Shown: piece by piece, positions 1 to 64,000 of the stretch
Layout of the letters: every line of letters begins with the position of its first letter
Numbering within the stretch: position 1 is the first letter of the stretch
From: Limnomonas spitsbergensis
Taxonomy: Eukaryota; Chlorophyta; Chlorophyceae; Chlamydomonadales
DNA: 64,000 nt
Direction of reading: 5' to 3'
Assembly: GCA_037349105.1 (NCBI GenBank)
Contig: JAYJMM010000052.1
Coordinates: forward strand, 62,001 to 126,000
The notes under the pieces: generated by a model
What the model saw: the letters and a program-made list of their open reading frames with translations, nothing else
Told to the model about the DNA's origin: nothing
Databases searched by the model: none
Translations under genes and position numbers: made by a program

Positions 1-354
1 AGACCTGATAGAGGTTGCTGATTCACTGATTGCAGAGGAAGCCCTGCGGATGGCGGAGAAACTGGCAGGGCCAGTGGATCCGGCCGCAGGGGCCTGCAAG
101 GTGTGAGGACCTGACCGCTTCCTGCCCAGAGAGGCAGGAATGCTGGCCGATGGCGCTGTGTGTGTGACGAGGACAGGCATTGGGCGAGGAGGCCCACTGC
201 CCGTTGAATCCAGGAGCAGCCTGGAATTTGAGCAGGGACCGACGCAGGCGGGAACCCCAGATCTGATCTTGGATCAGGTGGCTGAGGTGTCTCAGAGCAG
301 CGGCATACGGGGGGGCTTGCATGCCGTGACAGATTTCAGCCATGTGGAGAGGAA

Positions 355-1251
355 GTGGAGAGCAGGCGAGTGCCTGCAGTGGTCAAGCGCGAGGGGGCAG
401 GTGCCCAGCCAGCGGTGACCAGGCAGGTCTTGCATGCCAGTGCAGAGCCACTGGCAGCACTTCGAAAATCAGCGGTGCCGGTGGGAAAGCCTTGGGCTGA
501 CCTGATATCCGAGGAGGAGCTGTCAGATCCAGCCCAGGAGGAAAGGGTGCAGCGATCCAAGGCAGGGCTGAGGCATGTGCAGCAGCTGCGACAGCGCAGA
601 ATGCTGTTTCGAAGGGGAGCAGGTTCCACTGTCTATGGAACACCACTGTCCAGGTTTCCACCCAGTGTGGGGAAGCCGGTGCATCGATCCAAGGCAGGAT
701 CGGGCAGCAGGATCCGGACAAGCGCCAGCAAGAAGGACAGCATGTATGGATTCTTCCACAACCCAGCTTGGGCACAGGAGGAAAGCCCAGGAGATCCAGA
801 GAGATCCAGGGCCAGGACTGTGGTGAAGGTGGAAGAAGCGATTGAGGAACAGCCACATCCGTTGGGTTGGGCAAGAATCTTGCTGTGGGCAACACACATG
901 TGGAAGCAGATTTGCTCCATGACGTTTGCTCATTTCAGTGACCAGGTCACAGCAATTGAGGAGTTCAAGGCCCATCACCTGAGGGAGTGGGCGACAAAGG
1001 CCATGATGGGTATTCCCCATACAGGCCAGGACAGGGCGACGCTGTTAGCCGCCCTTGGACATGTGTACAAGGGAGGGGCGGAGCACGAAGCGACCCTGGC
1101 TGTTAAGACCTTCGCAGACGAATGGTGTAACGGCGTGACAGGAGATCAGGAGGAACCTGGATCTGAGCCTGAGGATGAGGAGGATCAAGAGTGGGAAGGA
1201 TTTGAAACAGTGGCGCAACGGCCAGAGGAGCTCAGGGATTGCCAAAGGTGA
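355..1251 (+). pseudogene. Retrotransposon gag, N-terminal part
   Basis: An open frame of 298 codons inside the retrotransposon. It begins basic and polar, has a helical block around residues 170-250 (W-, H- and K-rich, resembling a capsid-like helical region) and an acidic stretch of E and D near residues 268-285. Upstream, bases 2-105 keep another short open block ending in TGA. No catalytic motif is visible. Position upstream of the zinc knuckle and protease is the main reason for calling it gag. The start at 355 is simply the first ATG in the frame and may not be the native start. Confidence 0.5.
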
Positions 1252-1518
1252 CAGCAGCAGGCAAGGGCCGCGCCAACACCAATACCCAGATCAGAGGCTT
1301 TTGAGATCAGCAGTGAACCTAGCCTCAGGGGGCGGCCAAGAGGCGGGGAAGCACGAAGGGCCAGCAGCCCAGCAGCCAGCGAAAGGGCAGAGCTGACTAG
1401 CCGATCGCTTGCCAGGATGGCAGAGCAAGGCGTGGAAGCACGAAGAGCCAGCAGGCAGGAGTCATATGCGCTGCTGCGCATAGTGGAGGACAAGGAGAAT
1501 ATTTGCCAATAGGTAAAA

Positions 1519-2637
1519 GTGGACCACATTGAAGAGTTCTTGAGGAACAGACAAGTGGGACCAGCAAGGGGGACCCTGCAGGAAATTGAACCTGCAGGCA
1601 TCACCATGAGCAGCGGACCCAGAAGGCAGGAGGCCAGGGAGGAGACGCGATCAGACTCCTATGCCAGAAACTATACTGATGGAACACAGCCAGGCAGGCA
1701 GTACCAGGCGCCGCCCAAGGGGCAGGCAGGCAGTACAGAGCAGCCAGGTGGACACAGCCAGGAGCCGCCCAGGGGGCAGGCAGGCAGCAGAGGGCAGCCA
1801 GATTGGCAGAGCCGAGAGCCGCCCAGGGGGCAGGCAGACGGCACGGATCAGCAACACTGGCAGGGCCAGGAGCCGCCTAGGGGGCAGGCTGAACACAGCG
1901 GTGCAACGCAGCAAGGTTGGCAAAGCCAGGGGCCGCCCAGGGGGCAGGCAGAATCGGAAAGGGGAGCGCAGCCTAGGAGATCCGACCCTGAGGAGCGGCA
2001 GAGCAGAAGTGAGGCGGGATGGCCGCCACCTGCAGGGAGCAGAGGCTCCGCAGGCAGGGCAGGCAGACAGCCGTCCGAAGAGAACCTTGCTCAGGAGGAG
2101 CCAGATAACAGACACAGCGGATACCAGCAGAGTCGCAACCCAGCAGGGGGCGGCGGAGATGGATCCGGATCTCACTCTGGATCAGAGGATGCAGGGTCAA
2201 CTGGAGCAGACAGGCGCGGGCCAAGGGCCAGGCGGGAGTCAGGTGACCAGGAAATGAGGAGGCTTGATCGAGAGCAAGCAAGGAACAATCTGCAGTTGCA
2301 GCAGCAGATGATCTTGCAGTTGGCAGGTGTCGCTAAGATTGCCAAGATCCCCATTATCCAAGGCAACGTGCCGGTGCTGGACATGTCGCACCCGGGCGCG
2401 GTTGCAGCCAGGACGTATTGCCAGGCGTGTGACTTTTGGGGTTCACACAACAGGCTGGCGCTTTCTGATGAACCGCCAGCACTGGCCGTGGTGGCAGGGG
2501 AGATCACAGGATCGTGCCAGTCGCCATCAGCTATGGCTATGCTGGTGAAGTCACTGGTCAAGCTGTGGGACAGCAAGCTTGCGTGTGTAGGGCCACTGAG
2601 GTTGGCTTCCCCACCTCCGCTTGCAGGTTGGGGGTGA
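1519..2637 (+). pseudogene. Gag, proline/glutamine-rich repeat region
   Basis: An open frame of 372 codons. Residues about 60-145 contain five imperfect copies of a Q-E-P-P-R-G-Q-A core, each about 20 residues apart, giving a low-complexity hydrophilic linker. After about residue 255 the sequence becomes ordered (L-Q-L-Q-Q-Q-M-I-L-Q-L-A and onwards) and runs into capsid-like sequence. The frame ends in a stop at 2635-2637, while the downstream capsid block continues in another frame from about 2600. A one- or two-base indel around 2580-2630 therefore broke a longer gag. Function is inferred from position. Confidence 0.55.
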
Positions 2638-3629
2638 AGACCATCCTCGACCCGGGAGTTAAGTCAGAGGAGACTGTGGAGGCGTTTGCTCACAGAGTGC
2701 TGTCAACAGCGCAGTTGCTGCAGATCTCGAGAGATGCAGTGGACCACTTTGGCAGGCGACACTCCGTCTCGCACATGTTTCATGACGGGCTGCCAGCTAC
2801 TACAAAGGCAAAGCTGAGCGAATTCGTCATCACGGTACCAGGGTACCTGTGTATGACGGATGAAGACCAGATCACAGTGCTGACTCAGCAGGTGGTGTTG
2901 TGGGAGAAGTTCGCCCTGGAAATGGGGGACCTAGGAGGTGCAAGCCTGAGGCAGGTGGCCAACATTGGACCTGGCCAGGGTGAGGCGCAGAACAACAGAG
3001 GAAGGAGAGAGCGGACTGGACAGTGGGAGATGCGGGCGCGCCTTGATGGGGCAGTGATCCCCGCAGGTCCCGTTGCAGCCCAGCAACAGCGGAGTGAGGG
3101 TAAACCCAGAGGAGTTTCCTGGGCAGACCAACCCGTGGCGCAGCACAACAGCGCAGGGGGCACTATGGGAGCATCCAAGGCGTATTACCAGTGTGGTAGC
3201 ACAGCGCATCTGGCCAAGGACTGCAGAGTGCCCATGGCCAGGGATGAGCGCAGGGATGAGCGCAGGCCAGCACCACTGGCTACCGACATAACAGCTGGGC
3301 AGGCCAGGCCGCCGCCGCAGTATCCTCTACCGCCCAGGCCGCCGCAGGGACAGGCGGCTGGCAGGCCGTATGATCGGAACCAGGGCAACAGGCCGTATCC
3401 AAGGCCAGGGCCGGGCCAGGGTGGTCAGGCGCAGCAGGCGGCACATGTGTCGCACCTGACCAGCCCAACAGGGCAGGCTGAGCCTGAGGGCTGGCACCAG
3501 ACGATGGCTGAGATGCTCAGCGAGTCGGTGGCCCTAATGACGCAGGTTGGGCTGGTGCCCAAGCATGTGGAATTCAAACAGGCGGTTCACAACGCCCGCC
3601 ATAAGTCATGTTTGCCTGCACCTTCCTAG
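2514..3629 (+). pseudogene. Gag capsid/nucleocapsid with damaged CCHC zinc knuckle
   Basis: The frame holds a helical capsid-like block (residues about 45-145) and then, at residues 224-237 (bases 3183-3224), a zinc knuckle of the retroviral CX2CX4HX4C type. The first cysteine is replaced by tyrosine (Y-Y-Q-C-G-S-T-A-H-L-A-K-D-C), which should weaken zinc binding. The tail is rich in P, Q, G and R. The frame ends in a single TAG (3627-3629), and the protease block continues in the same frame directly after it. That is either a CAG-to-TAG nonsense change in a glutamine-rich stretch or a gag/pol readthrough codon. The first explanation is simpler in a copy this damaged. Confidence 0.75.
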
Positions 3630-4154
3630 GAGGAGGAACCTGAGCAGTGTCTCAAGGAACCTGCCTCCATGAAGGGAGAAAAGAGGCTGGTGTTGAGCAG
3701 ATTGGCTGACGATATGATTGATATCCGTCTGCAGGTGTTCAAGCTGAACGAGAGGTTGTCGTCACTTTCTTGCGCTACATTGCCAATGGGAACTGACCAG
3801 CGTGGTGAGGCCAGTAGGGGCAAGCAAGAGAGCAAGGTTGTGTCAGCTGCACCAAAGCTGCAGTACTTCCGGAATGACAGGAGTGACATGGAGCAGTGTG
3901 TGGGTCTCATGGTCAAGGGCAAGGTCCTAGTGGCTAAGAAAGCGCTTATGGACTCTGCTTGCTCCAGCCATGTTATCACAGTGAACATTGCTGAACAGCT
4001 TGTGGCCATGGGCGCTGAGCTCGTGCGTACGGATGAGAAATTCGTACCACGGACAATGCAGGGGCAGACCTGTATGGTATCCTGTTTATTTAAGTGGTGT
4101 ATGGTTACAGTGGGCCTAACGCCATCATGGAGCCCGCAGTGGTCCGTGTGGTGA
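3630..4154 (+). pseudogene. Retrotransposon aspartic protease region
   Basis: This block is open in the gag frame immediately after the TAG at 3627-3629. Around base 3951 it encodes the motif L-M-D-S-A-C-S-S-H-V-I, matching the active-site loop of retropepsins found in many plant and algal LTR elements (hydrophobic-hydrophobic-D-S/T-G/A-x-x-x-x-h-I). The catalytic aspartate is present, with Ala where Gly is usual. A frameshift around 4080 moves the downstream coding to the frame used from 4094 on. Dimeric retropepsins cleave the Gag-Pol polyprotein, and nothing in this copy suggests it is still active. Confidence 0.7.
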
Positions 4155-5197
4155 AGACGCCGCCTGGTGCATATGAACACCTGGTGGGGAACCCTGAGTT
4201 CCTCAAGTATGATGGGGTCCTTGAGGCAGCAGGACGGCTGACCTTACGCCCCAGAGAGGGTGCCCATGGGGCGCGCGGGTCCAGGGACCTTACGCTGCCG
4301 CTGGAGCTGGCATCCCCAATGGGGGGATACCAGGCAGCGGCTGTCGCATGGGCAGGGATCCAGTGCGGGTTCGCCGAGAGGGGAGGATGGCATGCGGCCA
4401 GTGTTCAGGAAGAGCATGAGCCCCTCTTACAGCATGCCATGGCCCACCGCGCAGGTACAGCCATGAGGGCTGCGACAAATATGACAGCAGGCCGCATGCA
4501 GACGGCTGGGAGGAGCAACTGTGGAGGGCCACAGGAGGCACCGCTGCACAGCCGCAAGCCGCAGCAGTCGCGGGACTCCCAGAAGCCGCACAGACAGGTG
4601 CCGGTGGGGCCCGCGACAGCGCCGCCCAAGGAAAGGCGTGAGCACAAGCAGGCGGAGGAGCCTCAGCAAAGCCGCGCAGAGCCGCAGGCGACGGCCGCTC
4701 CAGAGGTATCTGAGGATATCCGCAGGGCGCACCTGGCAGCGACCATGCCGGTGATGAGGAAGGAGTTCATTAGAAAGCACTATGAATTCAGCGAGAAGAA
4801 CCCGTGCACCTTGTGCGGGGCGAAGGGGTGGCACACAGCTGAGTGCTGTGACATCCGGATCACAGATCTCAGCAGGTCAGGGCTGCGTGCTGAGGTGCAA
4901 GCGGCCAGGCCGCAGTCCGAGGCCTGCAGGAGCAGGCCAGGGCCAAGTTGCCGGGAGGTGGACAAGGAGGTCCCCCCGGAGGTGGAGAGGGCGACACAGG
5001 GAGTAGCTGCCCAGAGCAGCGTCCAGCTATCAGCCAGGGCCAGGCGGGCAGCTAGGATGATGAGGAGGAGGAAGACAGCGAGCGGGAGGCGGAGCCCCGG
5101 GGGGCTCTGCACAGCAGGGAAGCCTGGGAACTGGAAAGACTGCGCTCCCAGCAGCGAGTCTCGCAGAAGGCCCTCAAGGACAAGGAGGTGCAAATGA
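4094..5197 (+). pseudogene. Pol middle region with a second zinc-knuckle-like motif
   Basis: An open frame of 367 codons continuing from the protease. The N-terminal 60 residues look folded (V-Y-G-Y-S-G-P-N-A-I-M-E-P, then K-T-P-P-G-A-Y). Residues about 110-215 are Q/R/E/A-rich. Residues 238-252 (from base 4805) form C-T-L-C-G-A-K-G-W-H-T-A-E-C-C, a CX2CX5HX4C spacing close to a zinc knuckle. In a standard Ty3/gypsy element the reverse transcriptase would start here, but I see none of its motifs. What this region does is unknown to me. Confidence 0.5.
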
Positions 5198-5216
5198 AAA
5201 GCAAAGCGCTGGCTTT

Positions 5217-5717
5217 GTGAATGTGATGACAGAGGTACAGAAGGAGTGCATTCTGCAGGCAGCCCAGCTGCCCGGCCTGTATCAGGCCATCGGAGACCTA
5301 CAGGCGGGCAGGCCGCAAAACAAGGTGCCGGTGGACCCGGAACTGGCGGCCAGCATCCAGGAGATGTTCCTACCCGCGTCCCCGTGGGATGATGACCCAG
5401 AGGGGGACAGCGAGCCCCTCAGCACAGTGGTGCCGGAGGAAGCATGCCAGAAGGATCCTGGTCTGAAAAACCCAGTGGGCGACGACAGAGCCCAGATGGC
5501 TAGTCCTGATACCCGCAGGGAGCGGAAGGGGACAGCAGAGGCGGTTGAGGCCGCAGACAAGGCCCCCAGAGAGCGCAGCAGGAGCGCCCAGAGGGGGCAG
5601 ATGAAGGAAGACCAGGTGGTGGTGCCAATGCCAAGGGCCAGGAGCCAACGGCACAGCCTGTCAGTACGGCAGAACAGGCGTTCAGTGGCCGAGAAAGGGC
5701 CGGGGGTTCGTGGATGA
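5217..5717 (+). pseudogene. Pol middle region, charged low-complexity segment
   Basis: A frame of 166 codons, in a different frame from the preceding block. An N-terminal helical segment with E-V-Q-K-E-C-I-L-Q-A-A-Q-L-P-G-L-Y-Q-A-I precedes a D/E- and then R/S/Q-rich tail. No enzyme motif is visible. Coding passes to the next block by a frame change at about 5700. It sits between the zinc-knuckle-like segment and the ordered domain at 5.7-6.1 kb. Confidence 0.4.
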
Positions 5718-6534
5718 TATTCTGGACAAGGGCAGCCGGGCCCAGGTGGTCGCTTGCCCGGACAATGGGGGGTATCGCATCAATGTGACAGGACAGCCCA
5801 GGAGGGTGCTGCCCTGCTTGATGGCGACTCCCGCGTCATATTCTTTCAGGTTTGGGCAGAATGGGATGGTGTACAGGCCCATGGGTGATCTGCAGGAGCC
5901 CAATGCAAATGAACGGGAACGTGCCATGGGGTACGCTGTGGGATCCACGCTGCCGCGACCAGACTTCCCAGAGGCTGCCATGAGGGCAGCCGTGGGCATG
6001 TGCATGGATTCATGGGCACTGAGTGCCTGGTTCACTGTGGCACTTGAGTGTGTCAAAATATTACCACATGAAATGGTGCGCAGAGCACAGTTGCCAGGCC
6101 ATGACAGGGATCCTGTGCTTGGTGCAACTTTAATGTCCAGCCACTACGCCCTTGCTACTGCAGAAAACGCATGCTCTGGCAGTGGGGAGGTGACAGCGAC
6201 GTACATGCAGTGCTTGGGAGAATCCGCTGCGGCAGATTGGGCCGATGCAGCGCAGGAATCAGGTGGGAACGCGCATGTGGCCAAAGCAGATGCTGGCAGT
6301 GTTGAGAGTGGTGACAGAGCTGGAGAATGTGATCCACCTGGTTTTGGGGCAGGGACCCCAGCCAAGGTGGATGTGTGGTCAGATGAACCAGTTTTGAGAT
6401 ACCTTCGTAAGAAAATACACGCTCTAGGAACAGAGTTAGGAGAGCAGGCAAGGGTACAGCGCAGAGCCGCTCCTTTTCTGTGGGAATCAGAGAGGGGAGG
6501 AGTGTTGATACGGCTTATGCCTGACGGAAGATGA
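5710..6534 (+). pseudogene. Ordered pol domain with E-R-E-R-A-M-G-Y motif, then start of integrase region
   Basis: A frame of 274 codons that is also open a few codons upstream (…G-F-V-D-D-I-L). Residues about 20-115 look folded and include E-P-N-A-N-E-R-E-R-A-M-G-Y-A-V-G-S-T. That stretch recalls the short E-x-x-R-x-x-G-[FY] motif near the C-terminus of C5 DNA methyltransferases, but no methyltransferase catalytic Pro-Cys motif is visible. The last 60 residues (W-S-D-E-P-V-L-R-Y-L-R-K-K…) match the leader that precedes the integrase zinc finger in Ty3/gypsy pol. The frame stops at TGA 6532-6534 while integrase homology continues in other frames. Confidence 0.5.
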
Positions 6535-7507
6535 TGTGTAGTACCCAGGCCAGAGGACAGGCTGGCAGTGATCCAGGAGGCCTATGCTGGTACGGGCCAT
6601 TTTGGCAGCCACCGCACGGCTTTCATGGTCATGCAGCAGGTGGAGGGGGCTCAGGGCAGCAGTCAGGAAGGTGGTGCAGGAGTGCGGTGTGTGTGATCGG
6701 GCCAGGGCGTCCACATTCAATCACATACAGCCCGACCTGCATCCGTTGCACATTGAGGGGTTATTTTTTCGGTGGGGAGTGGATCTGTGTGGACCATTCA
6801 CCACCACGCCCAGGGGCAATCGATTTGTGATGGTGTGTGTGGAGCATTTCTCCAAGTGGGTGGAGTTGATACCCATTCCAAGCAAGGCGTCAGATGTGAC
6901 GGCCTTGGCTTTCTTCCAGAATGTGGTAGAAAGATTCGGGGGCTGCGCATAGGTGGTGACGGACATGGGACAGAGTTCCAGGGAGAATTCCAAGACATGT
7001 TACTGGATTGCTTTATTGACCACCGCACCACTTCTGCCAATCACCCCCAGGCAGACGGGCTCTCAAGACAGGACTTCGCAAATGCTGCCAGGAGGGCAGC
7101 AACGACGAATCTTGGGACAAGATGGTACCGTGGGTGGCCCTGGGCTTTCGCTGCTCGCCGCATCAGGCCACGCGCATGGCACCCTACGAGGTTCTTTTTG
7201 GGCAGAGACCCACGTTCCCTCCAGAGTGGGGGCGGACCTATGGAGCACCGCCAAGGTGGCAACAGCAGAGGAGGCAGCGGACCTGCTCCTGGCCAGAGTG
7301 ACTAGGATCAAAGAGGCGCTGCCAGTTGCGGGTGAGCACCTAACGATCGCACATCACCGCGATAAGCTGCACTATGCAAGGATCAGGGGAGGAGGATACG
7401 TCCCCCAGATCAGACGTTTCGCAGAAGGCGATTACGTGTATGTCAGATATTCATCGGAGCGCCGTAGCCTGGATCCTAAGGCTAGGCCAGAGATCCTGAG
7501 ATCATGA
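6535..7507 (+). pseudogene. Retrotransposon integrase, frameshifted
   Basis: Integrase inserts the element cDNA into host DNA. The HHCC zinc finger is visible as G-H-F-G-S-H-R-T (about 6598) and C-G-V-C-D-R (about 6690), in two different frames. The catalytic core keeps W-G-V-D-L-C-G-P-F (first Asp), then G-H-G-T-E-F-Q-G-E-F and N-H-P-Q-A-D-G-L in another frame. The glutamate normally soon after A-D-G-L is not evident (S-R-Q-D instead). A third frame holds V-P-W-V-A-L-G-F-R-C-S-P-H-Q-A-T-R and A-P-Y-E-V-L-F-G-Q-R-P. The C-terminal part (G-D-Y-V-Y-V-R) is open to 7507. At least four frameshifts make it non-functional. Confidence 0.85.
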
Positions 7508-8157
7508 GAGTTAAAAAGCTGGGAGAAACAGGCACACTGGTGTTGGAGGGAGCAGACGGTTTGACAGTGACAGAGAACGCTGTCAACTGCTCCCCGTGCC
7601 ACTTGCCCAACCTCCGGGGTGTGGTAGATTTCAGTGGGGCAAGGCCCAATAACAGCTTGTCTTGTGAGGTGTGCCAACTGCCAGATCGCGGAGATGTGAT
7701 GCTGTTGTGCGATGTCTGCAACACAGGTTGGCACATGGATTGCTTGGTACCAGCACTTGATAAGGTGCCTGAGGGCGAATGGTTGTGCCCGCGGTGCCAG
7801 CCGGACGACAAGGAAACTGGGCCCGCTGAGATAGCAGGGCCCGTTGCAAAGCCAGAGCGCAGCGCAGCCATCCAGGGGCGACCAAGCCCAGCTGCCAGAG
7901 CAGCAGCCAGGGCGGCCCCATATGCCGATATCATGGATAAGCCGGAGGTGGAGGTTATGGCCACCAACCCGGCCACACAGCAAATGGAGCGGGGCATCGC
8001 AAGGCCAATGGCGAACGGTTTGTACGACATCTCGTACACAACTGGCCGGGGAGAGGCCAATGTCACCCCGAGGGCAGTTGCCAGACGGGCCAAGGTGGCC
8101 AAGGAAGCAGCGAGGGAGGAGGAGGAATCGGCACTTGAAGTGTGCACCGATACCTGA
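7504..8157 (+). pseudogene. Integrase C-terminal tail with PHD finger
   Basis: A 217-codon frame. It begins with the end of the integrase C-terminal domain (T-G-T-L-V-L-E-G-A-D-G-L-T-V), continuing the preceding frame across a small frameshift at about 7485-7504. Residues 54-98 form a textbook C4HC3 PHD finger: C-E-V-C, C-D-V-C, W-H-M-D-C and C-P-R-C. PHD fingers read histone tails. By analogy with integrase chromodomains, this one could steer insertion to particular chromatin (inference). The tail beyond residue 110 is A/R-rich and disordered. All eight metal ligands of the finger are intact although the integrase is broken. Confidence 0.85.
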
Positions 8158-8450
8158 AGGCCAAGCCCAGAGCGGCAAGGCCGCTGAGCATGTGACGGTA
8201 CCCACACCGTAACCAGCAGGAAAGGGCAGAAGGCTGAGCAACAGAAGACAATTTCAGGCGCAGCGCACCTGGTCCTAGTACACAGCAGGTGATGGGCCGG
8301 CGGCCAGCGGCCAATGGCGGATTATGCTAGGTGGCGACAAGACCTAGAGCAGCGACGGGTTATGAAAATTTGTTTCTCAAGAGCTATAACCCGCTATAAT
8401 ATGCTGGAGCAGTGGACGACAAGACTTGATTTTGCGAAGTAGTGATAGTA

Positions 8451-8470
8451 CTCAAGGGGGCAGAATGCCG
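8451..8470 (+). promoter_or_regulatory. Probable polypurine tract and start of 3' LTR
   Basis: The run AAGGGGGCAGAA, directly followed by TG at 8466-8467, lies about 300 bases after the last codon of the pol frame. This is where Ty3/gypsy elements carry the plus-strand primer and where an LTR starting with TG would begin. The matching left LTR lies outside the window and I cannot locate the CA end, so the LTR boundary is tentative. Confidence 0.4.
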
Positions 8471-8669
8471 CTACTGCGGCGCACATTTCCTGTGGCCTTG
8501 AAGACCAGGCGTCTATGGCGCAGTAAGGCGAGAGCAGCGGTTATACCTAGCCTGGCCTGATGATTCTGATTAACAGCCAAGTTTGGTGCTGAGCAGCTGA
8601 GATGCTTAGAATGACGCGCAGTATGTGCGCATTGCTTGCTGAGATTATGTGAATTTTGCTTTGAAGACA

Positions 8670-8764
8670 GCCTGAACCAGGCAGATGGGTGTAGACGGCC
8701 TGAACCAGGCAGATGTGTGTATATAGCCTGAACCAGGCAGAGGCGGAGAAGGCCTGAACCAGGC
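8670..8764. repeat. Four perfect 13-nt hairpin repeats in presumed LTR
   Basis: GCCTGAACCAGGC, a perfect 5-bp stem with an AAC loop, occurs at 8670-8682, 8698-8710, 8726-8738 and 8752-8764, spaced 28, 28 and 26 bases apart. The intervening bases vary. It lies about 200 bases into the presumed 3' LTR, so it could be a transcriptional element of the retrotransposon (inference). Confidence 0.8.
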
Positions 8765-8899
8765 AGATTTGCTTTGATACTTTGATCTTCTGAGGTGTAC
8801 AGATTGCCAGAAGTTTCTTCCTAACAGTACCGACCCCTTTTTCCGGCTCCCAGCGCATGCCCGATAGGCTTAACGCTTAGGAGCGGGGGGGCGAGTGAA

Positions 8900-10120
8900 G
8901 TAGTAGGGGCGGTACCCACGAGACAGGGACACCCAGACTTTCCCCTAGGCAGAGAGACTTCCTGCTAGGGCTGAACCTTACAATAGCCATTTAACAGCTC
9001 TTGTCTGAAGTACAAGGAGCATGTTTGTGAGTAGAAGGACACCTCTCTAAGGCGCATTTACCGGGGATAACGGAGTTTACCACATTGGCGCGTTTACTGC
9101 TTTATGGTGCGACACGGCTGCATGCCGCCTTGGAGCTTGCATGACTCTGCAGGGTACTATGCTAGGGGAGGTAGGATCTTGAGTGGGTAGCCTCTGGCCG
9201 TAGGCCCAAGCAGCATGCCTGGTCACATTTGGGGTCTCCGGGCCTTGCTTTTTGCATTTTGCAGCAACTAGCGCCCCTCTTTCCGAGGCCGGCCGCGTCT
9301 GATCGCCCTCAGCCCTCCTACCCCTGGCTGCCCTCCTGCTTATACATATACGCCTGATACCTGTCCGCACATGAGGCATGCATATGCTCAACCCGCCTGG
9401 TCATTTCTGGAGTTGCCTGGTCACATCTGGAGGCCGGAGTGTAGCTGACAAGTAGGTGAACCTTGTTAAAAAATGCTGAAGGCCCTCCCAACCTGTCCTA
9501 CCCCCGGGCCCCCTGAGGGCCCGCCTGCACAGGACAAGGGGCGGAACACACGGTTGGCTGCCATCTAAGTGTAGGTTGCATGGCGGGGCTGGGTGCAGGG
9601 AAGGGCATGGTGTGAGTGCGGTTGCCCCCCCGCCTCTCCCGGCAACCTGCCCCTCCCTGCTCCCAGCCCCTCCATGCACCCTACTTTTTTGCGGATGCTA
9701 ACTGTGTGTGCCAACCCTGGTTTGTACCGCCTTTGTGGCCCCCCGTCCTGCCCAGGCAGGTGTGCAGTATGCATCACTACAGCTACACCCAGGCAGGGGG
9801 GTGTTGGGTTGACCTGGGTTTAGGGTTTGTACCTAGCGACCTGTACATCCAACAGAAAGGGCTTTGGGCCTGTACCTGTTTTGCGGCAACATGTAACTCC
9901 AGGCTACCTCCAACTCCACAAATAAAATAGCCGCATGAACCATGACGTGCCCGTGCCCCCTCCGACACTCCTCACCCCCCCCCTCTACTTCCCTGCCGTG
10001 ACGCACTTGCACCCTACAATGCTATGGAGCCCCACACTTGCCCATTTGACCATGCGCATACTAATATGCAGGAGGGTGGCGCCCCCTCTGTTGTTTCAGA
10101 GAGGCAGTTCCACCCCTTTT
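8900..10120. other. No gene recognised
   Basis: About 1.2 kb without convincing coding sequence. It contains C-rich tracts around 9480-9680 and 9950-9990 and a GGGCCC-CTGA-GGGCCC hairpin near 9508. Short open frames here overlap on both strands and look like chance. Confidence 0.5.
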
Positions 10121-10251
10121 TCCACAATGGGGTGTGACGAACTTTTGTTTGAAAGGTTCCACACGCCCTAGACTCAACCCTTAACTCCTAGACTAAAGTC
10201 ACGTGCATTAAATTTTCTTTCATATGATGCCTTAACCCCCATGCTAAACAG

Positions 10252-11151
10252 GTGAACAGTTGGCGGGTGCGGAAGGCGGAGCTCGACGCCATCCCGACTA
10301 TGACAGGCCGGTTGAAGGCATCCTGGCAGTTTATCCTGAGACTGCTGGTCCATGTTATGGCGGGCTGTCTGATCGGCATCTTCGTGCCGCCCTGGTGTCC
10401 AACGTGGATGCATGGCCAAGCGGCATCGGTCTTGTTGACGATTGCAGTCACCCTACTGATAGGGGCCATCTGGAAGCAGCTGTCTCAGGCTTATGCTGTC
10501 TGGGCTATCCTATGTATGTTGTGGAGCTCATTGTCGCTGTGGCTTCATGCTTCTTGGGTCCGAAAGCCGCTGAAGCCGGTGATGACTTGGCCAGTCCCGG
10601 CTGGCTGGAGGGCTGGCTTTGGGGCTCCCTTGAGGTGGTATGCGCCGTCTGCAATCCACTGGGTGTTGTATTTGTTCTCAGTATTTGTTTTGTGGGCCTG
10701 CTTCTTTGTAGTGTATTGCGTATGCAGAGTTGTTGTGGCTGTATTATGGTGTATTATCAGTGTGATTGCATGCCTGGTGTTGTCCGGGAGGAGGTTTAAA
10801 TTCGTTTGGCATTGCTTACTGGGCCTATCTAGTTGTGGCAAGTCTGCAAGGTGTGGCTTTTTGCTTCAGAAATCCACTCCCAGTCCCTTTGCTGCATTTC
10901 TTCTGGTTATTCCTTCTGACCAGTATTTGCCTTGTCCTCTTGGGGTGGGTGAAGCTGGCGGGGGATATTGCAGAGAAGTCAAAGATTGTTTTGCTTTCTT
11001 GGGCCCACCTGAAAATGATGATGGAGGACGGGGACGGCTTCGTGCATTCCGCAAGATTCACAATTATTCAGGTTGTGTGCAGTTCCTTCTTTGCTCAGGA
11101 GTTATGGGAGGTATTTGGGGACTCGAACGAGGTGGCTCCGGGGAGCCCTGA
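10252..11151 (+). CDS. Hydrophobic open frame conserved in copies A and B, doubtful
   Basis: Overlapping + strand frames (10252-11151, 10260-10799 and 10766-11227) remain open here, and matching frames persist in copy B (39264-40052 and 39167-39697). The product would contain several hydrophobic segments (for example W-V-L-Y-L-F-S-V-F-V-L-W-A-C-F-F) but no motif I recognise. The region is GT-rich, which produces such frames by chance. The block from 10260 to about 10470 in the second frame reads more like real protein (D-R-P-V-E-G-I-L, G-L-S-D-R-H-L-R). Function unknown. Confidence 0.2.
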   Translation: MNSWRVRKAELDAIPTMTGRLKASWQFILRLLVHVMAGCLIGIFVPPWCPTWMHGQAASVLLTIAVTLLIGAIWKQLSQAYAVWAILCMLWSSLSLWLHASWVRKPLKPVMTWPVPAGWRAGFGAPLRWYAPSAIHWVLYLFSVFVLWACFFVVYCVCRVVVAVLWCIISVIACLVLSGRRFKFVWHCLLGLSSCGKSARCGFLLQKSTPSPFAAFLLVIPSDQYLPCPLGVGEAGGGYCREVKDCFAFLGPPENDDGGRGRLRAFRKIHNYSGCVQFLLCSGVMGGIWGLERGGSGEP

Positions 11152-11407
11152 TGCCATGGTGAAGTTTTGTGAAGTTTTTACAGTCCATCAGATAATCACA
11201 TTTGATGCATGGGACATGTGCCCGTAAACCGGTACATGCACTTGATACTCTAGGATTGTAAGCGAAAACCAGTGACCCCCCTAGGCAAGCAACTAGCACA
11301 CAACCACGACAGTGGCGTGGGAATGAACCCCATAGTGCAGAAGATAAGCCCCAGCCATAAAACATGACGTGGGTGCAAAAGAGTTCGATTGAGCACCGCC
11401 TAGAGAA

Positions 11408-12134
11408 TTAGGGGGGAGACGGGAGATTTGGCAAAGTTTTGAGATGATTCTCTCTTTTCATCATACACTGAAAGAAAAAAGAACCAAAATTCTTCCAGAA
11501 CACAGCGGCATAAGCCTCTGCATTTGGTTTGCCCCACATTCCATTTGCGTACCGTTTCATGGCCTCATCCTCATCCTCTAGGAAATTATGGAAAGTAAGG
11601 TTAAATTGAAAACGAAGGTCTGTGTAGAACGGGCAGTAAATCATGTGAAGCTCATCCTCCCGACATTTAAGATTGCAACATCTACAAATCCTCTCGCTAA
11701 GAGGCACACAGGGTTTCTCAAATAAAGCGCCATGTCTCAACATTTATCCAATGCGACCCCATCCGACACCGGGCTACAGCGAAAATAATAGAAGGCTTAC
11801 TCAAATTGTACCAGAAAGTCTCCTTCACATCACGCTTAATTTGGAACCACTTGGAGAACGTAAACAACTTAAACCCCAAGCGCTCTGAGTCAGGAGTAGC
11901 ACGTACTGTCAGGGCCGTACGTTGCATATCCCTAGAAATTTTGGAAAGCCACTAATGCCTAGCTGAGCTCAGAATAACCTCAATATCCAAAGAGGTATTG
12001 GCTGCAGCAGTCAATAGATCAATACACAAAGTCATCAATATCGAAGACGGTGTAGCTGATAGCCACAATTTCCGCTTCATGTATTTGTAAAATGCTGCCG
12101 AAGACCACTCACAGGCTCTTGAAGGGATATACAT
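11408..12134 (-). pseudogene. C-terminal tail of a retrotransposon reverse transcriptase, decayed
   Basis: Reading down the minus strand, open blocks at 12134-11952 and 11927-11718 share a frame, split by a stop near 11952. They are followed, after a frameshift near 11730, by 11743-11408. The last block holds R-I-C-R-C-C…E-D-E-L-H-M-I-Y-C-P-F-Y-T-D-L-R, the Cys/His tail that follows the thumb of many non-LTR-type reverse transcriptases. The first blocks carry W-L-S-A-T-P and R-C-R-M-G-S-H-W-I-N-V-E-T, which fit the region before it. No polymerase core is present, so this is a truncated remnant. Confidence 0.6.
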
Positions 12135-12289
12135 ATCTGGAATTTGTTCCTTGTTTCCTTTTTTTGAGGGGGAAACTTCTTTATTTTCCTATTGGGGGGG
12201 GGGGGGGGTAATTTGAGTTACTTGCCCGCTTTCTCCCTTCTCTTACGTCTTTTTACTCGTGAATCGGCATTTTCTCTGATCCCTGACAG

Positions 12290-12352
12290 GTCGGCACCCA
12301 CGCAACCCAGCCGTTTTGAGCAGGGCCCAAAGGTGTAACATCATTGACACCT
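12290..12352 (+). repeat. Dispersed GGGCCCAAAGGTGTAAC motif, site in copy A
   Basis: CAGGGCCCAAAGGTGTAAC followed by ATCATTGAC, preceded by CACCCACGC. The same composite recurs in copy B (40290-40350) and, with changes, at 28026-28076, 28605-28680, 59640-59720 and elsewhere. See the finding on this family. Confidence 0.6.
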
Positions 12353-13335
12353 CTGCAACTTCCGCCATGAAAATTGATGGACCTACTCCAGTGTCTTAAG
12401 CAACATGACTTGCCGCACCAGGTCTCGCCAACCCTCAGCCGCGATGTGAAAGAATTGTAGCTGAAATCCAGCTGGACACCAAAATATGGACACCCCCTAT
12501 TAATTCCAGAATATTTGCACCTACAACATTTAGAATACTTCAATGCTCAGATTTATATTCGCCCGGGCCTGCCACAGTGCTAGCAAAGCTGAAGCATAGT
12601 GGTAGGAACTTTGCAGCACGGTAAGTTGCCAGGGAGTGGGACAAATGCGTTAAGATTCGATTCATACCTACGTAGCCCTCAAAAGCAACGTAGAAAACCA
12701 AATCCCAGTGCGATTTCTCAAGTGTCCTTGACAATGCTGTGCAATTGCGCCATAATTCAGAAATCGTGTCTGCTATTACGGCCCCTTACTACAAAAAGTA
12801 GCTGAACTTGCCTCGAAATTACGGTGACTGAGACTCAGCTACATATTTAAGCCACCTTCAGGAGCGATATCAGCACATCACTGGTCTTTGATCAGTAGGA
12901 GTCCACTTGCAGCCCATCAACTCTCACTCGCAGCCCATCAATACGGGCCAGCACAATTGGCACAACTGTCCAATTTCTTGCACGTGGCACAAGCAGGCAA
13001 AATTGACATCACAGCAGTCAACAGGGAACGAAGGTGACGTTGCAGCAGTCCACTTGCAGCCCATCAAATCCTACTTGTGGCAACCGGTGTCTCCCAGTCA
13101 CCAACACGTCCCACAGAGTCACACGTGGCGATTCCTCATCCTCCTCTTGCCCACCACCAATACGGCGCTCGCCATTGCATGGCAACCCTGCTGCTGTTAC
13201 CGCGCCATCAACCATACGGTTCTTGCCAATGCCAACATGCTGCGATGCTGCAGCGGTTGCGGCCCCCGGCTGATCCCCATGGTCAGATTGTTGAGCACCA
13301 ATTGAGCCACAGGGTTCAGCATTCTCCAGGAGCCT

Positions 13336-14036
13336 GGGGTCTGTCCTGGCGCATCCAGCCAGCCTCACACACGATCGGTCCGTGACTAATGTGTCGTCAG
13401 CAACTCGTAAGGAGCGTAGCTGGACAAGCCTGTAGGGGGAGGACAGGGAGGAGTGGGAGGGGTGGGAGGAGATAAGTTGAAAGAGCTTGCAGGGGAGGAG
13501 TGGGAGGTCGGGGTCCGTCCTGACACATCCAGCTAGCCTCACACACAACTGGTCCGTGATGACTTTTCCGTCAGGAACCCTCAAGGAGTGCAGCTGGACT
13601 GTAGGGGGACTGGAAGGAGATTGGTTGAAAAAGGCAGAGGGGGAAGAGTGTCATGAGTAGGAGGAGATGAGAAAAAAGAGTTGGTGGGAGGTTGGGGTGC
13701 GTCCGTGCACATCCAGCCTCACCCGTGACCGGTCTGTGACTACTGTGTCGTCAGGAACCCTCAAGGAGCTCAGCTGGACTGTAGGGGGAGTGGGATCAGG
13801 TCGATTAAAAAAGGATCAGGGAGAGGAGTGGGAAGAGTGGGAGATCAGGAAAAGGAGCATGCAGGACTATGTGGTGTGGAAAGAGTGGGTGGAGATATGT
13901 TGAAAGAGAATGCGAGAGAGGTAAGGCGTCGTAGGGTAAGGCACTGTCCTGGAAGTTGGGGTCTGTCCTGGCACATCCAGCCAGCCTCACACACGACCGG
14001 TCCGTGACTACCGTGTTGTCAGGAGCCCTCAAGTAG
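13336..14036. repeat. Degenerate tandem repeat, about 170-260 bp unit, four copies
   Basis: The block GGGGTCTGTCCTGGC…CATCCAGCCAGCCTCACAC…GGTCCGTGACTA…GTCGTCAGGAACCC recurs starting near 13336, 13508, 13694 and 13958. Between units lie G-rich spacers (GGAGGAGTGGGAGG). Copy B keeps only the first two units. Confidence 0.75.
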
Positions 14037-14149
14037 CCCCTATGGCGACACCTACCGGAGGTTTGGTAGTAACACGGCCAAGGGCGCCACACAGTAATTG
14101 ATCAGGGAGGTGGCTGTTTATTTGTTTGCGATGTTTATACACTAAGGGG

Positions 14150-14620
14150 GCCTGCCCCAAGCGGTCTATCTATGCACACGACACCTTCTTGACACTGGGT
14201 GGTGACGCAGCCAGGGACTCCACAAAGCATATGCCTAGGGGGAAAAGGCTGGCAGTATTCACGGGTGTGGTTGAAGGTGGGCCTGCCAGGTGTGGTCTAT
14301 GGCAACACCTTCTGGAGATTTGGTAGTGACGCAGCCAAAGTCTCAACGAAGTGAGACCTCAGGTAGGACTGTATGCGTCTGGCAGTGTTCATGGGTATGG
14401 ATGAAGGTAGGCCGGACAGGTGCGGCATATCGCGACATATATTTGTGGTACGGTAGTAGAGTGGCCACAGGTTCCACAAAGTATGTGCTCACTTACGAGG
14501 CTGTGTGCAAAGGTGTGGATGAGGGTGGAATGCCAGGAGCAGCCTATGGCCCGACACCCACTTCAGATTTGGTAGTGACGCAGCCAAGGGCTCCACAAAG
14601 TGAGTGCTCAGGTAGGACAC
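14150..14620. repeat. Degenerate tandem repeat, about 120 bp unit
   Basis: A block with GGTAGTGACGCAGCCAAGG…CTCCACAAAG recurs near 14200, 14320, 14450 and 14570 with strong divergence. No coding signal. Confidence 0.6.
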
Positions 14621-15110
14621 CGTGTCCATACGGATGACAGCCTCCCAAGGTTTAAAATGTCCACCTGGTCGTATAGGGGGGGGGGAGGAATCAGGATCAG
14701 AAAACATCATACCATGTTCATAAGTGAGTGCATGAGTAGGAGGAGGATAACGTGCCTTAGGATGTTCCTAAGTACCAGTGTCCATGTAGATGACCGCCTC
14801 CCATGGCTATAAGTATCCTCCTGGTCCTTTAGTGGGGGAGGTAGGAAAGGATGAGCATGAGGGCAATAGGGTAGCAGGGTGGTCAGGGAGCACAAGTCCG
14901 GGGCTGTGTGTATACGCATGACCGCCTCCCACGCCTTGAAATGGCCGACTGTTCCTATGGTGCTTGGGTGTGGGAGGATAAGTCAAGTTACCAAAATACT
15001 AGTGTGTGTCCATCAGGGAGCGCTCAGGTATACGATGTGTCATTATGGATGACTCATCTCACGGCTTGAAGTGGCCGCCTGATCGCATAGTTGCAGATAG
15101 GGGGAGGGGG
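14620..15110. repeat. Degenerate tandem repeat, about 135 bp unit, four copies
   Basis: The block GATGACCGCCTCCCA…TTGAAATGGCCGCCTG…TAGGGGGAGG recurs near 14632, 14790, 14918 and 15048, separated by variable G-rich tracts. Confidence 0.65.
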
Positions 15111-15589
15111 GGCAGGATGCGCATAGTGAAACAGCATAGCGTCGCCAGTCCACAGGGATCCAACAGACATCCCCCTTTCCCCACACTCACTGCTATAGTG
15201 GACCCGAGGGAGCTCCACGCCAACAAATTCGACTTCCTCAACGGAGGTCGGCAACGCTGCGAATGCGTCGGCCGGCAGTCTGAGCATGGCGCCTGCTTTC
15301 TGACCCAACCCATCCAACACCTGCTACGAGGCATGGCAGCACGATTAGGCATGATACCGCATCGTTTTTATAATGTCGTTGGGCGCTGCAGCAGGCGGGC
15401 GCATAATCAGCATTCCTGTCAAATGTGCAGCAAGGAGTTGGGTGTTGTAGCAAGTGGGCGCATTCTGAGCATTCCTGTCTAACACATGTGAATGGGCAAA
15501 TGTGCAGGAAGGAGTTGGGTGTTGCAGCATGGGACGGAAATTTGAGCATGGCCCCTGCTTGCTGCTTAACCTCAAACCCCTCTAGCCTC

Positions 15590-16020
15590 AGCCGGGATGC
15601 ATGGCTGTCCCCCCCATGTCATGAGCCGTAATGCAGCTGAAATGGGGGTTCAGCTCATGTAGAAAAGAAGTGCCTCGCTGCCTTACGTCAGGGCCCTAAA
15701 CCCTCAGTTGCCCCGGAGAGGGTAAAACATGGCTGCATTAACATGGCCCCAATGGCTACACGCAGTCATGTAGCTAATTGTAGCTGAAATACCCGAAAGA
15801 CATAGTGCCTTGCTTCCTCACCTCGGGTCCCCCTCTAGCCTTCGTTGCCTCAGAGAAGGCAGCAATGCAGCATGACAGTCTAAACCAAGTCCCAAAGGCT
15901 GCAAGACGAAATGTAGCTGAAATGTATTTCAAATGTAACTGGAATACCGTACCCTAAAGGAAACAAGTGCCTTGCTTCCACACCTCGGGTCCCTCTAGCC
16001 TCAGACGCCTCAGAGAAGGA
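15590..16020. repeat. Degenerate tandem repeat, about 140 bp unit, three copies
   Basis: Units containing GTAGCTGAAAT, AGTGCCTTGCTTCC, ACCTCGGGTCCC and CTCTAGCCT…CTCAGAGAAGG recur near 15635, 15780 and 15915. Upstream, 15420-15530 carries two shorter copies of GCAAGGAGTTGGGTGTTG. Confidence 0.6.
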
Positions 16021-16054
16021 AAGCAGCCCCACACGTCTGCAACCAACGGCGACG

Positions 16055-16590
16055 ATGAGGCTGCGGCGGCTGCGGCGGCGGCAGCAGTAAGAATGGATAC
16101 GGTGGCTGAGGATGACAACGAGGTTGTGGCGGCAGCTGCAGCTGCGGTAGCGGCTGCATACATCGATGCGGCTGCTGACGACCACCTGGCCCTAGGCCTG
16201 CTTCCTGCCTCTGAGGCGCCGGCAGCAGCGGCGGCAGCAGATGTTGTCAGGTCCACTGCCAGGCAGCAGCCGCGTACAGGCAGTGAGAGGGAGGTGAGGG
16301 CGGAGTAGCGGAGGAGGTCTGCGGCCGCCGCGGCGGCGGAGGTGGCGTGTAGTGCTGCCTGGGCTGCTTGGGCTGCCTGAACGGCGGGGGCATCCCAAGG
16401 GGCCTGCAGATGCACGTTTCAAACACCAGGTTTTGACAACGACACATCATTGTAGTTTTCGTATAAAGCAAGTGCGAAAAAGTATGAGTCGTCTGGTACA
16501 AAGGCTGAGGTGGCTAGCTGCACTGCCTGGGCTGCTTGGGCTGCTTAGATGGCGGGGGCATCCCAAGGGGCATGCAGGCACACCAAAGCA
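16055..16590. repeat. GCN trinucleotide-rich tract and a duplicated 'GCCTGGGCTGCTTGGGCTGC' block
   Basis: 16055-16260 is dominated by GCG/GCA/GCT triplets, giving poly-Ala-like frames on both strands. GCCTGGGCTGCTTGGGCTGC is present at about 16357 and again at about 16527, each followed by GGCGGGGGCATCCCAAGGGG. Confidence 0.65.
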
Positions 16591-16619
16591 AAATTCATCC
16601 TAGCGGTAAACAAGGCCTT

Positions 16620-17175
16620 AGTCGTGGCACCTGTACCCCAGGCATGTCCCAAAGCACCATATAGTACTAATGACCTTAGTCATCACACCTGTACCACAGG
16701 AACGTCCCAAGACAAGATGTCATGTAGTACAACCGAGCGGTACTGAAGGGCTTAGGTAATCACACCTGCACCGCAGACACGTCCCTAGGCGCCATGTGGA
16801 ACAGCCTTACCGTACTTAAGGTACTTCAGGCCTTAGACATCGCACCTGTACTGCAGGCACATCCAAAATTCCAGTGTGCCATGTAGTACAGCCTTACGGT
16901 ACTTCAAGTTCTACAGGGCTTAGACATCGTACCTGTACCGCGAGCAGTACCCAAGGTGCCATCAGAGCCGGATTGACAGCTACCGCAGCATTGGCAGGCA
17001 CGTCCAAGGCGCCATGTGGGCATGAAGTACAGCCTGGCGGTACTTAAGGTACTCCAGGCCTTAGACATCATACCTGTACCGCAGACACGTCCCCAGGTGT
17101 CATGCGGTACAGCATGGCGGCACTAAATGCCTTAGTCAACGCACCTGTACCGCAGGCACACCCCAAGGCGCCAGC
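16620..17175. repeat. Degenerate tandem repeat with CACCTGTACCGCAGGCACGT core, about seven copies
   Basis: The core recurs near 16626, 16685, 16760, 16844, 16928, 17069 and 17140, usually followed by CCCAAGGCGCCATGTAGTAC and a TTACGGTACTTAAGGTACT stretch. Unit length is about 60-140 bp. Confidence 0.7.
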
Positions 17176-17718
17176 AGAGTCGGATTGACAGCGGCCACCA
17201 CGTTGGCCGGCAGCTCGGCCTCAAGTTGAAGCAAGGTGGGAAATGCAGCGGGCGATGCGGCGACGGCCAGGCTGAGGACCCGCCCAGTGACCACGAGGTG
17301 GTGACGCAGCCCGCCGTCCAAGATCAGCCCGGCACGAGCACCCTACGACCAACAGCGAATGGGAATTACGATGATGTTGGGGCCTTGGGGAAAAGGGAAG
17401 CCTGAATCCACAATGCTTGGTTCTGTATTTATTCATGAGACCAGGCATTCAAGAAGTGTCATTGAACAAGCGAACGCAAAAAACCAGGGTTAAAGGTGAA
17501 CCTGCCATCCAAGATCATCCCAGCATGGGCGCCCTGCAGCCAGCAGGACATCAAAACACTCAACAACGTTGCGTACCGTAATGACCACAACATGAACACG
17601 CCTTGAGATCAAGCTGCCGTCCAGAATTCGCCCAGCACGGGTGCCCAGCGGCCAACAGGACTTCAGAAAAGGCTTGAGAAATGCAACATACGGATGTAAT
17701 AAACCCGCGGAGAAAATA

Positions 17719-17984
17719 AGCTGGCTTGAGATCAATAAGCTGGCTTGAGATCAATAAGCTGGCTTGAGATCAATGAGCTGGCTTGAGATCAATGAGCTGG
17801 CTTGAGATCAATAAGCTGGCTTGAGATTGAATAGCTGGCTTGAGATTGATTAGCTGGCTTGAGATCAATAAGCTGGCTTGAGATTGATAAGCTGGCTTGA
17901 GATCAATGAGCTGGCTTGAGATCAATGAGCTGGCTTGAGATCAATAAGCTGGGTTGAGATCAATAAGCTGGCTTGAGATCGATC
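17719..17984. repeat. 19-bp minisatellite, 14 units in strict register
   Basis: AGCTGGCTTGAGATCAATA repeats with unit starts exactly every 19 bases from 17719 to 17966. Substitutions occur at a few sites (ATCAAT/ATTGAT, ATAA/ATGA) but there are no indels. Confidence 0.95.
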
Positions 17985-18319
17985 CGCGGTCCATGATCAG
18001 CCCAGACCATGTGCCCGGAGGCCATCAGGACATCAGACCAGGCCCCAAAAATGCCTTCTTAGCCACATGTAAAAGGGGAGCTTCCTCTTTGTTTTGTAGT
18101 TATGCATCAGAACAGGTGTTAATGATGCCCTGTTATAGAGAAGCTGGGAAATAAGCTGCCTAAAGATCAATCTGCCACCCTTAATCAGCAGAGCATGTGC
18201 GCCCTGCAGCCAACATGACATGAGAACAACTGCAAATTATCTTGCATTAATGTCTTAATGTAGAATCACAGTAGGCAATGCCTCCACATGCACATCTACA
18301 CGGAACCAGCCCAGCAGCA

Positions 18320-18960
18320 CTTCTCACCAGGCCATGCAGTTAATAAAGCCTCCCCATGTACCTCCACGTGTGGCCAGCGGTGCAGCACCCCGACATCCTG
18401 CATCAGCGCCTCCACCACGCTGGCCCGCTACACACAGTCCTCTTACCTGACCAGGCCATGCAGTCAATAACGCCTCCGCATGCACCTCCACACGTGGCCA
18501 GCGGTGCAGCACACCGGCATCCCGCAACACCGCTTCCAGCACGCTCGCCCGTACCACATAATTCCCAAAGTAGAGCGCCAGGATTCGGGGGGAAGAAGTC
18601 TGACCCAAGCCCTCATCTGAACAGGCGCACAAAGGAGAATGCAACTAGGGTTATGAGGATGGGGAGAGGCAGACAAAGTGACAGTGGGCCTGAGGAGGAT
18701 GCCAGGACTCGCGGGAAGGACCAAGTCTGACCCCAGCCTTCATCAGAGGAGGCACACAAAAGGATGACACAAATGAAATTATGACAGTGGGGAGAGACAG
18801 ACAGAGTCACGGCGAGCCAGAGGATGACGCCAAACTAGTTCAGGATGACATACTTCTCAAAGTAGAGCGCAAGGACTCGCGGAGTGGAAGTCTGACCAAA
18901 GCCTGGATCTGAGGAGGCACGCAAGAGGAGAATGCAACTGGAGCCGTGGCAATGGGGAGA
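18320..18960. repeat. Degenerate tandem duplications
   Basis: 18328-18440 and 18453-18560 are similar (CCAGGCCATGCAGT…GGCCAGCGGTGCAGCAC). GACTCGCGG…GTCTGACC…CATCTGAGGAGGC blocks recur near 18580, 18706 and 18870. No gene seen. Confidence 0.6.
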
Positions 18961-19319
18961 GGTAGACAATTTTGTGTACCAGACTACTGGTGTACCAGAA
19001 AACTGGTGCAGGATAGTCCAATGCAAGCCAGGGCCGGAGCATGCAGCCCCCTCACTAATGCACGTCCGCTATACGTCACCTACATCGCAGCTACACTTTC
19101 GGAAAAACAGATGAAATGTGTGTAAAAACATGCAGCACTGGACAGCTAAACGTGGGATAGGGCCCATGCCCCCGCCCTTTTCAGCTTCAATAGAGGTACA
19201 TTTTAGGGAACATCAAATTGGACGCGCAAGAGAACATGCAAGGCTGGACAGCCCAACGCGAGCAAGGGCCCATGCAAGCACCGCCTAGTGACTTTCCCTG
19301 AAAGCTACACGCCAGGTAC

Positions 19320-20110
19320 ACGTCAGCTACACATGAGCTACACATCAGCTACACAACAGCTACACATCAGCTACACTTCAGGAACATGGCATTTCGGTTG
19401 CGCACCATAGCATGCAATGTTGGACAGCCCAACACGAGCGAGGGCCCGTGCCAGCACCGCCCGATCATTCTCCCGCCCGTCGAAAGGCGAGGCGGTAGCA
19501 GCGCCAAGCTCACGCACGCTGTTGCCGCAACCATTGAAGGTCAGCTCCAGTCGCTCAAACGTTCGTGCACTGCCCCTGCCACTGCTGGCTCTCACGTTTT
19601 GGAGCAGGCAAGCGGGCACAGGCCCTATGGCAGAGTTGGAGGTCAGCTCCAGACGTATGTGTGTCCCTGCACTCCTGATGCTGCTGCCGCTGCTGCTGCT
19701 GCATTTGCTGGCCTCGTTGTTTTTTAATAGGCAAGCGGGCAGAGGCCCTATGGCAGGGTTGCGAAGACATCCTCGTACACACCTGCTTAAGAACAAAGGG
19801 TTTAGGGTGTATGACATATGGGTATGGAGTATGTGAGAGGAGGGAGCAGAAAACGCCAGTGAGCAAGATGGGAAAGGTGGGAAGGACTGTCCACTACGTC
19901 CCGCATGTGGGTGTGAGGGTTATGAGAACGGTGCGGCGTGAGTCGAGGCCGCGTCCGTACCGTTATCACAACAGGTGGAAATATATGTTTTCGAGCCGGC
20001 AAGAGGGAAGTGGCCCTATGGCAGGGTTGATCAGGCAATTTTACACACTCCTGCAAAGAAATAGGACGGGATACACACTATGGTGGGGGGTGTTGGAGTG
20101 GAGGGAGCAG
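19320..20110. repeat. AGCTACACATC short repeats and AGGCAAGCGGGC…CCCTATGGCAGGGTTG repeats
   Basis: 19322-19380 has five AGCTACAC units about 11-12 bp apart. GGCAAGCGGGCACAGG…CCCTATGGCAG recurs near 19600, 19731 and (diverged) 19998. Overlapping short frames here are not convincing. Confidence 0.6.
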
Positions 20111-20330
20111 AAAGGCCCGTGAGCAAGAAGGAAAAGGTGGGAAGGCATGTGAAGTATGCCTCACAGGAGTCTTAGGGTTAAGGGAACAGTATGGCATGGG
20201 CCCGCCGCTATCCTGAAAGATGGAAAGGATGGTGAACCTTCAGTGAGTCTGGGATCTGCAGGCAGCCCCACACTCGATGATAACAGAATGAAAGTTTCAA
20301 GTGAGCCAGAGTGTGCGTGCCATGCAGCGA

Positions 20331-20750
20331 GGCTCGATATACCCAGATCCCAACCCAACCCCACACCTCCACACTGTCGTGTCAGCGATCCTCCTCCAAG
20401 GAGAACAGCAGACACGCATGGACTTGACATCATGAGAGCCCACGTCAGCAATAACCTGCCAGGCAAGCAAATTTTGAAAAGCATTCGGTTCGGTCACCAG
20501 ATCATACTTAAGACATCATCTGATCCGGCTGACACATGCACATGCGCATACATGGACCTCACATCCCCTGAGCTGACATTGAGATTAACTTGCCATGCAG
20601 TGTCAAAAAAAACAGTCTGGTGACCAAATAAGTGTAAACAAAATACACATGAAATGGCCGCATGCATGGATTATATGTCCCCTGAGCCCACGTCAGCAAT
20701 AACCTACGATGAAGGTAAGTTGTACAAACACACACTGTAAGGTCACCCAA
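20331..20750. repeat. Dispersed segment, copy A (second part), with three internal 125-bp units
   Basis: 20331-20511 matches 41605-41772 in copy B, where it directly follows the sequence equivalent to 13608. Copy A therefore has 6,722 extra bases (13609-20330) at that point. Within 20424-20740 the phrase GAGCCCACGTCAGCAATAAC occurs twice and a diverged third unit lies between. Confidence 0.85.
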
Positions 20751-20759
20751 TTCCAGTAC

Positions 20760-22190
20760 TAAACTTCCACCGTCAACAGCCTCTATTTTCTCATGACTCA
20801 GTCACTACGGTCGCTGGCCGGAGGCTCCTATTATGGCCAACCTTGCTGCATTAGCCACCAGTTACAGTCTGGTGCCAGTTTGGTCCTAATCAGGACTTCA
20901 GCGTCCGCGAACAGGCCGCAGAGCGGCCTGATGAAGTTGGTATTGCTTCTGGAAGAAAATAATACTGATCGTCAAAGACACTTTCTGATCAGATAAGGTA
21001 ACATGGAGATTTGGATGGTCTATTTGCTGCTAGGATTGCAGTCAATTAGGACTGCATGTCGGCATTACAAGAAACAGAAAAACCCAGCCCAAGGGAAAGC
21101 AATTCAGATCTACCGGTACTCTTGCTACCACCTTCAATTTCTAGCACTGCTTCTAGCATGCTGCAGTGCGCTATGCACAAGCCCCCATGCCCTGCATGCT
21201 GCCCTTCTCTGGAGTGCCTCTTCCCCCATCGCCCCCCTTGCTGCATGATGCCCTCCGTGCGTCCACCAATCCCAAAGTGGATATGCCCCGCACCTGAATT
21301 AGGAGGTCACCATGGAGGTTAGCCCAATGCAGGCCAGTAGACTCGCCGTCCACAGGAGCTGCCAAACAAGACATCACCATGCACCGCGATCTGCTGCAGC
21401 GTCCCCCCTCGCCCGTCGTCCCTGTGAGTCAACCAGGTGGGACTCGATGGTGATTCAGTTATCTACCCTATAAACTTCTAGTGCTTCGCTTTGTCTTCTT
21501 CGCTGTTCTAATGAAGACCTCGAGTGATCAGCGCGTCAATGCGGACCGCTGGCTCGCCCTCAATTCCCACTGCTTGTGTCACTCTTGCAGCTCTGGACTA
21601 TGAGCAGCCTAGTCCAGTAGCTCTTCATTGCGTTAAATATCCTTATTGTGCTTGCATAGTATTTCGCCCCGCTCACGTTCGGCTGCAAACAATCACGACC
21701 ATTCGAACTTTAACTTTAGTGTGGCACGCCAGTTAACGCCAATTTGCGCAGCCTTCGAGCGAGCAAGGCGACGACGCGACGTTAGTATAATCCATGATCG
21801 GGCATTCGATTCAGGGAGCTGAATCGTTTGCCTGGGCATGGTAGGATCACCCAAGGCGAGGATGGACGAGTGGACGCATGTAAGATAATCATGGTGACTC
21901 ATTCTTCTGCATTCGTGTGATGGATGGCTGCTGCTGGACATCCCCGATCCCCGTCAGCGGATCCGAGAATACTCAATGGTCCATTCAGTGTCCCCAGCTG
22001 GAGGGCGCCAACGTGAGCGGCATGGTCGCATGGTGGAGTCCGCGTGAGGAAGACGCAACAAAGGTATGTAGAACGAATGAACGAACCAGCGCTGGTTCAT
22101 TCTGGAGCCCTCCCCCTGAGACATCAAAGCAGAATGTTACCTGCAGATGCTGCTGCTGGGCTGCTGCAACTCAACACCATCATGAAGGGT
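20760..22190. other. No gene recognised
   Basis: About 1.4 kb with no convincing coding sequence or repeat. Short frames on both strands overlap without recognisable motifs. Confidence 0.4.
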
Positions 22191-22194
22191 GACT

Positions 22195-22445
22195 TGTTGG
22201 TGTCTGGTGGGTGAATGGTGGGTGAAAGGTGGGTGACTGGTAGGGTGGGTACCTGGTGGGTGGATAGTGGGTGGATGGCGGTTGAATGGTGTGTGCCTGG
22301 TGGGTACCTGTTGGGTGACTGGTGGGTGTCTATCTGGTGGGTGAATGGTGGGTAAATGGTGGATAAATGATGGGTGACTTGTTGGGGAATGGTGGGTGGC
22401 TGATGGTTGACTGATGGGTAACTGGCGGGGTAATGGTGTGTGGTT
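22195..22445. repeat. GGTGGGTGAAT-type G-rich minisatellite
   Basis: Irregular units of about 8-14 bases built on GGTGGGTGAATG, GGTGGGTGACTG and GGTGGGTACCTG. The four-fold G runs on one strand could form G-quadruplexes (inference). Confidence 0.85.
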
Positions 22446-22720
22446 GGTGCCCTAGCTGGCTGTTTCTGGCTGATACCCTAGTGCCAAGATTGATGGTGTG
22501 TGTAAATGAGGATGTCTAGGACTGCAGGGGTATGTAGCTGAGGATGTCCAGGGGTGCTGGGGTGTGTAGCTGAGAATATAATTGCATGCATGCCAACTAG
22601 GGACAATGTGCAAGTGAAGTATGGTATTGTACAACAAAACCTAGAACGATCAGAGCCATTTTTGAACTGAGGCTTTCTAACATCATCCTGAGCACATAGA
22701 TGCGTGGGCCTGGCCGTTCG

Positions 22721-23101
22721 TCATAGCCTGACAGAGCGGTCATCTAACGCTAAGCCATTCTCCCGCCCCAACGAGGACGGGCTGCCGTACTTCAAGGTGT
22801 CAGAGGACTTCGTCAAGTACTTTGCCACATAGGGGTAACAGAGGACCATTTGGTCCAATACTGGAATTATTTGAGCTCTAAAAGCGTAGGTGCAGGCCTC
22901 TTTCCTGGCTGCATGGGTGGCAAACAGGCGTGGGTCAAGAAGATGAGCGAGGCAACGGGGCAGTGGCAGAAAAGCATGGTGCGCTGCCTGCAAGACAATA
23001 GAGTCATCATGAAGCTTGGTTAAGTTTTTCATTTTGTCATGATCAAATTTCATTTCCATTACCGGTATACCGTAGATTCGGTTACGGTAGCCTTCCCTCA
23101 T
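22721..23101 (-). CDS. Uncharacterised coding block, probably part of a larger gene or element
   Basis: A minus-strand frame of 126 codons with protein-like composition. It has mixed helices with regularly spaced hydrophobics, for example Q-A-A-H-H-A-F-L-P-L-P-R-C-L-A-H-L-L-D, K-E-A-C-T-Y-A-F-R-A-Q-I-I-P-V-L-D and Y-P-Y-V-A-K-Y-L-T. It is not repetitive, unlike most frames in this window. I do not recognise the family. It may be an exon of a transposon-encoded protein. The ATG at 23101-23099 need not be the true start. Confidence 0.4.
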   Translation of the reverse strand: MREGYRNRIYGIPVMEMKFDHDKMKNLTKLHDDSIVLQAAHHAFLPLPRCLAHLLDPRLFATHAARKEACTYAFRAQIIPVLDQMVLCYPYVAKYLTKSSDTLKYGSPSSLGRENGLALDDRSVRL

Positions 23102-23379
23102 AATTAATGTTGTTTGGGGGTGAGGGTTATGCCCGAGGGATACATCAAATATTCATTATTTGGGGTGAGGGGCGCGAATATTTAAATATTAATAAGATCG
23201 AAAATCGCTGTCTTCAAGGTCCCTGTCGCCACCGCTTGTCGCCGTTCGTTCATTCGACGTCTGGTACAACGGGTACCGCATCTTTTTACGCACCGGTGCA
23301 AGACCTGAGCTTTCAAGCGTTGTTCGTAAAGAGGCTGCACGTTAGTCGTCTAGCGTGATGGCTTAAGATGTCACAGGGT

Positions 23380-23640
23380 CTGCTCTCTTATTTCGATCTC
23401 TCTTCATATCTGGGTTCTTATTTCGATCTCATGTGATGGCCTTCTGGTTTCGATCTCTCATCTGGTTAGCCCTCTTACTTCAACATCTCTTCTGTCATGT
23501 GTTCTTATATCAATCTCATGTGATGGCCTTCTGGTTTCGATCTCTCAACTGGTCAGCCATCTTATTTCGATATCTTTTCTGACATGCGTTCTTATTTCGA
23601 TCTCATGTGATGGCCTTTTGGTTTCGATCTCTCATCTGAT
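23380..23640. repeat. Tandem repeat, about 112 bp unit, 2.5 copies
   Basis: CTTATTTCGATCTCATGTGA followed by TGGCCTTCTGGTTTCGATCT recurs near 23417, 23505 and 23593, with TTTCGATCTCTC words throughout. Confidence 0.75.
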
Positions 23641-24119
23641 ATGCTCCCTTGGGGATCAGTCGTGCCCCCCTTGAAAGGCTAGGTTGATATGGACCCAGCC
23701 TTCATGACGGGTGAGGAGCCTGGGTTGGGGCCTGCACCCACTGCTTATGTAAGGGCACGCGCAATGGAGGGTTGTCTCTTGAAAGAGCTAGATACACAGG
23801 GGCTCGGAGCAGTATTTGAGGGGGGCGTAAGGAAGGGCAAGGGGTGCTCTTAGTGTTTCTTCAAATGCAGCTACTCAGTTAAGTGCAAGCGTTGAACTCA
23901 TTTGTTTCGGTAATGCCGGTACTATATCAACATAAACATCGATAGGAGGCTTGCATGTTGACTGGCACCACATTGAGGGTCACCAGTGTTGTCGAGTGTC
24001 CCTCGATGATTGTTTCTCCGTTGATTTTGGTTGTTGAAGTGAATGTAATACATGGCAGCCGTGAGGCTCTTCACACTGCTCTCAAGCGAACTTCGGTGCC
24101 GAGGGAACGGATTAAACAA

Positions 24120-24205
24120 AAAAATCTGCCCCGAGGGCAGCATTAAACAACTGATTTTGCCCCGAGGGCAGCATTTTAAGAAATAATTAATTGATACCCG
24201 AGGGA
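24120..24205. repeat. Short tandem repeat (CTGCCCCGAGGGCAGCATTA)
   Basis: CCCCGAGGGCAGCATTAAACAA occurs at about 24128 and 24160, with a diverged third unit (ACCCGAGGGAAGGCAAATC). The inner GCCC…GGGC can form a hairpin. Confidence 0.6.
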
Positions 24206-24534
24206 AGGCAAATCAAATCTACGGTATACCATAAATAACCATTCACTCATGTCATGCCTTGTAGTGGGCCCAGTTCACCAATTCGCATTTCCGGGAGGCT
24301 TTCTGCAAACCCTTGGGAAAGAGCGCTGCTAGCAAAGCTGAGGTGGATGCCTCTCGGGCATGGGCTGATGGAATGATGGTTAACGATCTGTAAAGGTGTG
24401 TCACTTTGATTAAACATGCTTTACTGAATAGAGCTTCTGCCTGCAAATTACAGCTTCAATTCACATCATCCAATGGCATTTTGATTTTTTCTGTGATTAT
24501 TTCATAATCTCTTGCCCCCCTTTGTTTGATAGAG

Positions 24535-24966
24535 GGCTCTCCCCAACGGTGACCCCTTTGACCAACATGCCTTTCCGGCGGGCATCGCCCGGGCCCTTGA
24601 GCCGACAAACGCATCCAGCATAAACGCTCAGACCCGGCACGTTGTCAGCAATGTGACCGTTTCTATGGAACAACTAGCGTTCTCCAGTTTCAAAGTAAGA
24701 TTATTATTTATTAAGTAATTCAAGAAACACTTCCACATCATATGGTAACATTTATCAAAACAATTATGTTTTCAGATGGTCATGAGACAATCCTAATCTT
24801 TATAATCTTTTTTATTAAGGTTAAGAATAGGTCACAGAACAAGGTTGGGAACGAGGGAGTCAGCCATGCGAAGGGGATTGTGGAGGAGATCGCGATTGTG
24901 CAAGCCGTCGGTGAAAAATACGGATGGGCCACCATGATAATTCGTGTGTATGGAAGGAACTGCTAG
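24535..24966 (+). pseudogene. Two terminal exons of a repeated gene family, copy 1, with one-base frameshift
   Basis: Exon 24535-24695 (acceptor GATAGAG, donor GTAAGA) and exon 24820-24966 (acceptor TTATTAAG, ending in TAG). They encode L-P-N-G-D-P-F-D…A-G-I-A-R-A-L-E-P…A-Q-T-R…E-Q-L-A-F-S-S-F-K, then V-K-N-R-S-Q-N-K…G-V-S-H-A-K…A-I-V-Q-A-V-G…Y-G-W…R-N-C. The same two exons, in the same order and both followed by a stop, occur on the minus strand at 51840-51342. The last exon is 147 nt in both, with about 33 of 48 residues identical. The first exon is 161 nt here versus 160 nt there: an extra T in the run at 24660-24663 shifts the frame. Family function unknown to me. A possible first exon begins with ATG near 23690 and reaches a GTAAGG donor near 23750. 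Confidence 0.7.
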
Positions 24967-25099
24967 CTCCTTTGTGTAGTTGACCGCTGTCACTAGAGTG
25001 TTGCATGTTATGAACACTTGTGAACATTGGGGTATTGTGACTTGGGAGCTCTTGTTCTGAATGATTGTCGTTTTTGAGGTGAACTATGTTGTTGCCGAC

Positions 25100-25200
25100 G
25101 TGGCTTGAGGATGCTGAAACCAAGACTTCTTTGTTGACCTGACCGGCCTGCCCGAGGTGTAATGTTAATGACGTTACACCTGTGGGCCATGCATGAGGTG
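25100..25200. repeat. Palindromic site with the dispersed GTGTAAC motif
   Basis: AGGTGTAAT…TGACGTTACACCT at about 25155-25181 is an inverted pair, next to GTGGGCC. It is another member of the GGCC…GGTGTAACGTCATT family described in the findings. Confidence 0.55.
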
Positions 25201-25681
25201 TAATGTGCTACGATAATGGCGGCGTCGTGCGAGAGGAATGCAAAATATTATCATTCTACAACGTCTTTATCTAGATAGTTTTTGTTTTAGTAGTGGCATA
25301 ACAACCTTTTGTTTTTTCCGCACCCGAAGTCTGTAAATATGTTTCCATACGTAAGAGGTCGGTCAGACTGCGTTACGTTTGGGGTTGCGTCACGAAAAAA
25401 TGCAAACGCGACGCCGGTCACACTACCCAAACGCCAAACGCAACGCGCCCAAACGCGAAACGCAAACGCAAGGGGGGGGGGGGGGGGTGAGTTTTCGCGT
25501 TTGATATATCGCAATGATCTGAAGCTGGAAATGAACAATATACATGCTATAGTATGCGACAATATCAACCACGAGTTGCGAGGAGTCGGAATGCACACAA
25601 AAATGGACATGGTCATACTTCTGGGCACATCCTTGAGGCAAACGCGGCTGCGGGTGGCTTCAAAGACTTAAGAAATCAAAC

Positions 25682-26857
25682 ATGGAAGATCTAGACTGTT
25701 TTTATGATTCCGGTGGCGAGGCGGACACTCGTAGGACGAAGCGGAGGGCAACAGCCCCACCCCGGTACCGCAACGATGTGGCACCTCCCCCTGCATCTCC
25801 TCCCAGCTCCGACTACGAGGCTCCGCCCGAGGAGGAGGAGACTGAAGCAGAAGAGGCCGCTGAAGATCTCATGGCTCTTCACAAGAGCAAGGGCAAAGCG
25901 CAGCCCAAGATCAAGCCGTCGAAAGGGCGGAAGGCGAAGGATAGTGTGGTGGACTATCAAGAAGGCGGCCTCACGGCCGCTCAAATCTCCGAGAAGATGG
26001 TCTCTTCTGGTTCAAAGGTCTACTGGTACAGAGAGGGAGAGGAGCTCGCTCTGAGGTGCTTTCACAGGTATGTCAGCGGCATTGATGGGATGATGAAGGT
26101 GCGCTGCAGCAAGCTGCGCAGTCAGCCAGCTGGCAGCTGGCAGTCAACGCTCAGGCAGTCAAGCAGCTGGCAGTCAGCCACCTCAGCAGCTGGCAGGCAG
26201 CTCTGCAATGCAGTTCAGGTCCATCTCAGCAGAGCTGACTACGTTCTCCCTGGACATGGGCATCACTCTGCCCAGCGAAGACTACTACAGCCCTGATGTT
26301 GTCAAAAACCTGTTTGACAACAGGAAGAAGCTGGCGAAAAAGATCATCACGAAGAACATGAAGCCTCATGCCACCGGATACGGCGTCGGTGCGGTGGAGC
26401 GGCTGGACATGGATGCTGCCAAAGCTGAGTGGATGTGCTTCGGACTGTGGGTGGACCTCTTCATGGAGCACAAGACCTTTTGCCGCGGCCTCCACGACAT
26501 TGAGGACACCATGCTGCCCCCCTTGCAAGGCAAGCGCTCGTCCATGAACGAGTCCGCTGCTGTTGAGGTGGACTCTGATGTGGAGGTCTCGTCTCCCCCC
26601 AAGGTGTAGAAAGAGCAAGTGCACTCTGGTACGCGCCCCCCAACTGGCACTTCCCAGGTTCGGGCTGTAGATGCCATGATGAAGGAGGACATGGTACTGA
26701 AGGCTGAGCAACGGCGAGAGGATAAGAAGGATCAGCGTGATGTCCTGATGATGATGATGAATGGTCAGCATAAGTTGTTTGAGCTGCTTGCTTGCGCCCT
26801 GATGGGCCAGGGCCAGGGCATGGGCATGGGCATGGGTATGGGCATGGGCCAGAGCCA

Positions 26858-26891
<34 letters not shown>

Positions 26892-27353
26892 CAGGGGCAG
26901 AGCATGGGCCAGGGCCAGGGCATGGGCCAGGGGCAGAGCATGGGCGAGGGCCAGAGCATGGGCCAGAGCCAGGGCATGGGCCAGGGCATGGGCATGGGCA
27001 TGGGCATGGGCCAGAGCATGGGCATGGGCCAGAGCCATGGCATGGGCCAGGGCATGGGCCAGAGCCAGGGCATGGGCCATGGCATGGGTATGGGCCAGAG
27101 CCATGGCATGGGCCAGGGCATGGGCCAGAGCCATGGCATGGGCCAGGGCTATACCCCCCATGGCATGGGTGAGGGTTACACACCTAAGAGCCGTGTGCAC
27201 GTTCCCATGTTCGCCCCTTTCACAGCTGGTGGGGAGCAAGACAGAACCCGAGCCGCGAGCACTTGCGAATCTGACTGGTGGCCTAAATCACACATGCGTG
27301 GGAGGCAAAAACTAGGCAAATCCGACAAAGGCGTATTAGCGTGTACTTCTTGA
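25682..27353 (+). CDS. Spliced gene: acidic/basic N-terminus, helical core, charged coiled coil, Met-Gly-Gln repeat tail
   Basis: Proposed exons are 25682-26067, 26219-26603 and 26658-27353 (488 residues). Intron 1 (26068-26218, 151 nt) starts GTATGT and ends TTCAG, and it joins the two frames exactly. Intron 2 (54 nt, GTGTAG…TTCCCAG) removes an in-frame TAG at 26607. Without it the protein would end at 26609 with 258 residues. The N-terminus has acidic clusters (P-E-E-E-E-T-E-A-E-E-A-A-E) and a K/R-rich stretch. The middle is helical (D-N-R-K-K-L-A-K-K-I-I-T-K-N-M). A charged helix (M-V-L-K-A-E-Q-R-R-E-D-K-K-D-Q-R-D) precedes M-M-M-M-N-G-Q-H-K-L-F-E-L-L. The tail is a hexanucleotide-derived M-G-Q-G-Q-G repeat. 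The layout recalls DNA-binding accessory proteins of PIF/Harbinger-like elements, a guess only. Confidence 0.6.
26805..27165. repeat. GGGCAT/GGGCCA hexanucleotide repeat within coding sequence
   Basis: Arrays of GGGCAT, GGGCCA and GAGCCA hexamers, in frame with the gene at 25682-27353, giving Met-Gly, Gln-Gly and Gln-Ser pairs. Being a multiple of three, length changes preserve the frame. The complementary strand is open too, but only as low complexity. Confidence 0.9.
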
Positions 27354-27379
27354 CTTCCAGGGCTGACAGCGCGGGCTGA

Positions 27380-28020
27380 CACTCTGACAGCGGCTTGTAT
27401 AAAGTCAGATCAGGCGTCGCTTCACTGGTGGAATGAGGCCCATATCCCCAATTCGCATTGAGAAGCACATGAACTTCATTTGAGGCACGCATCCTCCTTC
27501 GACATACTCACCTTCACCTGCATGGGCAGTCTGATTGATGAACTAACTGATTACAACCAAATTTAAATTCACGTGTCAATTTCCGTGCAGAGAACGGAGC
27601 ACGGCTCTCTGAACCATGGCGCTTGCATGGTTTTCTCCGTGTCGACCAGATTGCCACCAGCCTAAGCGGTTACGTTATGTACCGGCAAGTGTTACAACAA
27701 CAGACGACCCTCCCTCGATTGCGCAGGGCAAAAGGGTCCATGCAATTTCTAGGGCGCGGCTTCCCCCCCTCCTTCACATATGCATGCCCCCATATAGCTC
27801 ACCCCTCTGGTTCAACTCCTCAATCCCTACCACGCAATTATGCAAACATATTTATACATGAACAAGCCTAGATATGTTGCTTTTCTTTGCCTTCTTGGGG
27901 CATAGGCTTGAGAGGGGCAAACATACTTCGGGCTGCCTTTTCCTTTTGGGAGGGGTATTCCTTCTTACTTTTTGTTCTTCTCTTTCTTTCCCTCTTACCT
28001 CAGTTTCTTTTCTTCCAACG
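27380..28020. other. No gene recognised
   Basis: Mixed-composition DNA with short unrelated frames on both strands. 27950-28018 is T/C-rich and precedes the dispersed motif at 28026. Confidence 0.4.
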
Positions 28021-28025
28021 GGACA

Positions 28026-28516
28026 GTTGGGCGCCCACGCGGCCGAGCCTTTTCGAGAAGGGCCCAGTGGTGCAAGCTTAGCCTTCACGAGTCCAGCCCC
28101 ATGAGGTCAGGGATGCCCTAGCTTTTGTAGATGATGCCGCATGGTTAAAGTTGTGGAGGGCTAACTAAGCTCTAAAGGGCCGAAGAATCTAGCTTTACTT
28201 TACTTATTTTCCGGTACAAAATTTTCCCCTCCCTTCTCTTTTCCTCCAGGAACATTGAATGATCCAGCAGATGTCCACTTCCGGACACCTTTGTCAACGA
28301 ACCATAGCGAACTGCGTGGCACATCCGGACACCTTTGTTAACGAACCGCACCGAGCTGATTTTCATGTTCCCGTCCCCCACATAAGTGGTGGTCATGGCT
28401 GCATCAAGGTCCTAATCAGGGGGTCCTAGCTGTACATTGTACCTGGAAGTGAGCTTGATCATCCCCTACCTGCCCTATGTGGCCAAGCGTTCAGCAGGGC
28501 CCACAGGGTAAGCACC
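28026..28516 (+). mobile_element. Short dispersed element bounded by CACGCGGCCGAGC / GGGCCC blocks
   Basis: It begins GGGCGCCCACGCGGCCGAGCC…GAAGGGCCCAGTGGTG and ends …TGTGGCCAAGCGTTCAGCAGGGCCCACAGGGTAAGCACC. The same start and end blocks, in the same order, bound 59640-59927. The interior also matches near the right end (CATGTTCC…CCCC-CACATA…CATGGCTGCA…GTA…CTGGAA). No coding capacity, so this would be a non-autonomous element (inference). Confidence 0.5.
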
Positions 28517-28604
28517 ATCGCCAGACAAACTGCACAGAACATCAAACATGTGACTTTCAACTTAGACTCCCCTCGCAATCTTTTAGTTTTCCTTTTGCTT
28601 GCAA

Positions 28605-28765
28605 CCAGACGATTGGGCTACCGCAATCCGAGCCTATTAAGCAGGGCTCGGCGGTCAATGACGTTACACCCCCAGGCCCAGCTTACAAAGGCTTGGCAGT
28701 GTGAGGGCCGAACTGTTCGGTTGGGAGAAGGAAAAAGGTCCAGAGGTGTAACATCATTGAGAAGA
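28605..28765. repeat. Two further dispersed GTGTAAC motifs, opposite orientations
   Basis: 28655-28680 reads TCAATGACGTTACACC with AGGCCC (reverse orientation). 28735-28762 reads AGGTCCAGAGGTGTAAC then ATCATTGAG (forward). Confidence 0.5.
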
Positions 28766-28879
28766 GACCAGAGCATCATCATGGATCGCCACTTCATCCA
28801 ACTTCAGTTCACTTCATACACTTGTCGTCCCCTAGGTCGAATCTCCCAGCAGCACTAGGCACCCTCGTGTGGGCCCCAG

Positions 28880-29300
28880 GCGCTCCTGCAAGATTCGCCT
28901 TGCGCCCACATGTGCTGAACATGATCATAAATTTGTGTTACAGCCCCACTTCTTCCTCGGACGGTCGTCCAAGTAGCAGCAGCAGTAGCAGTGGGCGCCC
29001 TCTGGTGAGCCGCAACCACTTCAGCAAGACCTGCCTTGCACCTGCATGCGCTAGTTGTAATCGCACACTTGGGTTTCAGCCCCACTGCCACTTCAGTCGG
29101 ACCCCACAGCAGTAGTGGCAGCAACGGGTGCCCTCGGGTGGGCCGCAGGCCCTTCAGCAAGACCTGTCTAGCGCACACATGCGCCAGATGTTTCACCGCT
29201 GACACCTGGCTCGTCTCCCCCAGCAGCAGCAGCGATGAGCGGCCTCTGGTGGGCCGCAGCCGCTTCAGTAAGACCTGCCATGCGCCCGCATGCGCCGGCT
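28880..29300. repeat. Degenerate tandem repeat, about 110-135 bp unit, four copies
   Basis: CACTTCAGCAAGACCTGCC followed by TTGCACCTGCATGCGC recurs near 28884 (diverged), 29020, 29150 and 29262, with AGCAGCAGCAG runs between. Not coding as far as I can see. Confidence 0.75.
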
Positions 29301-29439
29301 ATAATCGTAGTCCGTGGCCCCAGCCCTGGTAGGTTCCTGTCATCCACTCACTGGCGTGACCGGCTTGGTTGGTACTATTCGCAGTCACGCAGTATTACTA
29401 CTGCTCCGCAGTTCAGCTCCAGTCCTTTGTGGTGCTGTC

Positions 29440-30420
29440 AGTAGCACTAGTCTTACAATTAATTATGTTTGAAACTGACCCCCTGTTTTTATCCGTCTTT
29501 TCTTCAGGGCAAGGGCTGTCACCTGCGACCACATCCCACATCGAGGCTGGTCTCAGGTTCCTTTGTCCAGTGCTGCTTCATCGTGTTGCCTGAGGCTTTC
29601 AGTAGCAATACAAGGCTAATGGGTTCCTCTGTATGTCATTCCTGTTATTTCACCCTAATATTTGTTTATCTTCATCGCCCCCCAGACTCATCAAGGCCAT
29701 CAGACGCAGTCACATCTCTGAATGACCATGGTAGGTTACCATTGATGCAGTCTTGAGGATGGCCCGTGCTTTTTGAATATAACGCGCAACTCATCTTTCA
29801 GCTCGCAATTTGTCTAAAAGATCTTTAAGCCGAAAGCATGGAGGGCCAATTTAACAGATGCTTTCAACTCTGATCATCGCTCGGCAGGTATTTCATCTAT
29901 CCAACTTGCATCAAGAATTTTTCTTATGTTTTGTCATCCCCCCTGAATGTCATCCCCCCTCTCTTTCTTTTCACCAGATCAACTGGCCTCTATTGCCAAG
30001 TTCCATCACCATAAAAGAAAGAAACGGGTGAAAAGGCTTTACTTACGGGCCATGTCATGTCAGAAATAACTAAATATTAATCACCTCTTTATTTATTGTA
30101 GGCAAAAAATAAGATGCTCAAGCAAGCAGGCCTGGATAAGGCATCATGAGTCGACATTTGCCATTGGTACGCATTGTACTACAGACCATTTGCCACTCCG
30201 TGTCTGGTACATTTAGGGGCTAGGTGTCTTCTGAGTATTATTGACTAAAAGTTAAGATGAATACCGACTGGCTCGCTGACATATATACATGCAACCTTCC
30301 GCCAAATACAAGACCGGTTAGGCAGGGTTCATGCAGCCCCCATGCTCAAATTTTGACCTTCATATGTTTCAACTTAATTACTGTTGAAGCCCCCGGTGGA
30401 TGTAATCATCACCCCGCGTT
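29440..30420. other. No gene recognised
   Basis: AT-rich sequence with short frames only. I see no motif or repeat worth naming. Confidence 0.4.
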
Positions 30421-30430
30421 TTTTCTGTCT

Positions 30431-31580
30431 GCCCCCACGTTTTTCCTGTATGGCTCCACGGTTTTCTGGCAGCGGCATAGAGCTTTAGGTAGCTTTTGCT
30501 GATCCTGTCTAACCCCACGGTTTTCTGGCAGCGGCATAGAGCTTTACGTAGCTTTTGCTCATCCTGTCTGGCCCCACGGTTTTCTGGCAGCAGCGTAGAG
30601 CTTTAAGTAGCCTTTGCTGATCATGTGTGGCCCCACGGTTTTCTGGCAGCGGCATAGAGCTTTAAATAGCTTTTGCTGATCTTGTCTGGCCCCACGGTTT
30701 TCTGGCAGCGGCCAAGAGCTTTAAGTAGCTTTTGCTGATCATGTATGGCCCCACGGTTTTCGCAGCAACATAGAGCTTTAAGTAGTTTTTGCTGATCCTG
30801 TCTGGCTCCACGATTTTCTGGCAGCAACATAGAGCTTTAAATAGCTTTTGCTGATCCTGTCTGGCCCCACGGTTTTTAGGCAGCAACATAGAGCTATAAG
30901 TAGCTTTTGCTGATCCTGTCTGGCCCCACGGTTTTCTGGGAGCGGCATAGAGCTTTAAGTAGCTTTTGCTGATCTTGTCTGGCCCCACGGTTTTCTGGCA
31001 GCAACATAGAGCTTTAAGTAGCTTTTGCTGATCCTGTCCGGCCCCACGCTTTTCTGGCAGCAGCATAGAGCTTTAATTAGCTTTTGCTGATTTTGTCTGG
31101 CCCCACGTCTTTTTGGCAGCGGCATAGAGCTTTAAGTAGCTTTTGCTGATCCCATCTGGCCCCACGGTTTTCTGGCAACGGCAGAGAGCTTTAAGTAGCT
31201 TTTGCTGATCTTGTCTGGCCCCACGGTTTTCTGGCAGCAACATAGAGCTTTAAGTAGCTTTTGCTGATCCTGTCCGGCCCCACGCTTTTCTGGCAGCAGC
31301 ATAGAGCTTTAATTAGCTTTTGCTGATTTTGTCTGGCCCCACGTCTTTTTGGCAGCGGCATAGAGCTTTAAGTAGCTTTTGCAGATCCCGTCTGGCCCCA
31401 CGGTTTTCTGGCAACGGCAGAGAGCTTTAAGTAGCTTTTGCTGATCCTGTCTGGCCCCACGATTTTCTTGCAACGGCATAGAGCATTCAGAAGCTTTTGC
31501 TGATCCTGTCTGGCCCCGAGGATTATTGGCAGCGGCATAGAGCTTACCGTAGTTTTTGATGCGACACCTTGTTGTTGATC
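30431..31580. repeat. 59-bp tandem array, about 19 units, with a four-unit higher-order repeat
   Basis: Unit core GGCCCCACGGTTTTCTGGCA then GCGGCATAGAGCTTTAAGTA and GCTTTTGCTGATCCTGTCT. Unit starts step by 59 (30513, 30572, 30631, 30690 and so on). A block around 31026-31190 recurs at 31262-31430, an offset of 236 = 4 x 59. Units abut with no spacers. Minus-strand frames here are by-products. Confidence 0.95.
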
Positions 31581-31596
31581 CTCTCTGGCCCCATCC

Positions 31597-31690
31597 ACTA
31601 AACCCTAAACTAGCCCCTAAACCCTATAAACCCTGAACTAGCCCCTTATCCCTATAAACGCTGAATCAGTCCCTAAAGCCTATCAACCCT
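31597..31690. repeat. Interstitial telomere-like patch
   Basis: ACTAAACCCTAAACTAGCCC then CTAAACCCTATAAACCC and variants. CCCTAAA is the complement of the TTTAGGG repeat of plants and many green algae. Only a few imperfect units are present. Confidence 0.6.
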
Positions 31691-31699
31691 ATGGCGGTG

Positions 31700-32160
31700 G
31701 GAGTACCATGTTCTGAGCACATGAATGGGTTGACCTGATGTGGTTGGCCCACGGTGGGTAAGCTACACTATGAAATGATGGGTCTACCATGGTGACGTCA
31801 TGTAGCGTGGGTGCCACCATCCCGGAGTTCCCACTATGGGTTCCCACCATGTGAGAATTACCACGATAGTAGGACATACGTGGGTCAGCCTATCGCTGAT
31901 GCCCCACTATGGGTATCCCCATGTGGGGACCCCCACGATAGGGGAACCTGAGTGGGCCCGCCCATCGCGAAAGCCCGGTGTGGGGGAAACCTCACACTTG
32001 GACCCACTGTGGGAGTGTCCCATCACACATACCCCACTCATGACAAACCATTCCGGAGCCCCACGACATGTATCCCCACGGTGAGAATACCCACTGGGGC
32101 GGGCAATTCCCCTGTGGGGCGGCCCACGGTGGCCGGAACCACACCAGTGTCCCCCACGTG
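31700..32160. repeat. Cluster of short CCCAC…GTGGG palindromic units
   Basis: Repeated words such as CCCACTATGGG, CCCACCATG, CCCCATGTGGGGACCCCCAC and CCCACGGTG give dense imperfect dyads every 15-40 bases. This could fold into hairpins. No gene. Confidence 0.6.
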
Positions 32161-32755
32161 CACTTTTTTCGACGAGTCTGTCAGCCACAGTCATGGCTTT
32201 ACACCTCATGGCCATGCTAAAGAATGCTCGGCCGCGTCGGCGTCCAATAGGTTGGACCAGCTGGAAACTAAATAGAGGAAACAAGCATGATATAAAAGGG
32301 AAAAGAGCCCACAACTCCCCTTGTTGGGCAGTCGACTGCAAACCGGGCAGCGACTGCATCCCCACCTGCATCGTGCCGCCCCTTGCTCGACCACCGCCCG
32401 TGCAAGATCCCCGCGCCCTGCCTGCAAAACCCCCGTTGCAGCGCCCCCGAACCCCGGACTTGCAAGCCCACAACGCCCCCCAGAAGGCTTTGAGTACTGC
32501 CAGACTGCAACACGCCCTGCTGCCATGCCGTATACACCATGGTTGCTGCTTATTCCTTTTGGTTTAAACGCATTTTTTGATACCGGTACCCCCATTTGAT
32601 TTTGTCAGTGCACGCTAATGCGGCTCCTCCCACATCATGTTGCGAGGGGGGTGAGCAGTATAGCGCATGTGGTGGCAATAATCGCTAAGGGCTTTTTTCG
32701 GAGCCACCCGAGTGACGCTTATTTTAGGCTCTATGTCATTGTGGAATGTTGAGGA

Positions 32756-32835
32756 TGGTGCATACCCGTTGGGCCCTGCTTATAGCTCGGCCGCGTGGGG
32801 CTAGTAGAGGATGAGCGACCTCAATTCCAGCTACC
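32756..32835 (-). repeat. End block of the dispersed CACGCGGCCGAGC family, inverted
   Basis: On the minus strand this reads AGCTGGAATTGAG…CTAGCCCCACGCGGCCGAGC then ATAAGCAGGGCCCAACGGGT and ATGCACC, closely matching 59850-59927. The left part of the element is not visible, so it is a truncated copy. Confidence 0.6.
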
Positions 32836-33543
32836 ACTGGTAGCATGACGCACGAAAGCATGACGCACAAAAGCAAGTGCATCCCACCCCTTATCATGCT
32901 GGTACATCTGGTGGAAGTAAGTGACCGGGGGACCTGCCCACCCCCGCTCTTGTAACTGCTTCTTGACACTAGGGCACTGGAGGCACACATGCAGCGCATC
33001 CTTCACCCGCTCGCCATCTCTCCGTGCCCAACACCGCTGGCAGCTGCGTGCCTCTCGCCGCTGACCGCTGCGACGTCCTCTGGTGTCAGCCGTTGCGTGC
33101 TGATCACGCCGAGCCGCAAATTTGTGCGCATACAATCACACTCCCTCGTGCTGGTGCGGCTCCTGGCTTGCGCAAGCATGGCCCCCGCCGTGGACTGTAG
33201 TGTGTATGCGTCCAACGCAAAGGGTGTGCGAAGGCTCGTTCGTGTATTGGATTTGTTTGCCATGTACCATCTGGTCTCGCTGTACCTAGCCCTCTTGACA
33301 CCTGCAAGTGTGCTACTGTGCACTTGCGTGCATGGCATATGGGGAACAGGAAGAATTGGTTGGAGGCACATCGCGATGTGCAAGGGCAGCCCGCATGTAA
33401 CCCAGCTTCATGACCAGCTCGAAGCGCACGAAGAGGACCGCCGGCTTTGGGTGGCGGCGGTGCCCTTGGCATGCGACCAGAGTTGAGTGCGGAATGTCTT
33501 CTAACCTACCCATTGGCTCATCAACAGTCCTTTGGGCTGCCAT
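32821..33543 (-). pseudogene. Reverse transcriptase C-terminal tail, decayed, second instance
   Basis: Minus-strand blocks 33543-33313, 33383-33003 and 33135-32821 overlap in different frames, as expected for a frameshifted gene. The last contains R-S-C-Q-R-C-W…E-R-V-K-D-A-L-H-V-C-L-Q-C-P-S-V, the C-x2-C … H … C tail typical of non-LTR-type RT proteins. It is a different sequence from the remnant at 11408-12134, so a second element family. No polymerase core remains. Confidence 0.5.
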
Positions 33544-34235
33544 GCATGCAGCCCCCTTTTACCTGTCTCACCTCTTGGGAGGTTGTAGATGAAGGGACAA
33601 GGGGACTCAGCTAGTCAGCTGAAACTCATATAGGGATAGGGATAGGGGACAAAGCTCAGCTAAGGCGCATGAGGGGGTAGCTAGCCAGGCGCAGAAGGGG
33701 GAAGGTGCGTAAGGAAGATAAGACCCTCCGTTGTCCTTTAGTCCAAAGCTCAGGTAGGGAAGGACGGGAAAGTACAGGCGGACCCACCTAAACACATTCA
33801 AACGGATAAATAAAAGAAAAGGAAAGAAAAGAGAAGAGAACGCCGATGCGACGTGGATTTTGGGAAGTACAGGTTGACGAGACGCCCAAGCCCCGGTCTG
33901 TATACCCTTAAGGGGGGAAGGGGCTATGGCGGGTCAGTTAGAATAGGGGGAGATGCAGGCCGGCAGTCGGGTGGACTGTTTTCAAGGAAACGTCGGAGAC
34001 GATGGATGGAAAAGGCAGACTGGACAGTACACCGGTCTGGGAATACGCATATTGGTACGTTTGACCGTACCGTACTCCCGAAACCAATCTTCGGCAAGCC
34101 CGAATTGCCAAAAGGAAGGATGGCGTGCAGTTTGGGCCCAATTCCACCTGTGTCCGGAACTCGAAAAATAGTGCCAGCTAGACAAAAGTCAATTCCACTA
34201 GTGTTCGGGATCGTGTTCGGGATCCTGCCCACCCA

Positions 34236-34321
34236 TTATCCGTACCCGGCGAGGCATGATTTTTGCATCGTGCCCAGGGGGGTCGATGCAAAACTCAAGC
34301 CTCGCCGCCGGGTACGGATAA
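34236..34321. repeat. Long hairpin inside the TIR element
   Basis: The arm at 34236-34270 (TTATCCGTACCCGG…GCATCG) pairs with 34284-34321 (CGATGCAAAA…CCGGGTACGGATAA), about 35 bp with a few mismatches and a 13-base loop. Confidence 0.85.
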
Positions 34322-34439
34322 GCGTGACAGCGAGGCGTGGCTCCATTTCATCACTTGATTATCACTCTCAGTCGCGCGCGCGATTTGTTTCATTCATCTC
34401 ATTCAATTTATCTCTCTTTCTCTATTGGTCTCTTTCGTC

Positions 34440-34782
34440 ATGGCTGACAATCAGTCTGGCGGCGGCAAAGATCTTGCAAGCGCCTTGCTTTGCAGAGATC
34501 AGCGCGCGCATGGAGTGGCGCAAAGAGCACCACAAAGAGCAAAGCGCACAGAGTTGCGCAAATACAAGAACAGCGCAAAGAGCAAAGAACAGCTCAAAGA
34601 ACAGCACAGAGAGCTGCGCAAAGACAAGAGCAGCACAAGGAACAAAGATCAGCGCAAAGATCGGCGCAAAGAGTAGCGCAAAGAGCACCGCAAAGAGCAA
34701 AGATCAGCGCAAACGAGAAAAGAAAAGACAAGAGCAACGCCTAGCAGCACAAAGAGCACAGAGGCTGGTTGACAGGCTGTAA
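34440..34782 (+). CDS. Low-complexity K/Q/E/R frame from a GCGCAAAGAGCA minisatellite
   Basis: From ATG 34440 the frame begins M-A-D-N-Q-S-G-G-G-K-D-L-A-S-A-L-L-C and then becomes repetitive (K-E-Q, Q-R-A, K-S-K), built from about 12-base GCGCAAAGAGCA-like units that also stay open in other frames. The CT-rich leader at 34370-34439 and the ordered first 20 residues are compatible with the start of a transposon ORF whose rest is lost. I would not count it as a functional gene. Confidence 0.3.
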
Positions 34783-35024
34783 TGTAAAGAGATTTGGTTT
34801 CGCCCGTACCCGAACATCTCGCGCGCTCAAGTGGAATTGCATTTGCTGTATTCCCCAGCACTCTGTTTCCAACCAGAAAAACTGACACCGGGATTAATCC
34901 CGGCGAGGCGCAGGTGGAATTGGGCCCTTTCTATGGAAAAGCGTTGTATCTATTATACGTGTACGGCATTTAAAATCCCGTATTCCTCAAGCCACGCTCA
35001 GGCGTTTTCTTTCTTTCTTTCTTA

Positions 35025-35472
35025 GGTCGTGTTTCCACTGGTATTCTGTCGGGCAACCGACACGGTTTATGGCCCTTTTTCGACCCAACTGCCGCAAACC
35101 GACACGGTTTAGGCCTTTCTGAAACCACGCATTCGAGTATAGCCTAGACCTCGTCGATGACCAGGTTTAAGCTATTCTGTGAGTTGGTTGCCTCTTGGTT
35201 TAAGGAACCATCTCAGCGCGAAAGATCGTTCGGCATTAAAGACGCCATTTCTATAGCCAGATCGAAATAAGCGGCGACATTTGTGGTTCCGAGGTCACGA
35301 ATCGTCGCAGAACGTCTCGGCTCCCCTAGATCAGACCTCTGGCGGCAGGAAGTTCGCTGTGAACTTCCTGGATTTCAGTGGAAACAGTTTTGGTTTAAGG
35401 CGTGAAAAAATCACGATCGCGAGCAACCGGATTCAAACCGCGCTGGTTTAAGGCACCAGTGGAAACACCCCC
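35025..35472. mobile_element. MITE 1, PIF/Harbinger-type, TTA duplication
   Basis: Left end GGTCGTGTTTCCACTGG, right end the inverse of GGGGGTGTTTCCACTGG, 448 bp. It is flanked by TTA at 35022-35024 and 35473-35475. TIRs of GGG…GTGTTT type with TTA duplications are characteristic of PIF/Harbinger. There is no coding capacity. Internal CAACCGACACGG words repeat near the left end and are related to those near the right end. Confidence 0.85.
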
Positions 35473-35475
35473 TTA

Positions 35476-36022
35476 GGTGGTGTTTCCATTGGCTGATGTA
35501 GGAACCAACCGTCGTGATGTAGGAAATATAAGGAGGCAACCGACGCCAACTGCCTTGATGTAAGCCCAAAATCGCGGCCGATTTTGATGTAAGCTATACC
35601 TGGTCGGAGCCCAGGATTAAGCTACATCAAAGGGTGGTTGAGGATGGTTGTGCCACCTGTCATATTTAGTACCTCGTCGTGGAAAATTGTCTATCGTTAA
35701 AGGCGCCATTTTTCTGGTATGAACGAAGTTCGAGCCGATGCTTGTGGAGTCGGTCAGATTCGGCCCGTTTGGCGCCGTTTGGGCTCCGATCTGGGCCTGG
35801 CTGGGGAATTGCAACATCAGTAGCTCACCCTCGATCACAACAGCGCAGCAGAAGCAATCATACACGTATAAGAAGGGAAATGACTACTCTGACCGGTCGA
35901 AAATTTTGGAGCCAATGGAAACACACGACAAATGTATGAGAAATGTAAGCAGAGAGTCGCGACCAACCGATTTCGAACCGCCTTGACGTAGGAAACGTAG
36001 GAACGCCAATGGAAACACCCCC
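35476..36022. mobile_element. MITE 2, PIF/Harbinger-type, abutting MITE 1
   Basis: Left end GGTGGTGTTTCCATTGGC, right end the inverse of GGGGGTGTTTCCATTGGC, 547 bp, flanked by TTA at 35473-35475 (shared with MITE 1) and 36023-36025. Its TIR differs from MITE 1 mainly at one central C/T and the interiors are different, so these are two families or subfamilies, not a duplication. Confidence 0.85.
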
Positions 36023-36443
36023 TTATAACCAAAGTGAAATATCTCTGGGTCGTCCTGTTCACGTGTACTTTCCAAAATCCAAGCCACACCGGCGTTGTCT
36101 TCCAATTGATTCCTACTTCTTCGGCTTCGTTACTTCTGGTCATAAAGTGGGTAATTTCCTCTGGTCATTATGGATCTGTGGATTTGCGTCGACCACTCGG
36201 TGGCGATTTCGCTTTCACTGCAGAAGTGCCTGTCTAAGTGGGTATGAATCATTCAATCTTGTCGAATGCAGGGGCTGAAGCTCGGGCGCTCGGGAGCATT
36301 CTTTCGGAAGCAGCTTCAGTTCAGTTGTTTGGCGCTCAGGTGCGCTTTGAGCAGTGAGGGACAGAAGCAGTGTCCCTACCTTCTTGTAAACCAGGATTAG
36401 CTCATTGGCCGATTAGAGCGAACTGGTACGGTAGCGGCCTAAT

Positions 36444-36886
36444 TTGCTTTGTCCTAGGAATCTCCAGTATGCTCCTGCTGAAGTTCCCTGGGCCCGGGAG
36501 GAAATAGCTGCTGCTTCATGTGATAGTGCAGGTGAACGACTCGGAATGGTAGTCTCCCATAAGTCCAGGGAGTGCAGATTGGTTGACTCGATAAGGTTTC
36601 GTCGATTACTTGCAGATTACATGGAATATTTTGCTTGCATTTTGTGCAGGACGGAAGTGACCCCATTTTCTGGAAGATGGCCGGTATTTCGGAGCTTGAG
36701 GCCGAGATTTTGCAGGTAAAGGCCAAGATTTTGCAGGTAGAGGCCAAGCTTGAACCGCTGTCGGTCGATCATCCTGCGTTCGTCACCATCTGCGCAAACC
36801 TGGTGGAGCTTCGGAGGGAAGAGATTATCTTGCTTCAAGCCCAAGGTGAGATCATACGTGGAGGAAGGGGTAGATCCTCAACCTAG
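36444..36886 (+). CDS. Small uncharacterised coding region with coiled-coil second part
   Basis: Two overlapping frames read like protein. 36444-36719 has R-N-L-Q-Y-A-P-A-E-V-P-W-A-R-E-E-I-A-A-A-S-C. The frame from ATG 36677 to 36886 (69 residues) has M-A-G-I-S-E-L-E-A-E-I-L-Q-V-K-A-K-I-L-Q and, later, N-L-V-E-L-R-R-E-E-I-I-L-L-Q-A-Q, a clear heptad-like helix. A GTGCAG acceptor-like site precedes the second part (about 36650), so an intron may join them. Family unknown. Confidence 0.35.
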
Positions 36887-36970
36887 TGTGACCCATCTAG
36901 GCCGGGACAGGGACCTGGCGCACTGGCCGTGTGCAAGCCAGCGAAAGCAGCCGTTTCATGTTCGCACTTT

Positions 36971-37218
36971 GGCCCTGCATAGACCGCGGGATGCACCCTG
37001 AGGCCCTGCATGGACCCGGGGATGCACCCTGAGGCCCTGCATGGACCCAGGAATGCACCTTAAGGCCCTGCATGGACCCGGGGATGCCTCTTGAGGCCCT
37101 GCATGGACCTGGGGATGCACCTTGGGGCCCTGCATGGACCCGAGGATGCACCTTGAGGCCATGCATGGACCCTGGGATGCACCCTGAGGCCCTGCATGGA
37201 CCCGGGGATGATTCCACT
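36971..37218. repeat. 31-bp minisatellite, eight units in strict register
   Basis: GGCCCTGCATGGACCCGGGG plus ATGCACCTTGA, with unit starts at 36971, 37002, 37033, 37064, 37095, 37126, 37157 and 37188, exactly 31 apart. Confidence 0.95.
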
Positions 37219-37289
37219 GTCAACACACACGCGCGCTTGGGGCTCATCACTAGGGTAGCAGGCGATGCGCCACTACGTGCTGCTCATGT

Positions 37290-38210
37290 GTGATCAAGCA
37301 TGCTCCCCTTTGAGTTCCCCTACCCCTTCTTGCTGCCGTCAGCCCCCTTGTCGGCCTACCCTCCTGCATGCCGCCCTCCTGTATCCATGCGCCCTCCTGC
37401 GCGTCGTGGGCCCAAGGGCCCTCAACAGGGAATCGCAGTTCACCCTTCCTTTTTCCTTTTTCTGGCCGCAAGCCAGGCCCTTCTGTTCTGGGGGATGAAA
37501 CATGTGTCCCCCCTGCTTTTAGTGCAGAGAAGCCGTTTCCCTACCTTACCTCTTTTAGTTTCAAAATGAGACACTACCGGCATGCTTAGATCTACCAGTT
37601 AGACGATATCCCCCCTCCTGGGGCCTTTACCGGCATACCAGCATACCGGCATACCGGCTAGGGAGGACACCACCTGTATGCCGGTAGAAGAACCTCAAGG
37701 GCTGTTGCTGCCGCTGGATGCCCTCCTGCACCCCTGGCGGCCCTCCTCCTGCACCCTTCTCTGCCCTCTTGCCCCTACTGGCTGCCCCACGTCCGGACGT
37801 CACACCCTTTTATCTTTCTGTTTGGTCTCCGTCGATTGCCTGCCTGCGCCTTCCCTGCAAAGTTTCATGCTCCATTTTGCACTGGCTCCCTAAATGGGCT
37901 CCCTGCACTGGCTCCCTATTTCGGCTCCTTGCATGGACTCCGCCTGCATGGGAGATTCCTTGACTCTTGGAAAACTGAACTTCCGCCTGGCTTTTGCCAC
38001 TGTCCTCCACAAACTCCATGGGCATTTCCGTGGGGCCAAGGACCTGTTTTGTTGTCGCAGGCAGGGAAAGCCGGCGCCCCTTACGCTTTTCCTGGCCGCA
38101 CCTCAGGCCCTGTTGTATTGGGGGATGAAGCATCCTCCCCCCTGTCTTTGTCTCAGAGAAGTCGTCCCTCTTTCCTTCCATTTTTTGTCTTTTAAAATCG
38201 ACTCCTCTCA
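37290..38210. repeat. Two diverged copies of a roughly 500-bp C-rich segment
   Basis: 37440-37570 (TTCCTTTTTCTGGCCGCA…GGCCCTTCTGTTCTGGGGGATGAA…CAGAGAAG) is echoed at 38085-38200 (TTTTCCTGGCCGCA…GGCCCTGTTGTATTGGGGGATGAA…CAGAGAAG). Several C-rich frames here lack motifs and are not called. Confidence 0.5.
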
Positions 38211-39029
38211 CCGCCAATGTACATCACTGTATGGTATTAGCTATGATGATCACCTAAGCTCCGCCCCACATAAGATGAGATTGAGAACATGTATACAAGC
38301 TGAATGAGCTGCATTAGTCAGTGCATGCACGTTTCCGATTTGACAAGAAGCATCCAACAGCTACCTCGGAGCATTCCAGACTCTGCATGGCGCATTGCCC
38401 CGAAGCCCCCTAGCAGTCCTCATGCCCCCTTGCCCGCGTTGAGCTGACAAGGTTGGGTTGCGTCGATGCAGGCGTCTTGCAACCGGCTCCTATATGGAGG
38501 AGCCTTGGCTGAACACGGGACAGCAATGGACGGCCTGGGTGAGTGTGGGATGTTCTCCACTAGTGTTTACAAACAAAGTCAGGATAAAGTGGCCTTGCAG
38601 CCCCTGTGCCTTGGCGTCCTCTGGCTATCCTTGCAGGCTGGTGGGTTAGGGGGACAGCTCTGAGCTCAGAAAGAGCAAGTGGTCAGGGCATGGGATTTTA
38701 CAGAACAAACTTGAACTTCACTACAACTTGAATTATTTAGCACTCAGAGAGATACAACATACTTCCACCCGGGTGCCTCGGTGACCCAGGTCAGGCACTA
38801 CGGACTTGAACAAGGATTCTTGGATTAGGAGTCAGCTCGCCAGACCCTCCCATGACCCATTGGCTCATATCCTTTTTAGTCGGCGATGCGCCAATGTACT
38901 GCCCTTATTGGGTAGTGTCACCGTCCATGGCAACATGCCTGGTACAAGGGGAAATTTGAACTCTCCATTGTTTAGGGAGGAAGATGGGCAAATTCGTAAT
39001 TTACGGCCGAGTGGGGCGGTTGCACTTGG
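38211..39029. other. No gene recognised
   Basis: Unique-looking sequence with only short frames. It lies immediately before copy B. Confidence 0.4.
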
Positions 39030-41772
39030 CCACAATGGGGTATGATGAACTTTTTTTGAAAGGTTCCACACGCCCTAGACTCAACTCTTAACCCCTAGAC
39101 TTAAGTCACGTGCATTAAACTTTCTTTCATAATATGCTTTTACCCCCATGCTAAACAGGTGAACAGTTGGCGGGTGCGGAAGGCGGAGCTCGACGCCATC
39201 CCGACTATGACAGGCCAGTTGAAGGCATCCTGACAGTTTATCCTGAGACTGCTGGTCCAGGTTATGGCGGGCTGTCTGATCGGCATCTCCGTGCCGCCCT
39301 GGTGTCCAACGTGGATGGAGGGCCAAGCGGCATCGGTCTTGTTGACGATTACAGTCACCCTATTGATAGGGTCCATCTGGAAGCAGCTGTCTCAGGCTGA
39401 TGCTGTCTGGGCTATCCTTTGTATATTGTGGAGCTCATTGTCGCTGTGGCTTCATGCTTCTTGGGTCCCAAAGCCGGTGATGACTTGGCGGGTCTGGGCT
39501 GGCTGGAAGGCTGGCTTTGGGGCTCCCTTGAGGTGGTATGCGTCGTTTGCAATCCACTGGGTGTTGTATTTGTTCTCAGCATTTGTTTTGTGGGCCTGCT
39601 TCTTTGTAGTGTATTGCGTATGCAGAGTTGTTGTGGCTGTATTATGGCGTATTATCAGTGTGATTGCATGCCTGGTGTTGTCCGGGAGGAGGTTTAAATT
39701 CGTTTGGCATTCAATTGCTTACTGGGCCTACCTAGTTGTGGCAAGTCTTCAAGGTGTGGCTTTTTGCTTCAGTCATTCACTCCCAGTCCCTTTGCTGCAT
39801 TTCTTCTGGTTATTCCTTCTGACCAGTCTTTGCTTTGTCCTCTTGGGGTGGGTGAAGTTGGCGGGGGATATTGAAGAGAAGTCAAAGATTGTTTTGCTTT
39901 CTTGGGCCCACCTGAAAATGATGATGGAGGACGGGACCGCTTCGTGCATTCCGCAAGATTCACGATTATCCAGGTTTTGTGCAATTCCTTCTATGTCAGG
40001 AGTTCTGGGAAGTATTTGGGGACTCGAACGAGGTGGCTCCGGGGAACCCTGATGCCATGGTGTAGCTGATAGCCACAACTTCCGCCTCATGTATTTGTAA
40101 AATGCTGCCGAAGAACACTCACAGGCTCTTGAAGGGATATACATATCTGGAATTTGTTCCTTGTTTCTTGAGGGGGAATCATCTTTATTTTCCTATGGGG
40201 GGGAGGTAATTTGCGTTTCTTGCCCGCTTTCTCCCTTCTCTTACGTCTTTTTACTCGTGAATCGGCATTTTCTCCGATCCCCGACAGGTGGGCACCCTCG
40301 CAACCCAGCCGTTTTGAGCAGGGCCCAAAGGTGTAACGTCATTGACACCTCTGCAACTTCCGCCATGAAAATTGATGGACCTACTCCAGTGTCCCAAGCA
40401 ACATGACTTGCCGCACCAGGTCTCGCCAACCCTCAGCCGTGATGTGAATGAATTGTAGCTGAAATCCAGCTGGACACCAAAATATGGACACCCCCCATTA
40501 ATTCCAGAATATTTGTACCTACAACATTTAGAAGACTTCAATAGACAGATTTATATTTGCCCGGGCCTGCCACAGTGCTAGCAAAGCTGAAGCATAGTGG
40601 TAGGAACTCTGCAGCACGGTGGGTTGCCAGGGAGTGGGACAGATGCGTTAGGATTCGATTCATACCTACGTAGCCCTCAAAAGCAACGTAGAAAATCAAA
40701 TCCCAGTGCGATTACTCAGGTGCGATAATTTAGAAATCGTGTCTGCTATTACGGCCCCTTACTACCCAAAGTAGCTGAATTTGCCTCGAAATTATTACGG
40801 TGACTGAGACTCAGCTACATAATTCAGCCACCTTCAAGAGCGTTATCAGCACATCACTGGTCCTTGATCAATAGGAGTCCACTTGCAACCAGAGTCTATA
40901 CTTGCAGCCCATCAACTCTCACTCGCAGCCCATCAATACGGGCCAACACAATTGGCACAACTGTCCAATTTCTTGCACGTGGCACAAGCAGGCAAAATTG
41001 GCATCACAACAGTCAACAGGGAACGAAGGTGACGTTGCAGCAGTCCACTTGCAGCCCATCAAATCCTACTTGTGGCAACCGGTGTCTCCCAGTCACCAAC
41101 ACGTCCCACAGAGTCACACGTGGCGATTCCTCATCCTCCTCTTCCCCACCACCAATACGGCGCTCGCCATTGCATGGCAACCCTGCTGCTGTTACCGCGC
41201 CATCAACCATACGGTTCTTGCCAATGCAAACCTGCCGCGATGCTGCAGCGGTTGCGGCCCCCGGCTGATCCCCATGGTCAGGTTGTTGAGCACCAATTGA
41301 GCCACAGTGTTCAGCATTCTCCAGGAGCCTGGGGTCTGTCCTGGCGCATCCAGCCAGCCTCACACACGATCGGTCCGTGACTAATGTGTCGTCAGCAACC
41401 CGTAAGGAGCGTAGCTGGACGAGCCTGTAGGGGGAGGACAGGGAGGAGTGGGAGGGGTGGGAGGAGATAAGTTGAAAGAGCTTGCATGGGAGGAGTGGGA
41501 GGTCGGGGTCCGTCCTGGCACATCCAGCTAGCCTCACACGCGATTGGTCGGTGATGACTGTTCCGTCAGGAACCCTTAAGGATTGCAGCTGGACTGTAGG
41601 GGGTGGCTCGATATACCCAGATCCCAACCAACCCCACACCTCGTGTCAGCGATCCTCCTCCAAGCGGAACAGCAGACACGCATGAACTTGACATCATCCG
41701 AGCCCACGTCAGCAATAACATGCCAAGCAAGCCAATTTTGAAAAGCATTTAGTTCGGTCACCATATCATAAT
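39030..41772. repeat. Dispersed segment, copy B
   Basis: Same orientation and order as 10121-20511, but 2.74 kb instead of 10.39 kb. Junctions fall at 40059-40062 (the GGTG where 891 bp of copy A are absent) and 41603-41605 (where 6,722 bp are absent). The minus-strand RT remnant is correspondingly reduced to its first 30 codons (about 40144-40060). Confidence 0.9.
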
Positions 41773-41778
41773 TAGCAG

Positions 41779-42206
41779 AGTAACAACAGAGTAACAGCAG
41801 AGTAACAAGAGAGTGGCAGTAGAGTAGCAGCAGAGTGACAGCAGAATAGCAGCAGAATGACAGCAGAATAGCAGAGTGACAGCAGAATAGCAGCAGAGTG
41901 ACAGCAGAATAGCAGCAGAGTGACAGCATAATAGCAACAGAGTGACAGCAGAGTAGCAGCAGAGTGACAGCAGAGTAGCAGGTGAGTGACAGCAGAACAG
42001 CAGCAGAGTGACAGCAGAGTAGCAGCAGAGTGACAGCATAATAGCAGCAGAGTGACAGCAGAATAGCAGCAGAGTGACAACAGAGTAGCAGCAGAGTGGC
42101 AGCAGAATATCAGCAGAGTGACAGCAGAGTAGCAGCAGTGACAGCAGAATAGCAGCAGAGTGACAGCACAGTAGCAGCAGTGACAGCAGAATAGCAGCAG
42201 AGTAAC
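41779..42206. repeat. 22-bp AGC-rich minisatellite, about 20 units
   Basis: The core CAGCAGAGTGACAGCAGAAT plus AG recurs mostly every 22 bases (41891, 41913, 41935 and so on), with some shortened units. It starts directly at the end of copy B. Minus-strand leucine/cysteine-rich frames here are by-products. Confidence 0.9.
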
Positions 42207-42364
42207 AACAAGGGACATTCACTTTACATACCTGCATGGGACTTCGGCATGTTTCGCTCACCATATTCCACGTGAAGCCAGTTTTTTCTTGACAGCGATC
42301 ATACCGTACAGGCCAGCATTTTGAGAGCGGTGGTACGACAAAGGGTTGGCCATGCGCCAAAGTG

Positions 42365-42470
42365 GACATGGTTTAAGGTTAAAAGGCATAAACGCTTAAT
42401 CCTAAACTAGGTGAAATGTGGGTTGAACTCTAAACCCTAAACCCCCTAAACCTAGGCAACGGGCGGGTTC
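42365..42470. repeat. Second interstitial telomere-like patch
   Basis: CTCTAAACCCTAAACCCCCT then AAACC, with diverged TTAATCCTAAACTAGG upstream. It is the same CCCTAAA type as at 31597 and lies between two minisatellites. Confidence 0.6.
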
Positions 42471-42659
42471 AAGGATTGCAGTCAATGTCTGGAGCGCTGT
42501 ACCTGTCCAATGTGGCTCTAGGTGCACTGGCTTATAAAGCATGTGAGACCGCACAATAAAGGGTGGTGTCGCTTCACATATCTTAGCCCGTGGCTGCGGG
42601 AACAGTTCCCGTTGGGTGGAGGGTTGAATGTCAAGGGGTTAACATTTCAAGGTTTCAGG

Positions 42660-43960
42660 ATATAGTGGGGAAGCAGGTGTACAGGCAGGTGAACAACAGG
42701 CTGGTGAACAGGCAGGTGGACAGGCAGGTGAACATGCAGGTGAACAGGCAGGTGTACAGGCAGGTGAACAAGCAGGTGGACAGGCAGGTGGACAGGCAGG
42801 TGGACAGGCAGATGGACAGGCATACAGGTTTGCAGGCAGGTGGACAGGCAGGTGGACAGGCAGGTGGACAGGCAGGTGGACAGGCAGGTGAACAAGCAGG
42901 TAGACAGGCCGGTGGACAGGCAGGTGGACAGGCAGGTGGACAGGCAGGTGGACAGGTTTGCAGGCAGGCAGACAGGTTTGCAGGCAGGTGGGCAGACAGG
43001 TGGACAGGCAGGTAGACAGACAGGTAGACAGACACGCAGGTAGACAGGCGGGTGGACAGGCAGATAGGTGGATAGGCAGGTGGAACGGTAGGTGGACAGG
43101 CAGGTAGACAGGCAGGTGAACAGGCAGGCAGGTGGAAAGGCAGGTGGACAGGCAGGTGGACAGGCATGTGAACAGGCAGGTAGACAGGCAGGTGAACAGG
43201 CAGGTGGACAGGCGGGTGGACAGGCAGGAGGACAGGCAGGTGAACAGGCAGGTGGACAGGCAGGTGGAAAGGCAGGTGGAAAGGCAGGTGGAAAGGCAGG
43301 TGGACAGGCAGGTGGACATGCAGGTGGACAGGCAGATGGACAGGAAGACAGGTTTGCAGGAAGGTGGACAAGCAGGTGGACAGGCAGGTGGACAGGCAGG
43401 TGGACAGGCATGTGAACAGGCAGGTAGACAGGCAGGAGGACAGGCAGGTGGACAGGCAGGTGGACATGCAGGTGGACAGGAAGGTGGACAGGTTTGCAGG
43501 CAGGCAGACAGGTTTGCATGTAGGTGGACAGACAGGTGGACAGGCAGGTAGACAGACAGGTAGACAGACACGCAGGTAGACAGGCAGGTGGACAGGCAGA
43601 TAGGTGGATAGGCAGGTGGAACGGTAGGTGGACAGGCAGGTAGACAGGCAGGTGAACAGGCAGGCATGTGGAAAGGCAGGTGGACAGGCAGGTGGACAGG
43701 CAGGTGGACAGGCAGGTGGACAGACAGGTGGACAGACAGGTGACCAGGCAGGTAGACAGGCAGGTGAACAGGCAGGCAGGTGGACAGGCAGGTGGACAAG
43801 CAGGTGGACAGGCAGGAGGACAGGCAGGTGGACAGGCATGTAGACAGGCAGGTGAACAGGCAGGTGGAAAGCCAGGTGGACATGCTGGTGGACAGGCAGG
43901 TGGAAAGGCAGGTAGACAGGCAGGTGAACATGCAAGTGGACAGGCAGGACATTGGGGCAG
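42660..43960. repeat. 12-bp CAGGCAGGTGGA minisatellite with 536-bp higher-order duplication
   Basis: About 108 units of CAGGCAGGTGGA and variants. A distinctive stretch with GACAGGTTTGCAGGCAGG at 42951 and TGGAACGGTAGG at 43081 recurs at 43487 and 43617, both offset by 536. The 12-base unit keeps all frames open on both strands, giving spurious frames of up to 468 codons on the minus strand. Confidence 0.95.
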
Positions 43961-44642
43961 GCCAGCAGATAGGCAGTCAGGGCTAAGGGAAAGGCCGGTA
44001 AGAGGGCAGCAGGCAGCAGGCAGACAGGCCAGAAGCTAATGAAGAAAAGCCAAGTGTTCATGTGTGGCAGCTCTCCTCCTTGGAGGGCAGCTGCCCTGCA
44101 TGCACATTTAAACGGTCCTCCAGATTAACTCATGAGTTCCAGGTGCTTCCACAGCTCGTACCATACTACCATTTAGTACTTACTCACCTTCAGCTACCTT
44201 TCAGCCTCTGCAGTTGAGAGCGTGGCTGGTGAAGTCACCGGCTGAAACGGATCCGTGCTGGGAGAGAGGCTCCGCCCAATGGCGGCCTTGCTATGCAGCA
44301 GGGCCCATCTAGGTTGGCCTAGCACCTACCTCAAGGTAGTGCAATACTGCATGATGCTGCAAGATGCAGCACAGGTTAAGCGGAATCGTACTACCAAGGT
44401 AGTCCAATATGGCATGGTACAGCAAATATAAGCCAGAGTATGCTACCTTGCTGGCACCCCCTGGGGGACAAAGCTGCTGGTCACATACCTGGGGGTAGAG
44501 GGAGAGAGGCTGATTGAGATCTTATGTAGGAATTTGAACATCTCGGGGGCGTGCTCCTGGATGAGGTCTGTGTCATTGAAGTTGGCAGCCGGAAACACGA
44601 CCGTTGGTGCTTGGGTCGACCACGTCGGAGTATGGGCCTTAC

Positions 44643-46425
44643 ACAGTCTCGTTCCAGCCCGTCTTGCGTACAGCGATTGTGCTACGAAAAATGACCTCCA
44701 CATACTCTGCATGCACAATCAATGGGTTTGGGAGGCATCGGGATAAGGCATGGGCTCGTGCATCCCAGTGTCCGACTAGTGTGGGTGCGCTGTGCAGGGA
44801 GGACAGGCTGCCCACAGCAACGTTTTTCAAAACGTCCCGCTGCATGTCCCGCACTATATTCGTCAGCTTGGGAGCCCCGCTGAGTCACATCAGTATGAGG
44901 GGGGGGCAGAGCAAAGCAATGGTGCCGGACAATCGAATACAGGCCATCCACATGTATGCCTATGATTCCTGATAATCATTGTGCTGATCATCTGCTGACA
45001 GGTGTCTGCTGGCTGTTTCTAGGGAGCTCTGTGTGCCCACTCACCTTCCTCCACAGCATGCAGCAGAGGGCCCAGGATGCCGAGGTAAGCATCCTGCAGC
45101 GGGGAGGCAGGCGGCCACGGGATGAGACAGAAGGAAGGGACAGAAGCATCAGTGAACAACTGAGCAGCAGCAGAGAAGAGAGAGGGGCAGGTTGAGGGGG
45201 GGAACCCTTGACCATACAGCCTGAAATCAGCCTCGATCCTCAACTCAGGTTAAAGCAGAAATAAATGAACGGCTGCACCAAAATCGAGCCCCATCTTCAA
45301 GGTTACGCTGGCAGGATTGTGTGGGATCTGGAAGGCGGGGGGAGCAGGTGGGCCAGCGGGCACACAGAGGTTTCACTGCCCAGTGCCGATTAACTCATGA
45401 GGGGAGGCTCACATCATCTACATTGTGGTCGACCCTTATGGTGAAGGTTTCGTCGGTGTACTCCCTGTACACGGCCTTGATGAAAATAGTGCCGACCCTG
45501 GAGGGGCAGAAGGGGGGGCAGAAGGAGGAGGTTGCAGTGAGACCAAGGGGGCCAGGTGGCAGCAGGCGTGAGGGAGAGGGCAGCTGCCTAACAGCAAGGG
45601 GAGTGAGGGTCTTTTGAAGAGCAAGGGGTTGAGGTTGTTTTGAAAACAAGGAGTTGAGCATGTTATAAAGAGCACAGGGTTCGATATTTTTTGATGCGGG
45701 GAACATGAAGTAAGGGGTGGGCTAGGCGACGCAGTGCAGTGTCTGCCAGGTGAGAAGCGAGCAAACAAGCAGAAAATGCAGCATCAAAGCAACCGGTACT
45801 ACCACTACGAAAGGGCCATGCAGAGCGAGCCGGGGGGGAAGCAAGGGAGAGAAGGTAAAGACAAGACACAGTGAAGATAGATAAATCAAGAGGCAGGTAG
45901 TGGCATGTCTGCCCTTTTACGGTGGAGGTGGTCCAGGACATGAAGAACCTCGCGAATTTGCGTGTGGCAAGATTTGCGTATCAGTGTCCAGAAGTCAGAT
46001 AGTGCGATGATGCGGTCAGCAGTGGCAACAGCCAGATCAGCTGGACACGTCTAAGTCTGTAAAAATAGGAAAGAAAAGTACGACCCCATAGGGGCGTGCA
46101 GGTTCAGTGAACAGCGCAACTTGGGGCCAAACTTGGGGCCAAGCATGTCTGTATGTAGGGTGTATGTATGCGCTGACCGCACAAGTTGGACCACCAGACC
46201 AGCTCGGCCTGAATGTAGTAGATGCGGGCGACCGTGATAGGTGCAGCAGTGTCCCCTGCGACCAGCTTGGCTCGGCGCTCTGACTGGTAGTGGCAGACTG
46301 GTCTGCTAGTACACAAGGTCGGGGAAGGGCACAGGCAGTAAGGGGTACAGCCGCAGAACTGAGTAGGGCGGGATAGCATTTCACTTACCTTTACCGGCGG
46401 CGGCGCTTTGATCAGGACGAGGCAT
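44643..46425 (-). pseudogene. Multicopper ferroxidase (ceruloplasmin/FOX1-like), 5' gene fragment with introns
   Basis: Minus-strand exon-like blocks follow the order of the first cupredoxin domain of ceruloplasmin-type ferroxidases. They are 46425-46389 (M-P-R-P-D-Q-S…, GTAAGTGA donor), about 46275-46170 (V-A-R-I-Y-Y-I-Q-A-E-L-V-W), 45497-45413 (V-G-T-I-F-I-K-A-V-Y-R-E-Y-T-D-E-T-F), 45093-45045 (D-A-Y-L-G-I-L-G-P-L-L-H-A-V-E-E) and 44706-44643 (Y-V-E-V-I-F-R-S-T…G-W-N-E-T). The last three splice in phase at GTGAGC/CTGCAG, GTGAGT/ATGCAG and GTAAGG. Ferroxidases oxidise Fe(II) during high-affinity iron uptake at the plasma membrane. The copper-binding H-P-H-G motif and all later domains are absent before the minisatellite at 43960, so this is probably a truncated copy. 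The second exon's edges are uncertain. Confidence 0.6.
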
Positions 46426-46439
46426 GCTTATAACAGCAG

Positions 46440-48950
46440 CCAACAGCGGGCGCCTTGACACAATGGCGGAGGCATCATGGCCCGGATTGGTCCTGTGATT
46501 GGCGGATCCAAGGCAGGCCGAATGAAGACAACCGAATAAAAAAAACAGGCCAGCAAAGGTTCCAATGCCCGACGTACATGAGTGGCTGAGAGCGTTGAGA
46601 CGTGTTGATCATTCTAGACCACCTACATTCTGCCTCCTACTTATTGAGTCTTTATCAGGATCAGCCCTCACGACAGGGACGCAACCTTGACAGGCCTACA
46701 GCCAGTGGCCCAAGCAGCATGCCCTGCTGCCCCAGGCCCCCGTGGCCATATGCTGTGATGTAGCTGATTAGCTGAACCACATTAAATAAGGGGTACCACA
46801 CGCCATCTTAGCAGCCCAAGGGGCCTGTCGACCAAAAGGCTGATCTTTGACCTTTGAATGTCATGCCAGAAAAACACGACACCATCATGGGAGCTGCATT
46901 TTAAAAAAATGGTACGCCACTTCCTTAAAGCCAGCTAAGTAAAAAAGATTCACTAAGTAAAAAAGAGTCACCTTTGTAAGAGTCACATCATCCGTCCCGA
47001 GAAAGCAGTGTACTGCTTGAGGTTCCATGCCCGCAGCCATGCGCGGCTGACGCTGGCCAGACCTGAGAACGTATCAGGACCGGAAGGATTGGTTTGACAT
47101 CTGGGCAGCTTCTCATCAGCTTCTCGGTAGCTTCCTGACAGCTTCTGTATATGTTCTGGCCAGCATCACAATAGCTCCTGATAATCTCTGGACAGCCGCC
47201 AGACAGGTCATTGCATCAGGTGGCTCAGATCACAAGGTAATAGACACCAGGCGGTCACGCAAGGGGGTGGACAGCATCAAGAACGGCTCTTGGTCCTTGG
47301 TCCTCGATTAACAACAGCCGACAAGTACCATGGGTAATTGCAGCAACGGTCTCAGCCAGGGAGCAGGTCACCGATCACCGGCCTCCAAAGCCCTCCCATG
47401 GCAGGGAAATTACACCACACTATCAACTGCCTCCAGTACGGTTAATTTTAAATTACTTCATTACCATTCTGGTAGATTCCTTCAGTTATCCTGACCCGGC
47501 CGGCATGAGCCACAGGGGCAAAGGATACAGGCGTCTGGTTAACTGCAGAACCGAGTGGTTCCCCTCAAATTTGGATTCCCTTTGTTGCGTCCATTCACTG
47601 GTCAGAGAGAGAGGATGCGTGCCAGTGCTTGTTGAAGTGCGTATCAGACCACCTGAGACAAGCAGCCAAGCCGCCTTTGCTGGGAACCATTCCTTGACCG
47701 GCCTAAGGCTACTTCCCAAGCAGCAGGTCAGACTGCACCAAGTACAGCCGTCCATATGCTGGGCGGGAGCTGAAGTGTAGCTTAGGACTAGCTGAACCAC
47801 CTAAAAAACATCGAGCCGGACTAGCTCATTACGCCCTCGCCCTGGACGCCCCCAAAGTTCAGTCTATGAACCATGAAGACTTCAAATCTGAGAAACGTAC
47901 GGCGTCCCCCAAATCTAGCCGACATTACACATCTTCAATCTGGTGAGACCAGTGTAAGGCTTGCTGGGCAATTGCCTGAGGGTGAAGACAGGCTCTCTGA
48001 AGTGCAGAGGACAGGAAACACTTAAACCCCTATACCCGCCTTGCTTGCGATAGGGATGCGGCACTTGCCTGTAGGTGGAGACAGGCTCTTAGAAACCAAG
48101 GTTGGTGATGAGCAGGTGGATGGTACCACTGCCACCCAGGCCTGCACGCGTAAAAAGGGGCACTGCCTTCAATCAAGGCTTGCATGCAACACGCTTGTTG
48201 TTTCACCATGCACAGCAGGAAGAGGGAGACAGGCACTGACAACCAGGCCTGCACATGGCAAGTGGTTGCCGGAGCGACAAACCGTATCCACCCAACGCCT
48301 TTTTCGAAAGGGCCAGACAGAGCTCCTCGAAAGAAACTAAGATTAAAACACCCATCAATTAATGAAAAGAAAGGAGGGCCCTGTCGTTATCAAAGGCCTC
48401 CAGGCAACTTGGTGTAGGGTCCGCATGCAAAGCAGGAGCTCCAGGTACTGAACGGTTTGTGGGTGGAGGCTGTGACACATACGCCTGGCACGGGTTCTGT
48501 GTGTCCCTCAATCCCCGCTTCCGGATTACCCAGCCACCGCCGCCGCATGGTCACATGCTGCACAAGTGGCTGACCCAATCTCAGTCTCATTGTCACTCGT
48601 CTCGTTTATCCCCCTTGCTGCTGGAGGTATACATGGAGCATCAGGGGTGGGTCCCATCAGGGTTTAGGTTTCGGGGTTTTGGTGTATGGTTGAAGGGTTT
48701 TGGGGTTCATGTCAGTAGTGGCTTACATATTCAGGTGAAGGTTAGTTGTTGTGTCCAGTAGGAAGATGGCAGGCGCCCTTGACCCACACCCCAGTCAGGA
48801 CACATTAAATCACAGTGCACCGGACCCTTCTCCTAGGCCCTAGCTATTTCTTGCATTTGGTAATCGATCTCGGTATTTCAAGCAGCCACTGTCACTATAT
48901 CCATCCAAGTGAATGAATCGCTGCTAGTTTTTGTAATAAGCGCCATGTCG
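46440..48950. other. No gene recognised; two diverged copies of a short repeat
   Basis: 46685-46800 and 47690-47800 share GACAGGCCTA/GACCGGCCTA, CCCAAGCAGCA, CCATATGCTG and AGCTGAACCAC. 47060-47170 has several CAGCTTCT words. Frames are short and motif-free. Confidence 0.4.
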
Positions 48951-48989
48951 CTTTGACAGGTCGCTGTTCGGCCACGGCCGGAATGATGG

Positions 48990-50802
48990 GTACTCAACCT
49001 TGGCCAACCTACGGACGATGGCCCAAGCAGCAGGCCTTGCCGCACCAGGCCTCCCGGAGAAGACAGGGATGCAGCTAATTATTGGTCAGTGTCCATCGTG
49101 CACCGATACCGCTCATAAATCACCCGCAACTGGACTGGTCAGAGCTACCCGGACCCCCAGCTGGGAAGCAGAAGATATTCTTCTTCAAGACAAGAACATG
49201 GCAATGCTCCTCAGAAAGTGGATATCAGAGGACCATGACCAACCACCGGCCGGGACCTGAGCTAGAACCATGGATGCCGACCTACCCAACACGGCCAGAC
49301 AGGTTTCCATACTAACCAGAGCAGCTGGAATTCTACCCTCGGGGACATCATCCGGGACTGCATCAGCTTTGATATGGACCCCCAAGTGGACATCTCCCCC
49401 TCAGGAGAATGCATCATACAAATCAGAGATATCGAGACGTGGGCTTCAAAGAGCAGCAATGACAATCACAAAACCGATGTGGCATATATATGTACAGGGA
49501 ACAGCAGATGCATGGGGAGTCACCAAATGTAGATTGCGCACCCTCCATCTCCTCTACTACACCGTTGCACTCACACGCAGACATGACTTCTCCACCCTCC
49601 TCATGAGAACAAGCAGTGGGGGACCTCATTGTAAGATACAAGGAGGTGAACAAGGCTCCAAGTAAGCAATGGCCTGACCAACTCAGCATCAACCCGCAGA
49701 TGAAAACAACGACATGCCAATATTTTGGCATCACCAAAGAACCATTATCCCGCCTGTTTAATGTAGATGGACACATTGTTACCTACTGGAGCAATCACCC
49801 CCGGGATCAAGCCTCTGAGGCACACTGTCACCTACTGGAGCAATCACCCCCGGGATCAAGCCTCTGAGGCACACTGTCACCTACTGGAGCAATCAACCCC
49901 GGGATCAAGCCTCTGAGGCACACTGTCACCTACTGGAGCAATCACCCCCGGGATCAAGCCTCTGAGGCACACTGTCACCTACTGGAGCAATTACCCCCGG
50001 GATCAAGCCTCTGAGGCACACTGTCACCTACTGGAGCAATCACCCCCGGGATCAAGCCTCTGAGGCACACACAGACGTCTGCAAACACAGTGGACAGGGT
50101 CCTCACATGCGTACTCTAATCGGGATGACCCCTCCCTTGACAAAGCAGTCAGGTGGGCCGTAGGGTCTGCGCACATGACCAGGGTATCAACAGCAACAGT
50201 CTTTTACACACCCAGAAAGATAAATCGCCTGGCAGGCCTGCCTACCAGGCATGGTTGGACAAAACCCCACAAGACTGCACTAGGCTCGGAAGCACTCAAG
50301 GCTCCCCGTTCCCAATCAGGAAAGAGGATACGTGGACTCAGGGAGCTTACCCATAGTCACTACCTAAATGCCGCACAGGTATCGTAGTTATTCAAAATGA
50401 AGACGGACGCCCGGCAGGCACGACTAACATCCCCCATCGTCGCAGAGCATGCCCCCACGCCCCTCTCTCACCGACACATCCCAGCCAGTGAACGCCTCGT
50501 CAACCAACTCCGCAGAGCCCTCACCCTGGCAACTCCACACCCAGAGGTGAAAGGCCCCTGAAGCTGGTGGGCAGGTGGGCAGAAACCGGTAAGAAGACAC
50601 CCATGCGCATGGGAAGGCATGCAATACACAAAATGAGCATGGCAGCAGCATCTAAGAGTCACAAGCATTCCTTTGTGCCCTTCAAGACTCAGACATCCCC
50701 GGCGTGCCAGCCTTCAACGAGGCCATGCACGAAGAGGACTGCCTGGACTGGTTTCACGAGAACAATGCGTTGATGCATGAATGGAGGAAAATAGCCTACA
50801 CT
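48990..50802 (+). pseudogene. Retroelement ORF ending at the start of its RNase H domain, left part, disrupted
   Basis: Open blocks in shifting frames (49000-49260, 49270-49665, 49616-49800, 50175-50387 and 50656-50802) read as one decayed + strand polyprotein. Examples are Q-L-S-I-N-P-Q-M-K-T-T-T-C-Q-Y-F-G and K-A-V-R-W-A-V-G-S-A-H-M-T. The final block ends …E-W-R-K-I-A-Y-T at base 50802. RNase H domains begin with h-Y-T-D-G-S, and the D-G-S-C half is found at 63757, so the gene is split here. No polymerase core (Y-x-D-D) is evident in what remains. A 49-bp minisatellite at 49782-50070 also breaks the frame. Confidence 0.65.
49782..50070. repeat. 49-bp minisatellite expanded inside the retroelement ORF, six units
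   Basis: CCTACTGGAGCAATCACCCC then CGGGATCAAGCCTCTGAGGC and ACACTGTCA, with unit starts at 49782, 49831, 49880, 49929, 49978 and 50027. Five extra units add 245 bases, which shifts the reading frame of the host ORF. Confidence 0.95.
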
Positions 50803-50827
50803 CGTCGGTAACATGGGGCCCCTTGAT

Positions 50828-51165
50828 CCACGCTTGAAACGAAAACAATCCTGCTTGAAACATACCCCTGAATCAAACTATGAATCAAGCGGGATTTTTT
50901 GAAATCAAGCCACAGCAGCTAGCGCTTGATTTGAGCTTGATTCAAGCGGATATCAAGCGGGAATCAAGCAAGAATCAAGCGCATGGAATCAAGCCGAAAT
51001 CAAACGGGAATCAAGGGTTCTTATCAAACAGGAATCAAGCGGAATCAAGCGTTCTTATCAAGCCGGAATCAAACCATGAATCAAGCGGGTTAACGTTTGA
51101 ATCAAGCCGAAATTTCCACCGTTTGATTTGAGCCTGAATCAAGAGCGAATCAAAGGTCATTACAA
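50828..51165. repeat. Subterminal TCAAGC-rich repeats, left end of large element
   Basis: AATCAAGCGG, AATCAAGCCG and their inverse GCTTGATT recur irregularly every 10-25 bases, 16 exact TCAAGC/GCTTGA hexamers. The matching right-end cluster is at 63680-63745. Confidence 0.85.
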
Positions 51166-51341
51166 AAGTCAATAAACCCTAAGCCACCGGGAGTAAATTC
51201 ATAAGCCACCAGCGCTTCACCCTAGACCGCCAACAAAAAATTCTAGCTCATCAGCAAATATCCTGGGCCACACTCAATTGAAGTTAGCACTAGTGTGGAT
51301 GCCAACAATTCAGTGGTTGTCACCGCTGCCTGACAATGGAG

Positions 51342-52490
51342 CTAGCAGTTCTTGCAATACACCTGAATTATCATCTTCTCCCATCCATATGCATCTCCCT
51401 CGGCCTGAACTATTGCCATCTCCTCGATGATATCCTTAGCATGGCTCACTCCCTGGCTGCCTGGCTTGTTCTGTAGCCTGTTCTTGACCTAAAAGGAGAA
51501 GAGGAGAACAGATAAGGAACAAAAGATAAGGAATGTTTTGCGATGAGACAGGGTTTTTGAGGATCTTTCAGATTCAGAATAATACGCTGGCTGTTATGCA
51601 AGTAATATGCTGGTTGTTTAAGCTGTTATGCAAGTAACATGGCCATTCATGAATAGCTTCAACAAAATAAATAATCATACCTTGAAGCTGAAGAAGGCAA
51701 GCTGCTCCAGCGACGCAGTCACTTTGGCGAGAGCTTGTCGGGTCTGAGCGCTTATGCTCGATGTGGATGACGGCTCCAGTGCCCGGGCGATGCCTGCCAG
51801 AAAGCAATAATGGTCGAAGGGGCCACCGTTGGGGAGAGACCTATATGAGTGAGGGGTTGGTGAAATCAGCAAATAACTAAGCAATAACAATCCAAAATTG
51901 CCAATGTATGATATGAGGAGAACCTGTGATTCGTTGGCAGTAGGTGGAGTGAACCAATATCATTCAAACGTACACACCTGTACATGTTGTCCACCAGCAA
52001 CCCATGCCCTGAAGTTGTCCACTGACTTCAATCTGCGTACCAGGCTTGTTTGCCACTGCCCCGTTGCCTCGCTCGTCGTCTTCCCCGCCGGAGGCCTAAC
52101 TAAGGACAGAGCCCTCTTTCGCTTCTTTCCCACAGCCTCCGCCTCTTCCACCGCATTCTCTGTATAGCAATATACAGAAATTAGCGAACCAGAAAGTATG
52201 GGTAAGGCCGCCAGAAATGCATTATCTCACGTCTGATCTCACCGTCGCTGTCAGATCCTTCAGAATCTGAAGGCTCGCTGGTGTCGGCAGAGCGGCTGCA
52301 GCTGACCCTCCAGCTGCAGGTTTACCAGCTGAAAGGAAACCAGCAATTGCATCTGCTTGCGCGTCAGCCCTCCGAGCCTTCTTTTGTGCACGTGTCGATT
52401 CCTTTATGATGCGTGCAGAAGGCGCGGCCTTGGAGGTCCTAATCCTCAGGCGCGCACCCCGGCCTTCGGATCTCCTTCAGTCAGATTTCA
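51342..52490 (-). CDS. Multi-exon gene of the large TIR element, copy 2 of the repeated family
   Basis: Minus-strand exons: up to about 52490 to 52243 (ends S-D-S-E-G-S-D-S-D, donor GTGAGA), 52159-51978 (N-A-V-E-E-A-E-A-V-G-K-K-R-K-R…N-F-R-A-W-V-A-G-G, donor GTGTGT), 51840-51681 (L-P-N-G-G-P-F-D…A-G-I-A-R-A-L-E-P…A-Q-T-R…L-E-Q-L-A-F-F-S-F-K, donor GTATGA) and 51488-51342 (V-K-N-R-L-Q-N-K…G-V-S-H-A-K…A-I-V-Q-A-E-G…Y-G-W…K-N-C, stop TAG). The first junction completes a Glu codon in phase. A short linking exon between the second and third is required by phase. K-K-R-K-R after an acidic run suggests a nuclear, DNA-associated protein (inference). The last two exons are shared with 24535-24966. I recognise no catalytic motif and cannot assign it as transposase. 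Confidence 0.65.
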
Positions 52491-52997
52491 AATTATTGAG
52501 CGACTCTAGGGCGGGTAAAGGAAAGGGGAGAATAGGAGAGAAGACAGAGATAATAGATAGGGAGCTGATGCCCTAGCGCGTCTGGACGAATAGCTGTATG
52601 GTGGATCCAGGCACATTAACGAGCACACGTCCACACCGTCCGAACTTAGTATTACGTACCAACAGCCCCTCGAGCAACGCTTCGGTTATTTGTATTCTTA
52701 GCAGCCTCTATCTATCCTATACCCCTCTCTATTTCAGAGGGGGGATAGGAGAGATGCCCCACACAAACCTAACACCGCCTTGTGATGTTCACACATTATC
52801 ACAACGTGGATAGTCCACGTTGTGATATGGCGCGGGACGATTCCGACCTTGTGTGAAGAATCACTAGCATGTGTGACGGGCATGTGCATTTCTTTCTTTC
52901 ATATTTCGTTAGAGGCCAGCTGGTCAAACCTTTTTTTAAGACACACTCAGGCTAGCATGGGCGGCACACACTCAGGCTGGCACACACTCGGGCTGGC

Positions 52998-53378
52998 ATG
53001 GGCGGCTTCCTGATAGTTCAGCTATTTCCTAGCTCAGAGGACCTGTACAAGTCGGGATTGGCTGGCACCTTCGAATCCTCGAGTGATCTGGGGTCCCATC
53101 TCTTACATCACACCAAGGGGATGGATCAGGACCTGGTTAACGTCTTCGATGATGTCTCGGCCTCAAACACAAGCAGGAGTACGGAGACGAAGGCCAGCGG
53201 CCAGCGGAAGCACGTCCCTAACTGCTACATTTCCTCTGTGCTGGAGAAGGGGGGTGGCAATCCGGAGGAGACAGAGAAGGTGGATAAAACATGGACAGGT
53301 TCGGTAATGCACACATACCTTAACCGCTGCATCAATGGGCTCATGCACCTCGTTGTTGATCATGTGCTTACCTACTAG
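52998..53378 (+). CDS. Uncharacterised small ORF in the large TIR element
   Basis: A frame of 126 codons divergent from the minus-strand gene and just before the satellite. Its composition is protein-like (D-L-V-N-V-F-D-D-V-S-A-S-N-T, C-Y-I-S-S-V-L-E-K-G-G-G-N-P-E-E-T-E-K-V, L-N-R-C-I-N-G-L-M-H-L-V-V-D-H-V-L-T-Y). The ATG at 52998 may not be real, and the sequence could be an internal or last exon. No family recognised. Confidence 0.35.
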   Translation: MGGFLIVQLFPSSEDLYKSGLAGTFESSSDLGSHLLHHTKGMDQDLVNVFDDVSASNTSRSTETKASGQRKHVPNCYISSVLEKGGGNPEETEKVDKTWTGSVMHTYLNRCINGLMHLVVDHVLTY

Positions 53379-53404
53379 ATTTTAAGAAAACTAGAGGGGA
53401 ACCC

Positions 53405-56400
53405 CAATCCCTACTAGCTGGCCAGCTTGCTTGCGCACCACCCTAGTACTGTTGGCCCGCTTGCTTGCGCACCACACAGGTATTGCTGGCCAGCTTGCTT
53501 GCGCACCACCCTGGTATTGCTGGCCAGCTTGCTTGCGCACCACCCTAGTACTGCTGGCCTCCTTGCTTGCGCACCAACCTAGTACTGCTGGCCTGCTTGC
53601 TTGCTTGCGCACCACCCTAGTACTGCTGGCCTGCTTGCTTGCGCACCACCCTAGTACTGCTGGCCTGCTTGCTTGCGCACCACCCTAGTACTCTTGGCCC
53701 GCTTGCTTGCGCACCACCCTGGTATTGCTTGCCAGCTTGCTTGCGCACCACCCTGGTATTGCTGGCCAGCTTGCTTGCGCACCACCCTGGTATTCCTGGC
53801 CAGCTTGCTTGCGTGCGCACCACCCTAGTAATGCTGGCCAGCTTGCTTGCGCACCACCCTAGTATAGCTGTCCAACTTGCTTGCGGACCAACCTAGTACT
53901 GCTGGCCGGCTTGCTTGTCCACAATCTCAGTACTGCTGGCCAGCTTGCTTGCGCACCACACTGGTATTGCTGGCCAGCTTGCTTGCGAACCACCCTTGTA
54001 CTGCTGGCCTGCTTGCTTGCGCACCACCCTAGTACTGCTGGCATGCTTGCTTGCGTACCACCCTAGTACTGCTGGCCTGCTTGCTTGCGCACCACCCTAG
54101 TACTGCTGGCCTCCTTGCTTGCGCACCACCCTAGTACTGCTGGCCAGCTTGCTTGCGCACCACCCTAGTACTGTTGGCCCGCTGGCTTGCGCACCACCCT
54201 GGTATTGCTGGCCAGCTTGCTTGCGCACCACCCTGGTATTGCTGGCCAGCTTGCTTGCGCACCACCCTGGTATTGCTGGCCAGCTTGCTTGCGCACCACC
54301 CTTGTACTGCTGGCCTGCTTGCTTGCGCACCACCCTAGTACTGCTGGCATGCTTGCTTGCGCACCACCCTAGTACTGCTTGCCTGCTTGCTTGCGCACCA
54401 CCCTAGTACTGCTGGCCTCCTTGCTTGCTGCGCACCACCCTAGTACTGCTGGCCAGCTTGCTTGCGCACCACCCTAGTATTGTTGGCCCGCTTGCTTGCG
54501 CACCACCCTGGTGTTGCTGGCCAGCTTGCTTGCGCACCACCCTAGTACTGTTGGCCCGCTGGCTTGCGCACCACCCTGGTATTGCTGGCCAGCTTGCTTG
54601 CGCACCACCCTGGTATTGCTGGCCAGCTTGCTTGCGCACCACCCTGGTATTGCTGGCCAGCTTGCTTGCGCACCACCCTTGTACTGCTGGCCTGCTTGCT
54701 TGCGCACCACCCTAGTACTGCTGGCATGCTTGCTTGCGCACCACCCTAGTACTGCTTGCCTGCTTGCTTGCGCACCACCCTAGTACTGCTGGCCTCCTTG
54801 CTTGCTGCGCACCACCCTAGTACTGCTGGCCAGCTTGCTTGCGCACCACCCTAGTATTGTTGGCCCGCTTGCTTGCGCACCACCCTGGTGTTGCTGGCCA
54901 GCTTGCTTGCGCACCACCCTGGTATTGCTGGCCAGCTTGCTTGCGTGCGCACCACCCTAGTACTGCTGGCCAGCTTGCTTGCGCACCACCCTAGTATTAC
55001 TGGCCAACTTGCTTGCGCACCACCCTAGTATTGCTGGCCTGCTTGATTGCGCACCACCCTAGTATTGCTGGCCTGCTTGCTTGCGCACAACCCCAGTACT
55101 GCTGGCCAGCTTGCTTGCGCACCACACTGGTATTGCTGGCCAGCTTGCTTGCGCACCACCCTGGTATTGCTGGCCAGCTTGCTTGCATGCGCACCACCCT
55201 AGTACTGCTGGCCAGCTTGCTTGCGCACCACACTAGTATTACTGGCCAACTTGCTTGCGCACCACCCTAGTATTGCTGGCCTGCTTGATTGCGCACCACC
55301 CTAGAATTGCTTGCCTGCTTGCTTGCGCACAACCCCAGTACTGCTGGCCAGCTTGCTTGCGAACCACACTGGTATTGCTGGCCAGCTTGCTTGCGCACCA
55401 CACTGGTATTGCTGGCCAGCTTGCTTGCTTGCGCACCACCCTAGTACTGCTGGCCACCTTGCTTGCGCACCACCCTAGTACTGCTGGCCAGCTTGCTTGC
55501 GCACAACCCCAGTACTGCTGGCCTGCATGCTTGCGCACCTCCCTAGTATTGCTGGCCTGCTTGCTTGCGCACAACCCCAGTACTGCTGGCCTGCTTGCTT
55601 GCACACCACCCTAGTACTGCTGGCCAGCTTGCTTGCGCACCACGCTAGTACTGTTGGCCAGCTTGCTTGTGCACCACCCGAGTACTGCTGGCCAGCTTGC
55701 TTGCTTGCGCACCACCCTATAACTGCTGGCTAGCTTGCTTGTGCACCACCCTAGTACTGCTGGCCAGCTTGCTTGCGCACCACACTAGTACTGCTGGCCA
55801 ACTTGCTTGCGCACCACCCTAGTACTGTTGGCCCGCTTGCTTGCGCACCACACTGGTATTGCTGGCCAGCTTGCTTGCGTGCGCACCACCCTAGTATTAC
55901 TGGCCAACTTGCTTGCGCACCACCCTAGTATTGCTGGCCTGCTTGATTGCGCACCACCCTAGTATTGCTGGCCTGCTTGCTTGCGCACAACCCCAGTACT
56001 GCTGGCCAGCTTGCTTGCGCACCACACTGGTATTGCTGGCCAGCTTGCTTGCGCACCACCCTGGTATTGCTGGCCAGCTTGCTTGCGTGCGCACCACCCT
56101 AGTACTGCTGGCCAGCTTGCTTGCGCACCACCCTAGTATTACTGGCCAACTTGCTTGCGCACCACCCTAGTATTGCTGGCCTGCTTGATTGCGCACCACC
56201 CTAGAATTGCTTGCCTGCTTGCTTGCGCACAACCCCAGTACTGTTGGCCAGCTTGCTTGCGAACCACACTGGTATTGCTGGCCAGCTTGCTTGCGCACCA
56301 CACTGGTATTGCTGGCCAGCTTGCTTGCTTGCGCACCACCCTAGTACTGTTGGCCAGCTTGCTTGCGCACCACCCTAGTACTGCTGGCCAGCTTGCTTGC

Positions 56401-59372
56401 GCACAACCCCAGTACTGCTGGCCTGCATGCTTGCGCACCTCCCTAGTATTGCTGGCCTGCTTGCTTGCGCACAACCCCAGTACTGCTGGCCTGCTTGCTT
56501 GCGCACCACCCTAGTACTGCTGGCCAGCTTGCTTGCGCACCACGCTAGTACTGCTGGCCAGCTTGCTTGTGCACCACCCGAGTACTGCTGGCCAGCTTGC
56601 TTGCTTGCGCACCACCCTATAACTGCTGGCTAGCTTGCTTGTGCACCACCCTAGTACTGCTGGCCAGCTTGCTTGCGCACCACACTAGTACTGCTGGCCA
56701 ACTTGCTTGCGCACCACCCTAGTACTGTTGGCCCGCTTGCTTGCGCACCACACTGGTATTGCAGGCCAGCTTGCTTGCGTGCGCACCACCCTAGTATTAC
56801 TGGCCAACTTGCTTGCGCACCACCCTAGTATTGCTGGCCTGCTTGATTGCGCACCACCCTAGTATTGCTGGCCTGCTTGCTTGCGCACAACCCCAGTAAT
56901 GCTGGCCAGCTTGCTTGCGCACCACACTGGTATTGCTGGCCAGCTTGCTTGCGCACCACCCTGGTATTGCTGGCCAGCTTGCTTGCGTGCGCACCACCCT
57001 AGTACTGCTGGCCAGCTTGCTTGCGCACCACCCTAGTATTTCTGGCCAACTTGCTTGCGCACCACCCTAGTATTGCTGGCCTGCTTGCTTGCGCACCACC
57101 CTAGTATTGCTGGCCTGCTTGCTTGCGCACAACCCCAGTACTGCTGGCCAGCTTGCTTGCGCACCACCCTGGTATTGCTGGCCAGCTTGCTTGCGTGCGC
57201 ACCACCCTAGTACTGCTGGCCAGCTTGCTTGCGCACCACCCTAGTATTTCTGGCCAACTTGCTTGCGCACCACCCTAGTATTGCTGGCCTGCTTGCTTGC
57301 GCACAACCCCAGTACTGCTGGCCTGCTTGCTTGCGCACCACCTTGGTATTGCTGGCCAGCTTGCTTGCGTGCGCACCACCCTAGTACTGCTGGCCAGCTT
57401 GCTTGCGCACCACCCTAGTACTGCTGGCCAGCTTGCTTGCGCACCACCCTAGTACTGCTGGCATGCTTGCTTGCGCACCTCCCTAGTATTGCTGGCTTGC
57501 TTGCTTGCGCACAACCCCAGTACTGCTGGCCTGCTTGTTTGCGCACCACCCTAGTACTGCTGGCCAGCTTGCTTGCGCACCACCCTAGTACTGCTGGCAA
57601 GCTTGCTTGCGCACCACCCGAGTACTGCTGGCCAGCTTGCTTGCTTGCGCACCACCCTATAACTGCTGGCTAGCTTGCTTGCGCACCACCCTAGTATTGC
57701 TGGCCTGCTTGATTGCGCACCACCCTAGTATTGCTGGCCTGCTTGCTTGCGCACCACCCTAGTACTGCTGGCCAGCTTGCTTGCGCACCACACTGGTATT
57801 GCTGGCCAGCTTGATTGCGCACCACCCTAGAATTGCTTGCTTGCTTGCTTGCGCACAACCCCAGTACTGCTGGCCAGCTTGCTTGCGAACCACACTGGTA
57901 TTGCTGGCCAGCTTGCTTGCGCACCACACTGGTATTGCTGGCCAGCTTGCTTGCTTGCGCACCACCCTAGTACTGCTGGCCAGCTTGCTTGCGCACCACC
58001 CTAGTACTGCTGGCCAGCTTGCTTGCGCACCACCCTAGTACTGCTGGCCTGCATGCTTGCGCACCTCCCTAGTATTGCTGGCCTGCTTGCTTGCGCACAA
58101 CCCCAGTACTGCTGGCCTGCTTGCTTGCGCACCACCCTAGTACTGCTGGCCAGCTTGCTTGCGCACCACGCTAGTACTGCTGGCCAGCTTGCTTGTGCAC
58201 CACCCGAGTACTGCTGGCCAGCTTGCTTGCTTGCGCACCACCCTATAACTGCTGGCTAGCTTGCTTGTGCACCACCCTAGTACTGTTGGCCAGCTTGCTT
58301 GCGCACCACACTAGTACTGCTGGCCAACTTGCTTGCGCACCACCCTAGTACTGTTGGCCCGCTTGCTTGCGCACCACCCTAGTATTGCTGGCCAGCTTGC
58401 TTGCGTGCGCACCACACTCGTATTGCTGGCCAACTTGCTTGCGCACCACCCTAGTATTGCTGGCCTGCTTGATTGCGCACCACCCTAGTATTGCTGGCCT
58501 GCTTGCTTGCGCACAACCCCAGTACTGCTGGCCAGCTTGCTTGCGCACCACACTGGTATTGCTGGCCAGCTTGCTTGCGCACCACCCTGGTATTGCTGGC
58601 CAGCTTGCTTGCGTGCGCACCACCCTAGTACTGCTTGCCTGCTTGCTTGCGCACCACCCTAGTATTTCTGGCCAACTTGCTTGCGCACCACCCTAGTATT
58701 GCTGGCCTGCTTGCTTGCGCACCACCCTAGTATTGCTGGCCTGCTTGCTTGCGCACAACCCCAGTACTGCTGGCCAGCTTGCTTGCGCACCACCCTGGTA
58801 TTGCTGGCCAGCTTGCTTGCGTGCGCACCACCCTAGTACTGCTGGCCAGCTTGCTTGTGCACCACCCTAGTACTGCTGGCATGCTTGCTTGCGCACCTCC
58901 CTAGTATTGCTGGCAAGCTTGCTTGCGCACCACCCTAGTACTGCTGGCCAGCTTGCTTGCGCACCACCCTAGTACTGCTGGCCAGCTTGCTTGCGCACCA
59001 CCCTAGTACTGCTGGCCAGCTTGCTTGCGCACTACCCTAGTACTGCTGGCATGCTTGCTTGCGCACCTCCCTAGTATTGCTGGCTTGCTTGCTTGCGCAC
59101 CACCCTAGTACTGCTGGCCTGCTTGCTTGCGCACCACCCTAGTACTGCTGGCCAGCTTGCTTGCGCACCACCCTAGTACTGCTGGCAAGCTTGCTTGCGC
59201 ACCACCCGAGTACTGCTGGCCAGCTTGCTTGCTTGCGCACCACCCTATAACTGCTGGCTAGCTTGCTTGCGCACCACCCTAGTATTGCTGGCCAGCTTGC
59301 TTGCGCACCACACTAGTACTGCTGGCCAACTTGCTTGCGCACCACCCTAGTACTGTTGGCCCGCTTGCTTGT
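53405..59372. repeat. 34-bp satellite, about 170 units, with 377-bp and 900-bp higher-order repeats
   Basis: The unit GCTTGCTTGCGCACCACCC plus TAGTACTGCTGGCCA runs without spacers for nearly 6 kb. Variants (GGTATTG, ACAACCCCAG, GCTTGATTGC, extra GCTT or GCGT) are arranged in blocks. Stretches at 55013, 55913 and 56813 are near identical, an offset of 900, and 54119 matches 54496, an offset of 377. Short frames on both strands come from the repeat. Confidence 0.97.
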
Positions 59373-59639
59373 ATGTGGTTGGCAAGGGTGTGGTTAAGCC
59401 GGTTAACACCACTTACCCTGTTAATCACCTGATCCCCTTCGTCCCATTGCAGCCCTGTGCTGACACATGAAGTAGCTTTCAAATTCATATATCATGATGC
59501 AGAGAGGTGCAAGCATGTGTTGTGACTGAAGGCTGTCAGCCATTGCCTGATTGATGGACTTCAGGTGCAAGCTTCTGTTACTTAGTCGTATTTCTAATTT
59601 ACTAAGCGGTGCTCAACTTGATTCGGTTGCACACACGTT

Positions 59640-59927
59640 ATTTGTGTGGGCACTTGTTGCTGAGGGCGCCCACGCGGCGGTGCCTTTTTTAGCAGGGCCC
59701 AAAGGTGTAACGTCAGTGACTTGTCCCTGCGTTGCATTCTGTCCCGCATCTAGTCAATAATGATTTGTGTTATGCCGGGTTCCATGTTCCTGCCCCCTCA
59801 CATAGGAGGATGGCATGGCTGCACCATGGCCCAGGCTGTGCAGGGTAGCTGGAATTGAGCCTAGTCATTCCTACCAGCCCCACGCGGCCGAGCGTAAAGC
59901 ATGGCCCAACGGGTATGCACCGTTATA
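59640..59927 (+). mobile_element. Dispersed CACGCGGC / GGGCCC element nested in the large element
   Basis: Left block GGGCGCCCACGCGGCGGTGC…AGCAGGGCCCAAAGGTGTAA, right block CCCCACGCGGCCGAGCGTAA then AGCATGGCCCAACGGGTATG and CACC. This is the most complete member of the family with the 28026-28516 copy. 288 bp, non-coding. Confidence 0.55.
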
Positions 59928-59934
59928 AACTGTG

Positions 59935-60770
59935 TGTTATGAAGTCCATGAATGAATACCAGTAGTGGTGTACTTGCAATCATGGTAGGTGCTTCAGCCC
60001 AACAACGATATATAACACATCAGTAAGGACTGAAAGCCAATGAGTCCCGCATCTAGTTCTGAATCTTACTTTGTGTTATGAGGTCCGTGAATAAATACTT
60101 GTAGTGGTGTAGTGATCGTCATGGTAGGTGCTTCAGCCCAACAAGCATTCATAGCACAGCAGAGACGGCGCTTAGACTGAAAGCCAATGAGTCCCGCATC
60201 TAGTTCTGAATCTTACTTTGTGTTATAAGGTCGGAGAATAAATACTTGTAGTGGTGTAGTGGCCGTCATGGTATGTGCTTCAGCCCAACAAGCATGCATA
60301 GCACAACAGAGACGGCGCTTAGACTGAAAGCCAATGAGTCTTGCATCTAGTTCTGAATCTTACTTTGTGTAATAAGGTCCGTGAATGGATACTTGTAGTG
60401 GTGTAGTGACCGTCATGGTAGGTGCTTCAGCCCAACAAGCATTCATAGCACAACAGAGACGGCGCTTAGACTGAAAGCCAATGAGTCTTGCATCTAGTTC
60501 TGAATCTTACTTTGTGTAATAAGGTCCGTGAATGGATACTTGTAGTGGTGTAGTGACCGTCATGGTAGGTGCTTCAGCCCAACAAGCATTCATAGCACAA
60601 CAGAGACGGCGCTTAGACTGAAAGCCAATGAGTCTTGCATCTCGTTCTGAATCTCACTTTGTGTTATAAGGTCCGTGAATGGATACTTGTAGTGGTGTAG
60701 TGACCGTCATGGTAGGTGCTTCAGCCCAACAAGCGCAGAGACGGCGCTTAGACTAAAAGCCAATGAGCCG
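59935..60770. repeat. 147-bp tandem array, six units
   Basis: CATGGTAGGTGCTTCAGCCC occurs at 59981, 60120, 60267 (GTATG variant), 60414, 60561 and 60708. Steps are 139, 147, 147, 147 and 147. Units also share GAAAGCCAATGAGTC…GCATCTAGTTCTGAATCT. Confidence 0.95.
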
Positions 60771-61049
60771 CGCATCGAGTACACATACTGTTACAAACAG
60801 TTTAATATAATGTTACACTCAGTTCAAGCATAATAATAATTTAAATGTCCACTCTAAATCAGCATGAATCACTCGGAATCAGAATCAGACTGGGGAGTAA
60901 CGGCATATACCTGTGTGCAAGGCTCCCCTCGGACCCATTTCCACACATTACGTCGGGGAAATTGTGCGTGGGTATACCCACGGCCACCCACATCTTGAAG
61001 AACTCAGGACCCTTCACAAAATCTTTCACTATAGAAACCTCAAGCACAA

Positions 61050-62610
61050 CTCCCACCGGCAGGGCACAGGAAAGACGGGCGGTTGCGGTGCATGCTAGTG
61101 AAGCGCAAAACCCACCAGCAAGGCACAGGAAATACGGGCGGTTAGGGTGCATGCCGGTGAAACGGAACACAGACCAGCAGGGCACAGGAACTACGGGCGG
61201 TTGCGGTGCATGCGAGTGAAGCGCAACACCCACCAGCAGGGCATAGGAAATACGAGCGGTTAGGGTGCATGCTGGTGAAGCGCAACTCCCTCCAACAGGG
61301 CACAGGAACTACGGGCGGTTGCGGTGCATGCTGGTGAAGCGCAACACCCACCAGCAGGGCATAGGAAATACGGGCGGTTGGGGTGCATGCTGGTGAAGCG
61401 CAACACTCACCAGTAGGGCACAGGAAATAAGGGCGTTTACTGTGCATGCTGGTGAAGCGCAAAACCCACCAGCAGGGCACAGGAAATACAGGCGGTTGGG
61501 GTGCATGCCGGTGAAGCGCAACACCCACCAACAGGGCACAGGAAATACGGGCGGTTGCGGTGCATACCGGTGTAGCGCAACACCCACCACTAGGGCACAG
61601 GAAATACGGGCGGTTGCGGTGCATGCGAGTGAAGCGCAACACCCACCAACAGGGCACAGGAAATACGGGCGGTTGGGGTGCATGATGGTGAAGTGCAACA
61701 CCCACCAGCATGGCATAGGAAATATAGGCGGTTGTGGTGCATACCGGTGTAGCGCAACACCCACCAGCAGGGCACAGGAAATACGGGCGGTTGCGGTGCA
61801 TGCTAGTGAAGCGCAACACCCACCACTAGGGCACAGGAAATACGGGCGGTTGCGGTGCATGCGAGTGAAGCGCAACACCCACCAACAGGGCATAGGAAAT
61901 GCGGGCGGTTGGGGGCATGCTGGTGAAGCGCAACTCCCACCAGCAGGGCACAGGAAATACGGGCGGTTGCGGTGCATGCTGGTAGGGCGCAACACCCACC
62001 AGCAGGGCATAGGAAATACGGGCGGTTGGGTGCATGATGGTGAAGCGCAACACCCACCAGCACGGCACAGAAAATACGGGCGGTTGCGGCGTATGCCAGT
62101 GAAGCGCAACACCCACCAGCAGGGCACAAGAAATACGGGCGGTTGCGGTGCATACTACTGAAGCGCAACACCCACCAGTAGGGCACAGGAAATACGGGTG
62201 GTTGGGGTGCATGCTGGTGAAGTGCAACACCCACCAGCATGGCATAGGAAATATAGGCCGTTGCGGTGCATGCCGGTGTAGCGCAACACCCACCAGCAGG
62301 GCACAGGGAATACGGGCGGTTGGGGTGCATGCTGGTGAAGCGCAACACCCACCAGCTGGGCACGGGAAATACGGGCGGTTGGGGTGCATGCTGGTGAAGC
62401 GCAACACTCACCAGTAGGGCACAGGAAATAAGGGCGTTTACTGTGCATGCTGGTGAAGCGCAAAACCCACCAGCAGGGCACAGCAAACACGGGCGGTTGT
62501 GGTGCATGCCGATGAAGCGGTGCACCCACCGGTTAAGCGATGCACCCATTGGTAGGGCACAGGAAAAATGGGCGGTTGCGGTGCACACCGTTGAAGGTTT
62601 AGGGTTGTTG
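61050..62610. repeat. 59-bp tandem array, about 26 units, with a 1-kb internal duplication
   Basis: Core GCGCAACACCCACCAGCAGG plus GCACAGGAAATACGGGCGGT and TGCGGTGCATGCTGGTGAA, stepping by 59 (61221, 61280, 61339, 61398, 61457, 61516). CAACACTCACCAGTAGGGCA occurs at 61401 and 62402, an offset of 1001, about 17 units. Because 59 is not a multiple of three and no frame has stops, minus-strand frames of 200-320 codons arise. They are not genes. Unrelated in sequence to the 59-bp array at 30.4 kb. Confidence 0.95.
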
Positions 62611-62639
62611 TTTTGCACGGCATGATGCGTTACCCTCTT

Positions 62640-63660
62640 AAGCCAGTTTCTCTGGAAAGAGCGTAGCACCCACTTGCATGGCACTGTCCATACAGGCAAG
62701 CGCTGTGCATGCGGGTGGGGCACTACACTCATCGGAGGGGCACGGTTATACGGGCGGGCGCTGTGCACAGTAAATAATACGGGTGGGCACTGCAGGTGGG
62801 TGGGGCACTACACCAATCCGCAGGCTGGCGAGGCATTTAGACGGCGTTGCCCATCCGTCGGGGCGATGTGCATGCGCATGAGGTGATCGGGTGCTACGGA
62901 TTAAAGTACTGGTAGGGCACTGTGCAAACACGCCGGTGATAGGAAGACCAGGATGTGCTAGTATACGTGCGGGGCGCTGCTCTTGCTCAAGGGAAATGCG
63001 CATACAAGAAGGGTGGTGCGCATGCGGGCGGGGCGCTGCGCTTGGGCGATGTGCATATGGTATGGGCAAGTCACAACACATGCGAGACATGCAAGCTCAA
63101 AAACGAGTCCCATAGTGCCTGCTGACTCCACCTGACACTGAGAGCTCTACCGCTGAATCCTTCTGTTGCTGTCTCCTTTACTCTTGTCGCGGCTGCTGAC
63201 GTTCCCTTAGGGCGGTCAAAATTATGAGCTGCCGGATAACCCTTGCTTCTGCACACATGCGGGTAGGCTTCCGCTGCTGCAGCTTAGTGACCTTAGTGAC
63301 CTTAGCGACCTAGGCTGGTTAGAAGCCTTGGGGAGCTAGGGGAGCTTACGGTATCATAAAACTTCCTCAAGCGCCCCTCAACCTTTCTTTGTTAATGAGA
63401 GCTAGCCGTCCCAGTAAGTTGAAGCCTAACCACAGTAGTACAACTTTCGATCGCATTCAAAGCCTGCGAAGCGTAAGAAAGTCACGGCTGAAAGTTGTTA
63501 TAAGTCGGTTGCCTACGGTACACGCTAGGCGACCTGCGATAGGCGCCTGTGTCAATCGCCGTCGTGATTCACTACATCTACCTCGGTAAAATTGGTAACT
63601 TACAGTATTTCCAGGCGATGGATGTCAATTCGACTTGTCAGTGGCCACGCCTGATTGTCG
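62640..63660. other. Degenerate continuation of G-rich repeats, then unique sequence; no gene recognised
   Basis: 62660-63060 repeats GGGTGGGGCACTAC, GGGCGGGCGCTGTGCA and GATGTGCATGCG words at low identity. 63280-63310 has three GTGACCTTA units. The rest carries only a short basic frame (63389-63589) without motifs. Confidence 0.45.
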
Positions 63661-63679
63661 TTTGAAACGAGGTGCGTTC

Positions 63680-63754
63680 AAGCCTCTGTCTTCCAGTGGC
63701 TTGAAATAGGGGGCAAATCAAGCGGCCAAATCAAGCGCTCTCATGTTACCGACG
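63680..63754. repeat. Right subterminal TCAAGC repeats and terminal inverted repeat of the large element
   Basis: GTTCAAGCC, GGCTTGAAAT, AATCAAGCGG and AATCAAGCGC lead into CATGTTACCGACG, which ends at 63754 next to the duplicated CT. Confidence 0.85.
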
Positions 63755-63756
63755 CT

Positions 63757-64000
63757 GACGGCAGTTGCATGGAAATCAACCTCCTGGGAGGCAGGAAAGG
63801 CCAACTGTCCGGCACAGGTCTACATATGCTGAGTGCTCCACCAGGGCAGCAAGCCAGCAAGACTTCACCATTCACCCGGCAGGTGAAGGCCCACATCAAC
63901 AGAACCGAGCTGGCGGGGATCTACGGAGCCCAGACGAAGAGGCAGTCAAACATCGCAGTGGAAATTGCTACCTCTATGTACCAAAGACGAAGAGCGCTTT
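63757..64000 (+). pseudogene. RNase H domain, right part of the split retroelement ORF
   Basis: Open to the window edge. It begins D-G-S-C-M-E-I, the second half of the active-site motif whose first half (I-A-Y-T) ends at 50802. H-I-N-R-T-E-L-A-G-I supplies the conserved glutamate. Further on, A-V-E-I-A-T-S-M-Y-Q-R-R-R-A-L stands where RNase H has its third acidic residue within an I-A-T-D-S-like stretch. The D-S is missing here, so the domain was probably already inactive or decayed after insertion. RNase H removes RNA from the RNA/DNA hybrid during reverse transcription. Confidence 0.75.

Follow-up and report, generated by a model that had tools for sequence, protein, structure and literature searches.

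A large, satellite-rich and most likely non-autonomous transposon copy in a retroelement of Limnomonas spitsbergensis

Introduction

Helitrons leave no target-site duplication and have no terminal inverted repeats (TIRs), unlike the family described here, which has TIRs and a 2-bp duplication. Closer parallels are found among CACTA elements, in which clusters of subterminal repeats have been described and of which satellite-carrying members are already known, according to the available part of PMC8978399. The Jozin CACTA/EnSpm elements of Chenopodium quinoa contain a Transposase_21 domain and captured gene fragments, and one of 16.5 kb carries 5,550 bp of 171-bp units. Tetris, a foldback element of Drosophila virilis, has tandem repeats within its TIRs that also form larger satellite-like arrays (PMC4079207, available part).

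In the accessible sections of PMC12730594 the target-site duplication is given as 2-5 bp for the CMCT group and 7-8 bp for Kyakuja-Dileera-Zisupton elements, and PHISTA, a member of the Harbinger group, is listed with TA dinucleotides. The same sections give CA..TG as the termini of most CMCT groups and TGT..ACA or CATCA..TGATG as those of Plavaka.

Results

A 12,952-bp insertion spans positions 50803-63754 of the window, the whole 64,000-nucleotide stretch of contig JAYJMM010000052.1 analysed here. Its boundaries are those given in the earlier note: CGTCGGTAACATG stands at 50803-50815 and its reverse complement at 63742-63754, the ends read CGTCGG..CCGACG, and the reported target-site duplication CT is present at 50801-50802 and 63755-63756. 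On recount, the left TIR (50803-50827, forward strand) and the right TIR (63730-63754, reverse strand) agree at 21 of 25 positions, one fewer than previously counted, with the 13 terminal bases perfect. The TCAAGC words said to occur at both ends form dense clusters. The left subterminal region (50803-51152, forward strand) holds 16 TCAAGC/GCTTGA words in 350 bp and the right one (63605-63754, forward strand) 4 in 150 bp, compared with means of 0.16 and 0.06 and a maximum of 2 each in 500 single-base shuffles. A 36-bp tandem arrangement lies within the left region at 50951-51087.

The element interrupts a retroelement. The left flank was examined over 50403-50802 (forward strand); the right flank (63757-64000, forward strand) resumes with D-G-S-C past the site and matches 16 genomic places, the window itself among them. 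At ten loci, representing nine distinct sites (L051 and L056 are the same site), the two flanks are contiguous and share exactly one CT, while the remaining five places have no match to the left flank. These empty sites concern the window copy. Removal of the element and one CT restores the codon order of the uninterrupted copies, as had been proposed; L042, L044 and L048 read 'IA-YTDGS' or 'TA-YTDGS', and L043 reads YTDGT. The label 'RNase H' given to the split motif is not supported as stated: it is a motif-based label, and Pfam gave no match in the right flank or in the uninterrupted copy L042. Pfam searches of 20 window stretches outside the element gave no match at E up to 0.01, and scanning the window for Rfam families and tRNAs gave none.

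Across the 260-Mb genome, the 13-base terminus occurs 139 times exactly, against 7 for its reversed control, and a 24-base end pattern allowing up to 2 mismatches occurs 183 times, against 1 in the control. Among 135 listed ends, 38 left-right pairs face each other within 15 kb, compared with one facing same-type pair and one outward-facing neighbour pair, and the termini do flank common interiors. The large size remarked on for the window copy is confirmed, although 13 kb is atypical of the family, whose 38 end pairs have a median length of 8.5 kb. Identical 2-bp duplications border 20 of the 22 copies read, L037 and L038 being the exceptions; 3-bp duplications border none (0/22), and shifted controls gave 1/22 and 0/22 (binomial 1.7e-22). 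Divergence among eleven subfamily-A copies is 0.2-2.5% over the right 620 bp.

The family thus combines TIRs on dispersed copies, a duplication of fixed length and, for the window copy, empty target sites, all hallmarks of a cut-and-paste TIR transposon. From the empty sites, the 13-mer excess, the facing pairs and the 2-bp duplications we conclude that the family is real, recently active and of the cut-and-paste type, and that the window element is one subfamily-A copy of this family with CGTCGGTAACATG ends. The nine empty sites, together with duplications at the same ends in other copies, also bear out the view of the earlier note that a single insertion event defines the locus. Neither of the outcomes that the note named as refuting it was observed, since other retroelement copies lack the block and the termini enclose shared interiors. 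Interiors are mosaics with differing satellite sets, in which left, satellite and right modules have been exchanged between interior types. Type D (one copy read) joins a B-like left part (about 90-97% to seven B copies) to an A-like right part (85-87%), and in type E, read at one end of one copy, an A/D-like right part adjoins a D-like left stretch.

As claimed, the window copy is mostly satellite DNA, with 8,392 of 12,952 bp (65%) masked as tandem repeat, 137 bp of it subterminal repeat. Its interior, given here on the forward strand, begins with a unique region of subfamily A (51153-53411). An ORF in this region (52956-53378), without a Pfam domain above cut-off, occupies the position of the first exon-like ORF of copy L024. 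It is followed by a 34-bp satellite array of about 172 units (53412-59371) and by a subfamily-A spacer (59372-59928), the first ~90 bp of which are the end part of the sisters' exon-like ORF; about 0.6 kb of that ORF, preceding these ~90 bp, is absent from the window copy. Further right are a 147-bp array of 5.5 units (59929-60734), a 59-bp array of 25.3 units (61042-62530), which measures 428-546 bp or about 7-9 units in ten sisters, and a right unique region (62531-63604), related forms of which recur in interior types A, C, D and E.

The window copy is large because its 34-bp array has reached about 172 units, against 27-75 in ten sister copies. Within this array, 73 of 86 segments find their best match in the array itself, and internal repeats recur, for example, 377, 900 and 1,626 bp apart. 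The corresponding number of own-array best matches is 0 or 1 in nine of the ten sisters, and 16 of 36 in L029. The window array has been expanded by duplications inside the lineage of its own copy. Single-strand folding gave z values of -2.9 and -1.4 for the two ends and -2.1 for the 34-bp unit, and was set aside.

No transposase was recognised in the element ORFs tested, and the family is therefore most likely non-autonomous; introns could hide coding exons. Pfam searches of nine ORFs of other copies and ten of the window element gave sub-cut-off matches only. A 202-aa ORF of subfamily A (L024:4748-5353), with 25 genomic matches, has by eye the HxD..H look of a 2-oxoglutarate dioxygenase and found no match in Pfam, NCBIfam or PDB. 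Its substitution ratios relative to L024 scatter from 0.29 to 1.51 where computable, on few changes. Element-borne selection on this ORF was accordingly dropped as an explanation, and the ORF is treated as a passenger. The first exon-like ORF of L024 has a ratio of 0.30, and the exon-like ORFs of this copy are apparently part of a captured gene. Frames at 7770-8004 of the L024 element have ratios as low as 0.08-0.09 and are provisionally not read as coding because overlapping frames on both strands are equally low.

A Plavaka domain (PF18759) is present above cut-off in this genome, with relatives at 18 further places (E up to 0.1). One of these, C54:246295-246488, with E values of 1.4e-4 and 0.006, is located 5.3 kb inward of an exact copy of the 24-base end (C54:251787-251810), beside which no B-left interior was listed among the 40 of 95 candidates scored. 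This Plavaka-like gene fragment near a matching end is a lead and not proof. It is the only end-adjacent relative among the 18 places, C54 carries several family copies anyway, and the rough chance of such a coincidence is 0.05-0.07, taking 135-183 ends and 18 places at a distance of about 5.5 kb in 260 Mb. The CACTA transposase domain PF02992 gave no match here, and likewise none in the control genomes, so that this negative carries no weight. End pairs of 25-29 kb, present on C54, C76 and C89, were considered as autonomous elements. On C54 this reading was rejected: C54:222594-251810 encloses a B-left interior (229057-231103) that fits a separate B element, so that these two ends probably do not belong to a single element.

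Discussion

We consider it probable, at roughly 0.8, that the insertion is a cut-and-paste copy of large size, most likely non-autonomous and moved by a transposase acting in trans, with the satellites and gene fragment as passengers. Such a transposase, for which the CACTA/Plavaka (CMCT) kind is the likeliest, would bind the subterminal TCAAGC clusters, pair the ends, cut at CGTCGG and insert the element through a 2-bp stagger. The DNA between the ends, made up of satellites and what appears to be a captured gene fragment, would be carried along. Movement of the family would seed satellites at new places, where they would then lengthen or shorten via unequal exchange or replication slippage.

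The 2-bp duplication and the subterminal repeats resemble those of CACTA/Plavaka-type (CMCT) transposons, and the genome contains a family of Plavaka-domain genes. Against this assignment, no transposase was read between two CGTCGGTAACATG ends, nor a Plavaka gene within any CGTCGG element. The ends CGTCGG..CCGACG also differ from the CA..TG, TGT..ACA and CATCA..TGATG termini reported for CMCT groups in the accessible sections of PMC12730594; the earlier note likewise did not recognise their superfamily. CACTA/EnSpm elements share the subterminal clusters, but their CACTA (CAC..GTG) termini and 3-bp duplication are absent here, and the 7-8 bp duplications given for Kyakuja-Dileera-Zisupton elements in the same sections contrast with 2 bp in this family.

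Mobilisation by a PIF/Harbinger-ISL2EU type or other 2-bp-duplicating transposase is the strongest competitor, though an unlikely one. A duplication of 2 bp is not in itself diagnostic of CMCT, and TA is the most frequent duplication (6 of 20). However, the other dinucleotides are mixed (CA 4, TG 3, TC 2, and TT, AA, AC, GA and CT once each), so that there is no fixed target dinucleotide. PHISTA is associated with TA in the accessible account (PMC12730594), and subterminal repeat clusters are a described feature of CACTA elements (PMC8978399, available part).

We find it improbable that the satellites are functional transposon parts, serving for example in end pairing or copy control, rather than passengers. 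Each of the 23 interiors examined contains one or more of the seven arrays searched for, with a set particular to each subfamily. However, none of the seven is shared by every type, and copy L028, which is 2,987 bp long with a CA/CA duplication, carries just one of them, the 173-bp array, so that most arrays are dispensable.

Among the nearest known systems are Jozin and Tetris, as far as the available parts of their descriptions extend. Like Jozin, the window element is a large TIR element with direct and inverted subterminal repeat clusters, a kilobase-scale satellite and apparently captured gene fragments. It differs in its CGTCGG ends, 2-bp duplications and mosaic subfamilies, in that 22 of the 23 interiors read hold three or more different arrays, and in that no Transposase_21 was recognised. 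Tetris is likewise an apparently non-autonomous, modular DNA transposon with satellite-forming tandem repeats, but these lie inside its TIRs, whereas the arrays described here are internal and the TIRs short.

A coding element beside an end in L004 (C20:74318) is very improbable as the autonomous partner and was rejected. The end match covers 37 bp at 92% identity with the right end of subfamily A and adjoins long plausible coding ORFs, yet at eight other places the coding element begins 97-99 bp inside the end, and the stretch between the two is mostly a separate, unrelated ~60-bp repeat found at at least 30 more places (40 of 157 candidates scored). An ancestral origin of the block within the retroelement, or its creation by misassembly of collapsed satellites, a suspicion fed by its 65% tandem repeat, is refuted by nine uninterrupted sites lacking it and by 37 end pairs elsewhere, and has virtually no probability left.

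Going further, we tentatively raise the possibility that a Plavaka-like (CMCT) transposase with undescribed CGTCGG ends moves entire cassettes combining several unrelated satellites, which are swapped between subfamilies as modules, the transposon acting as the satellite distributor of this genome and its insertions founding growable arrays. The spread of satellites between chromosomes and the causes of array growth are long-standing questions. Many related insertions that share a seed array and its surroundings make a copy-by-copy comparison of array growth possible and, if the transposase is indeed of the CMCT kind, the range of ends among 2-bp-duplicating transposons would be widened.

Ends and insertion site of the window copy

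The window copy is a 12,952-bp insertion in a retroelement at window 50803–63754. Reading both ends located the proposed inverted termini, with CGTCGGTAACATG at 50803 and its reverse complement ending at 63754, and found the CT duplication on both sides. The terminal repeat agrees at 21 of 25 positions, one fewer than the earlier note had counted. TCAAGC/GCTTGA words occur at both ends as described, 16 in the left 350 bp and four in the right 150 bp.

The right retroelement flank (63757–64000), used as a query, matches 16 places in the same genome, including the window; the left-flank match is absent at five of them. Empty sites exist at ten other loci, where left and right flanks are contiguous with exactly one CT in common. 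Two of these loci (L051 and L056) reach one site, giving nine distinct empty sites. Removing the element and one CT restores the order seen in other copies of the retroelement: uninterrupted copies L042, L044 and L048 read ..A-YTDGS.. across the site (YTDGT in L043). The RNase H label is based on this motif; profile searches were negative. The interrupted retroelement copy was probably not an active gene, because stop codons occur farther out in the same frame of the retroelement copies. Just left of the insertion site lies a 49-bp tandem array (49772–50070; six units at 97%), which seems to belong to the retroelement because the related copy L045, when translated, shows a similar repeated peptide.

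A transposon family with 2-bp target duplications

The 13-base terminus recurs across the genome: the exact 13-mer occurs 67 + 72 times in 260 Mb, against 3 + 4 for the reversed word. A 24-base end with up to two mismatches gives 81 + 102 matches (control, 1 + 0), and a left-end pattern with up to three mismatches 77 + 96 (control, 0). Among the matches listed for the latter two patterns we analyzed the pairing of 135 ends. At least 38 facing pairs of left-type and right-type ends lie within 15 kb, the window copy included, with sizes of 2,987–13,635 bp (median 8,466 bp); there was one same-type facing pair and one outward-facing neighboring pair. At C94:961419-974363, a facing pair 12.9 kb apart consists of two right-type ends and may mark an inverted-duplicate or hybrid element.

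We read 22 two-ended copies, 20 fetched as one set together with L057 and the window copy. The expected 2-bp duplication is identical on both sides in 20 of the 22 (TA in six, CA in four, TG in three, TC in two, and TT, AA, AC, GA and CT in one each) and absent in L037 and L038; no copy read has a 3-bp duplication. Elsewhere, L019 (C32:2340391-2340454) consists of at least four head-to-tail 17-bp units built of the left terminus. On the minus strand of window 24276–25094, a subfamily-B left-interior fragment, 86–88% identical to B copies and with no family end beside it among the matches listed, is an older relic of the family.

Interior types and module exchange

Copies were assigned to types by ends, interiors and arrays. 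Type A (window plus ten sister copies) carries 34-, 147- and 59-bp arrays. Type B (seven copies) has 47-, 53- and 173-bp arrays, except L028, which has the 173-bp array only. Type C (three copies) has a 53-bp array and a 324-bp array matching the 159-bp family, together with short 59-bp stretches. Type D, with L057 the sole copy read, has 47-, 53-, 159- and 59-bp arrays. Type E, represented by one end of L058, has 59-, 53- and 159-bp arrays. The left part of L057 is ~90–97% identical to B copies and its right part 85–87% to A, so subfamilies have exchanged modules. Among the ends listed, at least five more pairs have a right end of type D; the two ends are less than 15 kb apart in four of them and 25 kb apart in the fifth (on contig C76). 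At least five further pairs have a different kind of left end, CGTCGGTAACATTAGGCCGCCTGA. The eleven A copies diverge by 0.2–2.5% across their right 620 bp, the window copy being the most divergent (1.8–2.5%).

We treat as captured DNA two exon-like ORFs of A copies, one on each side of the 34-bp array. The second encodes 202 aa, is open in seven of eight copies compared with the A copy L024 and has 25 genome matches, some of them pieces of one copy; most of it is absent from the window copy. Its substitution ratio against L024, where computable, ranges from 0.29 to 1.51, and profile and structure-database searches (Pfam, NCBIfam, PDB) recognized no family.

Satellite arrays

Of the 12,952 bp in the window copy, 8,392 bp are tandem repeat, in agreement with the earlier note, which described most of its length as satellite. 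The share is 26–61% in the 20 two-ended copies other than L057 and the window, with the subterminal repeat included in both cases. The window copy has 172.6 34-bp units, against 27–75 in the ten sisters. When 136-bp segments of this array were compared with their own and sister arrays, the best match lay within the window array for 73 of 86 (mean 0.981; best sister, 0.952). By eye count, 24 same-array matches are exactly 900 bp apart, ten are at 377 and ten at 1,626. Nine of the ten sisters find their best match at home in 0 or 1 case; L029, with the second-longest array, does so for 16 of 36 segments. Since window segments match their own array and those of nine sisters do not, the array was inherited shorter and grew within the window copy's lineage. 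The window 59-bp array is also longer (25 units, against ~7–9 in sisters), but one of five compared sisters matches equally well or better for 17 of 24 segments, so this comparison gives no support for internal growth.

The 34-bp array of L024 has a copy of a perfect 45-bp direct repeat on each side; by exact-word search, six of the eleven A copies have both repeats, four have one and the window copy has none. L022 sits ~90 bp inside a 34-bp array with no other A sequence at its left edge. Judged from that edge, a 34-bp array also occurs outside elements; a nested element is the less likely explanation. Most arrays are dispensable for movement, because L028 keeps a perfect duplication with its 173-bp array only.

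Other repeats in the window include a 12-bp minisatellite (42673–43948; ~102 units), whose minus strand has long open frames that overlap one another, and a 59-bp satellite (30444–31545) adjoining telomere-like CCCTAAA words (31599–31691), which would tentatively fit a plant or green alga. The window also has an 88-bp stretch (32748–32836) 81–85% identical to the A-element spacer preceding the 147-bp array.

Transposase search and classification

A selection of ORFs from the window and from copies of types A, B and C gave no recognized transposase domain, and none was seen by eye in L057; introns may hide coding exons from an ORF-based search. The genome gave a single match to the Plavaka domain (PF18759), at C112:4286401-4286661 (33.7 bits against a cut-off of 26.3); relatives of that piece, including weak ones, lie at 18 more places (E up to 0.1). 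One relative, C54:246295-246488, lies 5.3 kb inside an exact family end (C54:251787-251810), beside which no B-left interior appeared among 40 of 95 candidates scored. By our own arithmetic about 0.05–0.07 such coincidences are expected by chance, so we regard this place as a lead only. Separately, an unrelated low-copy element (L004/L064; C20:74416-77510) has long, plausible coding ORFs that look transposase-like by eye, in which Pfam detected no transposase; close copies and distant relatives occur elsewhere in the genome.

Our search of openly accessible papers listed none that was recognizable as a description of the family. Its termini differ from those of CACTA and Plavaka elements, and it therefore cannot be filed under either. 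A 2-bp stagger, subterminal repeat clusters and the capture of gene and satellite sequence, as seen here, are reported from CACTA and CMCT elements (PMC8978399; PMC12730594). The family is a cut-and-paste one, most likely non-autonomous, with CMCT-like behavior.
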